From Pseudocercospora fijiensis CIRAD86 (lineage: Eukaryota > Ascomycota > Dothideomycetes > Mycosphaerellales > Mycosphaerellaceae), in assembly GCF_000340215.1 (NCBI RefSeq), contig NW_006921535.1, forward strand, positions 1,802,483 through 1,866,482: DNA of 64,000 bases. The letters are read 5' to 3'. The notes under the pieces were generated by a model that saw only the letters and a program-made list of their open reading frames with translations, did no database searches and had not been told where the DNA came from. Position numbers and translations under genes: made by a program. This document shows positions 1 through 64,000 of this stretch, one piece after another (the first letter of the stretch is position 1; each line of letters opens with the position of its first letter).

Positions 1-418
1 GTTGGTGGTTGGTACTCAGCGGCTTCCATCCATGTATACTTACCATGCGCCTGGGCACGTGGAGCTTAATAAAAAAAAGAACTAGGTTATAGATCTGCCG
101 AACAGGATTTACCGTACAGTACGAGGCTGCGCTGCGGAATCTAAAGAAAAATTGATGAGCGGAATCTATGTATATGTACATTGAGCGGAACCTAGAAATT
201 TGAGCGGAAAGACTGCACTGCACATATTCCCTAGGGACCTTCCAGTGAGTATTAGACAACAACTGGATGTGGCAAAAGTCGTGCAAGTGTTTAATCCTTG
301 TCATGTTCTATGATTGTAGTCAGGTTCAGGTATCGGTAGTCATTAGATTCACTGAAAAATCGTGATGAGGCTCTCCCATATATCGTCATGATGCGCCTTG
401 TTCATGTAATAGATACTT
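1..418. other. Intergenic, 3' side of MFS gene
   Basis: No coding region is supported here. The only pattern I see is the octamer GAGCGGAA occurring three times between about 157 and 212. Base composition is that of the gene-bearing compartment, with no RIP-like TpA excess. Confidence 0.6.
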
Positions 419-2374
419 CTACATTCGATGCACCGAGTCATTCCTGCTCCATCTTCTGAATGTCTTGCCAGAGTAGTAGAACAAGAAGCCAAAAGAGCAC
501 CACAATGTGATGAGACTCATGTTAGTCATGATGGGCGGGATGAAACCAGACTTCACAACCCAAGGTGTGATGAACTCGGCAAATCCGTAGCCCCACAGGT
601 TCTTATTGACGGTAATTGAAACCATCAGACTTCCGGCGACAGGCTTGTAAGAGTCGACAGCGTAAGTCGTAGCCATGGCGGGAAGTGCAGCGACCTGGAG
701 ACCAGCACAGGCGAAGCCGACGATAACGATGACTTCCCAGGACCATTTCCGGTCATAGCCAAATGCGACGATGAAGTTGCCGAGGATCATGATGAGGACG
801 TAAGGGACTAGAAAGAATAGATCAGCATTGGTATGCTCACGCGGGAAAGTAGCACACGTACTCATAGCAGGCAGTCTCATCTCAGGCTCGCGAATGCCGC
901 GATTCTTCTTGGTGGCGCGAGCGCTGACCCAGTCACTGAGCGGTCCAGCTGTAACGAGACCGATGATCGCGCCTGCCAGGATAGCGAAGTTCATGAAACC
1001 AATGCTTTGCGGGCTGAAGTTGTAAGGTGGTGCGGCGAAGTTCTGAGACTGTGTAAGGTTGATGGTGAGGAAGGAGCTGCAAGACCAGGAAACGACGAAG
1101 GAGGAGAATTCGACGATCGGGAACATGAAAAGCTTCCACGGAATCCAGAGATCGAGGAATATGCTCTTGAGCGGGTTCGGGCTTGGGGTGTAGACGCCCC
1201 ACTGTAGCCTGCTTGGAGCTCCTTTGCCGAGCCACGGATCTCTGGCGGCTGTGTCTTGTCGTGACATTGCATTTTCGTCCGCTTGAACTCCCGTGATGCC
1301 GGTCTTCTCGACGTCCTGATTAAAGTCAGTAAGCGTACTCTAGCGCCGCTGGGAGGGAAGCGCCTGTACGGAAGGAATGGATTTTCCTTTGTATGTGTGG
1401 CATAGTGCACGAACCTCGACATTGTCGGCAGAACTTGAGTTCTTTGAGTTCGTGTGAACTGTCTTCACAACATCATTGTCTGTAAGGAACTCGTCGCGAT
1501 GCGCACGATGCCATTTCGTTTCTGGGAACATGAAGATAACCATTAGGATGGATAGTCCAAGGAGGCCCGCATTGAGCCACCAAAAGCTTCGCCATCCGAT
1601 ATGAAGGTCCATGACTCCAGAGACGATCTTTGCAGTTGTCAGTGCCAAGTGCATGGACCGAAAAGGTAATACTCACCGGTCCGACCATCAAGCTGCCCAT
1701 GTAGGCTACCCAGTAGAGTGTATTCCAAAATCCACGATCGTGCAAGAAGAATATGTCAGCGATGACTTGGGGCTGAATCGTCTCTGCTGGGCCGGCACCG
1801 ATGCCATTCAGTACACAAGCTCCCATAAATTGTCCATATGTTGTGGCTTTCGCTCGCCATATCGACGAGGCAAGGCAGATGAGCTGGGAAAGGATGTAGA
1901 CTGGCCGTCGCCCACACGATGTGCTGATGGGCACCCTGGAGATAGTGTCAGCCGGAGAGACTCGGTTCAATGCGAGAGCTCGCACCAGATGAAATTGCTA
2001 AAACCCAACACCAAGATGCAGACGCCCGTGAACTTGACGACATGATGCAGATCAGAGTCAAACTCTTTGATGTATGCTGGAAACATGGGCGCCAATGCGA
2101 GTGGTCCAAAGCCCTGGGTAAATGTGACCATGGTTGCGGCTATGATACAGCACGATTTCCAGAATGGGCTCCAGTTGAGAGGATCGTGGCTGTCGTCGGA
2201 TGGTTGAGGAACGAGAACATGAGATTTGCCCTTTACGAAATGATGGGAGCCGACGTCTGTCATGAGCTCCGTGCCCGGCAAGAGCTCGACGTGGAGCTCA
2301 TTTTCCAGCTCATGGAGCTCCTGTATTCTCAGGTTCGTTAGTGGAATGTCGTCGGTGGATAAAGTGTACGCCAT
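419..2374 (-). CDS. MFS transporter, fungal DHA1/HOL1-like, five exons
   Basis: Membrane transporter of the major facilitator superfamily, probably in the plasma membrane and driven by the proton gradient; the substrate cannot be told from sequence. I read five exons: 2374-1986, 1935-1677, 1627-1415, 1315-862 and 807-419. The introns (50, 49, 99 and 54 bp) all start GT and end AG with CTGAC/CTGAT branch-like motifs, and splicing gives one unbroken 567-residue frame, a usual length for the family. The hydrophilic N-terminus ends in DPLNWS (residues 64-69), typical of fungal DHA1 proteins. GRRPVY (138-143) is the loop 2-3 motif, and GPLSDW (about 411) is its counterpart in the second half, followed by an IREPEMRLPA stretch common in HOL1-like members. 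Several long hydrophobic segments are visible. The start is the ATG at 2374, because it leads directly into the conserved hydrophilic tail. It is transcribed away from the PHD gene across a 1.8-kb gap. Confidence 0.9.
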
Positions 2375-3786
2375 TGGGCGGTACGTGCCCGAGCATTCGC
2401 GTTCATCTCCATGGCCGCTGCTCTTATCTCTGGTGACCGTGGCGATCCGGCATGCGGATGAGGGCACCACGAGGGATGCAAGAAGTGTGGGAAGCTGATA
2501 TCGCTCGACCAAGGGAGTCCTTCAGGATGTTGCTCTGCGTGCCAGCGACCGCGGCAACGTCGCGAGTGCTGAGGCTCTATTCTCCAGGAATCAGGACAGG
2601 GAAGCAGAGCGGGAAGGCAAGCTTATTTAAGGTCAGAGCACGTCAAAATGCACGTGAGGGACGGACACAGTACCGCACTCGCTAAGCGACCAGGATTCTG
2701 GTCCAAGGCGGCGTCGATGAGCGCGGAGATGTTGCAGTAGGGAGAACAGCGGCATCTGGGGGTGACTTCGGATGCGGAGTAGACTGTGGAGGAGGATGCA
2801 GTGCAGAGTGCATTATTGATGCACACATTGATTGAATTTGATTGTTGAGACGTCGTCCATACTCCATAGTACGTACGTGTGTGAGCTGGTTGGTGGTGAA
2901 GCTGCACGGCAGTTGTTGACGGCGCACATGCCGTGTCCGGGCCTCGTAATAAGGCTGGATCTTGCATAAATGTAGATCGTGGCATGGTATGCTGTGCTGC
3001 ATTCCGTACAGGGGATCCTGTCGTCACTTGCAGCTTCCCGTCATTATAGTGATTATGCCATGCTTCTTCAGCCTCACTGTCCGGAACAGCGGAATCCTCT
3101 TTGACGCGGGCCTTATCAGTACCACACTCGAGATTCGACTTCTGGTCGCGTCACCTAACAACGGCTCTCGAGATACTATCCGAGGCTCGCTATGTCTGTC
3201 TATCTCATTTGGTCAGACTTGCCATAGCTGAGCTCATATTGCTCGGAACTTGGCTTTGTCACTAGAAAGGCTTCAGAAAGAACGCTCAAGAGGGCAGCTG
3301 TAAGGCCGCAGTGCCTATGACATATGACATGCTCATCGCCAACACGACGGCCATGGAAGCAATGGCAAGAAGGTAGCGGCACAGAGTTTCACCCATATAT
3401 CTGTACACTGGCTGATACTTGCAGACCTGCCGCCAAGAGACCGCCCATCACATCATGTACTTTTGGGCGAAGCAGATGTCGTACTGCAATGTTTCCGCTA
3501 CTGTGGTCTTGCTTCACAGGACCCACGCCCAATCCACTGCCGCAGGAAGATATTGTGCTCCGAGACGCCTCATTCGGGTCATTAGAATGATTGCGCCCTT
3601 GCCACCTCCCTCGCCGTCCTCGCTGTGAGCTGCTGGAATTGCCAGGAACGCCATCTGCGTGAAGTGCGCAGCTCGCGTGCACGTCAGCTCCGCAAGACTA
3701 CACCGTGTTGCTCACGATTGGCTTTGCTATTGTCCCCTATGCCTTCGTGCGGCCGCTGCCTTTTGAAAATGCCCGCCGTTGAAGTG

Positions 3787-3794
3787 TGACGTCA
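3787..3794. promoter_or_regulatory. CRE/ATF palindrome TGACGTCA
   Basis: A perfect TGACGTCA octamer lies 389 bp before the PHD-gene start codon. This is the consensus site of CREB/ATF-type bZIP factors such as fungal Atf1/AtfA, so stress-linked control is possible. It is one short match and could be chance. Confidence 0.45.
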
Positions 3795-3922
3795 AGCTTT
3801 CACATTCACTCATTCACATGAAACAACCTCACCGGCAACGACAATACGAGTGGAGCGGTCGACGACTCCCAACAAGCACAATAACATATATATTTCAGAA
3901 GGCAGGTGCTTGTGGAGGTCTG

Positions 3923-3975
3923 CTATTGTCACAATAGCACGACTATTGTGCCATTCTCATCGAATTGAACAATAG
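3923..3975. promoter_or_regulatory. Cluster of CTATTGT/ACAATAG motifs
   Basis: CTATTGTCACAATAG (3,923-3,937) is a perfect 15-bp palindrome around a central C. CTATTGTG follows at 3,943-3,950 and ACAATAG at 3,969-3,975. A further CTATTGT lies at 3,727. ATTGT/ACAAT is the core bound by HMG-box factors. The cluster ends about 207 bp before the PHD-gene ATG, in promoter position. Binding by any factor is inference. Confidence 0.4.
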
Positions 3976-4182
3976 TCTCAGAGGTGAGCTTCCGCACGGT
4001 CTCATCTCGTCTTGACTCTTAAGCCGCCAACTTTCTTATTTTCTTCCTGTTTTACTCACATTCCCACTACCCTTCTCACATCTTCGAGAGCACACCAGCA
4101 GCCTCAAGTGATCAACCAGAGAAGGACAGCAGCAGCAGCACCACCACCACTACCACAACAACTCCGCCGCCGCCACTCCACC

Positions 4183-5337
4183 ATGGCAGCCACCACCAAC
4201 CTGGCCGCAGTTGCGGAGGCCAAGCGCCTCGAAGGCGATGGCCGAGTGATCAACGAGTGGTACTCACTCGAAGAGTACACCACGCGCCGCCTCGGCTTCC
4301 TGGGCAAGCACCCTGCCTTTCGGGGCTTGACCCGCCTCCTCCCTGGCATTAAGAGGGACGGAAAAGAGGTCTTCAAGGGCCAGCAAGAGGTCCTCTCCGC
4401 GCAGCAGGTGCGCGCTCGCGAGCTGGCCTGCGAGATTGACCCGCTGCTCCCATTGTCCACCGCCACCAACACCCACTCTCTCGACGACTTCCAAGGCTAT
4501 CCCGCCGACGAATGGCACCCTGGCTTCATTTCGACTCCCATCTTGCGCGAAGACACTCCTGCCACACCAGAAATGAGCGCTTCCTCCTCCGCAGAGCCAC
4601 CACACTATTCCGCGCATTCTGGCGTCGCCGCTGTCGGCAATCGCCCCATTTCAGTACCAGTCAAGACGCCGCAAAGCCTCAAGCGCGCCGCACCAGCAGA
4701 TGGACATGACGAGGACCGCGACGACATCCAATCCAACCACAGCGACTCAACTGAGTCTTCCCCAGCACCATCTCCAGCCCCAGCCCCAGCTCCAGCACCT
4801 CGCAAGCGCGCCAAGACACAGCCCGCTCCTGCTGCAGCTCCCGCTCGCACCACCAAGAAGGTAAACCTCAAGGCCCCAGCAAAGCAGCCCGCTCAACCCT
4901 TGCCCCCTACCCTCGAAGTGGACTACGAAAAGATCATCAACGGCGAGAACCTCCCAAGAAGCCGAGACCAAGCCAAAGAAGCCTCTCGTCTCCGCCTCTC
5001 GAATCTCAAATCCAACCTCCCAACCACTCAACATCCAGACTTCCCCCCAGAGTTCTTCGACCGCCGCAACTTTTCCGCCGCCGAGCAGCAACTCATCCTC
5101 GACGGCGACGGTCCTGTTCGCTGCGTCTGCGGTAACTACAACGCTCCTCGAGGCTGCCAGATCTGGATTGGTTGCGAGACTCCTGAGTGTCATGTTTGGC
5201 AGCATGCGAAGTGCATGACGGGCGAGGATAAGGAGCCTAAGAAGGAGACTGGCAAGGATCTTGATTATTACTGTCAGGTTTGCGATCCGTGGTTTCATAG
5301 GAAGTTGTTGCAGCGGTTTAGGCTGAGAGAGAACTAG
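4183..5337 (+). CDS. PHD-finger nuclear protein
   Basis: Single-exon protein of 384 residues. The C-terminal PHD finger (about 312-369) has ligands C314, C316, C331, C336, H341, C344, C364 and C367, with the usual Trp two residues before the His (W339). PHD fingers of this kind read histone H3 tails, so a chromatin role is inferred. The middle is low complexity with a Pro-Ala run (about 194-206) followed by a basic RKRAK cluster (207-211) that could be a nuclear signal. The N-terminal 90 residues form a charged region I do not recognise. I chose the ATG at 4183 because it has a strong CCACCATGG context; the frame is open upstream but has no other ATG. GC-rich third positions suit an ordinary core-genome gene. 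Its exact orthologue is not known to me. Confidence 0.88.
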   Translation: MAATTNLAAVAEAKRLEGDGRVINEWYSLEEYTTRRLGFLGKHPAFRGLTRLLPGIKRDGKEVFKGQQEVLSAQQVRARELACEIDPLLPLSTATNTHSLDDFQGYPADEWHPGFISTPILREDTPATPEMSASSSAEPPHYSAHSGVAAVGNRPISVPVKTPQSLKRAAPADGHDEDRDDIQSNHSDSTESSPAPSPAPAPAPAPRKRAKTQPAPAAAPARTTKKVNLKAPAKQPAQPLPPTLEVDYEKIINGENLPRSRDQAKEASRLRLSNLKSNLPTTQHPDFPPEFFDRRNFSAAEQQLILDGDGPVRCVCGNYNAPRGCQIWIGCETPECHVWQHAKCMTGEDKEPKKETGKDLDYYCQVCDPWFHRKLLQRFRLREN

Positions 5338-5814
5338 GGGGGAGAGGGAGAGAGAGAGGGCATTTTTGAGCGTTTTTTTTTTCACCGTGGGGTTTAAGCG
5401 ATTTTTTTCTTTGGTGAAAGAGGCTGGTCCTCTGGTAAACTGCACTTTTTTTGGTAGACATGACATGCAAAACTTGGTTGGTTTCTTGCATTTTCTCATT
5501 CAGCTCGTTCCATGTGCTCGTGACCGTAGTGCTCTGGTGGCGATGGGTGTATAGTGTGCCATTCGAAATTCTCGAGATAAAGCCGTAAATGTGAGCTCAC
5601 GCACGCTTCACAAAGGCTGGACCTGCTGTGTACTTCGCACTTTCAGCTCATTTCGAGTAGTAATAACTGAGGTGCTCGGGTGGTAATCAGTATATCATAT
5701 ACCTTCGGATTCCCTAAGAGATGCTGTAGATGTAAGCAGACTTGCAGGTTTACGATATCCAAACTCACTCGGACTTCGATGCATTTTAGGCTCTAGTTCG
5801 ATTCGAGGACGACA
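5338..5814. other. 3' flank of PHD gene
   Basis: A GA-rich stretch directly follows the PHD stop codon (5,338-5,360), then T-rich sequence that could serve as 3' UTR. Nothing else is recognisable. Confidence 0.5.
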
Positions 5815-6907
5815 ATGTTGCTTTTTGTAGGTCAGTTGCCGGGCCGACGCGTAGAAGCAAACGCGAACAAACGCGAGAACATGTTACGTAAGTCCGTCTC
5901 TCGCTATTCCTTTCCATTCTACATTCAACCCTCGAGCAAGACCAAGTCCAAGATAGCGACTCTCAGCGGTATAGCAGGAGACGATGGCGACGATCAACCA
6001 CCGCAGCGACCTACTATTCCTGGCTCTAAGATCGCGCTTCCTATGGACAAGGACGACGAGCAGCTTCTTAGTGGTACACAGAGGTGCAGCAACTGTGGCA
6101 AGACCAAGAATAAGACCGAGTTTTGGGATGGATCCCGCGATGATAACGGCAATCCGAAGACCAAGAAGACCTGCAACAAGCACTGGAAGAACCAGGGCTT
6201 AGCTGGTGGTGTTCGAGCTGGTGCTGGCAGACCGAATCGTATGCTGAACGACCCTCCACCTCCTCGCCCGCCTTGACATGGAATAAAGCGGCGGCATGCT
6301 CAGTACTTCGACGTCACTCCAGAAGGTACTCTACCAGGCGGAAAGCGACCGAGCAGGAAGCTCAGCAGCGCCTTCTTACCCAGAGCCATGCTCGGGAAGA
6401 TCGTGCTAAAAAGCGTCAGCGTACTCGAAATAGACTAGAAGAACCTGAAGGAGAGTTGGATACAGCGCCACCAGCAACAGGTACGGCAACCTCGAATGAT
6501 CCACCCACCATTGCTCCCGCTGCGCCACTAGACTTTGATTGCGACAAGTGCGAGCACCCACGTAAGAACGACTTACGCACTCAGGAAGGCACCGATCTCT
6601 GCCTGTATTGCACTACTAAGACTGTCGACTTGAATCCTCACGATGAGCGCAAGTGGTGCATCTCTGGCCGTCACGATTCATATCGTGTTCAGTTCCGAAG
6701 GGATGGTCAGCTTCTGATCAACGACGAGTATTCAGAACACCCCACGTCGCTGCGTTACTCATGCCCGCAACGCTGGTCCTGTACAACCTCAGCCTGTCCA
6801 AGATGAAGGACAAGAGTATTGAGTATGATTGCTCTGGCTGCAATCAAAGTCTCGTATATCTTCGCAGACCTCGAGAGAGGAACAGGCGTGAGTATACTCT
6901 ACAATAG
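5815..6907 (+). pseudogene. Broken Cys-rich locus, family unknown
   Basis: Three partly overlapping open stretches appear to be pieces of one gene. The first (from the ATG at 5815 to the TGA at 6274) contains CSNCGKTKNKTEFW with a second TC-x2-H half about 25 residues on, resembling a small zinc-binding module. After the TGA the same frame stays sensible (FDVTPEGTLPGGKRPS), then coding character shifts by one frame near 6,345 into a basic, Glu/Arg-rich segment. That segment is followed by CDKCEHPRK...CLYC at about 6,540-6,615, a possible second Cys4 module. A third frame ends with CSGCNQS near 6,840. Either unrecognised introns (GTAAGT at 5,888 is a candidate donor) or one stop and two frameshifts would explain this; I favour decay. 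I know no function. Confidence 0.4.
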
Positions 6908-8456
6908 CTAGGATTCTCTCAGATCTAGGTGCAGATTTAGCTCTAGCTCGTTGCGAGGACTGGTGACTGTAGTGCCTATGTCTCGACTGGGGACTCGTGT
7001 ACCCTCGACCCACTCGAGACAGCCTAATGGAAAAGGGACGGAAAATCAGTATGTATACAGTTTACGAGGAGCTAAGGAATAGTCGTTCTCTGGGGCGTTT
7101 TAGCAGTAAATATGCGGTCCAGATCGAGACCGGAGACTTGTATATGCTCGAATTCCTCGAGACCGGCTCACCAATTCTGCGGATGTGAACACTTGTCCGT
7201 CTTACAAAGGCCGAACTCGCCTGGGATTTGGTACTTTTCCTGAATGCGTTCCCGCTCAATCTCCTCGCTTGGCGTTAACGCATCGGCTGTGGGGTTCAAC
7301 TCGAGACTGAGCTGCCATAACGTAGGCTCCGTACGCGAGCGTCTATAGAAAGAACGACTCGACTTTAGGCAGTAATCGGTCGGTCGTCCACAAGGATCGG
7401 CCACCTGCCCGGCGCCGAATCGAATTCGCCGAGCAAACCAATCAAGGCCGCTTCCAAGCGAGGTCTTCGGCTCGGGACCGGACCTGTTGCTCTGCAATTG
7501 AAGTGCACAACGCTTCACCCCATAAACAGGCTTTCGCGGAGCGGTAGAAGGGCTACCGTGAGCTTGGCCGTACTCGCTTTCACGACTTGAGAAATTGCTC
7601 AGTGCGGCGTTCCGACAAACAAACTCTCATGACACCCGCGCAAGCTTCCAAGCGAGTTTCTTGCCTCCTGTATCAGGGAGCACGGATGTTTGGTGGTGAA
7701 GACTGTCGCTGTCCATTGCTCTGCGACAGGCGGTCAAAGGCCAAGTCACGGAATGATGCTGAAATTACTGCCGGGATCAGAGCTCACCAATGAAGCGCAA
7801 TCGATGGTCCAGCGAGGGGACTCACACGTACTTTCGACCATGGCTTGGTCCGTGAGTTGTAGGGAATTCGTGAGATTCCGAGTGGTGGTACCCGAACTGA
7901 CGAGAAGAGAGAGAGAGAGAGAGAGGCCAACTTGCCTTGCCTCGCTTGTGTGGCACATCCTCTGGTCAGCACTGTCTCGCCGCGACCGCGTCATTCGAGA
8001 CTGGACTTGATACAAGCCGTACCTGAGCGAGAACATTCTGGTCCCCTGGAGGCTGATCAGAGGCGGTCTTTCATAAGTTCTCTTCACCTACGGTGCCGTT
8101 CTTCCCATTCGCATGATGCTGCACCAAGTACAATCATGTGCTCCTGGTCCTTAGCGAAAGTGCATCAGTTTGAGCTTGAATGCCACGATGGAGGGTGGCC
8201 TTAGATAGTCATGTAGATTGAAGGCAGCCGTAAGGTATCGATGATCTATGATCTATTTTGGTCATTGATTTCAAATGCTGATGGGGTATCATCCTTGTCC
8301 CAGGATAGACAATACAAATCCTCAACGCCATATCTCACGAACAAATGCATGCCATTCCTTTCAGGCTTTCCGTCATCGCTGAACTCCTTGCTAGAACGCT
8401 ATCAAAATAGTACAGGCCGTTGCTTTGCCGATGCTGTTGTCAGATATGCTTATAGC
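6908..8456. other. Intergenic with weak ORF fragments
   Basis: No gene is supported. A minus-strand frame open over about 7,168-7,530 reads like protein at its C-terminal end (KYQIPGEFGLCKTDKC) but lacks an ATG and a family match; it may be a relic exon. A (GA)n run lies at 7,903-7,924. Composition remains normal, without RIP signature. Confidence 0.4.
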
Positions 8457-9494
8457 TCAAACTCTTGGCTCCTCGAAGATTGGAACCATGCGTCCCACAG
8501 ATCCTGCCGAGCTCCTTCCTGATCGACGACCTCCAGACGAGCTGCCTATGCTGCTGCGATTGGACCCGCTGGGCGAGGCACCAGGAGAACGGCGACGAGC
8601 TGCTGGCATCACGGGAGGTAGCAGAGGACTCTCCGGTCGAGCAGGCCTTAACTCAGGTGTTCCCGGCGCCGAAGCCAGAGGAGTCATCTCTGCAGCTCCA
8701 CCCTGAGGATTTAGCAATGCTCTTTCGGATGCGTGTCCATCCTGCATCTCGCCTTCAGGTGGCGGAGAGGGTGTCGGGTCATAGAGCCATGCTACTTCGG
8801 GATACACTGGTGCTGATCGCTGAGAAGACTTTCGGGCGAATGGTGGCTTCCCTTGCTGTCGACGTCTCCAAAGGAAGAATGCTGCCATGAGAGTCAGAAC
8901 GGCACCAGCAGCGACGCCTGTCGCAATGCCAGCAATAGATGCATTTGCCAGCTGCGGCGATGGAGCTGCTGTCGGAGCTGCTGTAGACGTCGCTGCTGCG
9001 ATAGAGGAAGTTGTTGAGCTAGATCGTGTCATGGTCGACAGTGTCGTAGAAGAGCTGGTGGAAGTAGATGTCACAGGAATCGATGTTGTTGGAGGTCTTG
9101 AGGTGAATAGTGGTGGTATTGAGGTCATGTGTGGCCTTGAAGAGGGACGCATAGAAGTCTGAAAATTTGTGGGGCGTGACGAAGGTCTTGATGTGGGTTG
9201 GCCTGGTTCCGATGTTTCTGGTCGTTCTGTGCTCGCTGGCCGGAAATTTATGCTTGTGAAATCGTGGTACTCCGATGCAAATGATGAGACGACATCGCTC
9301 GGTAATGCTGAAAGCAAGACAGACAGGGCATTTGGCTCTCCGGTGGGCTTCGGGGCGTGTGGTGCTGCGACCTGAGCTAGGACTGACACGATGTTGCCAG
9401 TTCCATTGCTGCTCATAGCATCCGCAACTCTCGCCGAGGTGGGCTGAATGTCTGCGCCGGGCATCGCATCAAGTCCGAAGTTGTTGCTCGACAT
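8457..9494 (-). CDS. Ser/Thr-rich single-pass membrane protein, 5' exon unresolved
   Basis: At least 345 residues. Residues 85-180 are Ser/Thr/Pro-rich, as in heavily O-glycosylated fungal surface proteins. One membrane segment (about 187-209, GVAAGAVLTLMAAFF) is followed by a WRRRRQQGK basic stop-transfer and a 135-residue cytoplasmic tail rich in Ser, Pro and Arg. The layout matches fungal mucin-like cell-wall sensors, but no WSC or other named ectodomain is seen. The ATG at 9494 is probably not the true start. The same frame stays open and protein-like back to 9,689, including a hydrophobic stretch (AAAIVFGLASA), and no upstream ATG occurs in it. An intron with an acceptor near 9,650 (CCACAG) joining a signal-peptide exon is likely. 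Function as a sensor is inference. Confidence 0.75.
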   Translation of the reverse strand: MSSNNFGLDAMPGADIQPTSARVADAMSSNGTGNIVSVLAQVAAPHAPKPTGEPNALSVLLSALPSDVVSSFASEYHDFTSINFRPASTERPETSEPGQPTSRPSSRPTNFQTSMRPSSRPHMTSIPPLFTSRPPTTSIPVTSTSTSSSTTLSTMTRSSSTTSSIAAATSTAAPTAAPSPQLANASIAGIATGVAAGAVLTLMAAFFLWRRRQQGKPPFARKSSQRSAPVYPEVAWLYDPTPSPPPEGEMQDGHASERALLNPQGGAAEMTPLASAPGTPELRPARPESPLLPPVMPAARRRSPGASPSGSNRSSIGSSSGGRRSGRSSAGSVGRMVPIFEEPRV

Positions 9495-9689
9495 TGAGTA
9501 TGCACTCGCGGTAGCCGATGCCAGGCCAAAGACAATGGCTGCAGCATTCGTAGTGTCTGCGAAAGGTGGTGAAAGGGAGGACGCATGTACATGTTGCTGC
9601 AGCAGTGCGCCAAGGGAGCTTTGTGGGGCGGGTACAGGGCCAGATGTATCTGTGGCGACGTAGGCCCATAATTTTGGCGTGTCGAAGGA

Positions 9690-10188
9690 TCAGGATCAGG
9701 TCTGGGTCGCTGAGTGGCAGTGTTCTGTTCTGAGGAAACGGCTGCTCCCGGGGGAGAATCAGGAGACAAGCGAGATATTCTACGCTTTGCCATGAGCGAG
9801 CGACTGGAGGAAGCAGAGCAGATTAATATTGACGACTGCCGTTATTCTAGTGAAAGACCAAAGAAGCGGACTAGGCTGTAGGTCATGTGAGACTCTCAGA
9901 ATACCGTCGATACAGACTGCAGTGAATGGGCTCATGCTACGGTGAGGCGATGCCGACGCCCAGTATGGACCATGCACAGCGCAGATTTATGTATAGCAAA
10001 TGGATTTGAAGGTGCCAGACGAAAATGCTCTGACGTGGCGTCGTGTTTCTATATCGCGCGGGACGGGGCAGTTCTCTGCAGTAGCCGGGGGCGATGCTGC
10101 CATCTTGGCGGATTCGTTCCTCGCTAGTGGCCTGGCATATCCTGTGAACCCTCACGTGATGCTCTTGATGAGGGGGGCACTCAGAAAT
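9690..10188. other. Upstream region of the membrane-protein gene
   Basis: Probably holds the first exon and promoter of the minus-strand gene ending at 8,457. A short minus-strand hydrophobic stretch (NLLCFLQSLAHG, about 9,785-9,825) could be part of a signal peptide, but I cannot connect it by a convincing splice. Normal base composition ends at 10,188. Confidence 0.4.
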
Positions 10189-10220
10189 CCTGACCACCGA
10201 AATCACCGACCTGACCACCG
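10189..10220 (+). repeat. Left terminal inverted repeat, 32 bp
   Basis: Contains CTGACCACCGAA twice, 24 bp apart. Not visibly RIP-mutated, unlike its partner. It marks the exact start of the transposon island. Confidence 0.6.
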
Positions 10221-10310
10221 AATTGACCAATCGGATAGAGCCGTAGTAGTCCGTACGGTGGACCGTGCGTAGCCTCGGCTTAAGTTAGCCCCATTTGCCG
10301 AAAGTTAATC

Positions 10311-10494
10311 GGAATCGACTAGGAATCGACTAGGAATTAACTAGGAATCGACTAGGAATCGAATAGGAATCGAATAGGAATCGAATAGGAATCGAATAGG
10401 AATCGAATAGGAATCGAAAAGGAATCGAAAAGGAATCGAAAAGGAATAGGAAAGGAATAAGAAAGGAATAGGAAAGGAATAGGAAAGGAATAAA
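10311..10494 (+). repeat. 11-bp tandem array, left arm
   Basis: About 16 units drifting from GGAATCGACTA through GGAATCGAATA to GGAATAGGAAA. An inverted counterpart lies at 25,762-26,110. Confidence 0.85.
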
Positions 10495-11129
10495 AGATAA
10501 AGTAGATTTCTATAGCTTTAGATAACTTTAATAACTAAAAAACTTATAAATCTAAAACTAGATACGCCTAGTAAGTATAAAAGTAGAAGTATATATAAGT
10601 TAAGGCCTAGCGCTATAATTTTATAAGCTATAACTAAGTAAATAAATTACTTTAATAAGACTCTTAAAGAATTCTAGTACAATTTAATTAGAAATTATAT
10701 AGAAACTAAATAGGTCTAGAAGGCAAATATAGTCCTAGCTTTACTTCTAACTAGATACTACTAGAGTAGTTCTAGGTAGAACTAAGTAGTAGATCTAATT
10801 CTAGGTATAATAATATCTAGTAGTGTTTTTATATAGGTATATATCTAGTATATAGGGCTATATTATTAGTAATCTATATTCGTTTATTATAGGAGTATAT
10901 TTATAATTTTAGTACTATCTATATCCTACTTATATTCTAATTAAACTCGCTACTAGAATTAGTGCTATTATTAAAGTAGATTTTTCTTCTAATTAAACTA
11001 AGTCTTATTATTTTAATATAATAATATTTTCTATATAGGTAAGCTATTTAGTTATTTCATTTAGTACTTAGCTAAGTTTTTCTAAAATTCTATATAAATC
11101 CTTTAAGCGGAAAAAATAGTAGCGAACAA

Positions 11130-12200
11130 TTAGAGACGAAGGGAAGACAGTTAAGAAGGAAGGGAGGACGAATAGAAAGCACTATATACTAGGGCAGAGG
11201 AGGTGCTAAAGGCGGAAGATAGAAGAACCCCTAAGAGGGCATATAGGATAATGATCTTAGAACTCCTTAGAGGACTAAAAGCAATCTATAACTAGGCAAG
11301 CTACGTAATTATAAAGGTAGCTAATATAGTCGTAGCAAAGATTACGAAGAAACAATAGGAGATAAGCCTAAACTACCGCACCTAGGCAGTAGTAGCTAGT
11401 TAGGAGGCGCTAAAACCCCCGAGGATAGTAGTTAGAGTCTATATTACGGACCTATAGGAGTAAAAGGAAATCTAAGGACTTATAGGGAAAGAGATTGTAA
11501 AAAGAGTTATAGTTAAAGAGGTAATTAGGGCTAGGAACGAAGGTAAAGGGGTAATTAAGCTATTTATAGTACAAGAGCAGGACAAAAAGAAGCTAGAAAC
11601 ACAAAAAGAATAGACAACTAAGATAGGGAAAACAGTAAAGGTCTCCTAATAGCAATTTATAATTATAGCCTATAGTATAATAAGAAGCTTTAAGGAAGAA
11701 TAGGATATTAAGAGCCTATAGAGACAAAACTAAGCTATATGCCTAGGCCTAAAGATTACAAAAGTAGCATAGATTAAAAGGAAAATCGAAGAGACTAAGA
11801 AGCAGTCTTCCCTAATTATCTAGGTCGGGAGTATAGAGCAAGCTAATATAGTACTAGACTAGGGGTTGTTCTAGGACTTTAAAAGATTAGAAACAGAGAT
11901 ATATAGAAGCAACTATAGGATAATGCAGTGCTTTAAATGTTAATACTATAGACACTTAGCAGCTAAGTATATAAAGACAACTAATACCTGCTCCTATTAT
12001 ATAGGGGATTACTAGGTCAAAGAATACAAAGCATATAAGGGAGAAGCAAGATATATATACTGCACTAAAAGATACCCCTCTTAGGCGAAGGAATGCCTAG
12101 TAAGAATACAGGTAGCTAGAAAGGCAAAGGAAGCTAGAATCAATACACTAAAAAGATATACAACAAGCTAGGGCAGCTAGATATAGAAGCAACCTAGCTA
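11130..12200 (+). pseudogene. LINE ORF1 (gag-like, CCHC)
   Basis: Degenerate gag-like RNA-binding protein. The N-terminal part is Lys/Glu-rich and probably coiled coil. Near 11,925-11,975 the frame reads CFKC then a His and a position where the last Cys has become Tyr (TGC or TGT to TAC or TAT), a C-x2-C-x4-H-x4-C knuckle. A second Cys-rich knuckle follows at about 12,055-12,105 (YCTKRYPS...KEC). Many in-frame TAG codons replace Gln or Trp. Such proteins package LINE RNA. The exact start is unknown because initiation codons are easily lost by RIP. Confidence 0.7.
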
Positions 12201-12399
12201 AGTACTATAAAAGAGGTCTAGACAAGATAATAGGTTCACATTTAGGGCCTTACTAGTATAAGAGAGTTACTAGCAACTAGGGAGACTAAGATACCTTAAT
12301 ATTGTAGGAAAGGAAGTAGGGTAGACAAAGCTTAGTTAAATATTGGTCTAAAGTAAGGGAAGACTAAAGGAAAACTTATAGGGAAATAATATAGATAAA

Positions 12400-15300
12400 A
12401 CCTAATAAACACTGCAACATTACTGAATATTATATAGTACAATATTAATAAGAGCAAAGATAAGGTACAGAGGAGCTTCCTTTAAGCACTAAACCTAAAA
12501 GAACATTACATTATTGCAATCTAAGAGCCCTAGCTTAACCTATATACAAAGAGACTAGCAATAGTTAAAGACCTAAGATACTACCTAATTATCTATAACT
12601 AGGGAGCCTTAAGGATATACATCTATATTAGTAAGGAGATAGATATAGAAACCTAGCAGGCTATACTATAGGAGGATAGGGACCTAACATTAGTTTAAGT
12701 AGAGACATCCTAAGGTACACTCTAAGTCCACTATATATATAACCTACTACTAGACTCAAGAAGCAGTACCTAACTAAAAACCCTAGAAAGACTACCTAGA
12801 GTTATCTAGGGGAATACCTACTAAATCCTACTTAGGGATTTCAACCTCTACTACCCCCTCTAGGGCTTAGACTTTACCCTAGCTTACTACTTCCTAGTAG
12901 GAAGACTAATTGATATGTTAGAGAGGGAAGGAATAGAAATTGTTACCCTAAAGGGACTAATTACTTAGGAGGCAAGAGGAAGTAGTAGCACACTAGACCT
13001 ATACTTTATATTATATTAGATTAGGAATAGGATTACAAGATGCAGGGTTAACTAGGAACTAGAAGAATTATTAGACTACTTCCTAGTGTAGATTAAGCTA
13101 AATGTCTAAGCTAATTAGGAAAGGGAACTAGAGGAGAAGCTTAACTAGAAAGGTACCTAATAGGGCAGGATTAGGGAGGAACTAGAAAGGGACCTAAAAC
13201 TAGAGGAACTCTTAACAAAGCACCTACTAAGGCTAGAGGATATTAATAAGGCAGTAGAAGAACTAATAGGAATCCTGAAACAGGTAGCTAGAAAGTATAC
13301 CCTAGCAAAGAAACACTTACTATACTAGCAACTATACTAGACTAGTAAGTATATAAGGAAGGTTAAAGTAGCAAGGAAGGCTAGGAGGCAGTAAATACAA
13401 ACCTATACCTAGGAAGCATAGGACAACTATAACAAAGCCTACTAGGAAAAGAAGATCTAAATTAAGAAAGACAAGATACAAGAATAGAGATCTATAATAG
13501 GAATAATTACAAAGAAACTAGAGGAGATATAGAGGATAGCTAAATAGGCAAGGAGACCTAAATAGGATAAGGACATACTACTACAATTCCCGGACATTAT
13601 AGACTAATAAGGACAAATGTAGACTACAATAGAAGGGAAAGCAAGAGCCCTAGGCCAACACTTCTTCTATAGACAAGTATAAGTAGACCTATTAGATATA
13701 AAGGAGAAAGAATAAGAGACTCTACTACTAGGTATACTAAGAGACACCTAGGTCAAACCTAAAACTATTAAAAGGATCCTAAAGAAGATTCTAGGTAACA
13801 AGGCACTAGGAGAAGACAAGATCTATAACAAACTTCTAAAAGCATATAGGAAGGGGCTAGCCCTAGCACTAGCTAATATCTTTTTATAAAGCCTAGCACT
13901 AGGACACTACCTAAGACTATTTAGGAAGTCTCTAACAGTAGTACTAAGGAAGCCCTAGAAGGAAGACTATATACAGCTTAAGGCCTATAGACTAATAGCC
14001 CTACTTAACATAATAGGCAAGGTACTAGAAAAAATTGTCGCTAAAAGGCTAACAACCTTTACCGAGGAAAGGAATATCCTTCCTAAAGGCTAGATAGGAG
14101 GAAGAAAGAAGAGGTTAACACTAACAGCTATAAAACTAATTATAGAACAGATTAAGCATATCTAGTACTATAGTTAAAACTAGGTAGCAACCCTCCTCTC
14201 CCTTAATATCTTAGGAGCCTTTAACAATGTCTCCTACGAAAGGCTCCTATATATACTCAAATAGAAAGCTATACTAAACTAGATAGTCCAATTTATCTAG
14301 TCCTTCCTATAGGAAAGATCAATATAGCTTATTCTAGGCAAATTCAAATCAGACCTAATACTAACTAAAAAGGGAATCCCCTAAGGATTAACACTCTCCC
14401 TAATCCTCTTCCTTATCTTCGTAGCAGACCTACTCCTACTCCTAGAATTAAAAAACACATTAGCATTAGGGTTTGTAGATAATACAAATATCCTAGCCTA
14501 GTCTAAGACAACAGAAACCAACTATAAGATCCTAGAAGAGAAGCACTAGGAGTATAAAAAATAGGTAAGGAGGTATAGAGCAAAATTCGCCCTAGAAAAG
14601 TACTAGCTTATCTACTTTAGCAAGGCTAAATCAACCTATAATATAAAGCAATTAATTACTATCTAAGGCTTTGAAACCTAGCTATTAATAGAGCTTAGGG
14701 TACTAGGGATCTAGCTGGATCCAAAACTGAATTAGGGACTATAAGTAAAGAAGGCAAAGCAGAGGGCAGATGCTAATATACAATCTATTAATAGGCTTAT
14801 AGCCTCTATATAGGGGGCTATATTCGAGAAAGCTAAAGTTATATACAAAGCAATTGTCAAGCTAGCAATGCTATATAGAGTATAGATATAGACAGCCTAA
14901 GAGAAAACACTAAAGAGGATTAAGTAACCAGTTAGCAGGTCCTAAACCTAAAGCCTAAAGAAAATCCTAGGAGTATACAAAACTATACTAACAAGGGTAG
15001 TGGAAATAGAATTAGGGATCCTACTAGTTAAATAATACTTTAAGGGACTAAGACACTAATATATAGCAAAGACAATAGAATACCTAGCCTAATAGACTAT
15101 CTAAAAGGCAATAGACAAGATAAAAGCCTAGTGCATTAGGACTAGGAGGCGAGACAGACTATAAATAACTCCCTAGAAAGTCAAAGACCTAGAGCAATAT
15201 AGAGTCTTAATAAGAGAAATACTAGAGAAAGAGCTTTAGGGACTAAATACAAGGCTAAGGGAAGACAAGCTAAAGGGAGAGAAACAAAGCCTAGTAGAAT

Positions 15301-15747
15301 CAATTGCTAGATACCTATAAGAGCAGGAATAGAACAAAACATAAGTTAGACTAGGAACCCTAAAGGCACTAATTAAATTTAGTCAATACAACTACTAGCT
15401 CTATAAGGACCTAAACAGGGCCGAGGCAAGCCTAGCTATCTAAATTAGATCTAAGCACATTAGACTCAGATCTTACCTATTTAGAAGAAACGTCCTAGGA
15501 ATTGAAAGCAGGGCTTACTAATATAGCTACTAATCTTAGAACCCTAAGCATATACTGCTAGTCTACCCTTAATAGTTAGAAGGTAGAAGTAATTAGAGAC
15601 AAAAAGCAATAGAAAGGGAATACGACAAGCTAATCTAGAGCAAAGAAGACCTAAAGAGGATAGTGAAGTAGATTATTAAACAGGGATTTATACAACAATT
15701 CGCACTAATAAGGGAAACTAAGGAGTAGATAAGAAGGAGGGAAGAAG
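12400..15747 (+). pseudogene. LINE ORF2 (endonuclease, reverse transcriptase)
   Basis: Order visible: APE-type endonuclease at about 12,400-13,100 (AIQEPWLN-like motif with RIP stops, then RDFNLYYPLWG, the family's phosphate-binding region). Next comes reverse transcriptase at about 13,920-14,800 with LKAYRLIALLN, a KKGIP-GL block and the catalytic box read as GFVDNTNIL, where the second Asp of the usual DD has become Asn. A C-terminal Cys/His stretch lies near 15,490-15,580 (RAYQYSY...PKHILLVYP), the Tad-clade zinc domain with Cys turned to Tyr. The ORF ends in an Arg/Glu-rich tail just before the hAT target duplication. The loss of the catalytic Asp and the stops make it inactive. Confidence 0.85.
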
Positions 15748-15899
15748 AGGGGGAATAGACCCCGTAGTAGTTCGGTTTCCGAACCACCAAACGTATATAG
15801 TTTGGTTTCTTAGCGGCGAACTAGCTCCCTAGTTCCGGTTTGGTTTTTTCGAACTATATAGATTCCTAGTTTGAACTAGAGACTGTATTAGTTTTACTA

Positions 15900-16215
15900 T
15901 AAGGACACTCTTATTCGACTGCCGGCTACGATTACCGGCTATAATAGTAACTCTGTTACATTTACTACGCTCTTTTACCGTTGCTAGGGCGTGGTTGCCG
16001 TTACTAGGGCGTAGTTGCCGTTACTAGGGCGTAGTTTTGCTATAAGGACACTCTTATTCGACTGCCGGCTACGATTGCCGGCTATAATAGTTACTAGGTT
16101 GTATTTACTACGCTTTATTACCGTTGCTAGGGCGTGGTTGCTATTACTAGGGCGTAGTTGCCGTTGCTAGGGCGTAGTTGCTATTGCCGGGGCGTAGTTG
16201 CCGTAGTTGCGAAAG
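15900..16215 (+). repeat. hAT left subterminal repeats
   Basis: About 130 bp is duplicated (starting at GGACACTCTTATTCGACTGC), each copy with CCGGCTA motifs followed by several 20-bp units of the type CCGTTGCTAGGGCGTAGTTG. The same layout is at 44,560-44,870 in copy 2. Subterminal repeats of this kind are transposase-binding sites in well-studied hAT elements; that role here is inferred. Confidence 0.8.
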
Positions 16216-16349
16216 CTTACCTATATAACGTTACGTAGGCGGCAATAATTAGGGCTTCGCGATATTCTTATACTTTTAACTTCTTCCTCTATACCTACAC
16301 CGACAATAACTACTATACGCTACGCCCCCGCCCCTTTCCCTTATAATAG

Positions 16350-17760
16350 CAAGAGAGAAGCGCGCCGCGCGCTAAACAGAAGATAGAACTAAAGACCGCG
16401 AGTTTGTTTTGCCTAAGCGTCTAACTAAAAAGCGCAAGACTAAAGAGGAGTACTCTACGAAGAAGAATTCCGTACGAGACCGCGAGAGAAAGGACAAGAT
16501 AGATAAGGATAAAAGAGCTAAGGATAAGAGAAGAAAGGCGCGGAATAAGGCATTCTATCGATAGCTAGCGCCTATAGAAAAAAGTGAAGGTTGGAATAAG
16601 AAGACAACCTAAGAGAAGGCTAAGAGGAGGAAAGAATTGCGGCTAGTTTTCGAGCGTAAAGTTCTAGCAGCGTAAGTTAATCTAGCTAGCGGCCGTAGCT
16701 AGCAGCTATAGCCGGTAGCCGTAGCCGGCAGCTATAGCCGGTATATTTTTCTTTAACACGTTAACTAATAGCATTTAGACCTATAGCCGCTACCTCTATC
16801 GATACGACCGATAGTAACGGAGATATTTAGATAGCCGAGAACAACAATGCTAGAGTTTAGGATACCGCGATAGAGCTTAATACTACGAATAAAGGAACTA
16901 AAAAAAGCGAGGAGATACTATACGTCGATCTAGTAATAGGTATAGTCTTAGGGCCTAACGCTATAGACGATAAGCGCTAGGAGTAGATCGAGTATAGTTA
17001 AAGAGACGAGATACTAGTAAAGGGCTAAGGCATAAGTCCTATTAATCTAGAAAATTATAGTTAAAGCTACTACGAAAAGCTAGTAAGGATTAGAATCGAG
17101 ACTAGTCGTCTTTATATCCTCGATATAGAGTAGAAGTTTCTTTATTAGTATTAGAGCGAAGCCTTTACGTCTATAAAGGCAAAGTAGCTTGCGATTAATG
17201 CGATCGGGGCTAGGTATCTAGGGACGGCAGAAGTGTTACTATAGGAGGAAGGGGTATAGGTAATTATTCTATACTCGGCATATATAGCCGGCGTTCGTAG
17301 CCGGCAGATACTAACAGTTAAATAGAAAGCGTTTCTCGAAGGCAGAGTGCTACTGCTATATAAAATCTTTACTAAGGTAGAGAGGGCTTATATCCGGAAT
17401 CTAAGCTACTAGTAGGATAGGTTGGCGTTAGAATTCTCTAAATCTCTATATAAGCCTCCGAAGGATTACCTATTTTAGCGATACGGCTTTATCTCGACTA
17501 CTCCGTAGGTACCCGAAGAAGCTCGAGCGCTCTTTAAGGTCTTTACTAAGAAGCGGAAGGAGTTCGAGGATTAGGATTAGTTAATAGAGCTATTAGTTAG
17601 TCTTAGGTTTCGTAGTTAGACTCGGCCTAAGCATTTGCTTATCGAGTATCTTATACCGAAAGAGGATAGATTGAGACTAAAAACGAGCTTAGATTCGTTA
17701 GGTATAGTAGCTCGGTTCCGTTAGTAGGAGAGAGCCGCCGTATAGAAGGCAAAATTCAGG
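16350..17760 (+). pseudogene. hAT cargo ORF-A, unknown
   Basis: A long stretch with protein-like composition and stops only at probable Gln/Trp codons. It starts with a Lys/Arg-rich segment (about 16,400-16,660), is interrupted by a GCCGGC-bearing intron-like spacer (about 16,680-16,770), continues acidic, has a second such spacer at about 17,275-17,315, and ends with a region containing FISTTP and a Lys/Glu-rich helix (to about 17,760). I recognise no family. The same layout at 45,007-46,417 shows it belongs to the element. Precise ends and introns are not defined. Confidence 0.55.
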
Positions 17761-17880
17761 TAGTTAGTATAGCTAGGAAAGAAATTCTAGTAGTTAGGCT
17801 AGCTAGGGTAGCTAGGAAAAAAAATCTAGTAGTTAGGTAGCTAGGAAACAAAAAAAAAGGTAGCTAGCTATTTACTACCT
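17760..17880 (+). repeat. Short tandem repeat before the transposase
   Basis: Imperfect direct repeats built on TAGTTAGGTAGCTAGGAAA, four to five units, ending in an A-run and AGGTAGCTAGCTA. Also present in copy 2 near 46,415-46,540. Confidence 0.7.
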
Positions 17881-17988
17881 AGCTGTTCCTAACGATACGA
17901 TACTATAAAAGAAAGGGTGTTTCTCTATAGCTACTAGTATATATCTACTACTCCTAAGTCCTTACCTTACCGTACGAAACCTTAAAAC

Positions 17989-20900
17989 ATACCGACCGAC
18001 ATTGTATATATACTAGGCGCTATACTAGGAAGGGTAATAACGAGACGACAGTCGAAACAGTCTAGTATACGAGCGAGATTGCGACAACGTCGAGAGGAGG
18101 TCGCATACTTACCTTCGAGCCTATCGAGTCCTAGACTACGATTAGGGCTAGATTCATCCTCTCCGAATCCTAGTAGTAGGAATTCATTATAGGGTACTAC
18201 TACCTAGTCCTTACCTTTATAGAGTCTAAGTAGAAGGTTGTTCGGAGACATAAGAACATCGAGTATTAACCCGGAAATCTTCGAAAAGGCTAGCTAGGCG
18301 TATCTTTAGAAACCCGAGTATATAGAGCAGTTTAATTAATAGGTCTATAAGATATAGTTCCCTTTATACTTACGTTCGAAGGAGTGTAAACTCCGGAAGT
18401 ACTCGATACGATAGGGGAGTAAGGAGCGAACGGACATATTCTAGAAGTTCTTTATAGAGGGGGCATTGCACCGTTATACGACTTCTCGACTTAAAGGTTA
18501 ACTAGTAATTGTCTGCAACTTCTGCGGTTTAATCTTAAAATACCTGAAACTAGGGGATAGGAACTTATCGCCTACGAACTATCTCTATTCTAAACAGTAT
18601 CGGGAATCTTAAGGAGAGAGGAGAGTTAATATAGATATAGCGTTCTAGAAAGAGGTATGTCTTCTAAAATGCCGGCTATAGCTGCCGGCTATAGCTACCG
18701 GCTATAGATTCCGGCTACCTAAATTAACCGTAGAGATCTAGCTAATTATTATAGGCTACGCTTAAGGAAGCTCTAGGATTGAAGGCTACCGATTTCTCCC
18801 CCGAAGACTTTAAGTAACTAGCAAACGAAATGCTAGCTACAAACGGTCTTCCGGAAGACTTCTACGAAAGGGAGTCTATATAGAAGATATACCTATATCT
18901 TATAAACTACCCTCCCCTATTTCTCGGCGCGATAACCTAGCGTATTATATTCGAAAAGAACAAAGAGGCTACGTTAGACGATATTCGGGAGATCCTCCGT
19001 AATACTCGCCGAGTAGCTATTACTATCGATAGCTAGTTAAGCCGGACTATAAGAGCCTCCTTCCTCTCGATTATACTATACTTTATTAATTCGGATTAGA
19101 AACTCTAGGAACTTATAATCGGATTCCCTAAAATTCTAGGTTCCTATACTAGTAAGGATATAGCGAAGCTTGTCTATACGGTAATAGATAGGGTTAGCGT
19201 AACAACGAAACTAATCTCGATTACTACGGACAACGCTAGTAATAATCGAACATTGTATAAGGCGTTATATATACAATTCACTCGTATATATCTTTAAAAT
19301 CACTAATTGTATCGATAGGGTCGAGTACGTAGAGGAGATTATAAGGTCTATAATCTAGCTTAATCTTCCGAATATTAAGCTCGCTACGATTCCGGATACG
19401 TACGACAATACGTACGATAATAACGATAAAGAGGAGCCTATTAATAGCCCTAGCCCTATTAAATCGGAGCCGACGTCGTTACTAGTTATATCCCTATAGA
19501 AGTTTCCCTACCTCGCTTATATAGTTTAAATCGCGATCCGAGCCCTCTTTAAGACGCTTAAAATTGCACTATTAAACGACGACTAATAGAAGATCCTAGA
19601 TAAGGATAAAGCAAAGTCGAAAGTCGAGAAACTTATTATAGTAATAAGACGGGATAAGGCAGAGAGCCTCGCTCTCGTTTTATATAAGGTATAACTTTTG
19701 TCCGTAGCCGGCACCTATAGCCGGCAACCTAGTATAGTTCTAACTCTTTTTCTCTAGCTTCGTCGTCTAGCAATATATACGAACTCGAGCTTATAGAGAT
19801 ATAACCGATTCGAGGCTATTTAAAAGAACCTAATCGAGCGCCCTAAAACCGATGCCTAGAATATCGTATAGAATAAGCGATAGCAAAAGCGGCCTCCTTA
19901 GCGCCTACTCCGTTTTACCTAAGACGTTAAGACCCGGTTCGATTCGACTTTCTATATAGTTACGAGGGGATATACTTTACGTACCGCTCTCGAGATCTAT
20001 TAGAGTTCCGAGGGTATTAAGTAGCTCGGCCTTACCGCCGCCGAATAGCGCTAAGTAGAGTATCTCGTCGATATTAGTAAGCATTACGCGAAGGTTACTA
20101 CTACGATTAGAAGAACCCGAGGACCGACGATCTACCTTATCTTTACGTACTATAACTAGCTCTTTAACGAGCTCGAGGAAACCGTAGCTAAGCTAGCTAA
20201 GAAGAGCGTTCCCTAGAAAGTAGCTATAACGAAAGCTATAGACACCTCCTATACTAAGTTGTATAAATATTATAGTACTACCTTTAACTCGTTCGGGGAT
20301 ATCTATAGCGTTACGTGCTTGCTTAACCCGGTAGAAAAGGATATATACTAGTAGAGGCCGGAATAGAAAGCGGACGAGGTATAGCCGAAGTATTACTAGA
20401 CTATTCTAGAAAAGATATTCTACGAGCGTCGGAAAGAAACTAGTCTAAATATAGCTCCTATAAAGAAAAAGAAGGTTTAGAAGGCTCCGATATTATACCT
20501 GTTTCGTAGGTAGGAAGTAGAGGCAGAAGAGGAAGCAACTACTAAAGTAAATAAAGAAGAGTTCGATCTCTATCGGCGCGCGAGTAAGTATAAACCCGTA
20601 GGCTCGGAAAGAGGGCTAATAATCTCTAGATCTTACCGGTCTTCTAGACGAATTCGGAGACGATATTCTCGCTATATAGTAGCGGTTAGAGCCTAAGTTT
20701 CTAACGATAGCGTCGGTCGCTCGGGACGTCCTCGCTATCCCGAGCGTAGGTATAGGCTATAAGAGGTCTTTTAGTATCGCTCGTTACTAGGGCCGCTTTA
20801 ATCGAACATACTCGCCTACTACCTTCGAATCTATTATAGTATTCCGATACTATCTCCTCTACTAGAATCGCTAAGGCAGGTTACTAAAGATTATACTAAA

Positions 20901-21105
20901 GGAGTTAATCGAGGAATTAGAAAACCTTAAGATCGAAGAAACCTAGGAGCGCGAAGAGAATACGAAATTTAGTCTAAGCGAAACCCTAATTAGCGATAAC
21001 GAAGAGGAGGAGGGCGGAGGTAGAAGGCGATACCGGGTCGAGAAGCGGAAACGTATATAGGCTTAGAGCAGCTTTAAGGAGACGAAGCGTTTACGTATAA
21101 GGTAA
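17989..21105 (+). pseudogene. hAT transposase with BED finger
   Basis: The cut-and-paste enzyme of the element. The initiator is ATA here but still ATG in copy 2 (46,647). A BED-type zinc finger lies at about 18,510-18,605 (CNFC, then a TNYLYSK block where His has become Tyr). The catalytic half contains ITTDNASNN (about 19,216-19,245), a hallmark hAT block; KTRFDSTFY (about 19,930) corresponds to the TRWNST region. The C-terminal dimerisation domain reads ARDVLAIPSVGIG and then FSIARY (about 20,720-20,790). Two introns are clear: 18,655-18,754 and 19,689-19,757. Both have GT/AG ends, and both carry GCCGGC motifs. In-frame stops at Gln/Trp codons show it is dead. Confidence 0.9.
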
Positions 21106-21273
21106 TATAGCCGGCGTATATAGCCGGTATATATCCGAAATGTGTTTCGAATTCCTAGGACCTAAACAGACTAGTTGCTATAGCAACCGACCCCGCTTAC
21201 CTACGGACTATTTCTAATTCTCTATTCGCTCTTCCTCTCCTTCTTCCCTTTCCCTATATTCTTAAAGACAAAC

Positions 21274-22640
21274 ATACCTTAAGGATTCGGCTCTTCGGGC
21301 CTTCCTAAGCCGGCTACCTCCCCTTCCTTAAGCTACTATCCTTTATTCGAATCTAACGATAACCTAATAAGGCGATTTAATAGAAGACTATTTGTTCTAG
21401 AAGGTAAGAAGCATTAATATCTCCTTACGATTATATACTTATTAATTTTCTAGGTCCTACCGATATACCTTCGTCGCCTAAACGCGTAGATAAATATCTT
21501 TAGAGGCTAAAGGGTAAGGGTAAAGCAAGCTAAGTATAGGGAGACCGTAGCGAGAACGAGATATCGGAAGAGCAAGGCTCTCCGTAGTATATACGAAGGA
21601 AGGGGGTTCCTCGGAAAACAGTACTAAAAAACAAGAAGGCTATAGGTAGATAGGAGAAGGCTAAAAAGAGTAGGCGGACGAAGACTATCGCGAAGAAAAG
21701 TTATCTTTCTATTAAAAGAAAGGGAATAAGGTAGGACTCGACGATAAAGAAGCGGCGCTTTAAACTAGGTACTATTGCCCTTCGCTAGATCCGGCTTTTC
21801 TAAAACAAAAGAGGGACCGAGCTTTTAATCCCTAAGACTCCCTTCTAGCGACTCGTCCGAGAAATTATATTAGATTTTCGGTCTAATATACGATTTACGG
21901 CTAAGGCGATTAGTGCTCTTTAGGAAGCTACGGAGGCATTTCTCGTAACCGAGCTTAAGCTTTCAAACCTCCTTACTATCTATACGAAGCGGGTTACTTT
22001 TTAAAATAAAGATATATAGCTTCTAGCTAAAATTCGGCGTCGGTTTATAGCAGATTAGTTGGAAATTGTATTTAGTCGTTAGATTAACCTAGGAGGAAGC
22101 CCATTTTCGCATCCTTTTGCCGGCTATAGGTGCCGGCTACATTTCTGATTTTATCTCCGCGCCGTCCCTAAATCTAAGGTACGAAGTAGAAACCTAGCGC
22201 TCTATATTTACCCGGCTATTACAGAGACGAGCTATATTCAGATTAGTTTCTTCGTATATCGCGACCTAGCGGGTAGTAAGCGAAAGGGCGATAGAACGTT
22301 TATAATACGTCTCTATTTAGACCTAAAATATAAAGGTCCTAAGGAGCCCTAGTATCCTAACTATAAGGAGATTCTTTAGCATTAGCACTTTAATCCTCTA
22401 TACTGCGAGGCAGATAGTAAGCCTACGAGAGAGAAACTTTAACGAGAAATTCTCTATAATACGTAGCGCTATTGTATAGCTATAGATACGTACTAAGTCC
22501 GGTAACTCGAAGAAGAATTAAGATAGCGTATTAGCGACCGAGGAAGAGATCGATAGTATACTAGTAGAGTCGAGGTCTTATAAGCGAAGTATAAGATAAT
22601 ATAGGCTCTTAGTCGTATAGAGTAACGTACTATATAAATA
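21274..22640 (+). pseudogene. Divergent histone H3-like gene carried by hAT (CenH3-like features)
   Basis: Encodes an H3-type histone fold at 21,768-22,046 (93 codons, the length of the H3 core). It aligns block by block: GTIALR, RLF, ELLIPKTPF, RLVREI, ISAL with stop for Gln then EATEAFLV, LLTIYTKRVT, NKDI, and AKIRRRF. Stops fall exactly where H3 has Gln. Copy 2 keeps one of them as CAA (LQNKDI). The N-tail is about 148 residues, Lys/Arg-rich, far longer than in H3. An intron at 21,404-21,453 (GTAAGA...TTCTAG) splices in frame. A second, GCCGGC-bearing intron at about 22,068-22,178 would add an in-frame C-terminal extension to about 22,640. Long tail, LLT in helix 2 and RVTF/RVTL recall centromeric H3, but loop 1 has the length of ordinary H3, so variant class is open. 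The ATG is lost here and kept in copy 2. Confidence 0.85.
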
Positions 22641-23350
22641 ACTAGGCGTACTACTCTTATTTACTTACGACCTATATCCTAGGATACTCTTCTCGTACTT
22701 TTTATACTCTTTTCTAATACCTTACCTGTAAGCGCTCCGCGATAACCGAGTGAATATAAGCTATAGGGTTTCCGCTTAGTACCTTAGCCTCCGAGATAGG
22801 GCAGAGTTGAATTTAGAGCGATAGCCGGCACTCGTAGCCGGCATATAGAGACGGTAGTAGGCCTTTTCCTACTAAATGACTAGCTTGTTTAGTATAGCCT
22901 ACCTAATATTTCTTATATTTACTAGCAATAGGCCTAGGTTACTTATAAGATTACTATAGCTAGTAAAGGCATTACTAAAGAATATCTATACTATAGTAAG
23001 ATACTATTATCACGCCGGCTATTTATTAAAAGGAGGCTTTCGCCTATTACTATGCCGGCTATATATACCGGCTATATTTCAAAGTCTCCCGTACCTGCCT
23101 TTTTTAGCCGTGCCTGCCTTTTTTAGCCGTGCCTACCTTCTTTCCTTGCTCTAACGTTACTATAATGTAGGCTTGCGCGAAGCTTACTCTATTGCCTAGC
23201 GATACCGCGACATTACCGCTATATTTAACCTTCGCATCGATACCTATACCTCTACGCTCTATATCTACTACCTCCGTAATACCCTCGCTCTGCGCGCGCC
23301 TTCGTACACCTTCGCAACGTACTTTTTTCCTTAATTCGACGACTTTTATA
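22641..23350 (+). other. hAT spacer between the two H3 genes
   Basis: No clear gene. It holds two GCCGGC clusters (about 22,820-22,850 and 23,010-23,075), a short direct repeat GCCTGCCTTTTTTAGCCGT at about 23,090-23,130, and a pyrimidine-rich stretch that may be promoter and 5' UTR of the following H3 gene. Confidence 0.5.
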
Positions 23351-24239
23351 ATAGCGAGTCTACTTAACTAAGTTACGACGCCTCGTAAGAAAGGACCTAG
23401 TACTTCTGCGGGTCGCAATAAGACCGGAAATAGTAGAACGAGTATAGTATATTAACGTAAGAGGGCTACTGCTACTACCGCTAGCTCCGGTACTAGAAAG
23501 GGCGTCGCGAGTAAGGCTCCGCGTAAGACAACGGCGGGCAAGGCTCTACGTAAGACGACAACTAGCGCTTCTACTACTAGTAGCAATCGTACGAAGCGTC
23601 GATAGCGCCTAGGAAGTAAGTCCTATTTATAGCCGGCAGCGTAGCCGGCAGCGTAGCCGGCAGCGTAGCCGGCATTCTTACTGTCTTTTTACTAATCCTT
23701 CTTTAGCCGTAGCCCTCCGTAAGATTCGGCAGTATTAGAAGAGTTCTTAGCTCCTAATCCGCAAAACTCCTTTCTAACGACTTGTTCGCGAAATTGCCTA
23801 GGATTATAGAACGGACCTTCGCTTCTAAGCCTCCGCGATAGACGCCCTTTAAGAGGCTATAGAAGCCTACCTAGTTCGTATCTTCGAATGTATGTTTCTC
23901 TTCTACCTCTTTTCGGACTATACTAATACTATTTTAGCGGTTAACCTTATAGCTATCTACGCGAAGCGTATAACGATTATAGATAAGGATTTCAAAGCAC
24001 TCGATTAGATTCTAAAAGGCTAGAATGTCTATATTCGAGACGGTGCTAGGTAGGATAGATATTCTAGTAGAAAGGATGTTCGTAGTATTATCTATAAGCT
24101 TTTCTATATGCGAAATGAGCCGCTGTTATACGGCGCTATATACCGCGCTCTAAATACTCTCTAAGCATATATATATATAGTATAGTATACTTTATTAGCC
24201 GTACGGAATAGAAGTCTCCTAAAATCCCGTTAGTACTAA
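23351..24239 (+). pseudogene. Near-canonical histone H3 gene carried by hAT
   Basis: Three exons, 23,351-23,615, 23,707-23,889 and 23,938-24,239. Both introns are GT...ACTAAT...AG, and intron 1 contains four GCCGGC motifs. Splicing intron 1 recreates GTVALRKIRQY, and splicing intron 2 joins VRIFES to VNLIAIYAKRITI, both exactly where H3 has them. Between are LLIRKTPF, RLVREIA and DYRTDLRF, with stop codons at the Gln positions of H3. The N-tail is about 88 residues, twice the usual, and keeps SKAPRKTTAGKALRK, reminiscent of the K9-K27 region. A C-terminal extension of roughly 80 residues follows the core and differs between copies by a 2-bp AT-repeat slip, so the end is uncertain. The presumed start codon reads ATA in both copies. 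If expressed it would be a nucleosomal H3 variant; that is inference. Confidence 0.9.
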
Positions 24240-24349
24240 GGAGTAAAAAGGCCGGCTACGCTGCCGGCTACGCTGCCGGCTACGCTACTAGCTACGCTGC
24301 TAGGTTTTTCAAAGAACTAAAAGAAGATAGACATTCCGGTTGATTTGTA

Positions 24350-24889
24350 TTAGTTTAGATTTTTATAAAAAGAAAACAGGGAAAAATAAGGAAGGTTGAA
24401 GAGCCTAATAGTTATAGTTATAGGCACTATCCCTGTTTTCTAGAGTATATTATATACCTGCCTTCGCAACTCTACCTAATACTCCCTCTAAATATCCTTA
24501 TACTCTACCTACTAAAAATTCAACTAGGTACCTAGACCTATAGCTGCCTCTATATCTTTTACTATCTTCTATAGGTTAAAGGCCTCTTCTATAGCAGCCT
24601 CTACCTCCTTATACAATACGAAGTTACTACCTACCCTACCCTTTATATCTCCTAAATAACTAAGAGTTCTAAGGAACGAACTAGTATTCGGCCTTAGTAT
24701 AGCGAGTAACTAGTAGAACGTTCTACAGAGCTACCTTATAGCTCTTTTATATACTATACCGATACCGAGGGAGGAGCTATCCTAGTACTTAATATTGTCG
24801 AATAGTTCGGTAGGAAAGTGTATAAACTTCTTAAGGAGGAGGACTTCTAGGGAAATCGATGAGTTCTACCTAGATCTAGATAAAGACAT
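24350..24889 (-). pseudogene. hAT cargo ORF-C, unknown 179-aa protein
   Basis: Minus-strand frame of 180 codons from the ATG at 24,889. All in-frame stops before the last are at plausible Gln/Trp codons, and the length is identical in copy 2 (52,992-53,531). It starts MSLSRSR, has a segment with KKFIHFPTELFDNIKY, and the middle is likely helical (EVEAAIEEAFNL, IVKDIEAAIGLG). No family recognised. It converges with the H3 gene and is the only gene on the minus strand of the element. Confidence 0.55.
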
Positions 24890-25099
24890 TCTACTAAGCA
24901 GTTAGGGAATTGAACTGTAAACGAAAGGATGAAATTTATACCTAAGGAGTACAGTTTCCGAACTAAACTATAATGCCTTATATGTATATATATATGCTTT
25001 TGATTGGTTAGTGCCCTTAGCTAATTGTCTATAGATTTAAGGTTATATAAGTACCTTTATATAACTATATAGCCTAAGTAGGATTCGAAAATTCTATAA

Positions 25100-25321
25100 G
25101 TACTAAGGACTAAAAATGCCGGCTACGCTGCCGGCTATACTGCTAAGTCTTATAAAGGGCTTGCTTGAAGCTACGTATACATTCGTACACTTCTTAAAAA
25201 CCGATAAATTATATAGTTCGAACTAGCTACTTATATAGTTGCTTAGCAAACCAACCCAAACCAAACTAGAGTTTCGGCTTAGCAAACTAAACCAAACCAA
25301 CCCGAACCACTGCGGGGTCTA
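25100..25321 (+). repeat. hAT right subterminal region
   Basis: Two TGCCGGCTA motifs (25,110-25,140) and repeats of TTAGCAAACYAAACCAAACC, which are inverse to GGTTTGGTTT motifs of the left end, finish in CGGGGTCTA. The same is found at 53,740-53,961. Confidence 0.8.
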
Positions 25322-25761
25322 AGGGGGAAAGAAGGGTAGGGCAGCAGACAAGGTAGTTAGAGGGTAATAACTATAACACTAGTGCACCCTAGAGGAAGGA
25401 AAACAAGGAAACGAGGAAGATCAACACTTATAAATAGGATAGGAGGGAGGTTTTTACTAACTAAGTTGGTTTCCTATCTAAAACAATATATAGAAACAGA
25501 CCTGCATAGGCCGAAAGGCACTATAACAGGCAAATGAAATATCTATCTATCTATATAAATCCTTTCTAAATTCTTTCTATTCTGTTTTCTTTATATTCTA
25601 TTCGTATTAGCTACTATAATTATTTTTTATTATCTAAATAGTTAATAGTCTCTAAGTCTAGTTAGAGAAAGTCTTAGTAATTAACTAATATAATTTTTAA
25701 ATATAGCTAATCTACTAGCTAATTAGTTATTTTAGTATTTAGCTAAACTATTTCTAAAATT

Positions 25762-26110
25762 CTATCCGAATCCTATCTAAATCCTATCCGATTCCTATCC
25801 GATTCCTATCCGATTCCTATCCGATTCCTATCCGATTCCTATCCGATTCCTAGCTAATCCCTATCTTATTCCTATCCGATTTCTATTTTATTCCTATCCG
25901 CTTTCTATCTAATTATTATCTAATTCCTTTCTAAATTGTTTTTTAAGAGTACTATATTAATTCTATTGAAATTGTATTTAATTCCTATTTAATTCCTGTT
26001 TAATTCCTATCTAAATCCTTTCCGAATCCTTTCCGAATCCTTTCCGAATCCTTTCTAAATCCTTTCCGAATCCTTTCCGAATCCTTTCTAAATCCTTTCT
26101 AAATCCTTTT
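25762..26110 (-). repeat. 11-bp tandem array, right arm
   Basis: Units such as CCTATCCGATT and CCTTTCCGAAT, which are the complement of the left-arm units; about 30 units with interruptions. The two arrays face each other like satellite-bearing arms of one element. Confidence 0.85.
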
Positions 26111-26287
26111 AAAAAATCTTTACCCTATAGTAATTATTATAGAAGTAAAAAAATAAAAGATTATTTATTTCTTATTGAAATTTCATTTAAATTCTATTAA
26201 AAATATAATAAACTTACTTAATGGTTTCGCATTCCAATTAGCTTAACCTCGGCTAACCCCCTGTCATTTTAGAGTTCCTAACTACCG

Positions 26288-26319
26288 CGGTAGTTAGCTC
26301 GGCGATTTTGGTAGTTAGA
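26288..26319 (-). repeat. Right terminal inverted repeat, 32 bp, RIP-mutated
   Basis: Reverse complement of 10,189-10,220 apart from a few differences, most of them C-to-T or G-to-A. It overlaps the 20-bp palindrome CTAACTACCGCGGTAGTTAG at 26,278-26,297. Confidence 0.6.
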
Positions 26320-27559
26320 CCGGCGCTGCGCTCTAATAAGGGAAGCCTTCGATATCCGAGGCTCTATTATACACTCCGCCCCTCGCCTAGCTCGGGGATT
26401 TAAGCCAAACGTAAAATCGCGCTTTCTATAGTAATCTATACGTAAATCTCGATAGAAACGTTCGATAGGGGTGCCATTGTCGGGATATAGACTAATAAGT
26501 GGCTTATAAATAGACAGGTAAATATATAGAGGTAGAATTGTCGACTAAATAACGTAGATATTAGGTAGTAGCCGTCTTAGCGCATACTTGGCGTCAATTA
26601 TGTAATCTACGACTTTACAAGTAGGCCTATATCTCGAGCATATAAAGACTACTTCCTACGCTAGAGTAAATAGCTAGCTATAATAGCTACTATCCTATAT
26701 ATCTTTAATCTTTACTAGACAGGCCGTACTACTACTCTTATACAGTTCTTTTAGACTAAAGCGCCTGTCTTGTAACCTCTATTCTTAAGCCTTCGATACA
26801 ACCCTTTCTACTACCTTCTCGAGCCTCTTAGTCTCGGTAAGCCGTTTAGTACGTACGCGCTTCTTCCTTCTACCCTTCCGAGCTACTATATCGACGGTAA
26901 TAGTAACAGTAGCGAATACTATGTTATAAAGAGATAGAATACGCGCTAGAATAGAGGTAGACGCGCCTACTAAGGGATTATATAATAATCGGCGGCAGTA
27001 AGGTCTATAGCTACTATATACTCGGATAACCTCGCTAATATAATATTTAGACTCGCGGTTTAATACTGCATACACCTAGATATCTATATAGGACTGGAAC
27101 CTACTACTATATCGATATTTACGTATAGCCTACTAAGAAAAGCCGATTTTACGTATAGACTAAATCCCCGCGATTAGCGGGGTAAAGTAACTAAAGAAAC
27201 CCCGGATATAGGAGCTAAGGAATGTAAGCGGATACGAGACTGTCGGTTCGTCGGAATCAAACCTCTATAACTATTCTAATCGATTACAGCATTACAAACA
27301 TAGTCGCGTATAGCTAATCTCTCTTAAAATATATAGAATTATACCTATAGATATTAAATACTAAATATTTAAGATTTACCGCTTGTATTAGTATTTACTA
27401 TTAAATGTTAGTAAATATTTATATTTAATTTATATTTAATATAGCCTCGGTACGATAGGGAGCTTAGTTAGTAATAATTAGGGTTACGGTTAAGAAGGAG
27501 GGTATTCTTAACGGTATAGCCTTATAGTCTTATTAGAGGCGTTATTAGTAGTTATCTAG
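26320..27559. other. RIP-mutated spacer with a degenerate ORF
   Basis: Lies between the two transposon nests. On the minus strand from about 27,120 to 26,400 a frame reads like one protein of roughly 240 residues with Gln-type stops. It holds a basic RKGRRKKRVRTKRL block and ends with an HLLVYIPTMAPL segment. I recognise no family. The hairpin CCCCGCGATTAGCGGGG lies at about 27,166-27,182 and very AT-rich DNA at 27,330-27,450. Confidence 0.4.
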
Positions 27560-27760
27560 TATATAAGAAGGGTTATGTTAGTAGGTAGATAGGGTGGTAG
27601 TAAATTAGTATAGTATTCGATAGAGATCTAGGAGGAGAGGGAGGAAGGTAGGAGAGTTAGCCTAACGCTAAGCGCTAAGCCCTGCCTAAGGCATTAAGAC
27701 CCTAGCTTCACTCGGCCTAATTATATGCTAATTATATATAGCCTCCTTAGCCCTAATATA
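27560..27760 (-). repeat. Gypsy-1A 3' LTR
   Basis: 201 bp, beginning TATATAAGAAGG and ending CCCTAATATA on the plus strand; the terminal TG/CA have been turned to TA by RIP. It matches 59,848-60,048. Confidence 0.85.
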
Positions 27761-27921
27761 CGCTTCCCTTCTAAAGGCCGCGCCCTCGTAGCCTGTCTAT
27801 ATTCTAATCTCGGCCTCTATTGCTACTAACTTAGCAAATCTAATAAGCTACTTAGCCCGCGCTAAATTAAACACTTAACCACCTAATTATATAACTATAT
27901 TAAACCTTACCTTCTAATACA

Positions 27922-28257
27922 ATGTCCAACTCTAACTACGCTATTCCTATATATAACAACCTATAAAGTAATATGTATCTACAAGAATTGAGGGCCTTCG
28001 ACTAATTATAATACGAGCGCGTCTTCCCTACTATAATAGGTAGACGTACGAGGTATTATAGCCCTGCCTCCGTTCTAAGTGATATCGTATTAAGTTCTTT
28101 GCGTCTACTCTTAAAAGACCTAGTAATGTCCGCTTCCGAGGGTTGTCCGCTTCCGAGGGTTTGTTCTTATTATTACGAGGGCTATTATTTACTTTTTAGA
28201 AAAAACACAGCTCGTCTAGTTTCTATAGGTAAAGGCTATTGTAAGTATAGTGGTTGA
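27922..28257 (+). pseudogene. Antisense ORF in Gypsy-1A 3' region
   Basis: Opposite to the element's own genes, an ATG at 27,922 opens a frame of about 111 codons whose only interruptions are Gln-type stops. It reads MSNSNYAIP at the start, FPTIIGRRTRYYSPASVL in the middle and a Cys-containing end (CPLPRVCSYYYEG). The counterpart near 60.39 kb in Gypsy-1B has lost the frame. It could be an accessory gene or chance openness; no family known. Confidence 0.35.
28126..28165 (-). repeat. Direct repeat in Gypsy-1 3' region
   Basis: TGTCCGCTTCCGAGGGTT occurs twice in tandem, and again near 60,603-60,640 in Gypsy-1B. Confidence 0.7.
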
Positions 28258-28899
28258 GGTTCGCCTCGCTTAAAGGGTTAGAAAGATCGAGGAGTAACCT
28301 ATTGTCCGCAAGATCGACCCCGGCTAGCTTAGCTCTATAGTTTTGCCCTTAGTTAGTCTATTAGTCGCTTAATCTTTTAGGCGGCTTAAAGTTTTGATCA
28401 AAGTTTTAATTAAAGGTGCCTTAGGCTCGTAGTATAGGTAAGGTTGTGTCTGTAGGCGTAGTAATAATAGTAAGTAATGTTAACAATAGCGGCGCTAGTC
28501 GTCTTAGCGCTAACTTTACCTTACTTTTCGATTTCCTTCTTCGACTAATAATATACTCTATAACACCGTTACTAACATAGCCGCGTTAGCCGCCGGCGCA
28601 CTACTAGCTCGTAGCGCGATACTATTACCTTTATTACCGCTATTCGTACGCGCGCGTATATCGCCCTTGTCGAACGCTTAGGTCTCGAGGCCTCGATAGA
28701 ATAAAGACTAAGAGGGGGACCTATAGGGCGTATTAGTAAAGAGGTAGAATCCTCGAAAGAGCAGTCGATTGGTTAATAGTTATAGCGCGTTTGTTAACGC
28801 TCGGTACGCATCCGTTATCGTAGTATAGTCTTGTTGTCCTTTACTAACAATTGCTTGCCTCTAATTAGTTAGCTTAATAGCACCCCGGGGGTAGCATTA

Positions 28900-31808
28900 T
28901 TCCTAAGCCTTAGTAACATTACGAGCTTTTAGCCTTCTTCTTGTTCTTTACGCTAGTCTAATACTCGTCTAATAGCTTAGCTATATCCTTAAAGGAACCT
29001 TTAGCTTCCTACGAGTCCTATTTAGGTAAATAGCCTTACTATCTTAATAGGTACTCCTTCTTGCCTTTCCTAGTCCGGTGCTATAGGATACGTTCTATAG
29101 ACTACAGCTCTTCGCTATTAGCTAAGACTTCTTCTAACTTAGTAGGCGCTTTATCGCTTTCGCGCTAGTAGTATAGTTTAAGGAGGGATATATAGAAGGT
29201 GTTATAGATAGTATAATAGGGTAGAAGCTATAACTAATAGGCCTAGCTATTGCCCTTCGGTTCTCGGATTCGGAATAGGCCAATAAACCGTAGTGCTAGT
29301 TTAGGGCGTGTTTTGCTATCGGGTAATAGGTGTTTGCGGATGCGGAGGTTCTTTATACTAAGTATAACTATATCGCCTTGCTTAAAGGTTATCGGTGTAT
29401 AGCGCTTATCGTAGTAGGTCTTTTAGTACTCTTGAGCCTTTGTTAGCTTCTTAGCTATCTTAGCATAGATTTCTCGCATCTTTTGAACCCTCTTAATAGC
29501 CGCTAGTGTTTTAGGTTGACCCGCTTCCCTTTCCTTACGCTCGGCCTCGAGCGATAGGGGATCTTGTAGCATAGTAGCGTTCTAGCCTATTATAGCTATA
29601 TATAGTAATACCTTAGTTAATAAGTAGACACTATTATTGTATACGAATTTAGCTAGTTATAGGAGGTTAACCTAGTCGTTAGGATTCTCGTTAATGTAGC
29701 TACGTAGGTATTGCTATAGCGTAGCATTCTACCTCTCGGTCTAACTATCTGTTTATAGATAGAATGCTGTAGATAGGCGATGCTTGAGTCTTAGCTATAG
29801 GCAAATCTTACTCTAATAGTAAGATATAAATATCGAACCTCGATCGGAGACTATCCCCTTAGGGATCCCCTAATAGCTATAGAAGATGTTATTCTATAGC
29901 GACTTAGCTAGGTTAATAGCCGTCTAATCCTTTCGGGTAGGAATGTAACGAGCGCCCTTAGTAAACCGGTCTACGACAACTAGGATAGCATTATATATAT
30001 CCTTGCTTCCCCTACGCTTAGTAGGCGGAAGGCCTGTAATAAAATCTATTATAAGCTTAGCAAATGGCTTCTTTAGAACAGGGAGTAAAGACAAATCGCT
30101 AAATAGTAAGTGCTTCGGTGCTTTAACTCGTTAATATACGGCATACGTGTTTACGTAGTCCTTTATGTCCCGCTTACTATTTAGCTAGTAGTATATACGC
30201 GATAGTAGCTCGTACGACCTCTCTATACTATAGTAACCGGCAAGCTTACTATTATAGTGTCGCTTAAGAAGCTCTTGTCGTATCGAATACTCGGCAGGGA
30301 CATACAATCTGCCCTTATAGCGTAAATAGCTATCGGCATCAATCGACTAATTCTTACTAGATCTAGTCTTACGGCTACTTCTAAGCTAATCTATACGAGC
30401 AGTAGTAAAAGCGTCCCTTTGCTAAGCGCGTAACAGTTCGTTTATAAAGGCTTAACTATCTCCTTATACAAGTTCGCTTAATAGCACCCTCGCTATCGTG
30501 CGTAGTATACACTATATATATCTAGTAGCACTAGTAGCCGGATTAACTGTAGTAGTGCTTTAATCGCTGTTACTATATATAGCGATATCGACTAGGGAGT
30601 TATCGTAACCCTTCCTATTAGTGTTATTAAGCTTAATACGCACTATTAATATAGCAAGAGCATTAACATGCTTCAAGCCGTCGCGGAGTCTAGTAAGCCG
30701 CTTATCCTACGCTTGCCTTACTACGAGGTCTATAGCAATCTTGTACTGCAGGGTTAGAAACAATGAATTGATAGATTAGGTTTCGCTATCGTAATTAGGT
30801 CGCCTCGATAGGCTATTAGTAGGGTTACTTATACCTAGCCGATATAATACATTAAAATCAAACCTAGCGAGGTAGACGGCCTATCTAGCCTATCGACCTA
30901 CAACCCTAGTAACCTTAGTAATGCTACGAAGGTTGTTATAGTCCGTATAGACCTAAATAGGGTGCTAAGCACCGTCGAGATAGTAGCACTAGTATTTAAA
31001 GGCTTCTACGATTGCTAAGAGCTCTTGCTCGTAGGTCTCGTACCGACGTTCTATATCGATTATCTTCCGTAAAAAGAAGGCAATTAGGTGCTAGTAGTAG
31101 TCACTGTCTAACTGCTAAGACATTATAGCTAATACAGCGAACTGCGAAGCGTTAGTCTTAATACGGATTGGTTTGCCTAGTACGAAGTAGTATAACAAGG
31201 GGACTTTAGTAAAGCGCTGCTTTAAACCGTTAAAAGCGGCTTGTACTCTATTAGTCTATCTAAACTCTCTAGTTAGGTTAGCCTTAGTTTTAGTAAGCTT
31301 AGTTAGGGGCATTATATGCCGTAAATAGCCCTTAATAAAGCGGCGGTAAAAGTTAGCGAAGCCGAGGAATAACTAAAGCTCCTTAATACTAGTAGGCGTT
31401 AGCTACTTAGTAATAGTCTTAATCCGGTTAGGATCAGCCTTAACACCCTCGGTTAATACGAGGAAGCTAAGGAAGGACACCTCTTTAGTAGTAAAGGTGC
31501 ATTTAGAAGGCTTGTAATATAGACTATAGGCCCGTAGGCGGTCGAGCACCTTACGGACTATAGCCTAGTGCTCCGCAATGTTAGGTAAGTATATGTAAAC
31601 TAGGATGTTATCTAGGTAAACTATACAGAGGTAGTCTAATAGGCCTGAAAGGGCCCGATTAATATAGGACTAGAATATTATAGGGGCATTAGCTAGGCTA
31701 AATAGTATAACTAAGTACTCGAAATAGCTATAGCGAGTACAGAAGGCCGTTTTCTATTCGTTACCCTTACGAATGCGGATACGATAGTATGCATCCTTAA
31801 TGTCTAAT
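28900..31808 (-). pseudogene. Gypsy-1A pol, 3' part (RT end, RNase H, integrase, chromodomain)
   Basis: On the minus strand, reverse transcriptase continues at 31,808 and shows the catalytic box as YLDNIL (about 31,600-31,620, second Asp mutated to Asn). It is followed by [15 protein letters not shown], RNase H, and then integrase with HLLFSDLSLLP, IIDFITGLPP and VVVDRFTKGARY (about 29,900-30,120). A chromodomain is seen at about 28,960-29,110 (KKEYLLR...GYLPK...SFKDIAKLLDEY). All stops are at Gln/Trp positions. The piece ends at 31,808, where the 5-bp target duplication of Gypsy-2 begins. Confidence 0.85.
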
Positions 31809-31813
31809 ATAGT

Positions 31814-32159
31814 TGTTACGGATCTGATTAGTTAGAGTCCTTATATAATCTTAGAGCGACGCTAAGACTAGGAGGCTAAGCTGTCGCTCTATCTTACTAG
31901 GAGCGATAGGAGCGGTCGAGAGCGACAGCGTCGCTTACGTCGCTTACGACTATAGATAAGATATCTCCTTTGTATTTAGGAACGCCGGAATGCCCTTATA
32001 GCTCGAAGCGTTTAACTTATATTACCTACTTACTAATTGGAATTACCTTTGTACTAATTATTCTGTCTCTGCCTCCCGCTTGTATTAGCCTCTCTAAAGA
32101 AGCCTCGGCTTGTACGTAATAAGAAGTTACTTAACGATCTGTCGCGAGTAACCGTAACA
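31814..32159 (+). repeat. Gypsy-2 5' LTR
   Basis: 346 bp, near-identical to 38,366-38,711; the differences I see are C/T or G/A. Confidence 0.95.
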
Positions 32160-32176
32160 CTTTAAACGCCCTTAGG

Positions 32177-34180
32177 ATAAGTGCCTTATTACAAGTCGGA
32201 AGGGGAACTCCCGCCCCTAGCGAGATAGGTAGTACTCGACGTACTACCTCTAGTACTAGTAATACACTCGGAACCTATGCCGGAAACGATTCTCTTAAGA
32301 TCGGAAAGCTAGACTTCTATTACGGCGACCGAGACAAGTTCGATACCTAGGTTAGCTAGATAGATATATATTTCATATTTAACTAGGTTTAAGATAACTT
32401 AAAGCTAGTCTTCGCAACGACGTTTATACGAGGTAGGGCTTAGTATTAGGTTAAACTATTTCTTAGGACCTATCTAGATAGCAACGGGACCGACAATTCG
32501 GATAGAATCTTCGCAAGCTACGAAAATCTCAAGCGTACGATAAAGAAGGTCTTTAGATCTTCTAACGAAGTTGCTACCGTAGTTAGGGTTATCTAACATT
32601 TAACTTAGAAGGGGTTATATACCGATTACGCCGCCAAATTTTAGGAATACGCCTAACTTACGGATTAGGACGACGAAGCTCTTATAACAATATATCGGCG
32701 AGGTCTTAAGAATAACGTTAAAGACGAGCTTATACGCGATAGTAGAAAAATGGATAATATAGGAACATTAGTTAAGGTTACGATCGATCTCGACGATAGG
32801 CTCTACGAACGAGCTTTAGAACGACGTTACGATTCCAAGACTTCTAGAAAAGCTAGTTATACTCCTAGATACGATAATAGACGAAACTATAGTACCTATA
32901 ATAAACTAAAGAGGAACAACTACTATGGTACGCAACTAATAGAGCTAGACGCTACCTAGAAGGGTCGAGCAATTAAAGGAAGAAAAGGCAAGAGTTCGCC
33001 TAAGAAAGTAGGAAGATTAACTTGCTATACGTATAGCAAGGAAGGCTATATAGTACGAAACTGCCGCGGTAAGAATATAGTGCGACGCGAACAGTTTAAT
33101 ATAATGCAACGAAAGGACTCGGGTAGAGAAGGCTACCGAATAGTAGTAGAACTATACTCTATTAATAACGCGCCGAGGACCTACGTAGAGGTCGTAAAGA
33201 AAGAGCTACGACAAATCTATATAATAGCACGACGACAAGAACCTGTATATAGAACCCTTTACTAGAGATTCTGTTACGACGACTAATGCTAAATTCATTA
33301 TTCTACTAAAGTAGAAGTAGGATTCTTCCCTTAGATTAGGCGACTCGTACGAGAAGATGCGAAATCCTAGTTAGAAGAAGAAACGATTAATAAATCTTGC
33401 TTAGATGCCGACGATAAAGAAAACCGAGATCTAGAAGCTTTATTCCCTCCCGGGGAGGAGTTAGGAGCTATCCTAGAAGTACCGGAGTCCCCTTAGCAAG
33501 AGGAGGAATAGCAAGAAGATTTAGAAGGAAGTCTAGATACCGAGGAAGAAACTACGAATAAAGAAAGTAAAGACGAATTCGGGATTAACGACGATACGAT
33601 CCCTACGTTTATAATAGATATACCTATAGTAGCGCGAACAATCGCCTTACATCTAGTACGCAAATACGAGGAAATGTTTCTAAAGGTTAACGGATAACGG
33701 AAGGTCGATCCTATCTAATTTAACTATTTCTAGATAAGCTTACGGGCAAAATTCTAGAATCACCCCCGGATACCTATAGATTATACGTACTACAACTTCA
33801 TTACGGAGCGAGTACCGATAGGAAGTATAATTACGCCCTACGGATACGTCCTACCCGACGAAAGGACGATTATTACTTAAGAAATGCGTTAGACGGTCTA
33901 GCAATTAAATTAGCAATACCGAAAGGCTGTAGTAGCGCAGGGACGGGATATATATAACGATACCCTCGAGGAAAAATTATATGCCGAAGAAGTACGAACG
34001 GTAGGACTACGGATCCGTAACTAGTTAGAACAACGTTAGGCTACTAATCAGTCGGGAAACGGACTAACTCTCTAGATTAGAGCGTTCTAAGAGAGTTCCT
34101 TAGTGCCGAAAGCGCTTAAGTATTAATAGCAGTCTTCCGTATAAAAGTTATCGTTAATAGGCACCCGACGAGTGCATTAA
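32177..34180 (+). pseudogene. Gypsy-2 gag
   Basis: The frame opens just after the LTR (probable start codon at 32,177, now ATA). A capsid-like region includes KLDFYYGDRDKFDT and MDNIGTLVKVTIDLDDRLYERAL (about 32,300-32,960). A zinc knuckle at about 33,020-33,065 (C, then three ligand-type positions of which two Cys/His have become Tyr, then RNC) follows. A long acidic extension with many Glu (about 33,340-33,580) is unusual. The frame runs into the start of pol, which lies one base back, suggesting minus-one frameshifting. Stops are at Gln/Trp positions. Confidence 0.85.
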
Positions 34181-37100
34181 TAGATTCCGGAGCGAGCAGG
34201 AACTTTGCCTCCGAATTATTTGTTAAAAGCCGAGGGATCGCAACCCGAAGTAGAAGAGAAGGAGCGTATAAACTTATAGCAGTAGATAGGTTACCGCTAC
34301 CTAGTATAGAACGAGAAACGATACCGTTACTACTAGCTATCTAATAGCACTACGAGGAGATTGTCTTAGATATTACTAATATAGCTAGTTATAACATTGT
34401 ATTAGGCATACCTTAGTTAAGAAAGCATAACCTAGTCGTAGACTAGAGAAAAGGAGTACTTACATTTAAGGAATGCGACTATATAATCGGTATTCAACCT
34501 ATATAGCGGCAGCGTTCGTAGGCAGATAAGATTAACAAACGTAGGGCGACTCGTAAGACGTTTACGTCGATAGGAATTACGGAGAACCGTATTCAACCCG
34601 GATCGATACTACCGTTAGGTTAGGAGGGTTATAATAATAATTACGGGAAGGATAGAAGTTATACGCTATCGAAGAATAAAACTAGAATCTCGGACCTAGA
34701 CATTCCTAAAGAGTATAGTAAGTAGAAGCGACTCTTTAAAGAGGAGAGAGGCAAGGCAGCCTTACCTAAACATTAACTATAGGATTATAAGATACACTTA
34801 CAGCCTAGGAAAGAGCCTCTATAGGGACCCTTATACGCAATGTCTAAGAAAGAGCTTAAAACCCTAGACAAGTAGCTAAAAGAGAAATTAGAAAAAGGCT
34901 AGATACGGAAGTCGACATCCTCGGCAGCCTTACTAGTAATATTCGTTCCGAAAGCCGGATTAGACGAAGGACGGCTAGTAGTCGATTTTAGACGACTTAA
35001 CGACATTACAATTAAGAATCGGTACCTACTACCGAACATCGAAGAAATACAAGACCGATTAACTAGATTAGACTAGTATACGAAGATTGACCTACGCGAC
35101 GCGTTTTACGCAATACGTATAGCAGCTAGATACGAATAGATAACAGCATTCCGAACAAGATATAGGCTTTACGAATTCTTAGTTATGCCTATAGGACTTA
35201 CAAATGCCCTAGCGTTATATTAAGACCTTATAAACGAAGTCCTCCGAGACCTTCTAGACGTATACGTTATCGCATATATAGACGATATCTTAGTCTATAC
35301 TAAGGGAGCTCTCGCGGACTATATACGAATAGTGCAGGACGTCTTTAAACGATTTACTTAAGTAGGATTTAAGACTGCACCTAAGAAATGCGAATTCTAT
35401 AAGAAGGAAGTCAAATTCCTAGGATTTATTATTAGTACTATAGGAATTAGGATCGATCTAGAAAAAACCAAGTTAATATAGGAATAGCTAACGCCTATAT
35501 GCGTTAAAGACGTACAATCATTCCTAGGATTAGCCAACTATAATAGAAAATTCATCGAGGGCTACTCTAAGACAGCGGCACCCCTTACGGAGCTTATAAA
35601 GAAAGACAAGAAATGGAACTAGAGCACGAAGGAAGACGAAGCGTTTAGGTAGCTAAAGAAGCAATGCGTTTCTACGCTAACGCTACGATTATTCGATAGA
35701 AATAAGGCGGTCTAGATAGAAACAGACGCGTCGGATAGAGCTATAGGAGCATGCCTTATATAAGAGCATAACGGGAAACGACACCCGGTAGCCTATTACT
35801 CGAGAAAGATGTTACCCGCGGGACAGAACTACAATATCTATAATAAGGAGCTACTTGCAATAGTTGTATTACTACAACACTAGCGAGTATACGCGGAAGG
35901 AGCACTAAGTCTTACGATTCTTTCTAATTATAAGAATCTAACTTACTTTACTACGACTAAAGTACTAACCCGAAGATAGGCCCGCTAGTCGGAGCTACTA
36001 GGACAGTACAAGTTCGAAATCCGCTATACCCTAGGACGCGAGAACGGACGAGCCGACGCACTAAGCCGCCGTAGCGACTATATAGAGGGTTACGAACTAG
36101 TATAGTAGCAGATATTAAGAGCAAACCAAGACGGAAGCCTTAGTACTAATACAAAAGAATTCAACTATATTATACGAGTTCTTTAGGATATAGAAGAACA
36201 GTTTCTAATCGAATATAGGAAATACTAAGTACCTAAGGAACGAGTTACGGAGTGTATACGACAACACTACGACGGACTAGAAAATGGACACCCTAGAGTT
36301 TTAAAAACAATAGAACTAGTTAAGCGAAGCTTCGGATTCCTATATATACGACAACGAGTTCTAGAATATATTAAGAAATGTCTATAATGTTAGCGTAATA
36401 AGGCTAATAGACACGCTAGATATAGACACATCCAATTTAGGACGCTACTAGATAAACTATAGGACGAAGTTATAATAGACTTTATTACGAAACTACCGAA
36501 GTCTAAGGATCCGGTTATAGGATATAGCTACGATATAATACTTATTATGGTCGATAGGCTTACGAAATATATACACTTTATTCCTGCTAACGAAGTAAGT
36601 ACGGCAGAGCAACTCGGATACCTCGTACTAGATAGACTTGTACGATACTACGGATTTCTAAAGACCTATATTACGGATAGAGACAAGCTCTTTACCTCAA
36701 ACTACTAGAAGACGCTTATAGCGATACTTAGAATTAAGCACAAGCTATTAACGGTATACTATCTATAGATAGACGGCTAAACGGAAGTTAAGAATTAGGC
36801 CTTAGAGGTATACTTACGGTACTACGTCAATTACGTACAAAACAATTAGGCATCGCTATTGCCTATAGCACAACTTATACTGAACAACTAACAATCTAAG
36901 ACTACGAAAGAGACACTATTCTTCGCTAATTTTAGGAAACATCCGTAGCTATTCGGGGAACAGTATTTATAGCATCTATACGCGGATAAAGCGATAGTCG
37001 CTTTAGAAGACTTAAAGCAGGTATATAAAGAATTGCAAAGGGCAATTGCCGAGTCTTAAGAAAAGATTACGGGGCTATATAATACTAAACGAAAAATAGT

Positions 37101-37650
37101 ACCTTAGCTAAAGAAGGGGGATAAGGTCTACCTCCTAACAAAGAATCTAAAAACCCGGAGATCGACTAAGAAACTAGACTACGTTAAAGTCGGGCTATTT
37201 TTGATTAATAAGCCTAAAGGACTAGTTAATTACCGACTTAAACTACCGGACGACGCGAAAATCCACCTAGTATTCTATATCTCTATACTAGAACCTGCAG
37301 ACGCCGAAACACCGTATTAAGAAACATTTTACTTCTAACTTAAGGAAGAAAATAAGTTTAAAGTCGAGGAAATCCTAGATTAGTAAGGTTAGAAATACCT
37401 TATTAAATAGAAAGGATACCTACATTTAGAAAACACCTAGGAACTAAAAGAAAACCTATAGAACTGTTAGCAGATAATTAAAAAATATCAAAACCGGACA
37501 AAAAAGAAATAACTAGTATAGGAATTAAACCTACGACCTCTTAGACCCTATCGATTATAGCGCCTTAGAGTTCTTAACGACCTAGGGCAGTGTAGCTCGA
37601 GGAGCGGGGACTCTAATAGCGTACCTAGCAACTATATCTTTTGTAGCTAA
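34129..37650 (+). pseudogene. Gypsy-2 pol (protease, RT, RNase H, integrase, chromodomain)
   Basis: One frame throughout, 1,174 codons. Aspartic protease ALIDSGASRNF (about 34,174-34,206). Reverse transcriptase with LVVDFRRLNDITIKNRY, the catalytic AYIDDILVYT intact (about 35,272-35,301) and [12 protein letters not shown]. RNase H with ETDASDRAIGACL. Integrase with IIDFITKLPKS and MVDRLTKYIHF (about 36,470-36,590). C-terminal chromodomain (KVEEILD...KYLIK...GYLHLENT, about 37,350-37,450). Gln and Trp codons are now stops, so it is inactive although the RT catalytic residues survive. Confidence 0.93.
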
Positions 37651-37806
37651 GAATTATACTACTAGACTAACTAGCTAGAAGATGAAATAGATAGGAAACA
37701 TTAAAAATATATACCTTTAGGACACTAGACTCTCGGCACTCCTACTAGGGATTTTAGAGACAGGCTAGGATGTCCTATCTAGACGACTCTAGTTATAAGG
37801 CGATAT

Positions 37807-38220
37807 CTATAATCGGCTATCTAGGGGAAACGGCTCGTTAGTAGGTAACGAGAATATTATCGGCTCTATAAGCGAAGAGCCTAGCTCTCTTTCGAGCTCC
37901 TCCGCCTATTAAATAGAGGCCTCCTCTACCTTAAGAGCTTGTATCTCCCGATCCTCCTTTATACGCAGCGACTTACGTAAGCGATAGACCTTTACGCGAT
38001 ACTCGAAAAGCTTCCGCGTAAGGAGGTCCTCCTCCTCTTCGGCCGCTTCGAGATCTTTAGCTATCTTTAGGCGCGCCTTCCGAATTTTTTTATACTCTAT
38101 ACGAGTAACTTATATATTATAGGACTAGCTGTATAGGGCGCACTCGGAGCAGCGACCGGAACGAAGATCGACTTTATAGGGTTTACCGGCCTGTTCGCAA
38201 TAAAAGTAGCGGATCGGCAT
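37807..38220 (-). pseudogene. Antisense Cys-rich coiled-coil ORF in Gypsy-2
   Basis: Between pol and the 3' LTR, on the opposite strand, an ATG at 38,220 opens a frame with very few RIP stops. It reads MPIRYFYCEQAGKPYKVD, then SGRCSECA, a compact Cys cluster like a small zinc-binding head. A strongly charged coiled-coil stretch follows (EAAEEEEDLLTRKL, YRLRKSLR). I believe short Cys-head plus coiled-coil proteins of this type are common unnamed ORFs in fungal genomes, but I cannot name a family. Placement inside the LTR pair makes it an accessory gene of the element or a captured one. Confidence 0.6.
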
Positions 38221-38365
38221 TTCGAGGCAGTCGGCGAGGATATTATTTACGATATTTTCCTTACGCTAGCGAGAAGACAAATCCTTAGATAACTTTAGTA
38301 TAACAAAGAAGTTAGAATTAGAAAGTCCCGGAATAAGGGACTATTCCGCTTAAGGAGGGGGATAG

Positions 38366-38711
38366 TGTTACGGATCTAATTAGTTAGAGTCCTTATATAA
38401 TCTTAGAGCGACGCTAAGACTAGGAGGCTAAGCTATCGCTCTATCTTACTAGGAGCGATAGGAGCGGTCGAGAGCGATAGCGTCGCTTACGTCGCTTACG
38501 ACTATAGACAAGATATCTCCTTTATATTTAGGAACGCCGGAATGCCCTTATAGCTCGAAGCGTTTAACTTATATTACCTACTTACTAATTAGAATTACCT
38601 TTGTACCAATTATTCTGTCTCTGCCTCCCGCTTATGTTAGCCTCTCTAAAGAAGCCTCGGCTTGCACGTAATAAGAAGTTACTTAACGATCTATCGCGAG
38701 TAACCGTAACA
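38366..38711 (+). repeat. Gypsy-2 3' LTR
   Basis: 346 bp, preceded by a polypurine tract at about 38,351-38,361. Confidence 0.95.
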
Positions 38712-38716
38712 ATAGT

Positions 38717-39200
38717 ATAGTAGTAGGTACTAGAAAGGCGATCGAGGGTCTTATTAATAAGAGGAAGTAGATAGCGATCTTTAATAGTAACAGTATTAAG
38801 CCTATAGTAATTAACACATAGACGCAGGCTACTATCCTTCTTTAGTACGAATAGGATAGGTGTACTAGTAGGGCTGTTACTATATCGTATCCGGCTATTA
38901 GCTAGGTTTTCTTCTAGGTACTTACGCAATATAGCAAGCTCGCGCTTACTAAGGTTGTAGAGTAGTCTAAAAGGAACCTCCTTGCCCTCTATAATATTAA
39001 TCTTATTCGAGCGGAGCGATAGACTAAAAATAGGCACCTAGAGCAACCTAAGGAGCTTGCGACGAAGGTTGTAGAAGGTATCTGTTTAGTCTAGCGTAGA
39101 GGTCGAGAACAAATCAGATTGCTACTAATAACGTAGCTAATATTAGTAGTAAGGAGGTAGTAGTAGTAGTATAGCAGCGTAGGGGGGCTGAATTTTAAAG
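38717..39200 (-). pseudogene. Gypsy-1A pol, RT 5' part
   Basis: Continuation of the Gypsy-1A reverse transcriptase on the far side of Gypsy-2. It contains YNLSKRELAILRKYLEENLA, then a TPILFVLKKD block and the palm motif LRLCVNYYRLNTVTIKDRY (about 38,760-38,960). Upstream of it the frame is open to about 39,200 through a Gln/His-rich linker, where the Helitron breaks the element; the exact border is not resolved. Confidence 0.8.
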
Positions 39201-39302
39201 ATACGCCCGCAAAATCGAGCGCGCGCTATAATTAGTTAACAATTCAAGTTACTATTACGTGCCCTCTAACCTTAGGTCCTATAACAAAGGCAATACTACA
39301 AT

Positions 39303-39475
39303 GCGCTAACAGTACTACAATCCCCTAATAGCACTATACGCTAATAGCACTATGCGATAACAGCACTATACGCTAATAGCCCTATACAACAACAGCACTA
39401 TACGCTAATAGCCCTATGCGACAACCGCCCTACGATAATAGCACTATACGACAATAGCACTATGCGACACCCCTA
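39303..39475 (+). repeat. 18-20-bp tandem array near Helitron left end
   Basis: About nine imperfect units of the type AGCACTATACGCTAATAGC. No coding sense is kept across units. It marks the border zone between Gypsy-1A and the Helitron. Confidence 0.75.
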
Positions 39476-39749
39476 TACCTACCTCTTCCGTAACTAACGA
39501 AGTAACGACCTTCTATAGCAAAACAAACACAATCTGTAGCGACCTTTGACGGTAAAAGAGGCATAAAGGAAGAGCAAGGATAAGTAATTAAGGACTTAGA
39601 GACATAAAGGACTTAGTTAAAAAAAAACGGAGAATACTAAAAGGTAAAAAAAACTATAGACGGGCAACACCTAGAGTTACTCTTGCGGACACGATATAGA
39701 CCTCGAGCTTTTAACCCTTTAAGACACGTTACGAATTAACTAAGTAAAC

Positions 39750-40070
39750 ATGCCTACTAGACTTCGACCTTATACGCTTCCGAAGAAACGCCGCTATAGA
39801 AAACCTATCCCGGAGAACTAATTTCTTTAGGGTTAGACAATAGGCAGTCACCTCTACTAGTTTATTAGGCTGCTAGCTGCCTTAGAAAAGACCATTAAAT
39901 GGCCTAAATCCCTTAGGTTCCCTATGTAACTTAATAACTAGGCGCAAAGGATTACTGTAACTCCTTACCTAGTTATAGCTAGGCGACGCTTCGTCTTAGT
40001 CGATTATTATTAGTTAAAGGTTATGAATTGCAGTGTTATTGTATACCCTTATTGCTGCTGCCTAGCGTAA
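39750..40070 (+). pseudogene. Small basic ORF in Helitron leader
   Basis: ATG at 39,750, 106 codons, interrupted only at Gln/Trp-type stops. It starts MPTRLRPYTLPKKRRYRK and later has LVIARRRFVLVDYY. No family known. It sits about 0.9 kb before the Rep frame on the same strand, so it may be a Helitron accessory gene or a captured fragment. Confidence 0.35.
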
Positions 40071-40377
40071 TAGCTTAGTTAGAAGGGGAAGGCAGGTAGG
40101 TAAGGTTTCGACACTTTAGTTAAGGGTTCAATTCCGTATCTCGAAGCTATATTATTAATATTAAGTTAGTATCGACAGTGTATACTAAACTAGCACCCAA
40201 ACTGGCCCCAAATTCGTACCTAAACTCGCACCCTCTAAAGCCGCTAAGTTGAATCGATTGAGCGCAATTCTAGCAAAACTACGCTAGCAAAAGTAATTAA
40301 TACGATAACGACGGATGCCTTAGGCACCTCGAAGCAAAGCTACTAGTAGGAGAACAGTATCGCAGTATCGAGGAGGG

Positions 40378-40703
40378 TACTATAGTAGAGGGCAGGTTTA
40401 GTCGAGCCTTAGCGAGAGCTTAACCTGTCCGGAACGCAACGTTAGCAGAATAAGGGTACTAAAGTAGAGGGCAAGTTAATGCCGAGCCTTAGCGAGTACT
40501 TAACTTGTCCGGAACGCTAACGTAAGTAGAATAAGGGTACCAAAGTAGAGGGCAAGTTGATACCGAGCCTTAGCGAGTACTTAACTTGTCCGGAACGCTA
40601 ACATAAGTAGAATAAGGGTACTAAAGTAGAGGGCAAGTTAATGCCGAGCCTTAGCGAGTACTTAACTTGTCCGGAACGCTAACGTAAGCAAGGTAATACG
40701 GGT
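40378..40703 (+). repeat. 81-bp tandem repeat, four units, hairpin-forming
   Basis: Four copies at a period of about 81 bp (79 for the first). Each contains GGGCAAGTTAA and, 30 bp on, TTAACTTGTCC, which can pair as a hairpin stem around CCGAGCCTTAGCGAG. It lies in the Helitron leader. A structural or replication role is inference only. Confidence 0.8.
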
Positions 40704-40824
40704 ACTAAGAGCGATGCATATATAGGTTAGGTATAGCAAGTCTAATCTGTTATATACAAGAAGCCGCATTCACCTTCTAGGCCTAATTCGGCATAGCTTA
40801 GCGTTCTATAAACAGAGAGCGCCT

Positions 40825-40880
40825 TCCGCCTTCCGCCTTCCGCCTTCTACCTTCCGCCTTCTACCTTCTACCTTCTAACT
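40825..40880 (+). repeat. Heptamer array CCTTCCG/CCTTCTA
   Basis: About eight units of CCTTCYR on the plus strand, pyrimidine-rich, just before the Rep frame. Confidence 0.8.
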
Positions 40881-40954
40881 TGCCCCTTACGACTTCTACC
40901 TACCCCTTTTGCTTTCCTTCTATAGCCAACTCTAGCTACCCTCCTAATCTAAAT

Positions 40955-43900
40955 ATAGCCGACGTTTAGTACTTCGGTTAGTAAGCCGCTGCTAGCGCAC
41001 TAGGCGGACAAGGCCCTCCTAGCGGTAATAGTAACCTGCGTAAGACTCTTCCGCCCGATCGTAACGAAGACGCTATCGACAATCTAGCACTCGACGATAA
41101 AGAGGTCGATCCGAGTATTAATAGCAGTCGAGTCTGTACAAATCCGCTATATAGCAAGCGTAAGAAGCGCACCTAATTCTAGAGCCTTCGTACTACTAGC
41201 ACTAGCACTAGCACTGCGACTAAAGCGACCGCGTACTACCTTAGATGTCGTCTTACAAATATAAAGAGCAAGAAAAAGAACGCAGCTATATCTAAAAAGC
41301 ATCCTCGCGATACAGACTAGGATACCGATATACTTACTCTAAATAAGCGCGGCCGTCTATTTAAGACACTAATACTAATACTACGAGCCGGCGCTGTATC
41401 TAATCTAATTTCTATCTCGCCTTCCCCTATATAGAGCTCTATTATTCCCTCGAGCTCTATTCCCTCCTTATCTAATCTATCCGCTAGAGATCTAATTAAG
41501 CGCAACCCGCTATATTCGTTAGGCTTAGGCTTAGGCTTAGGCTTAGGCTTAGGCTTAGGCTTAGGCTTAGGCTCGATAGGCCTACCGTCGCTTCTAACGT
41601 AGTCTTCTAGTACGGCAGGTCTCCGTCTACGCGGTTAATATAGCAGTAACGACGTAGCGACTACTACTACTCGTACCTAAGTCGCCGCAATCTCTCGCTA
41701 ACACCGATAAGAGCGTCGCGCTAGTAGACATCCTCCTCCTATACTAACTATTAAACAACTATTAGTAGGGCATCCTCTTTAGTCCTTATAGACTACTCGA
41801 CTAACATAGCAAACTAATTATAGTAGCGATCCTCCCTTGCCGAGCTCCGCCTTTAGTAATATTAGCCTACCTACTAGAGATCTATATAATCTACTAATTC
41901 GCAATGCCCGACGCTAGTTTAAGTGTAGCATTTGTAACTAGCTACGTGCTATTGCCCGCAAGTTCGATGCCCCTAAGGCCGATCCTAGTATCGATATCTG
42001 CTACTATTACGTAGAAGGAGATAACGACGAGCCTAATTAGTACAAGTAGTGCATCCTTCGCCGATACGAGATAAAGCGACGCGATTTCTATATACCTAAT
42101 AGCTCTTAGGAACTCGAGAATTGCTATATAGCTTACCGCATTGTCCGTAATAACGATAACGAGCCTCTACTATATCGTACGCCTCGACCCGGCTAGCGCG
42201 ACCGTACCCGCGTCGATTAATACAAGTAAGACCTACGTAATCACTTCCTTACTAACAACCCTGTCGATCTACCTATCTAAGTACGTACCGATCTCGACGG
42301 TTAGCAAGCTCTCGCTAATATCGACTACGATTTAGTTACCGACTTCTTTACGGCATTAGAATAGGAGAAGATAGAGACATACTAGAATAAAGAGCTTTAG
42401 AAGGGGTGTAAAGAGCGTTAGTTTAATATACAACTAGACAATCGTAAACTGTCGCCTACCTTTAATATCTATAAGAAGTGTCGTATAATACGCGATAGCA
42501 ACAAGCGACCCGAAGAGCCTAATCTTATATCGAGCCGTAATCGAATAGACCCCGGCGAATACCTAGTATACCTTCTAAAGCTTACGATAATTAAGGAGAT
42601 CCTTATCGTATGTGTCTATGTCTACGTCGAGCTTCGCCTAATTAAGGGCGCGTAGTACCGATATAAGAACAACGTAGTTAACTTTCTACGCGATATAGGC
42701 AAGCTTTAGTAAGAACTTCCCTTACTTCCTAAGCATTTAGAGACCGTTCTTCTTCGACTAGCATAAGGCAATAATACGACTAGGCGTATATTTAAGCGCG
42801 ACTTCCGGGTTCGCTAAGCCGTTATTCGTTAGTAGTTAGTATAGTTAACGGTTAACTATAAGGGCTACTCCGATATAGCTATCGACGAGAACCGCCTATC
42901 TAGTCTTCTAGTCGATAATAATATAATCGATCGTATTAATGTCTAGTACTATACCGAGGAAGACATCCCTCTACCGATTCCTAATATATCGGCTCCGTAG
43001 CCTTCTTCTAAACAAGTAGAGCAAGCCGAAGATAAGGAGGACTTCGCCGACTATCCTTTCGAATCTGCCCTTCCGTAAGCCCGGATGCTAAAGGATTAGC
43101 GGCAACAGTTATAGGAGGTTGTTAATTAGTAGGAGGAGTAGCGCTAGGCTAAAGACGACGAGCTCCGTATACAGGCCGCTTAGTACGATAGCCTAGGAGA
43201 TCCGCTACAGAACTACCTAACTCTCCCTCTATACGATCGAGTTCCTCTTTCTAAGTTTAATAAGTCGATTGCCCTCCTCTCGCTCGCGTTTCCTTTACTA
43301 TATCTAATAGGGGTAGGCGACTTTATAGAATACCGAGAGCGCAGTGTGTCGTACGATAAATACATTAAGCATATGCTTAAGTATCAAGACGGACGCTTTG
43401 CTTAATATACCCGCTTCCGATATGTTGCTTTAAATACCTCTATAAGGAAGTAGAGCAACTATATCGCCGACTTTCTAGTCTAGTAGAACCCGGAATATTA
43501 GGAGATTTCCCTTAACGATCTAAAGGCCGCACTAGCTTTATATAACGATAATAAGTCAAAGAAGCTACTTTCTGATCTAATAAGATATGCCGACAAGCTA
43601 CGAGGTACCCGCGCTTACTAGATTAGTAAGCGTAAGCAACTTAAGGTCTACGTTATAGCTCTAGGTAGTCCGCATCTCTTCCTTACTTTTAGTGCCGCTA
43701 ACAACTAGTAGTAGTCTTTATAGAAGCATATACCTAACATCCCTACTAGCGATAAGTACTAGCGCCGTAAGATTGCTCGTAACAATATACGAGACAACCC
43801 GGCAATTGCAGCTTACTACTACTTCCGGCGCTATACTATCCTCTAGCAAACCGTCCTTAAGCCTAAATTTGGCGTTATCGATTATTAGAACCGGTTTGAA

Positions 43901-44412
43901 TTCTAGGCTCGCGGCAGTTTATACAATTACGGTATATACTAGCTTAAGGATAATAATCTAGACCCGCATATATAGTAGGCGCTACTTCCGCCTCCGAGAT
44001 CTAATACCTAAGCGGATCGTAACGCGCTCGCTACCTTCTAGGGTCGTTATATTACTGCTTTCTAGCTAGACCCGGATCGTACTAGTCTATAGCTAGGAGA
44101 ACCTATAGTATTGTCTATGCCGCCGTATAAGGTGCGTAATACGGCATACCTCCTTATACTAAACCTTAATCGAGTTTAGCGGCATAAATGCGGCTACGAA
44201 TACTGCTAGCGTAAGAACAAGGATATAGGGGCGCGTACTTGCCGCTTCTACTATCCTCGAGAGCTTTACGATAAACTACGTATTAGTAGAGACCTTAACC
44301 CCCGACACTATATATATAACGGGCCTCGTAACGACAAGTAGATGAATAGCTATAATCGTACCGTCTCGATAGCGTAGCTTACGAATACCGACTTCGCTCC
44401 CTATACCTTAAA
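40955..44412 (+). pseudogene. Helitron Rep/helicase, N-terminal part (HUH Rep)
   Basis: The frame starts at a probable ATG now ATA (40,955). After a disordered Ser/Thr region and a (Leu-Gly)n stretch comes a Cys-containing N-domain (about 41,900-42,340). Next is the Helitron-like N region: KYIKHMLKYQDGRFA (about 43,359-43,403), ALGSPHLFLTFSAANN (about 43,661-43,708) and DNPAIAAYYYFRRYTI (about 43,796-43,843). Last is DY then GSLYNYGIY (about 43,880-43,942), the HUH box with both His codons mutated to Tyr. The HUH residues normally ligate metal for the nicking Tyr, so the enzyme is dead. The frame is cut at 44,412 by hAT copy 2. Confidence 0.88.
41519..41572 (+). repeat. TTAGGC hexamer, nine perfect copies
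   Basis: Exactly nine units inside the Helitron frame, encoding alternating Leu and Gly. The unit equals the telomere repeat of many nematodes but here is a coding microsatellite. Confidence 0.9.
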
Positions 44413-45006
44413 TAGACCCCGTAGTGGTTCGGTTTCCGAACTACTAAACGTATATAGTTTGGTTTCTTAGCGGCGAACTAGCTCCCTAGTTCCGGTTTAG
44501 TTTTTTCGAACTATATAGATTCCTAGTTTAAACTAGAGACTATATTGGTTTTACTATAAGGACACTCTTATTCGACTGCCGGCTACGATTGCCGGCTATA
44601 ATAGTAACTCTGTTACATTTACTACGCTCTTTTGCCGTTGCTAGGGCGTAGTTGCCGTTGCTAGGGCGTAGTTGCCGTTACTAGGGCGTAGTTTTGCTAC
44701 AAGGACACTCTTATTCGACTACCGGCTACGATTGCCGGCTATAATAGTTACTAGGTTGTATTTACTACGCTTTATTACCGTTGCTAGGGCGTAGTTGCCG
44801 TTGCTAGGGCGTAGTTGCCGTTGCTAGGGCGTAGTTACTATTGCCGGGGCGTAGTTGCCGTAGTTGCGAAAGCTTACCTATATAACGTTACGTAGGCGGC
44901 AATAATTAGGGCTTCGCGATATTCTTACACTTTTAACTTCTTCCTCTATACCTATACCGATAATAACTACTATACGCTACGCCCCCGCCCCTTTCCCTTA
45001 TAATAG

Positions 45007-46417
45007 CAAGAGAGAAGCGCGCCGCGCGCTAAACAGAAGATAGAACTAAAGACCGCGAGTTTGTTTTGCCTAAGCGTCTAACTAAAAAGCGTAAGACTAA
45101 AGAGGAGTACTCTACGAAGAAGAATTCCGTACGAGACCGCGAGAGAAAGGATAAGATAGATAAGGATAAAAGAGCTAAGGATAAGAGAAGAAAGGCGCGG
45201 AATAAGGCATTCTATCGATAGCTAGCGCCTATAGAAAAAAGTAAAGGTTAGAATAAGAAGACAACCTAAGAGAAGGCTAAGAGGAGGAAAGAATTGCGGC
45301 TAGTTTTCGAGCGTAAAGTTCTAGTAGCGTAAGTTAATCTAGCTAGCGGCCGTAGCTAGCAGCTATAGCCGGCAGCCGTAGCCGGCAGCTGTAGCCGGTA
45401 TATTTTTCTTTAACACGTTAACTAATAGTATTCAGACCTGTAGCCGCTACCTCTATCGATACGACCGATAGTAACGGAGATGTTTAGATAGCCGAGAACA
45501 ACAATACTAGAGTTTAGGATACCGCGACAGAGCTTAATACTACGAATAAAGGAACTAAAAAAAGCGAGGAGATACTATACGTCGATCTAGTAACAGGTAT
45601 AGTCTTAGGGCCTAACGCTATAGACGATAAGCGCTAGGAGTAGATCGAGTATAGTTAAAGAGACGAGATACTAGTAAAGGGCTAAGGTATAAGTCCTATT
45701 AATCTAGAAAATTATAGTTAAAGCTACTACGAAAAGCTAGTAAGGATTAGAATCGAGACTAGTCGTCTTTATATCCTTAATATAGAGTAGAAGTTTCTTT
45801 ATTAGTATTAGAGCGAAGCCTTTACGTCTATAAAGGCAAAGTAGCTTGCGATTAATGCGATCGGGGCTAGGTATCTAGGGACGGTAGAAGTGTTACTATA
45901 GGAGGAAGGGGTATAGGTAATTATTCTATACTCGGCATATATAGCCGGCGTTCGTAGCCGGTAGATACTAACAGTTAAATAGAAAGCGTTTCTCGAAGGC
46001 AGAGTGCTACTACTATATAAAATCTTTACTAAGGCAGAGAGGGCTTATATCCGGAATCTAAGCTGCTAGTAGGATAGGTTAGCGTTAGAATTCTCTAAAT
46101 CTCTATATAAGCCTCCGAAGGATTACCTATTTTAGCGATACGGCTTTATCTCGACTACTCCGTAGGCACCCGAAGAAGCTCGAGCGCTCTTTAAGGTCTT
46201 TACTAAGAAGCGGAAGGAGTTCGAGGATTAGGATTAGTTAATAGAGCTGTTAGTTAGTCTTAGGTTTCGTAGTTAGACTCGGCCTAAGCATTTGCTTATC
46301 GAGTATCTTATACCGAAAGAGGATAGATTGAGACTAAAAACGAGCTTAGATTCGTTAGGTATAGTAGCTCGGTTCCGTTAGTAGGAGAGAGCCGCCGTAT
46401 AGAAGGCAAAATTCAGG
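45007..46417 (+). pseudogene. hAT copy 2 ORF-A, unknown
   Basis: Counterpart of 16,350-17,760, with the same basic start, two GCCGGC-bearing spacers (about 45,340-45,410 and 45,935-45,970) and FISTTP region. No family recognised. Confidence 0.55.
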
Positions 46418-46646
46418 TAGTTAGAGTAGCTAGGAAAGAAATTCTAGTAGTTAGGCTAGCTAGGGTGGCTAGGAAAAAAAATCTAGTAGTTAGGTAGCTA
46501 GGAAACAAAAAAAAAAGGTAGCTAGCTATTTACTACCTAGCTATTCCTAACGATACGATGCTATAAAAGAAAGGGTGTTTCTCTATAGCTACTAGTATAT
46601 ATCTACTACTCCTAAGTCCTTACCTTACCGTACGAAACCTTAAAAC

Positions 46647-49600
46647 ATGCCGACCGACATTGTATATATACTAGGCGCTATACTAGGAAGGGTAACAACG
46701 AAACGATAGTCGAAACAGTCTAGTATACGAGCGAGATTGCGACAACGTCGAGAGGAGGTCGTATACTTACCTTCGAGCCTATCGAGTCCTAGACTACGAT
46801 TAGGGCTAGATTTATCCTCTCCGAATCCTAGTAGTAGGAATTTATTATAGGGTACTACTACCTAGTCCTTACCTTTACGGAGTCTAAGTAGAAGGTTGTT
46901 CGGAGATATAAGAATATCGAGTATTAACCCGGAAATCTTCGAAAAGGCTAGCTAGGCGTATCTTTAGAAACCCGAGTATATAGAGTAGTTCAATTAATAG
47001 GTCTATAAGATATAGTTCCCTTTATACTTACGTTCGAAGGAGTATAAACTCCGGAAGTACTCGATACGATAGGGGAGTAAGGAGCGAACGGATATATTCT
47101 AGAAGTTCTTTATAGAGGGGGCATTGTACCGTTATACGACTTCTCGACTTAAAGGTTAACTAGTAATTGTCTATAACTTCTACGGTTCAATCTTAAAATA
47201 CCCGAAACTAGGGGATAGGAACTTATCGCCTACGAACTATCTCTATTCTAAACGGTATCGGGAATCTTAAGGAGAGAGGAGAGTTAATATAGATATAGCG
47301 TTCTAGAAAGAGGTATATCTTCTAAAATGCCGGCTATAGCTGCCGGCTATAGCTGCCGGCTACAGATTCCGGCTACCTAAATCAACCGTAGAGATCTAGC
47401 TAATTATTATAGGCTGCGCTTAAGGAAGCTCTAGGATTAAAGGCTACCGATTTCTCCCCCGAAGACTTTAAGCAACTAGCAAACGAAATACTAGCTATAA
47501 ACGGTCTTCCGGAAGACTTCTACGAAAGGGAGTCTATATAGAAGATATACCTATATCTTATAAACTACCCTCCCCTATTTCTCGGCGCGACAACCTAGCG
47601 TATTATATTCGAAAAGAACAAAGAGGCTATGTTAGACGACATTCGGGAGATCCTCCGTAATACTCGCCGAGTAGCTATTACTATCGATAGCTAGTTAAGC
47701 CGGACTATAAGAGCCTCCTTCCTCTCGATTATGCTATACTTTATTAATTCGGATTAGAAACTCTAGGAACTTATAATCGGATTCCCTAAAATTCTAGGTT
47801 CCTATACTAGTAAGGATATAGCGAAGCTTGTCTATACGGTAATAGATAGGGTTAGCGTAATAACGAAACTAATCTCGATTACTACGGATAACGCTAGTAA
47901 TAATCGAATATTGTATAAGGCGTTGTATGTACAATTCACTCGCATATGTCTTTAAAATTACTAATTGTATCGATAGGGTCGAGTGCGTAGAGGAGATTAC
48001 AAGGTCTATAATCTAGCTTAATCTTCCGAATGTTAAGCTCGCTACGATTCCGGATACGCACGACAATACGCACGATAATAACGATAAAGAGGAGCCTATT
48101 AATAGCCCTAGCCCTATTAAATCGGAGCCGACGTCGTTGCTAGTTATATCCCTATAGAAGTTTCCCTACCTCGCTTATATAGTTTAAATCGCGATCCGAG
48201 CCCTCTTTAAGACGCTTAAAATTGCACTATTAAACGACGACTAATAGAAGATCCTAGATAAGGATAAAGCAAAGTCGAAAGTCGAGAAACTTATTATAGT
48301 AATAAGACGGGATAAGGTAGAGAGCCTCGCTCTCGTTTTGTATAAGGTATAACTTTTGTCCGTAGCCGGTACCTATAGCCGGCAACCTAGTATAGTTCTA
48401 ACTCTTTTTCTCTAGCTTCGTCGTCTAGCAATATATACGAACTCGAGCTTATAGAGATATAACCGATTCGAGGCTATTTAAAAGAACCTAATCGAGCGCC
48501 CTAAAACCGATGCCTAGAATATCGTATAGAATAAGCGATAGTAAAAGCGGCCTCCTTAGCGCCTACTCCGTTTTACCTAAGACGTTAAGACCCGGTTCGA
48601 TTCGACTTTCTATATAGTTACGAGGGGATGTACTTTACGTACCGCTCTCGAGATCTATTAGAGTTCCGAGGGTATTAAGTAGCTCGGCCTTACCGCCGCT
48701 AAATAGCGCTAAGCAGAGTATCTCGTCGATATTAGTAAGCATTACGCGAAGGTTACTGCTACGATTAAAAGAACCCGAGGACCGACGATCTACCTTGTCT
48801 TTACGTACTATAACTAGCTCTTTAACGAGCTCGAGGAAACCGTAGCTAAGCTAGCTAAGAAGAGCGTTCCCTAGAAAGTAGCTATAACGAAAGCTATAGA
48901 CACCTCCTATACTAAGTTGCATAAATATTATAGTACTACCTTTAACTCGTTCGGGGATATCTATAGCGTTACGTACTTGCTTAACCCGGTAGAAAAGGAT
49001 ATATACTAGTAGAGGCCGGAATAGAAGGCGGACGAGGTATAGCCGAAGTATTACTAGACTATTCTAGAAAAGATATTCTACGAGCGTTAGAAAGAAACTA
49101 GTCTAAATACAGCTCCTATAAAGAAAAAGAAGGTTTAGAAGGCTCCGACATTATACCTGTTTCGTAGGTAGGAAGTAGAGGCAGAAGAGGAAGTAACTAC
49201 TAAAGTAAATAAAGAAGAGTTCGATCTCTATTAGCGCGCGAGTAAGTATAAACCCGTAGGCTCGGAAAGAGGGCTAATAATCTCTAGATCTTACCGGTCT
49301 TCTAGACGAATTCGGAGACGATATTCTCGCTATATAGCAGCGGTTAGAGCCTAAGTTTCTAACGATAGCGTCGGTCGCTCGGGACGTCCTCGCTATCCCG
49401 AGCGCAGGTATAGGCTATAAGAGGTCTTTTAGTATCGCTCGTTACTAGGGCCGCTTTAATCGAATATACTCGCCTACTACCTTCGAATCTATTATAGTAT
49501 TCCGATACTATCTCCTCTACTAGAATCGCTAAGGTAGGTTACTAAAGATTATACTAAAGGAGTTGATCGAGGAATTAGAAAACCTTAAGATCGAAGAAAC

Positions 49601-49763
49601 CTAAGAGCGCGAAGAGAATACGAAATTTAGTCTAAGCGAAACCCTAATTAGCGATAACGAAGAGGAGAAGGGCGGAAGTAGAAGGCGATACCGGGTCGAG
49701 AAGCAGAAACGTATATAGGCTTAGAGCAGCTTTAAGGAGACGAAGCGTTTACGTATAAGGTAA
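46647..49763 (+). pseudogene. hAT transposase, copy 2
   Basis: Counterpart of 17,989-21,105 and retains the ATG (MPTDIVYILGAILGR). The BED finger has lost more ligands here (both Cys now Tyr near 47,170-47,190), while ITTDNASNN (about 47,875) and ARDVLAIPSAGIG-type dimerisation block (about 49,380-49,420) remain. The introns sit in the same places, with the GCCGGC clusters. It is inactive through Gln/Trp stops. Confidence 0.9.
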
Positions 49764-49931
49764 TATAGCCGGCGTATATAGCCGGTATATATCCGAAATG
49801 TGTTTCGAATTCCTAGGACCTAAACAGACTAGTTGCTATAGCAACCGACCCCGCTTACCTACGGACTATTTCTAATTCTCTATTCGCTCTTCCTCTCCTT
49901 CTTCCCTTTCCCTATATTCTTAAAGACAAAT

Positions 49932-51298
49932 ATGCCTTAAGGATTCGGCTCTTCGGGCCTTCCTAAGCCGGCTACCTCCCCTTCCTTAAGCTACTATCCT
50001 TTATTCGAATCTAACGATAACCTAATAAGGCGGTTTAATAGAAGACTATTTGTTCTAGAAGGTAAGAAGTATTAATGTCTCCTTACGATTATATGCTTAT
50101 TAATTTCTAGGTCCTACCGATATACCCTCGTCGCCTAAACGCGCAGATAAATATCTTTAGAGGCTAAAGGGCAAGGGTAAAGCAAGCTAAGTATAGGGAG
50201 ACCGTAGCGAGAACGAGATATCGGAAGAGTAAGGCTCTCCGTAGTATATACGAAGGAAGGGGGTTCCTCGGAAAATAGTACCGAAAAACAAGAAGGCTAT
50301 AGGTAGATAGGAGAAGGCTAAAAAGAGTAGGCGGACAAAGACTATCGCGAAGAAAAGTTATCTTTCTATTAAAAGAAAGGGAACAAAGTAGGACTCGACG
50401 ATAAAGAAGCGGCGCTTTAAACTAGGTACTATTGCCCTTCGCTAGATCCGGCTTTTCTAAAACAAAAGAGGGACCGAGCTTTTAATCCCTAAGACTCCCT
50501 TCTAGCGACTCGTCCGAGAAATTATATTAGATTTTCGGTCTAGTATACGATTTACGGCTAAGGCGATTAGTGCTCTTTAGGAAGCTACGGAGGCATTTCT
50601 CGTAACCGAGCTTAAGCTTTTAAACCTCGTTACTATCTATACGAAGCGGGTTACTCTTCAAAATAAAGATATATAGCTTCTAGCTAAAATTCGGCGTCGG
50701 TTTATAGCGGATTAGTTAGAAATTGTATTTAGTCGTTAGATTAACCTAGGAGGAGGCCTATTTTCGCATCGTTTTGCCGGCTATAGGTGCCGGCTACATT
50801 TCTGATTTTATCTCCGCGCCGTCCCTAAATCTAAGGTACGAAGTAGAAACCTAGCGCTCTATATTTACCCGGCTATTATAGAGACGAGCTATATTCAGAT
50901 TAGTTTCTTCGTATATCGCGACCTAGCGGGTAGTAAGCGAAAGGGCGATAGAACGTTTATAATACGTCTCTATTTAGACCTAAAATACAAAGGTCCTAAG
51001 GAGCCCTAGTATCCTAACTATAAGGAGATTCTTTAGTATTAGCACTTTGATCCTCTATACTACGAGGTAGATAGCAAGCCTATAAGAGAGAAACTTTAAC
51101 GAGAAATTCTCTATAATGCGTAGCGCTATTGCATAGCTACAGATACGCACTAAGTCCGGTAACTCGAAGAAGAATTAAGATAGCGTATTAGCGACCGAGG
51201 AGGAGATCGATAGTATACTAGTAGAGTCGAGGTCTTATAAGCGAAGTACAAGATAATATAGGCTCTTAGTCGTATAGAGTAACGTACTATATAAATAA
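49932..51298 (+). pseudogene. Divergent histone H3-like gene, hAT copy 2
   Basis: Counterpart of 21,274-22,640. It keeps the initiator ATG at 49,932 and, in the last helix, CAA at the Gln before NKDI that is a stop in copy 1. This confirms that the stops are RIP damage at Gln codons. Histone fold at about 50,426-50,704. Same long basic tail, same first intron, same GCCGGC pair after the fold and in-frame C-terminal extension. Confidence 0.85.
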
Positions 51299-51994
51299 CT
51301 AGGCGTGCTACTCTTATTCACTTACGACCTATATCCTAGGATACTCTTCTCGTACTTTTTATACTCTTTTCTAATACCTTACCTATAAGCGCTCCGCGAC
51401 AACCGAGTAAATATAAGCTATAGGGTTTCCGCTCGGTACCTTAGCCTCCGAGATAGGGCGGAGTTGAATTTAGAGCGATAGTCGGCACCCGTAGCCGGTA
51501 TATAGAGACGGTAGTAGGCCTTTTTCTGCTAAATAACTAGCTTGTTTAGTATAGCCTACCTGATATTTCTTATATTTACTAGCAATAGGCCTAGGTTACT
51601 TATAAGATTACTATAGCTAGTAAAGGCATTACTAAAGAATATCTATACTATAGTAGGATACTATTATTACGCCGGCTATTTATTAAAAGGAGGCTTTCGC
51701 CTATTACTATGCCGGCTATATATACCGGCTATATTTCAAAGTCTGCCGTACCTGCCTTTTTTAGCCGTGCCTGCCTTCTTTCCTTGCTCTAACGTTACTA
51801 TAATATAGGCTTACGCGAAGCTTACTCTATTGCCTAGCGACACCGCGATACTACCTCTCTCGCTATATTCAACCTTCGTATCGATACCTATACCTCTACG
51901 CTCTATATCTACTACCTCCGTAATACCCTCGCTCCGCGCGCGCCTTCGTACACCTTCGTAACGCACTTTTTTCCTTAATTCGACGACTTTTATA

Positions 51995-52881
51995 ATAGCG
52001 AATCTACTTAACTAAGTTACGACGCCTCGCAAGAAGGGACCTACTACTTCTACGGGTCGTAATAAGATCGGAAATAAAGGAACGAGTATAGTACATTAAC
52101 GTAAGATAGCTACTACTACTGCCGCTAGCTCCGGTGCTAGAAAGGGCGTCGCGAGTAAGGCTCCGCGCAAGACAACGGCGGGCAAGGCTCTACGTAAGAC
52201 GACAACTAGCGCTTCTGCTACTAGTAGCAATCGTGCGAAGCGTCGATAGCGCCTAGGAAGTAAGTCCTATTTATAGCCGGCAGCGTAGCCGGCAGCGTAG
52301 CCGGTAGCGTAGCCGGCATTCTTACTGTCTTTTTACTAATCCTTCTTTAGCCGTAGCCCTCCGTAAGATTCGGCAGTATTAGAAGAGTTCTAAGCTCCTA
52401 ATCCGCAAAACTCCTTTCTAACGACTTATTCGCGAAATTGCCTAGGATTATAGAATAGACCTTCGCTTCTAAGCCTCCGCGATAGGCGCCCTTTAAGAGG
52501 CTATAGAAGCCTACCTAGTTTGTATCTTCGAATGTATGTTTCTCTTCTACCTCTTTTCGGACTATACTAATACTATTTTAGCGGTCAACCTTATAGCTAT
52601 CTACGCGAAGCGTATAACGATTATAGACAAGGATTTCAAAGCACTCGATTAGATCCTAAAAGGCTAGAATGTCTACATTCGAGATAGTGCTAGATAGGAT
52701 AGATATACTAGTAGGAAGGATGTTCGTAGTATCGTCTACAAGCTTTTCTATATACGAAATAAGCCGCTATTATACGGCGCTATATACCGCGCTCTAAATA
52801 CTCTCTAAGTATATATATATAGTATAGTATGCTTTATTAGCCGTACGGAATAGAAGTCTCCCAAAATCCCGTTAGTACTAA
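51995..52881 (+). pseudogene. Near-canonical histone H3 gene, hAT copy 2
   Basis: Counterpart of 23,351-24,239. Exons 51,995-52,259, 52,351-52,533 and 52,582 to about 52,881; intron 1 again with four GCCGGC-type motifs. The core keeps ALRKIRQY, LLIRKTPF, RLVREIA and VNLIAIYAKRITI. A 2-bp shorter AT repeat near 52,810 changes the frame of the last part of the extension relative to copy 1, so the true C-terminus is unknown. Confidence 0.9.
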
Positions 52882-52991
52882 GGAGTAAAAAGGCCGGCTA
52901 CGCTGCCGGCTACGCTGCCGGCTACGCTGCTAGCTACGCTGCTAGGTTTTTTAAAGAACTAAAAGAAGATAGACATTCCGGTTGATTTGTA

Positions 52992-53531
52992 TTAGTTTAG
53001 ATTTTTATAAAAAGAAAATAGGGAAAAATAAGGAAGGTTGAAGAGCCTAATAGTTATAGTTATAGGCACTATCCCTGTTTTCTAGAGCATATTATATACC
53101 TGCCTTCGCAACTCTACCTAATACTCCCTCTAAATATCCTTATACTCTACCTACTAGAAATTCAACTAGGTACCTAGACCTATAGCTGCCTCTATATCTT
53201 TTACTATCTTCTATAGGTTGAAGGCCTCTTCTATAGCAGCCTCTACCTCCTTATATAATATAAAGTTACTACCTGCCCTACCCTTTATATCTCCTAAATA
53301 ACTAAGAGTTCTAAGGAACGAACTAGCATTCGGCCTTAGTATAGCGAGTAACTAGTAGAACGTTCTACAGAGCTGCCTTATAGCTCTTTTATATACTATA
53401 CCGATACCGAGGGAGGAGCTATCCTAGTACTTAATATTATCGAATAGTTCGGTAGGAAAGTGTATAAACTTCTTAAGGAGGAGGACTTCTAGGGAAATCG
53501 ATAAGTTCTACCTAGATCTAGATAAAGACAT
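52992..53531 (-). pseudogene. hAT copy 2 ORF-C, unknown
   Basis: Counterpart of 24,350-24,889 with identical length (180 codons) and ATG at 53,531. Conservation of length and frame despite heavy C/T change supports a real gene before RIP. Confidence 0.55.
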
Positions 53532-53969
53532 TCTGCTAAGCAGTTAGGGAATTGAACCGTAAACGAAAGGATGAAATTCATACCTAAGGAGTGTAGTTTC
53601 CGAACTAAACTATAATGCCTTGTATATATATATATACTTTTAATTGGTTAGTACCCTTAGCTGATTGTCTATAGATTTGAGGTTATATAAGTACCTTTAT
53701 ACAACTACGTAGCCTAAGTAGGATTCGAAAATTCTATAAGTACTAAGGACTAAAAATGCCGGCTACGCTGCCGGCTATACTGCTAAGTCTTATAAAGGGC
53801 TTGCTTAAAGCTACATATACATTCGTACACTTCTTAAAAACCGATAAATTATATAGTTCGAACTAGCTACTTATATAGTTGCTTAGCAAACCAACCTAAA
53901 CCAAACTAGAGTTTCGGCTTAGCAAACTAAACTAAACTAACCCGAACTACTGCGGGGTCTAACCTTAAA

Positions 53970-56900
53970 AGGCACCGTTGTCGACTATCTTGCTAAGTAC
54001 TATAGTAAGGCCGAGAAGCGTAGTATACTACTACTCGACATCGCTAAATAGCTTAGTCTACAACTCTAGAACTCTAATCGGCCTATAGTCTCCTTCTTTA
54101 CTAAAATAATAAATAAGTTTATTGGTAAGCGCGATATCTCTACTTAGGAAGCTTGCTACTAATTACTCGGTCTACCTTTGTCCTAAGGCTCTCGTACGAT
54201 ATAGAGCTTCGATTGTCGGCTTCTATAGCATTAGTCTAAAGTCAAGCGATATAATAAGCAGGTCGGTAAGATCGTTATATAGGGCAAATCGCTATTGCTA
54301 AAGTATATCGATCGTCTTAGTATCCTACTAGCGAAATTCGCTAAGTCTAACCTCCTTAATCGGCCTAACCTTACCCTATTCGAGTTCCTAACTCGATAGG
54401 ACTTTGCAACGTTCAAGCTACGACCTCGTACGAAGGCTCGTCTTATTAACTACTTTCCTAAGTACTGCGGCAATCTATAGGAAGATAATAGGACCTACGA
54501 AGACTACTACCGCACTAAGGTCGCCCTATACTACCCTTTCGATAGTCGATATCCTAACCTGCTATACACCTTTGCCGATTATCTAGAAGAAGAATTCTAT
54601 ATATAGCAAGACGCATATAAGTAGTGTACAAACAACTATACCGGTTACGCTTTTAACTACTTTAGAATCAACCTCCCTACCCTAACTAAAGACCTATTCG
54701 AGGAGGAATACTATAAGCCTAAAGAGGAGGAAGTAGAGGGCGAGCTTCTTATACGTACTATATCTAACCGAAACCCCGCTAAAGAAGATAAGGATCTTAA
54801 CAACCTTAGCAATCGTTAAATTAATAAGGATTACGACTAGACCGCTTACGTCGGGCTCTATAATCTTAGACCGGAGATTAAGGATTAGTAGAAGAACAAG
54901 CGTAGCACTAGAAGCACTTATTAGAAGATCGGCACTATTGCTAACTACTAGCAGAAGGTTAACGGCCTCTCTCTAGAATAGCGACTTTGGTATAACCGTA
55001 TCTACAACTATGCTAATAAGATAATCAATAGGGCAACTATACCGGATCCTATCTTACTAAACATCGATAGCAAGGCGGGCGTTAGCAAGTCCTATATAAT
55101 CGAGCTTCTCTCTTCTACTATCGAGCGACTAGTAGAACAATTCGATGCCTCTAGTACTATATAATACTAGCTCGGCAATCCGATTATGCGAATCGCTCTA
55201 ACTAGTGCTGCTGCTTTTAGTATAAAGGGCTCTACTATCTATTCTGCTTTCCGGTTGCCTCTTACGATAAAAGAATACATCCCTCTCGAGGGTAATGCAT
55301 TGTCGGCCTTCTAAGCACATATAACTAATATCCTGTATATTATAATCGACGAGAAATCGATGATTGATCTAGTTAAGCTATACTAGATTAATAAGCGACT
55401 GCGACAGGTAGGGCAGCAAGATCCGAGCTATCTATAGGCGGACTAAGATAACCCGGATATCGACACCTCCCTACTATTTAGAGGCTTTACGATCTGCATA
55501 TATAGTGACTTTAGCTAGTTGCTTCTAGTCGCGGGTCGCCCTCTCTTTAGTCGACTAAGCTAGACTAATACACCTAAAGTTGTTCTTAGACGCTATATAT
55601 AGCATCTGTTTAATGAAACTATCTAGCTTAATGTTATTTAACGCTAGTAGGGTACTAATCCTACTACCTAAGCTTTCAAAGCCGCACTCGAAGGCCTACG
55701 TACTAGACTAGGCAAGGTTACTATCGATTACTAGCAAACACTAGTGTCTCGTATCCGCGATCCCTCGTATCTATATCCTACGGCCTTCTAAAACGCAATT
55801 CGTCTTTTCAGCTATAAGAAGTAGGTCGCTATACTTAACTATATATCGATGCGAGACAATTAGCAGCCTATTAAAGCTATTAAAGCTAAGCATACTAGCC
55901 GCTATATAGTCTAAGCCGACTATAAGATAGGCGGTAACTTATACAAGATACTCCCGATCTGCATTAATGCCCGTATATTAGTTACCGAGAACCTTTAGGT
56001 ATAGAAAGGCGTCGTTAATAGGATAATCGGTACTATTCGTAACGTTGTATAGGCAAAGGATGTAACCCGTACCGAGTAAGAGGTCGTCGACAACGATCTG
56101 CTAGTAGCTATACTCGTAGAGTTAGATTAATATTCCGGACCGATACTAAACTAAGAGATCGATAGCTTGCCGCCTAAAGTAGTGCCGATCGTGCTATCTC
56201 GCCGTAAGTAGAAGTATAACGACCGTTCCGATAGCTAATACACTCGCACTTAGTTTCCGTTAACTATCGCCTACGCTATTACTATCTATAAGGCATAAGG
56301 TATAACTCTCGATAAGGGTGTCCTCGATATCTCTAAGAAGGACTTTACGCCTATATTAACATACGTCGTATGCTCTCGGTTTCGTAGTCTTAACGATATC
56401 CTTTTCGACGAACCTTTCAACTATAACCGATTTAAAGGCAAGCTATACAAATCACATATCGACCGCTATACGGACTATATCCGTCGTAAGAAGCAGCGTA
56501 CGGTACCGCCTAGTAGTATGCTTTTATTAGATCTACCGCACCTAGACCCTAATGCTACTAGGCGTAATCTATAGACCGTATAAGCTTAGCAAGAAACCCG
56601 CCTTTAGCAACAGCGCGTACGCGAATAGGATTAGGAGGAAGCTCGTCGTTAGCGCTAGCAACAAGAAGAGGTACAGCTTAATACTAACCTGCTTAAGATT
56701 GCTAAAATAGAATCTCGCGGCTAGTTGTCCGATAAAGCCGTACTTCTAGTTACTTCTATTCTATTCCTTAAGCGCACTTTGCCGACTCTAATAGTGCCCG
56801 GACGGTTCGTGCGATTTAGTAAACTATCTCGCAGGTTTATAGAGGTCTATAGTCGCCGCCTTAAGGGCACCGCGTTTACTAATGCTCTCCGGAATATAGA

Positions 56901-57520
56901 GGCCCGTAATGAACTTGTTTACGAGGGTCCTCGCGGTATTAAAGCTATAGAGCGGACCGACTAAGATCGACTCGGTAATCGACATATCGCTAGCGAATTC
57001 CTTAATAATAAGACCTTCTAGCGCAACGTTTAGGCTAATCGTTAAGCTCAATAGTCTTAGCAAGCGCCGCTTCTTCGCGGTAGTAATATTGTAGACAGCG
57101 AATAGGATACTTAGTAAGAGCAAGGCACGTAGCAAGAGCAAGGCACACAGCAAGAGCAAGGCATACAGCAAGAGCAAGGTACATAGCAAGAGCAAGGTAC
57201 GTAGCAAGAGCAAGGCAGTGAGATAGACGTTAGGGATAACATTAATAAGGAGACTCGGATTCAGATTGCTATTATAGAAGAACAGGCGCGTTAATAGGCG
57301 TTTAACGATAGATTACGTCGCTATTAGGAGGAGGACTTGGCTTTAGCGCAGACACAGGACGATAGTAATAAGGCATTTAAGTAATGTAGCGACTCGTAGC
57401 GGTAGCGATAAAGCTACTAATACTATAGCTATATAGACCGCAGTAATAGGCGTAAATCTAATGTTGTTCTCGGGCTCTACGCCGTCGCTCCGCTCGATTA
57501 GGACAAGCACTATAGGGCTT
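53970..57520 (+). pseudogene. Helitron Rep/helicase, C-terminal part (Pif1-like helicase)
   Basis: Continues the Rep frame after hAT copy 2. It starts KGTVVDYLAKYYSKAEK. Helicase motif I appears as KAGVSKSYIIELL (about 55,070-55,110, one Gly turned to Ser), motif II as IIDEKSMIDL (about 55,345-55,375), and motif VI region as TIAYAITIYKA then GITLDKGVLDI (about 56,265-56,325). This is the Pif1/RecD-like signature of Helitron helicases. The tail is Gln/Glu-rich with an 18-bp repeat (57,113-57,217) encoding QEQGT-type units. The C-terminal end near 57.5 kb is uncertain. Confidence 0.85.
57113..57217 (+). repeat. 18-bp coding minisatellite
   Basis: Six units of AGCAAGAGCAAGGCACRY inside the Helitron frame, giving a repeated Gln-Glu-Gln-Gly peptide. 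Confidence 0.85.
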
Positions 57521-59770
57521 AAACGATACTTTATAATCCGTCTCTTTAAATATAGGCAATATCGATGCTAGGTAGTGTTTAAATACATTAATATAGGTCT
57601 CCCGAATAGGCTCTAGTATGCGAGCAAGCTAATTAGAGTCTATACTATTAGGGGGCATAGGTTTATCGTTATTACTACCGAGTAGGTCGGCGGTCGGATT
57701 AGCTAGAGTTAGGTTGCTAATAAATAGGACCCTAATATTATTAGGGCACTCGCTAATATTAATGTGTTTAATGTCCTCTTTCCTAGCGATTCTAAATCGC
57801 TACTTCTAAATGCCTAAGTCTATAGCTATAGTATAGTGCTTAAGAACAGGGTTGCTAATAATAATAGTAGCTCCCCTATATAGGTTGTCTATATCTACTA
57901 CGTAGGCAGTAAAGTCTAGTAGGCGTTTATTTCCGAGGTCGTCCTTTAGAGCTATAGGAATATAGTAGGCCCTATAGGTTAAGTGCCGAGCGTTATTAAA
58001 CTAAGTAAGGGTTAGTAGGTTAGTCTTCGGCAGTTGTCGAAGGTCTAATTGCTTAGCTAGGCAATGGCTAATAAGGGCACTAACTGAATTTCCTAGATCT
58101 AGCATAACCTTAGTTTAATAGGTAGTGCCCTTCGTATACTATATAAGGTAGGAGCGTATTATAGCTAGCACAATGTCGATAGTCTTACGCCGCACGAGGC
58201 TAACGGTTAGTGCGGCGCTTATTCTTTTTTCGAAGGACCGATAGGGGTAGCATTAGCGGCTAAAAGGTGCTTACGGTGCTCGGCGGTAGTACGGTCGATT
58301 CGGGCCTAATCCTTAGGTTTGTCGCATTAGCCTAGTAGGTAGCTAGTGCTATCGTAGTTAAAGCACTTCAATCCGGTTAGGAGGTTGCTATGTCTACTCG
58401 GATTGGCGCTAGAGCTAGAGGAACGATTAGGGGCATATAGAAATAAGCCTCTTCCTTGTCCTCTTCCTCGCTAGGGGTTTCTACCGTAGTATCGGCCCCT
58501 GCCTCTCCTACGTTAGTCGTTACTGTTTCTATTATTAGCAGTATTAGTTTAGGGAGTACTTCCTTAGTTTCTACCGCGGCTACTACGGTTGGTAGATAGT
58601 CGTATCTTAGATTCTAACCGTTGCTATAGCTATACTATACGCTCTATAGTTTCGACTTTAACTATAAATTGAATACGTATAAGATTGGCCTGTTTAAACA
58701 CACGGCGGCGGTCTAATTCAAGGACTAATTCCTATCTCAATTTAGGGCGTATTTCGGAGATCTAGATAGAATTAGTTTTAGGTAGCAAATCGTCCTTAAG
58801 GGTCTTTAGATAGGCCTTAAAGGATCGAGAGGTTTAGTCGGCCTTTTGTTTAGTACGTAGGTATTAGTCTTAGGCGTGCTGCTAGCGTAATATAGGGTTG
58901 CTAAGGGTGTTTAGCATAATAGTCTTGTAGTCCTGCTATTAAACAGCGGTCTGATCGTTAAGGGATTTAAAATAGTTATCCTAGGTACGCTTTAGGTCGC
59001 TATTAATGTACTATATAGCGTAGACGACTAATAAGTAGTTATCTAGCAAGGCCCTTAGTGCATTCCGCTAGTTCAATTTACAATTACGTATATAATTATT
59101 GTACTGCTTGCGGCTAGAGCTATTAAACACGGTATAGTCCTTAAGTTTAGCATCCTTCTTCTAGACAGGTAGCGAGGAAGGTCCCGCTATTAGTTTAGCA
59201 TTAGTTGTTAGGGCCTCCTATAGGCGGCGAATCTCGAGGAGATTATTCCTTAGCTATTATTCTTAACATAGGGCAGTAAGCCTGTTTTAGGTAGCTTCTT
59301 AAAGTCTCGCTACTAGCTAGGGCCTAAAGGCTAGTTAGCTATATCGACGGTTGACAATATTGCTAAGAATGTCGTTAACGGGCAACGATAGGTTATCCCC
59401 TTCGATTATAGGTTCTTTAGTAGGCCCTCTAGTAGGCTCTTTAGTAGGCACCTTAGTAGGAGGTACTTTAGTAGGCACTTTAGCAGGAGGCGCTTTAGTA
59501 GGCACTGTGCCGCTAGCGTTATCGTTGCTAGCGCTGCTAGCGGCAGCACGGTTGTTGTTTCGTAATAAACCGGCTATTATAAGGGGCGTTACTAATAATA
59601 TATTATTAGCCCCTAAGATGCGGATATAGCGGAATTAGTAGATATCGGCCTAGTATGCTTAACTTAGTATAATAGGCCGTATAGAAGGCCTTGCTTAATA
59701 ATTGGTACGGTTGTTTTAATAGAATGGTACGTGTAGGTCCCGTTCTTCGGGCGTAATATAGTTAAATCGA
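57520..59770 (-). pseudogene. Gypsy-1A gag and protease
   Basis: Read on the minus strand. The N-terminal part contains a Pro-Thr-Lys repeat region (about 59,400-59,490) and capsid-like helices with LKALLDNYL-type segments. An Arg/Gly-rich stretch follows (GRGRYYGRNP, about 58,460-58,500). A zinc knuckle CFNYDSTSYLLG then Cys lies near 58,320-58,375, with mutated ligands. The protease active site is seen as MLDLGNSVSALIS (about 58,070-58,110; the usual DSG has become DLG). The frame remains sensible to about 57,520, where the Helitron begins. Stops are at Gln/Trp positions. Confidence 0.8.
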
Positions 59771-59847
59771 TAGTTTTCGTAGCTATACCGCTAAAAGCTT
59801 AAAATAAGGACTATCTAGCTACTGCCCTTAAAGGGTAGATCGAATAC

Positions 59848-60048
59848 TATATAAGAAGGGTTATATTAGCAGGTAGATAGGGTAGTAGTAAATTAGTATA
59901 GTATTCGATAGAGATCTAGGAGGAGAGGGAGGAAGGTAGGAGAGTTAGCCTAACGCTAAGCGCTAAGCCCTACCTAAGGCATTAAGACCCTAGCTTTACT
60001 CGGCCTAATTACATACCAATTATGTGTAGCCTCCTTAGCCCTAACACA
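59848..60048 (-). repeat. Gypsy-1A 5' LTR
   Basis: 201 bp, the same length as 27,560-27,760. It is followed without spacer by the LTR of Gypsy-1B. Confidence 0.85.
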
Positions 60049-60240
60049 GTATAAGAAGGGTTATATTAGCAGGTAGATAGGGTAGTAGTAAATTAGTATA
60101 GTATTCGATAGAGATCTAAGAGGAGAGGGAGGAAGGCAGGCTAGTTAGCCTAACGCTAAGCGCTAAGCCCTGCCTAAGGCATCCGGACCCTAGCTTTACT
60201 TAGTCTAGTTATATACTAAACACGTATAACCTCTAATATA
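60049..60240 (-). repeat. Gypsy-1B 3' LTR
   Basis: About 192 bp, matching the 1A LTRs, starting GTATAAGAAGG and ending near CTCTAATATA. It abuts the 1A LTR with no target duplication between them. Confidence 0.8.
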
Positions 60241-61499
60241 CGCTTCCCTTCTAAAGGCCGCGCCCTCGTAGCCTGTCTATATTCTAACCTAATCTCCGTT
60301 ACCGCTAACTTAGTAGATTAGCTAAGCTATTTAGCCGCGCTAAATTAAACACTTAACTACCTAATTATATAACTATATCAAACCTTACCTTCTAGTACAA
60401 TATCTAACTTCTAACTAAGCTATTACTGTCGTAGTAACAATAAGGTAATATATAACTATAAGAATTAAGGACTATCGACTAATTATAATACGAGTATACC
60501 TTCCCTACTATAATAGGTAGGTATACGGGATATTGTAGTACTGCCCCCGTTCTAAGTAATATCGTACCGAGTTCTCTACGTCTACTCTTAAAAGACCTAG
60601 AAATGTCCGCTTCCGAGGGTTGTCCGCTTCCGAGGGATTGTTCTTATTATTACGAGGGATTGTTCTTATTATTACGAGGGCTATTATTTACTATCGTAGT
60701 TTCGCTAGCCCTAATTAGCTAGGTTTAGCAGCCTTCAAGTGTCAATCTTATCTTATCTTTTTAAAAAAAACACGGTTCGTCCGGTTTCTATAGGTAAAGG
60801 CTATTATAAGTATAGTAGTTAAGGTTCGCCTCGCTTAAAGGGTCGGAAAGATCGAGGAGTAACTTATTGTCCGTAAGATCGACCCTAGCTAGCTTAGCTC
60901 TATAGTTTTGCCCTTAGTTAGTCTATTAACTCAATCTTTTAAGCCTTAATATTTTAACTTAGCCTTAAAGTTTTAATTAAACCTTTAATACAGCTATTCT
61001 TTTAACTTGATTAGTGTAGTACGCTTCCGGCCTTAGGCCGCAGTATAGGTAAGGTTGTCTTCGCAAGTGCAGCGACAATAATAGGTAATATAATAATAGC
61101 GGCGCTAGTCGTCTTAGCGCTAACTTTACCTTCTTCTAATTTCCTTCTTTAACTAATAACAACTCGGCAATACCGTTACTAATATAGCCGTACCTTTCCT
61201 TCTTTAAGCGGCAATACACTCCGTAATACCGTTACTAATACGGCCGCGCCGTCCTCGCCGATTGCCTAGGCCTCGAGGCCTCGATAGAATAAAGAAATAA
61301 GAGGAGGACCTAAATACTAAGAGAAGGGCCTTATTACGTTAGTAAAGAGGTAGAGCCCTTAAAAGAGCATACGATTAGTTAACGCGTCGTAGCGCGCCTA
61401 TTAACCTTCGGTACGCATTTACTATTGCGGTATAGTTTTATTATCCCTTATTACTAACAATTGCTTGCCTCTAATTAGTTAGCTAATAGCACCCCGGGG

Positions 61500-64000
61500 G
61501 TAGCATTAATCCTAGGCCTTAATAGTAACATTATAAGCTTTTAGTCTTCTTCTTGTTCTTTACGCTAGTCTAATACTTATCTAATAGCTCGGCTATATCC
61601 TCGAAGGAGTCTTTAGCTTCCTATAAGTCCTATTTAGGCGAATAGCCTTGCTATCTTAATAGGTACTCCTTCTTGCCTTATCTAGTCCGATGCTTTAGGA
61701 TACGTTCTATAGACTATAGCTCTTTACTATTAGCTAGTATATCTTCGTGTTTAGTAGGAGCTTCTTTAAGGCCTCTACGGTAGTAATATAGTTTAAGGAG
61801 GGAGATATAGAAGGTATTATAGATAGTATAGTGTAGTAGGAGCTACAACTAATAGGCCTATACGGAGGAGCCTTTAACTTCTCGGATACGGAATAGGCTA
61901 ATGTATCTCGGTGCGAGTTTGGGCCTTGTTTTGCTATTAGGTAATAGGTGTTTGCGGATGCGGAGGTTCTTAGTGCTTAGCATAACTAGGTCGCCTTGCT
62001 TAAAGGTTATTAGCGTATAGTGTTTGTTATAATAGGCCTTCTAATAGGTCTGTGCCTTCGCTAGTTTGTTAGCTAACTTAGTATAAATTTCCCGTATCTT
62101 TTAAACCCTCTTAATAGCCGCTAGTGTTTTAGGTACTTAACGCGCTTCCCTTTCCTTACGCTCGGCCTCGAGCGATAGGGGGTCTTATAGCATAGTAGCG
62201 TTCTAGCCTATTATAGCTATATATAGTAAAACCTTAGTTAATAAGTAGACACTATTATTATATACGAATTTAGCTAGCTATAGGAGGTTAACCTAGTCGT
62301 TAGGGTTGTTATTAATATAGCTACGTAGGTACTGCTATAGGGTAGCATTTTGCCTCTCTATTTGGCCGTTGGTCTGTAAATAGAAGGCTATTAATAGCCG
62401 ATGCTTTAGTCTTAGCTATAGGCATAATTCGTTCTAATAGTGCGATATAAATGTCGAGCCCCTATCGGAGACTATCCCCTTAGGGGTCCCCTAATAGCTA
62501 TAGAAGATATTGTTCTATAGTGCTTTGGCTATATCGATAGTCGTCTAATCCTTCCGAGTAGGAATATAACGAGCGCTCTTAGTAAATCGGTCTACGACAA
62601 CTAGGATAGCATTATACATATCCTTACTACCCCTACGCTTAGCAGGCGGAAGGCCTATAATAAAGTCTATTATAAGCTTAGCAAATAGCTTCTTTAGAAT
62701 AGGAAGCGAAGACAACTCGCCGAATAGCAAGTACTTCGGTGCTTTAACTCGCTAGCATACTATATAGGTCTATATATACTCCTTTATATACCGCTTACTA
62801 TTTAGCTAGTAGTATATACGCGATAGTAACTCGTGCGACCTCTCTATACTATAGTAACTAGCGAGCTTACTATTATAGTGCCTCTTTAAAAGCTCTTGTC
62901 TAATCGATTGTTTAGCGGGGATATAGTATCTGCCCTTAAACTTTAAGTAACCTCGGTCGTCGATCGACTAATTATTACTCTTACTAGATCGAGTCTTTCG
63001 CCTACTTATAAGCTTATCGATACGTTTAGTAGCAAAGGCGTCCCTCTACTAAGCACGTAACAGCTCGTTTATAAACAATTAACTATCCCTATTTGCAAGG
63101 TTATTTAATAGTACCCTCGCTATTAAACGAGGTACGCATTATATGCATCTAATAGCACTAGTAGCCGGATTAACTATACTAGTGCTTTAATCGCTATTAC
63201 TATATATAGCGATATCGACTAGGGAGTTATTATAACTTCTCCTATCTGTATTCTTAGCCCTTGCCTTAACACGTACTATTAATATAGTAAGAGCATTAAT
63301 ATACTTTAAGCCGTCGTAGAGTCCGGTAAGCCGCTTATCCTACGCTTGCTTATTAATAATACGGGCTATAGCAATCTTATACTATAGGGTTAGAAACAAA
63401 GAATTAATGTGTTAATAAGTCTCGCTATCGTAATTAGGCCGCCTCGATAGGCTATCGGTAGGGTTACTTACGCCTAGCCGGTATAATATATTAAAATCGA
63501 ACCTAGCGAGGTAGACGGCCTATCTAGCCTATCGACCTATAACTCTAGTAACCTTAGTAATGCTACGGAGGTTGTTATAGTCCGTATAGACCTAAATAGT
63601 ATGCTATATACTATCGAGATAGTAGCGCTAGTACTTAAAGGCTTCTACGATTACTAAGAGCTCTTACTCGTAGGTTTTATATCGACGTTCTATATCGATT
63701 ATCTTCCGTAAAAAGAAGGCAATCGGGTACTAGTAATAGATATTAGCTAATTGCTATAATATAATAGCCGATATAGCGAACTGTAAAGCGTTAGTCTTAA
63801 TCCGGATCTGTTTGCTTAGTATAAAATAGTATAACAAGGGGACTTTAGTAAAGCGCTTCTTTAAACCGTTAAAAGCGGCTTGTGCTCTATTAGTCTATTT
63901 AAACTCTCTAGATAGATTAGCCTTAGTTTTAGTAAGCTTAGTTAGGGGCATTATATACCGCGAATAGCCCTTAATAAAGCGACGATAGAAATTAGCGAAG
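61500..64000 (-). pseudogene. Gypsy-1B pol, 3' part
   Basis: Minus strand from the window end: [12 protein letters not shown] of the reverse transcriptase end, then RNase H, a SLSRRPNYDSETY linker, and integrase (KLIIDFIIGLPPAKRRG and VVVDRFTKSARYIPTRKD at about 62,545-62,690, one of the few long open stretches left). A chromodomain follows at about 61,560-61,710. The upstream part of the element lies beyond the window. RIP stops are at Gln/Trp codons. Confidence 0.85.

What the first reader, a model, noticed from the sequence alone, without database searches (positions are those of the whole stretch)
15756..25321. A hAT transposon that carries two histone H3 genes as cargo
Seen: within one pair of hAT ends (8-bp duplication AGGGGGAA, TAGACCCCG termini) lie a hAT transposase and two separate genes whose translated cores align along the whole length of the H3 fold. 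The same five-gene layout recurs at 44,413-53,961 with another 8-bp duplication (ACCTTAAA), so the histones move with the element. Known: H3 is normally encoded by a few conserved host genes, and I do not know of a hAT family carrying H3. Inference: element-encoded H3 variants could mark the element's chromatin, ease integration, or counter silencing.
Basis: partly seen in the sequence, partly recalled or inferred. Interest (0 to 1): 0.93.

Follow-up and report, generated by a model that had tools for sequence, protein, structure and literature searches.

The report
Jumping gene carrying two histone genes
A jumping gene that filled a fungal genome, probably that of a banana pathogen, with hundreds of now-dead copies carries two different histone H3 genes; this is already in print, but the genes look like old parts of the element, one with its own introns, rather than a recently picked-up copy of the host gene.

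Summary
Window 15756-25321 and 44413-53961 are complete ~9.55 kb hAT-type elements with perfect 8-bp duplications and two histone-H3 genes each. It is also already published, very probably in this same species: Pseudocercospora fijiensis, 784 H3-like sequences in 471 hAT elements, all copies RIP-inactivated (PMC6710886), after an earlier case in Pyrenophora tritici-repentis (PMC3538342).

The published reading is capture of one housekeeping H3 transcript. My data fit that poorly. (1) The second H3 gene has two intron-like stretches; the reported 16-residue insertion matches a 48-bp spliceosomal-type intron. (2) The two H3s differ from each other and from host H3 by transversions, which RIP does not make. 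(3) Both occur in two subfamilies ~81% identical; 20 of 20 elements chosen by their termini carry H3-a. (4) A RIP-blind test shows third-codon excess in the pooled H3 cores (p 0.008), as in the transposase, though not in the tails nor in H3-a alone. So the H3s look like long-standing element genes.

New leads: GCCGGC arrays (27 per element, none in tested exons) and 373-bp elements without H3. Function is untested; an anti-silencing role is a guess. Mending sequences is referred.

The parts
15748..15755 (.). 8-bp target-site duplication AGGGGGAA (left); right copy 25322-25329
15756..25321 (+). Element 1, complete RIP-mutated hAT-type transposon, 9566 bp
15756..15775 (+). Left terminal inverted repeat TAGACCCCGTAGTAGTTCGG
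25302..25321 (-). Right terminal inverted repeat
16402..17755 (+). Gene 1, unknown function, tentative exons 16402-16671, 16779-17284, 17330-17755; no Pfam match for the two pieces scanned (first exon not scanned)
   Evidence: RY differences by codon position sum to 27,17,33 over the three exons
17990..21070 (+). hAT-type transposase, broken by stops; pieces 17990-18654, 18760-19290, 19296-19700, 19750-20630, 20640-21070; Dimer_Tnp_hAT on the last piece at E 0.0038 (below curated cut-off), the other pieces without a convincing Pfam match
21453..22055 (+). H3-a: long basic N-terminal part (21453-21743) and complete H3 core (21744-22043), no intron in the core; likely 49-bp intron just upstream 21404-21452
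23360..23615 (+). H3-b tail exon, matches the host H3 tail from K9 to G44 (KAPRK block, duplicated in many copies)
23616..23706 (+). H3-b intron 1 (GTAAGT...CTAAT...CTTTAG), holds tandem TAGCCGGC motifs; one codon from, and same phase as, host H3 intron 2
23707..23889 (+). H3-b core exon 2
23890..23937 (+). H3-b intron 2, 48 bp (GTATGT...CTAAT...TTTTAG); by length and place the '16-aa insertion' of PMC6710886
23938..24035 (+). H3-b core exon 3
   Evidence: no Pfam match alone
15921..25135 (.). 27 GCCGGC motifs, often in tandem, 0 of 27 in the 3386 bp of tested transposase and H3 exons
44413..53961 (+). Element 2, 9549 bp, same layout, TSD ACCTTAAA at 44405-44412 and 53962-53969; H3-a exon 50110-50712; H3-b region about 52004-52680 by offset

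Best explanation
This is a RIP-killed family of hAT-type transposons in which two different H3 genes are long-standing parts of the element, not recent passengers. Shown: two H3 genes per element; divergence by transversions; two intron-like stretches in H3-b; presence in two old subfamilies; codon-position constraint in the H3 cores like the transposase's; H3-less elements with the same ends and duplications. Inferred: while alive, the element expressed two H3 variants that acted in trans, most likely by entering nucleosomes and making chromatin of the element (or of target sites) less silenced or easier for the transposase. The GCCGGC arrays in its non-coding parts are the likeliest address for an element-encoded DNA-binding protein. 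My probabilities: element-owned, constrained H3 genes about 0.62; a chromatin or anti-silencing role about 0.3.
For: H3 identity. Both genes in both subfamilies: 16 subfamily-1 and 5 subfamily-2 copies aligned, about 81% identical between subfamilies. RIP-blind RY differences between subfamilies by codon position: H3 cores pooled 13, 9, 23 of 192, 191, 192 (Fisher p 0.008); transposase pieces 31, 17, 45 of 745, 744, 746 (p 0.0016). H3-b tail-exon length is a multiple of three in 21 of 21 copies although it varies between 255 and 285. H3-b introns: intron 2 is 48 bp with AG and CTAAT in 21 of 21 copies; GT in 9 and AT in 12, as RIP at TpG would give; intron 1 has GTAAGT in 21 of 21 and CTAAT in 20 of 21. 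Transversions by codon position against host H3: H3-b exon 2 7,4,13 of 60 each, exon 3 9,4,9 of 27 each, H3-a 19,12,22 of 78 each; H3-a against H3-b 6,8,11 of 46 each. 20 of 20 TIR-chosen elements carry H3-a. GCCGGC: 27 against 0.7 expected, none in tested exons, p 7.5e-6.
Against: The H3-b tail exon (9,10,4) and H3-a tail (7,5,4) show no third-position excess, and the H3-a core alone is not significant (p 0.10); H3-b alone is p 0.028. The comparison rests on 5 subfamily-2 copies found through their H3-a, so subfamily-2 elements without H3 could not have been seen. H3-b core exons differ more between subfamilies than their own introns (32 of 277 against 1 of 138), which plain constraint on the protein does not predict. 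No intact copy was seen and no expression data were examined. Protein searches found no transposase relative, so kinship with the Pyrenophora element is untested.
Confidence: 0.62

Rival explanations
1. Transduplication as published: one housekeeping H3 transcript was captured by a hAT element, copied, and is only a passenger that RIP destroyed.
For: PMC6710886: copies spanning exon junctions without introns; H3-a core here is also intronless. No third-codon excess in the tails.
Against: H3-b has two intron-like stretches, one lying one codon from host H3 intron 2 in the same phase. H3-a and H3-b differ from each other and from host H3 by many transversions. Codon constraint between subfamilies in the cores.
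Confidence: 0.25
2. Capture of a genomic, intron-bearing H3 (or two captures), neutral afterwards; the constraint signal is weak or due to something else.
For: Intron 1 of H3-b nearly coincides with host intron 2. H3 tails are not constrained.
Against: The constraint test compares two element subfamilies with each other, so the differences counted arose after the capture unless each subfamily captured its own H3.
Confidence: 0.2
3. Element-encoded centromere-type H3 (CenH3).
For: Long divergent N-terminal part; the H3-b tail also scores against the host CenH3 tail (0, 0 and 1 of 2000 shuffles reach it).
Against: H3-a core aligns to host H3 with no loop-1 gap and 50 of 88 identities (subfamily 2: 48 of 88); host CenH3 needs a 4-residue gap there and gives 46 (45) of 88 (gap also in the alignment).
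Confidence: 0.04
4. RIP hostage: carrying H3 makes RIP hit the essential host H3, so that lineages that RIP the element die.
For: The host gene is intact while 148 of the 150 scored H3 hits (all but host H3 and CenH3) have stops; PMC6710886 argues the host gene shows some RIP.
Against: PMC6710886 gives 51-55% nucleotide identity of ten near-full-length copies to host H3, below the ~80% it gives for RIP recognition; the element was in any case RIPped massively.
Confidence: 0.04

Closest known systems
H3-carrying hAT family of Pseudocercospora fijiensis (PMC6710886; Background to Methods read, parts 1-5 of 7)
   Same: Hundreds of H3-like copies, 9.5-9.9 kb full-length elements, 8-bp duplications, 20-bp TIR, copies RIPped, one or two H3 per element, original H3 on scaffold 6 (contig C6 here); its '3 Mb, 4.1%' implies a genome of about 73 Mb (73.9 here). 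Almost certainly the same family and species.
   Different: The paper reads a single intronless transcript capture, calls the 16 residues an insertion, and could not identify the dimerisation domain. I find introns in H3-b, two subfamilies, a weak Dimer_Tnp_hAT match, GCCGGC arrays and 373-bp elements; I saw none of these in the parts read, and the paper says no other domains or structural repeats were identified.
H3L-carrying hAT element of Pyrenophora tritici-repentis (PMC3538342; passages read)
   Same: hAT transposase plus an ORF of unknown function plus a divergent H3-like gene between TIRs; 26 copies; ESTs for the H3-like gene reported.
   Different: 5.6 kb (and a 2.3-kb form), one H3, mostly intact. 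PMC6710886 reports no nucleotide similarity; protein-level kinship could not be tested here.
VANDAL transposons with VANC anti-silencing proteins, Arabidopsis (PMC5735166 abstract and one section; PMC10398659 abstract)
   Same: Short motif in dense arrays in non-coding parts of the element, number varying between copies.
   Different: A different kind of transposon (MULE, recalled); motif YAGTATTAY not GCCGGC; no histone in what I read; here no protein is shown to bind the motif.

Membership tests
hAT superfamily DNA transposon | 8-bp target-site duplication | tested here: met
   Elements 1 and 2, and 5 of 6 fetched copies with both ends, perfect 8 bp; L014 imperfect
hAT superfamily DNA transposon | Short terminal inverted repeats | tested here: met
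hAT superfamily DNA transposon | hAT transposase with C-terminal dimerisation domain | tested here: inconclusive
   Raw piece: Dimer_Tnp_hAT E 0.0038, 17.4 bits against cut-off 21.4; DUF659 E 0.14
Histone H3 family | Complete H3 histone-fold core | tested here: met
   H3-a profile 9-122/122, 82.4 bits; H3-b exon 2 38-96/122, 65 bits, cut-off 26.4. H3-b exon 3 alone no Pfam match; 11 of 26 identities to host H3
CenH3 | Longer loop 1 than canonical H3 | tested here: not met
   H3-a core needs no gap in loop 1 against host H3; loop-1 criterion recalled
Transduplicated transcript (published reading) | Introns absent from the captured gene | tested here: not met
   H3-b has two intron-like stretches; H3-a core has none, so met for H3-a alone
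VANC-type sequence-specific anti-silencing | Dense motif arrays confined to non-coding parts | tested here: met
   27 GCCGGC, 0 in 3386 bp of tested exons
VANC-type sequence-specific anti-silencing | Element protein that binds the motif and removes silencing marks | not testable with these tools
   no binding or chromatin data

The most novel reading that the evidence does not exclude
The element ran its own chromatin: two element-owned H3 variants, one with a tandemly enlarged K14-K27-like tail block, were steered to element copies through an element protein that reads GCCGGC arrays in introns and spacers. It is a histone-based anti-silencing system in a fungal hAT lineage, with a possible ancient relative in Pyrenophora.
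Probability: 0.13. Interest if true: 0.88.

Novelty: already known. Interest (0 to 1): 0.5.

Why it matters
The H3-carrying hAT family itself is published. What would matter is the change of reading: if the H3s are element genes kept by selection, mobile DNA in fungi has made histones part of its own toolkit, which would let one test whether transposons use histone variants against silencing. It would also correct a published inference: if the 16-residue insertion is an intron, capture of a transcript does not explain the second H3.

Tried and rejected
Chance: rejected, see termini, duplications and profile E-values. CenH3: disfavoured by loop-1 length. A K4/K9-like motif in the H3-a tail: looked plausible by eye, not significant (635 and 53 of 2000 shuffles reach the best H3-tail score for the two copies tried), dropped. 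The H3-b tail match to the host H3 tail holds (2, 0 and 0 of 2000 shuffles), though the same three tails also score against the CenH3 tail (0, 0 and 1 of 2000). A close outside relative of H3-a: the top database hit, 254 aa from Synchytrium microbalum, is a tandem double H3 and not a relative of H3-a in particular; of the 120 best listed of 813 I read 12 sequences, and the other 11 are canonical-type H3, divergent H3 or CenH3-like proteins. Transposase relatives: none found (7994 and 7992 candidates scored), perhaps because RIP and X at stops destroy the exact words the search needs. Gene at 22180-22560: no codon constraint (19,23,18 of 89,89,86), not called a gene. A 5.2-kb stretch between two termini on C1 (L043) has no transposase or H3 match but its flanks do not match (TCCTAAGC, TAAGGTAC), so I do not count it as one moved element. 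Papers: in 9 text searches the titles and abstract starts listed showed only PMC3538342 and PMC6710886 as studies of H3 in hAT elements; PMC8616336, a review that holds the terms, was not opened; PMC4994206 was searched for terms and only cites the 2013 paper. The library lacks most subscription journals and the papers' supplements were not available.
Full report
What is there. The window lies at G000:C4:1802483-1866482 of a 73.9-Mb, 30-contig genome. From about 10 kb on it is RIP-type AT-rich DNA: in element 1 CpA and TpG are at 0.24 of expectation and TpA at 1.64. Two complete elements of 9566 and 9549 bp stand at 15756-25321 and 44413-53961 with perfect 8-bp duplications AGGGGGAA and ACCTTAAA. 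The 20-base terminus, with up to one mismatch, occurs 418 times forward and 408 reverse in the genome, with no match to the reversed pattern.

The histones. Raw pieces with X at stops place H3-a (21453-22055) and H3-b (exons 23360-23615, 23707-23889, 23938-24035) in PF00125 at 4.1e-23 and, for H3-b exon 2, 1e-17; the short exon 3 and the tail exon alone give no Pfam match. The best PDB matches are ordinary H3. Raw H3-a core is 50 of 88 identical to host H3 (X skipped), raw H3-b exon 2 41 of 54 and exon 3 11 of 26. Part of that difference is RIP. Transversions, which RIP does not make, still differ at first and second codon positions: 31 of 156 for H3-a (from TELLI on), 11 of 120 for H3-b exon 2 and 13 of 54 for exon 3, and 14 of 92 between H3-a and H3-b over 46 codons. 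So the two H3s had left the host sequence and each other by changes other than RIP. The H3-b tail aligns to the host H3 tail from K9 to G44 with the KAPRK block (2 of 2000 shuffles reach the score for element 1, 0 of 2000 for two other copies; the host CenH3 tail is also matched), and that block is duplicated in frame in many copies.

Already in print. PMC6710886 (parts 1-5 of 7, Background to Methods) describes in Pseudocercospora fijiensis 784 H3-like sequences in 471 hAT elements, 133 of 9.5-9.9 kb, 8-bp duplications, all copies RIP-inactivated, original H3 on scaffold 6. Here the intact host H3 is on contig C6. I infer the same species and family; no record name was shown to me. PMC3538342 (passages) describes an earlier case in Pyrenophora tritici-repentis with a divergent H3-like gene that has ESTs.

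Where I differ from the paper. It reports a 16-aa insertion in the second copy and an intronless transcript capture. In H3-b a 48-bp stretch, 23890-23937, reads GTATGT...CTAAT...TTTTAG. Across 21 aligned copies the length is 48 in 21, AG and CTAAT are in 21, and the donor is GT in 9 and AT in 12, the change expected of RIP at TpG. A second stretch, 23616-23706, has GTAAGT in 21 of 21, CTAAT in 20 of 21 and the CTTTAG acceptor at the aligned place in 20 of 21 (L016 differs there), varies between 79 and 116 bp, and read through carries in-frame stops, several from its own TAGCCGGC repeats. It splits the codon after the one that host H3 intron 2 splits, in the same phase. No RNA was examined, so splicing itself is inferred. 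H3-a's core has no intron, so a transcript origin remains possible for H3-a alone.

Two subfamilies. Of 20 regions fetched, one (L009) is the host CenH3 locus; 19 are element copies, 14 of subfamily 1 (96-97% to element 1) and 5 of subfamily 2 (80-82%); with the window's two elements 21 were aligned. Both H3 genes are in all 21, some with frameshifts or an insertion. These copies were picked through H3 hits, so presence of H3-a in them is no test. Picked by termini instead: among the first 100 listed termini of 826, 12 pairs of 9.3-10.1 kb on C1 and 8 on C2 give 20 elements; 14 contain an H3-a hit and the other 6, fetched in part, all match H3-a (one only over its second half, at the edge of the fetched stretch) and H3-b exon 2.

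RIP-blind constraint. Coding each base as purine or pyrimidine hides C-to-T and G-to-A changes. Between subfamily majorities, differences at codon positions 1, 2, 3 are 13, 9, 23 in the pooled H3 cores (192, 191, 192 sites; Fisher p 0.008) and 31, 17, 45 in four transposase pieces (745, 744, 746; p 0.0016); a fifth, N-terminal piece gives 7, 5, 18 of 221, 222, 221. H3-b alone p 0.028, H3-a alone p 0.10. Against the reading: H3-b tail exon 9, 10, 4 and H3-a tail 7, 5, 4 show no such excess. Puzzling: H3-b introns differ at 1 of 138 sites against 32 of 277 in H3-b core exons (p 2.5e-5), while four other putative introns of the element differ at 27 of 290.

A cis motif and H3-less elements. GCCGGC occurs 27 times in element 1 (0.7 expected by base composition; 3 in the 44,885 bp of the window outside both elements; the next commonest of the 64 G/C hexamers occurs 5 times) and never in the 3386 bp of transposase and H3 exons tested (p 7.5e-6). 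The 8 complete copies have 14 to 28. Tandem pairs occur 599/591 times in the genome (control 0/0), and 84 of the first 100 listed lie within 10 kb on the element side of a listed terminus, a zone covering 3.7% of that contig as far as listed; the other 16 do not. Four 373-bp elements with the same termini, three with perfect and one with 7-of-8 duplications, carry one or two GCCGGC and no H3; two fetched copies have such an insertion in their H3 genes. So the ends and little else seem to suffice for movement, presumably in trans, and H3 is not needed in cis.

How it most likely worked. Shown: structure, two H3 genes, intron-like stretches, two subfamilies, core constraint. Inferred: expression while alive and a trans effect on chromatin. 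The array layout recalls VANDAL/VANC anti-silencing (PMC5735166, abstract and one section; PMC10398659, abstract), which is a likeness and not membership. I put 0.62 on element-owned H3 genes and about 0.3 on a chromatin or anti-silencing role.

Noticed in passing
L029-L032 (C1 and C2); insertions in L011 and L013: 373-bp MITE-like elements with the same termini, 8-bp duplications (3 perfect, 1 with 7 of 8) and GCCGGC motifs; two fetched larger copies have one inside an H3 gene.
   Followed up: partly
L043 (C1:260990-266230): 5.2-kb stretch between two termini keeping part of gene 1, without transposase or H3 matches; its flanking 8-mers do not match, so it may not be one moved unit.
   Followed up: partly
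window 23616-23706 and 23890-23937: H3-b introns are more conserved between subfamilies in transversions than the exons around them; unexplained (gene conversion, introner-like gain or a DNA-level function).
   Followed up: partly
window 23500-23610 and copies L016-L028, L013: In-frame tandem duplication of a KAPRKTTAG-type block in the H3-b tail, number varying between copies.
   Followed up: partly
L009, about 5845-6367: Intact host CenH3 gene with one intron, used as comparator.
   Followed up: yes
window 29516-31076 and 62137-63715: Another repeat pair, two stretches 87% and 91% identical, outside the hAT elements.
   Followed up: no
P0002: Synchytrium microbalum protein of 254 aa that is a tandem double H3.
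   Followed up: no
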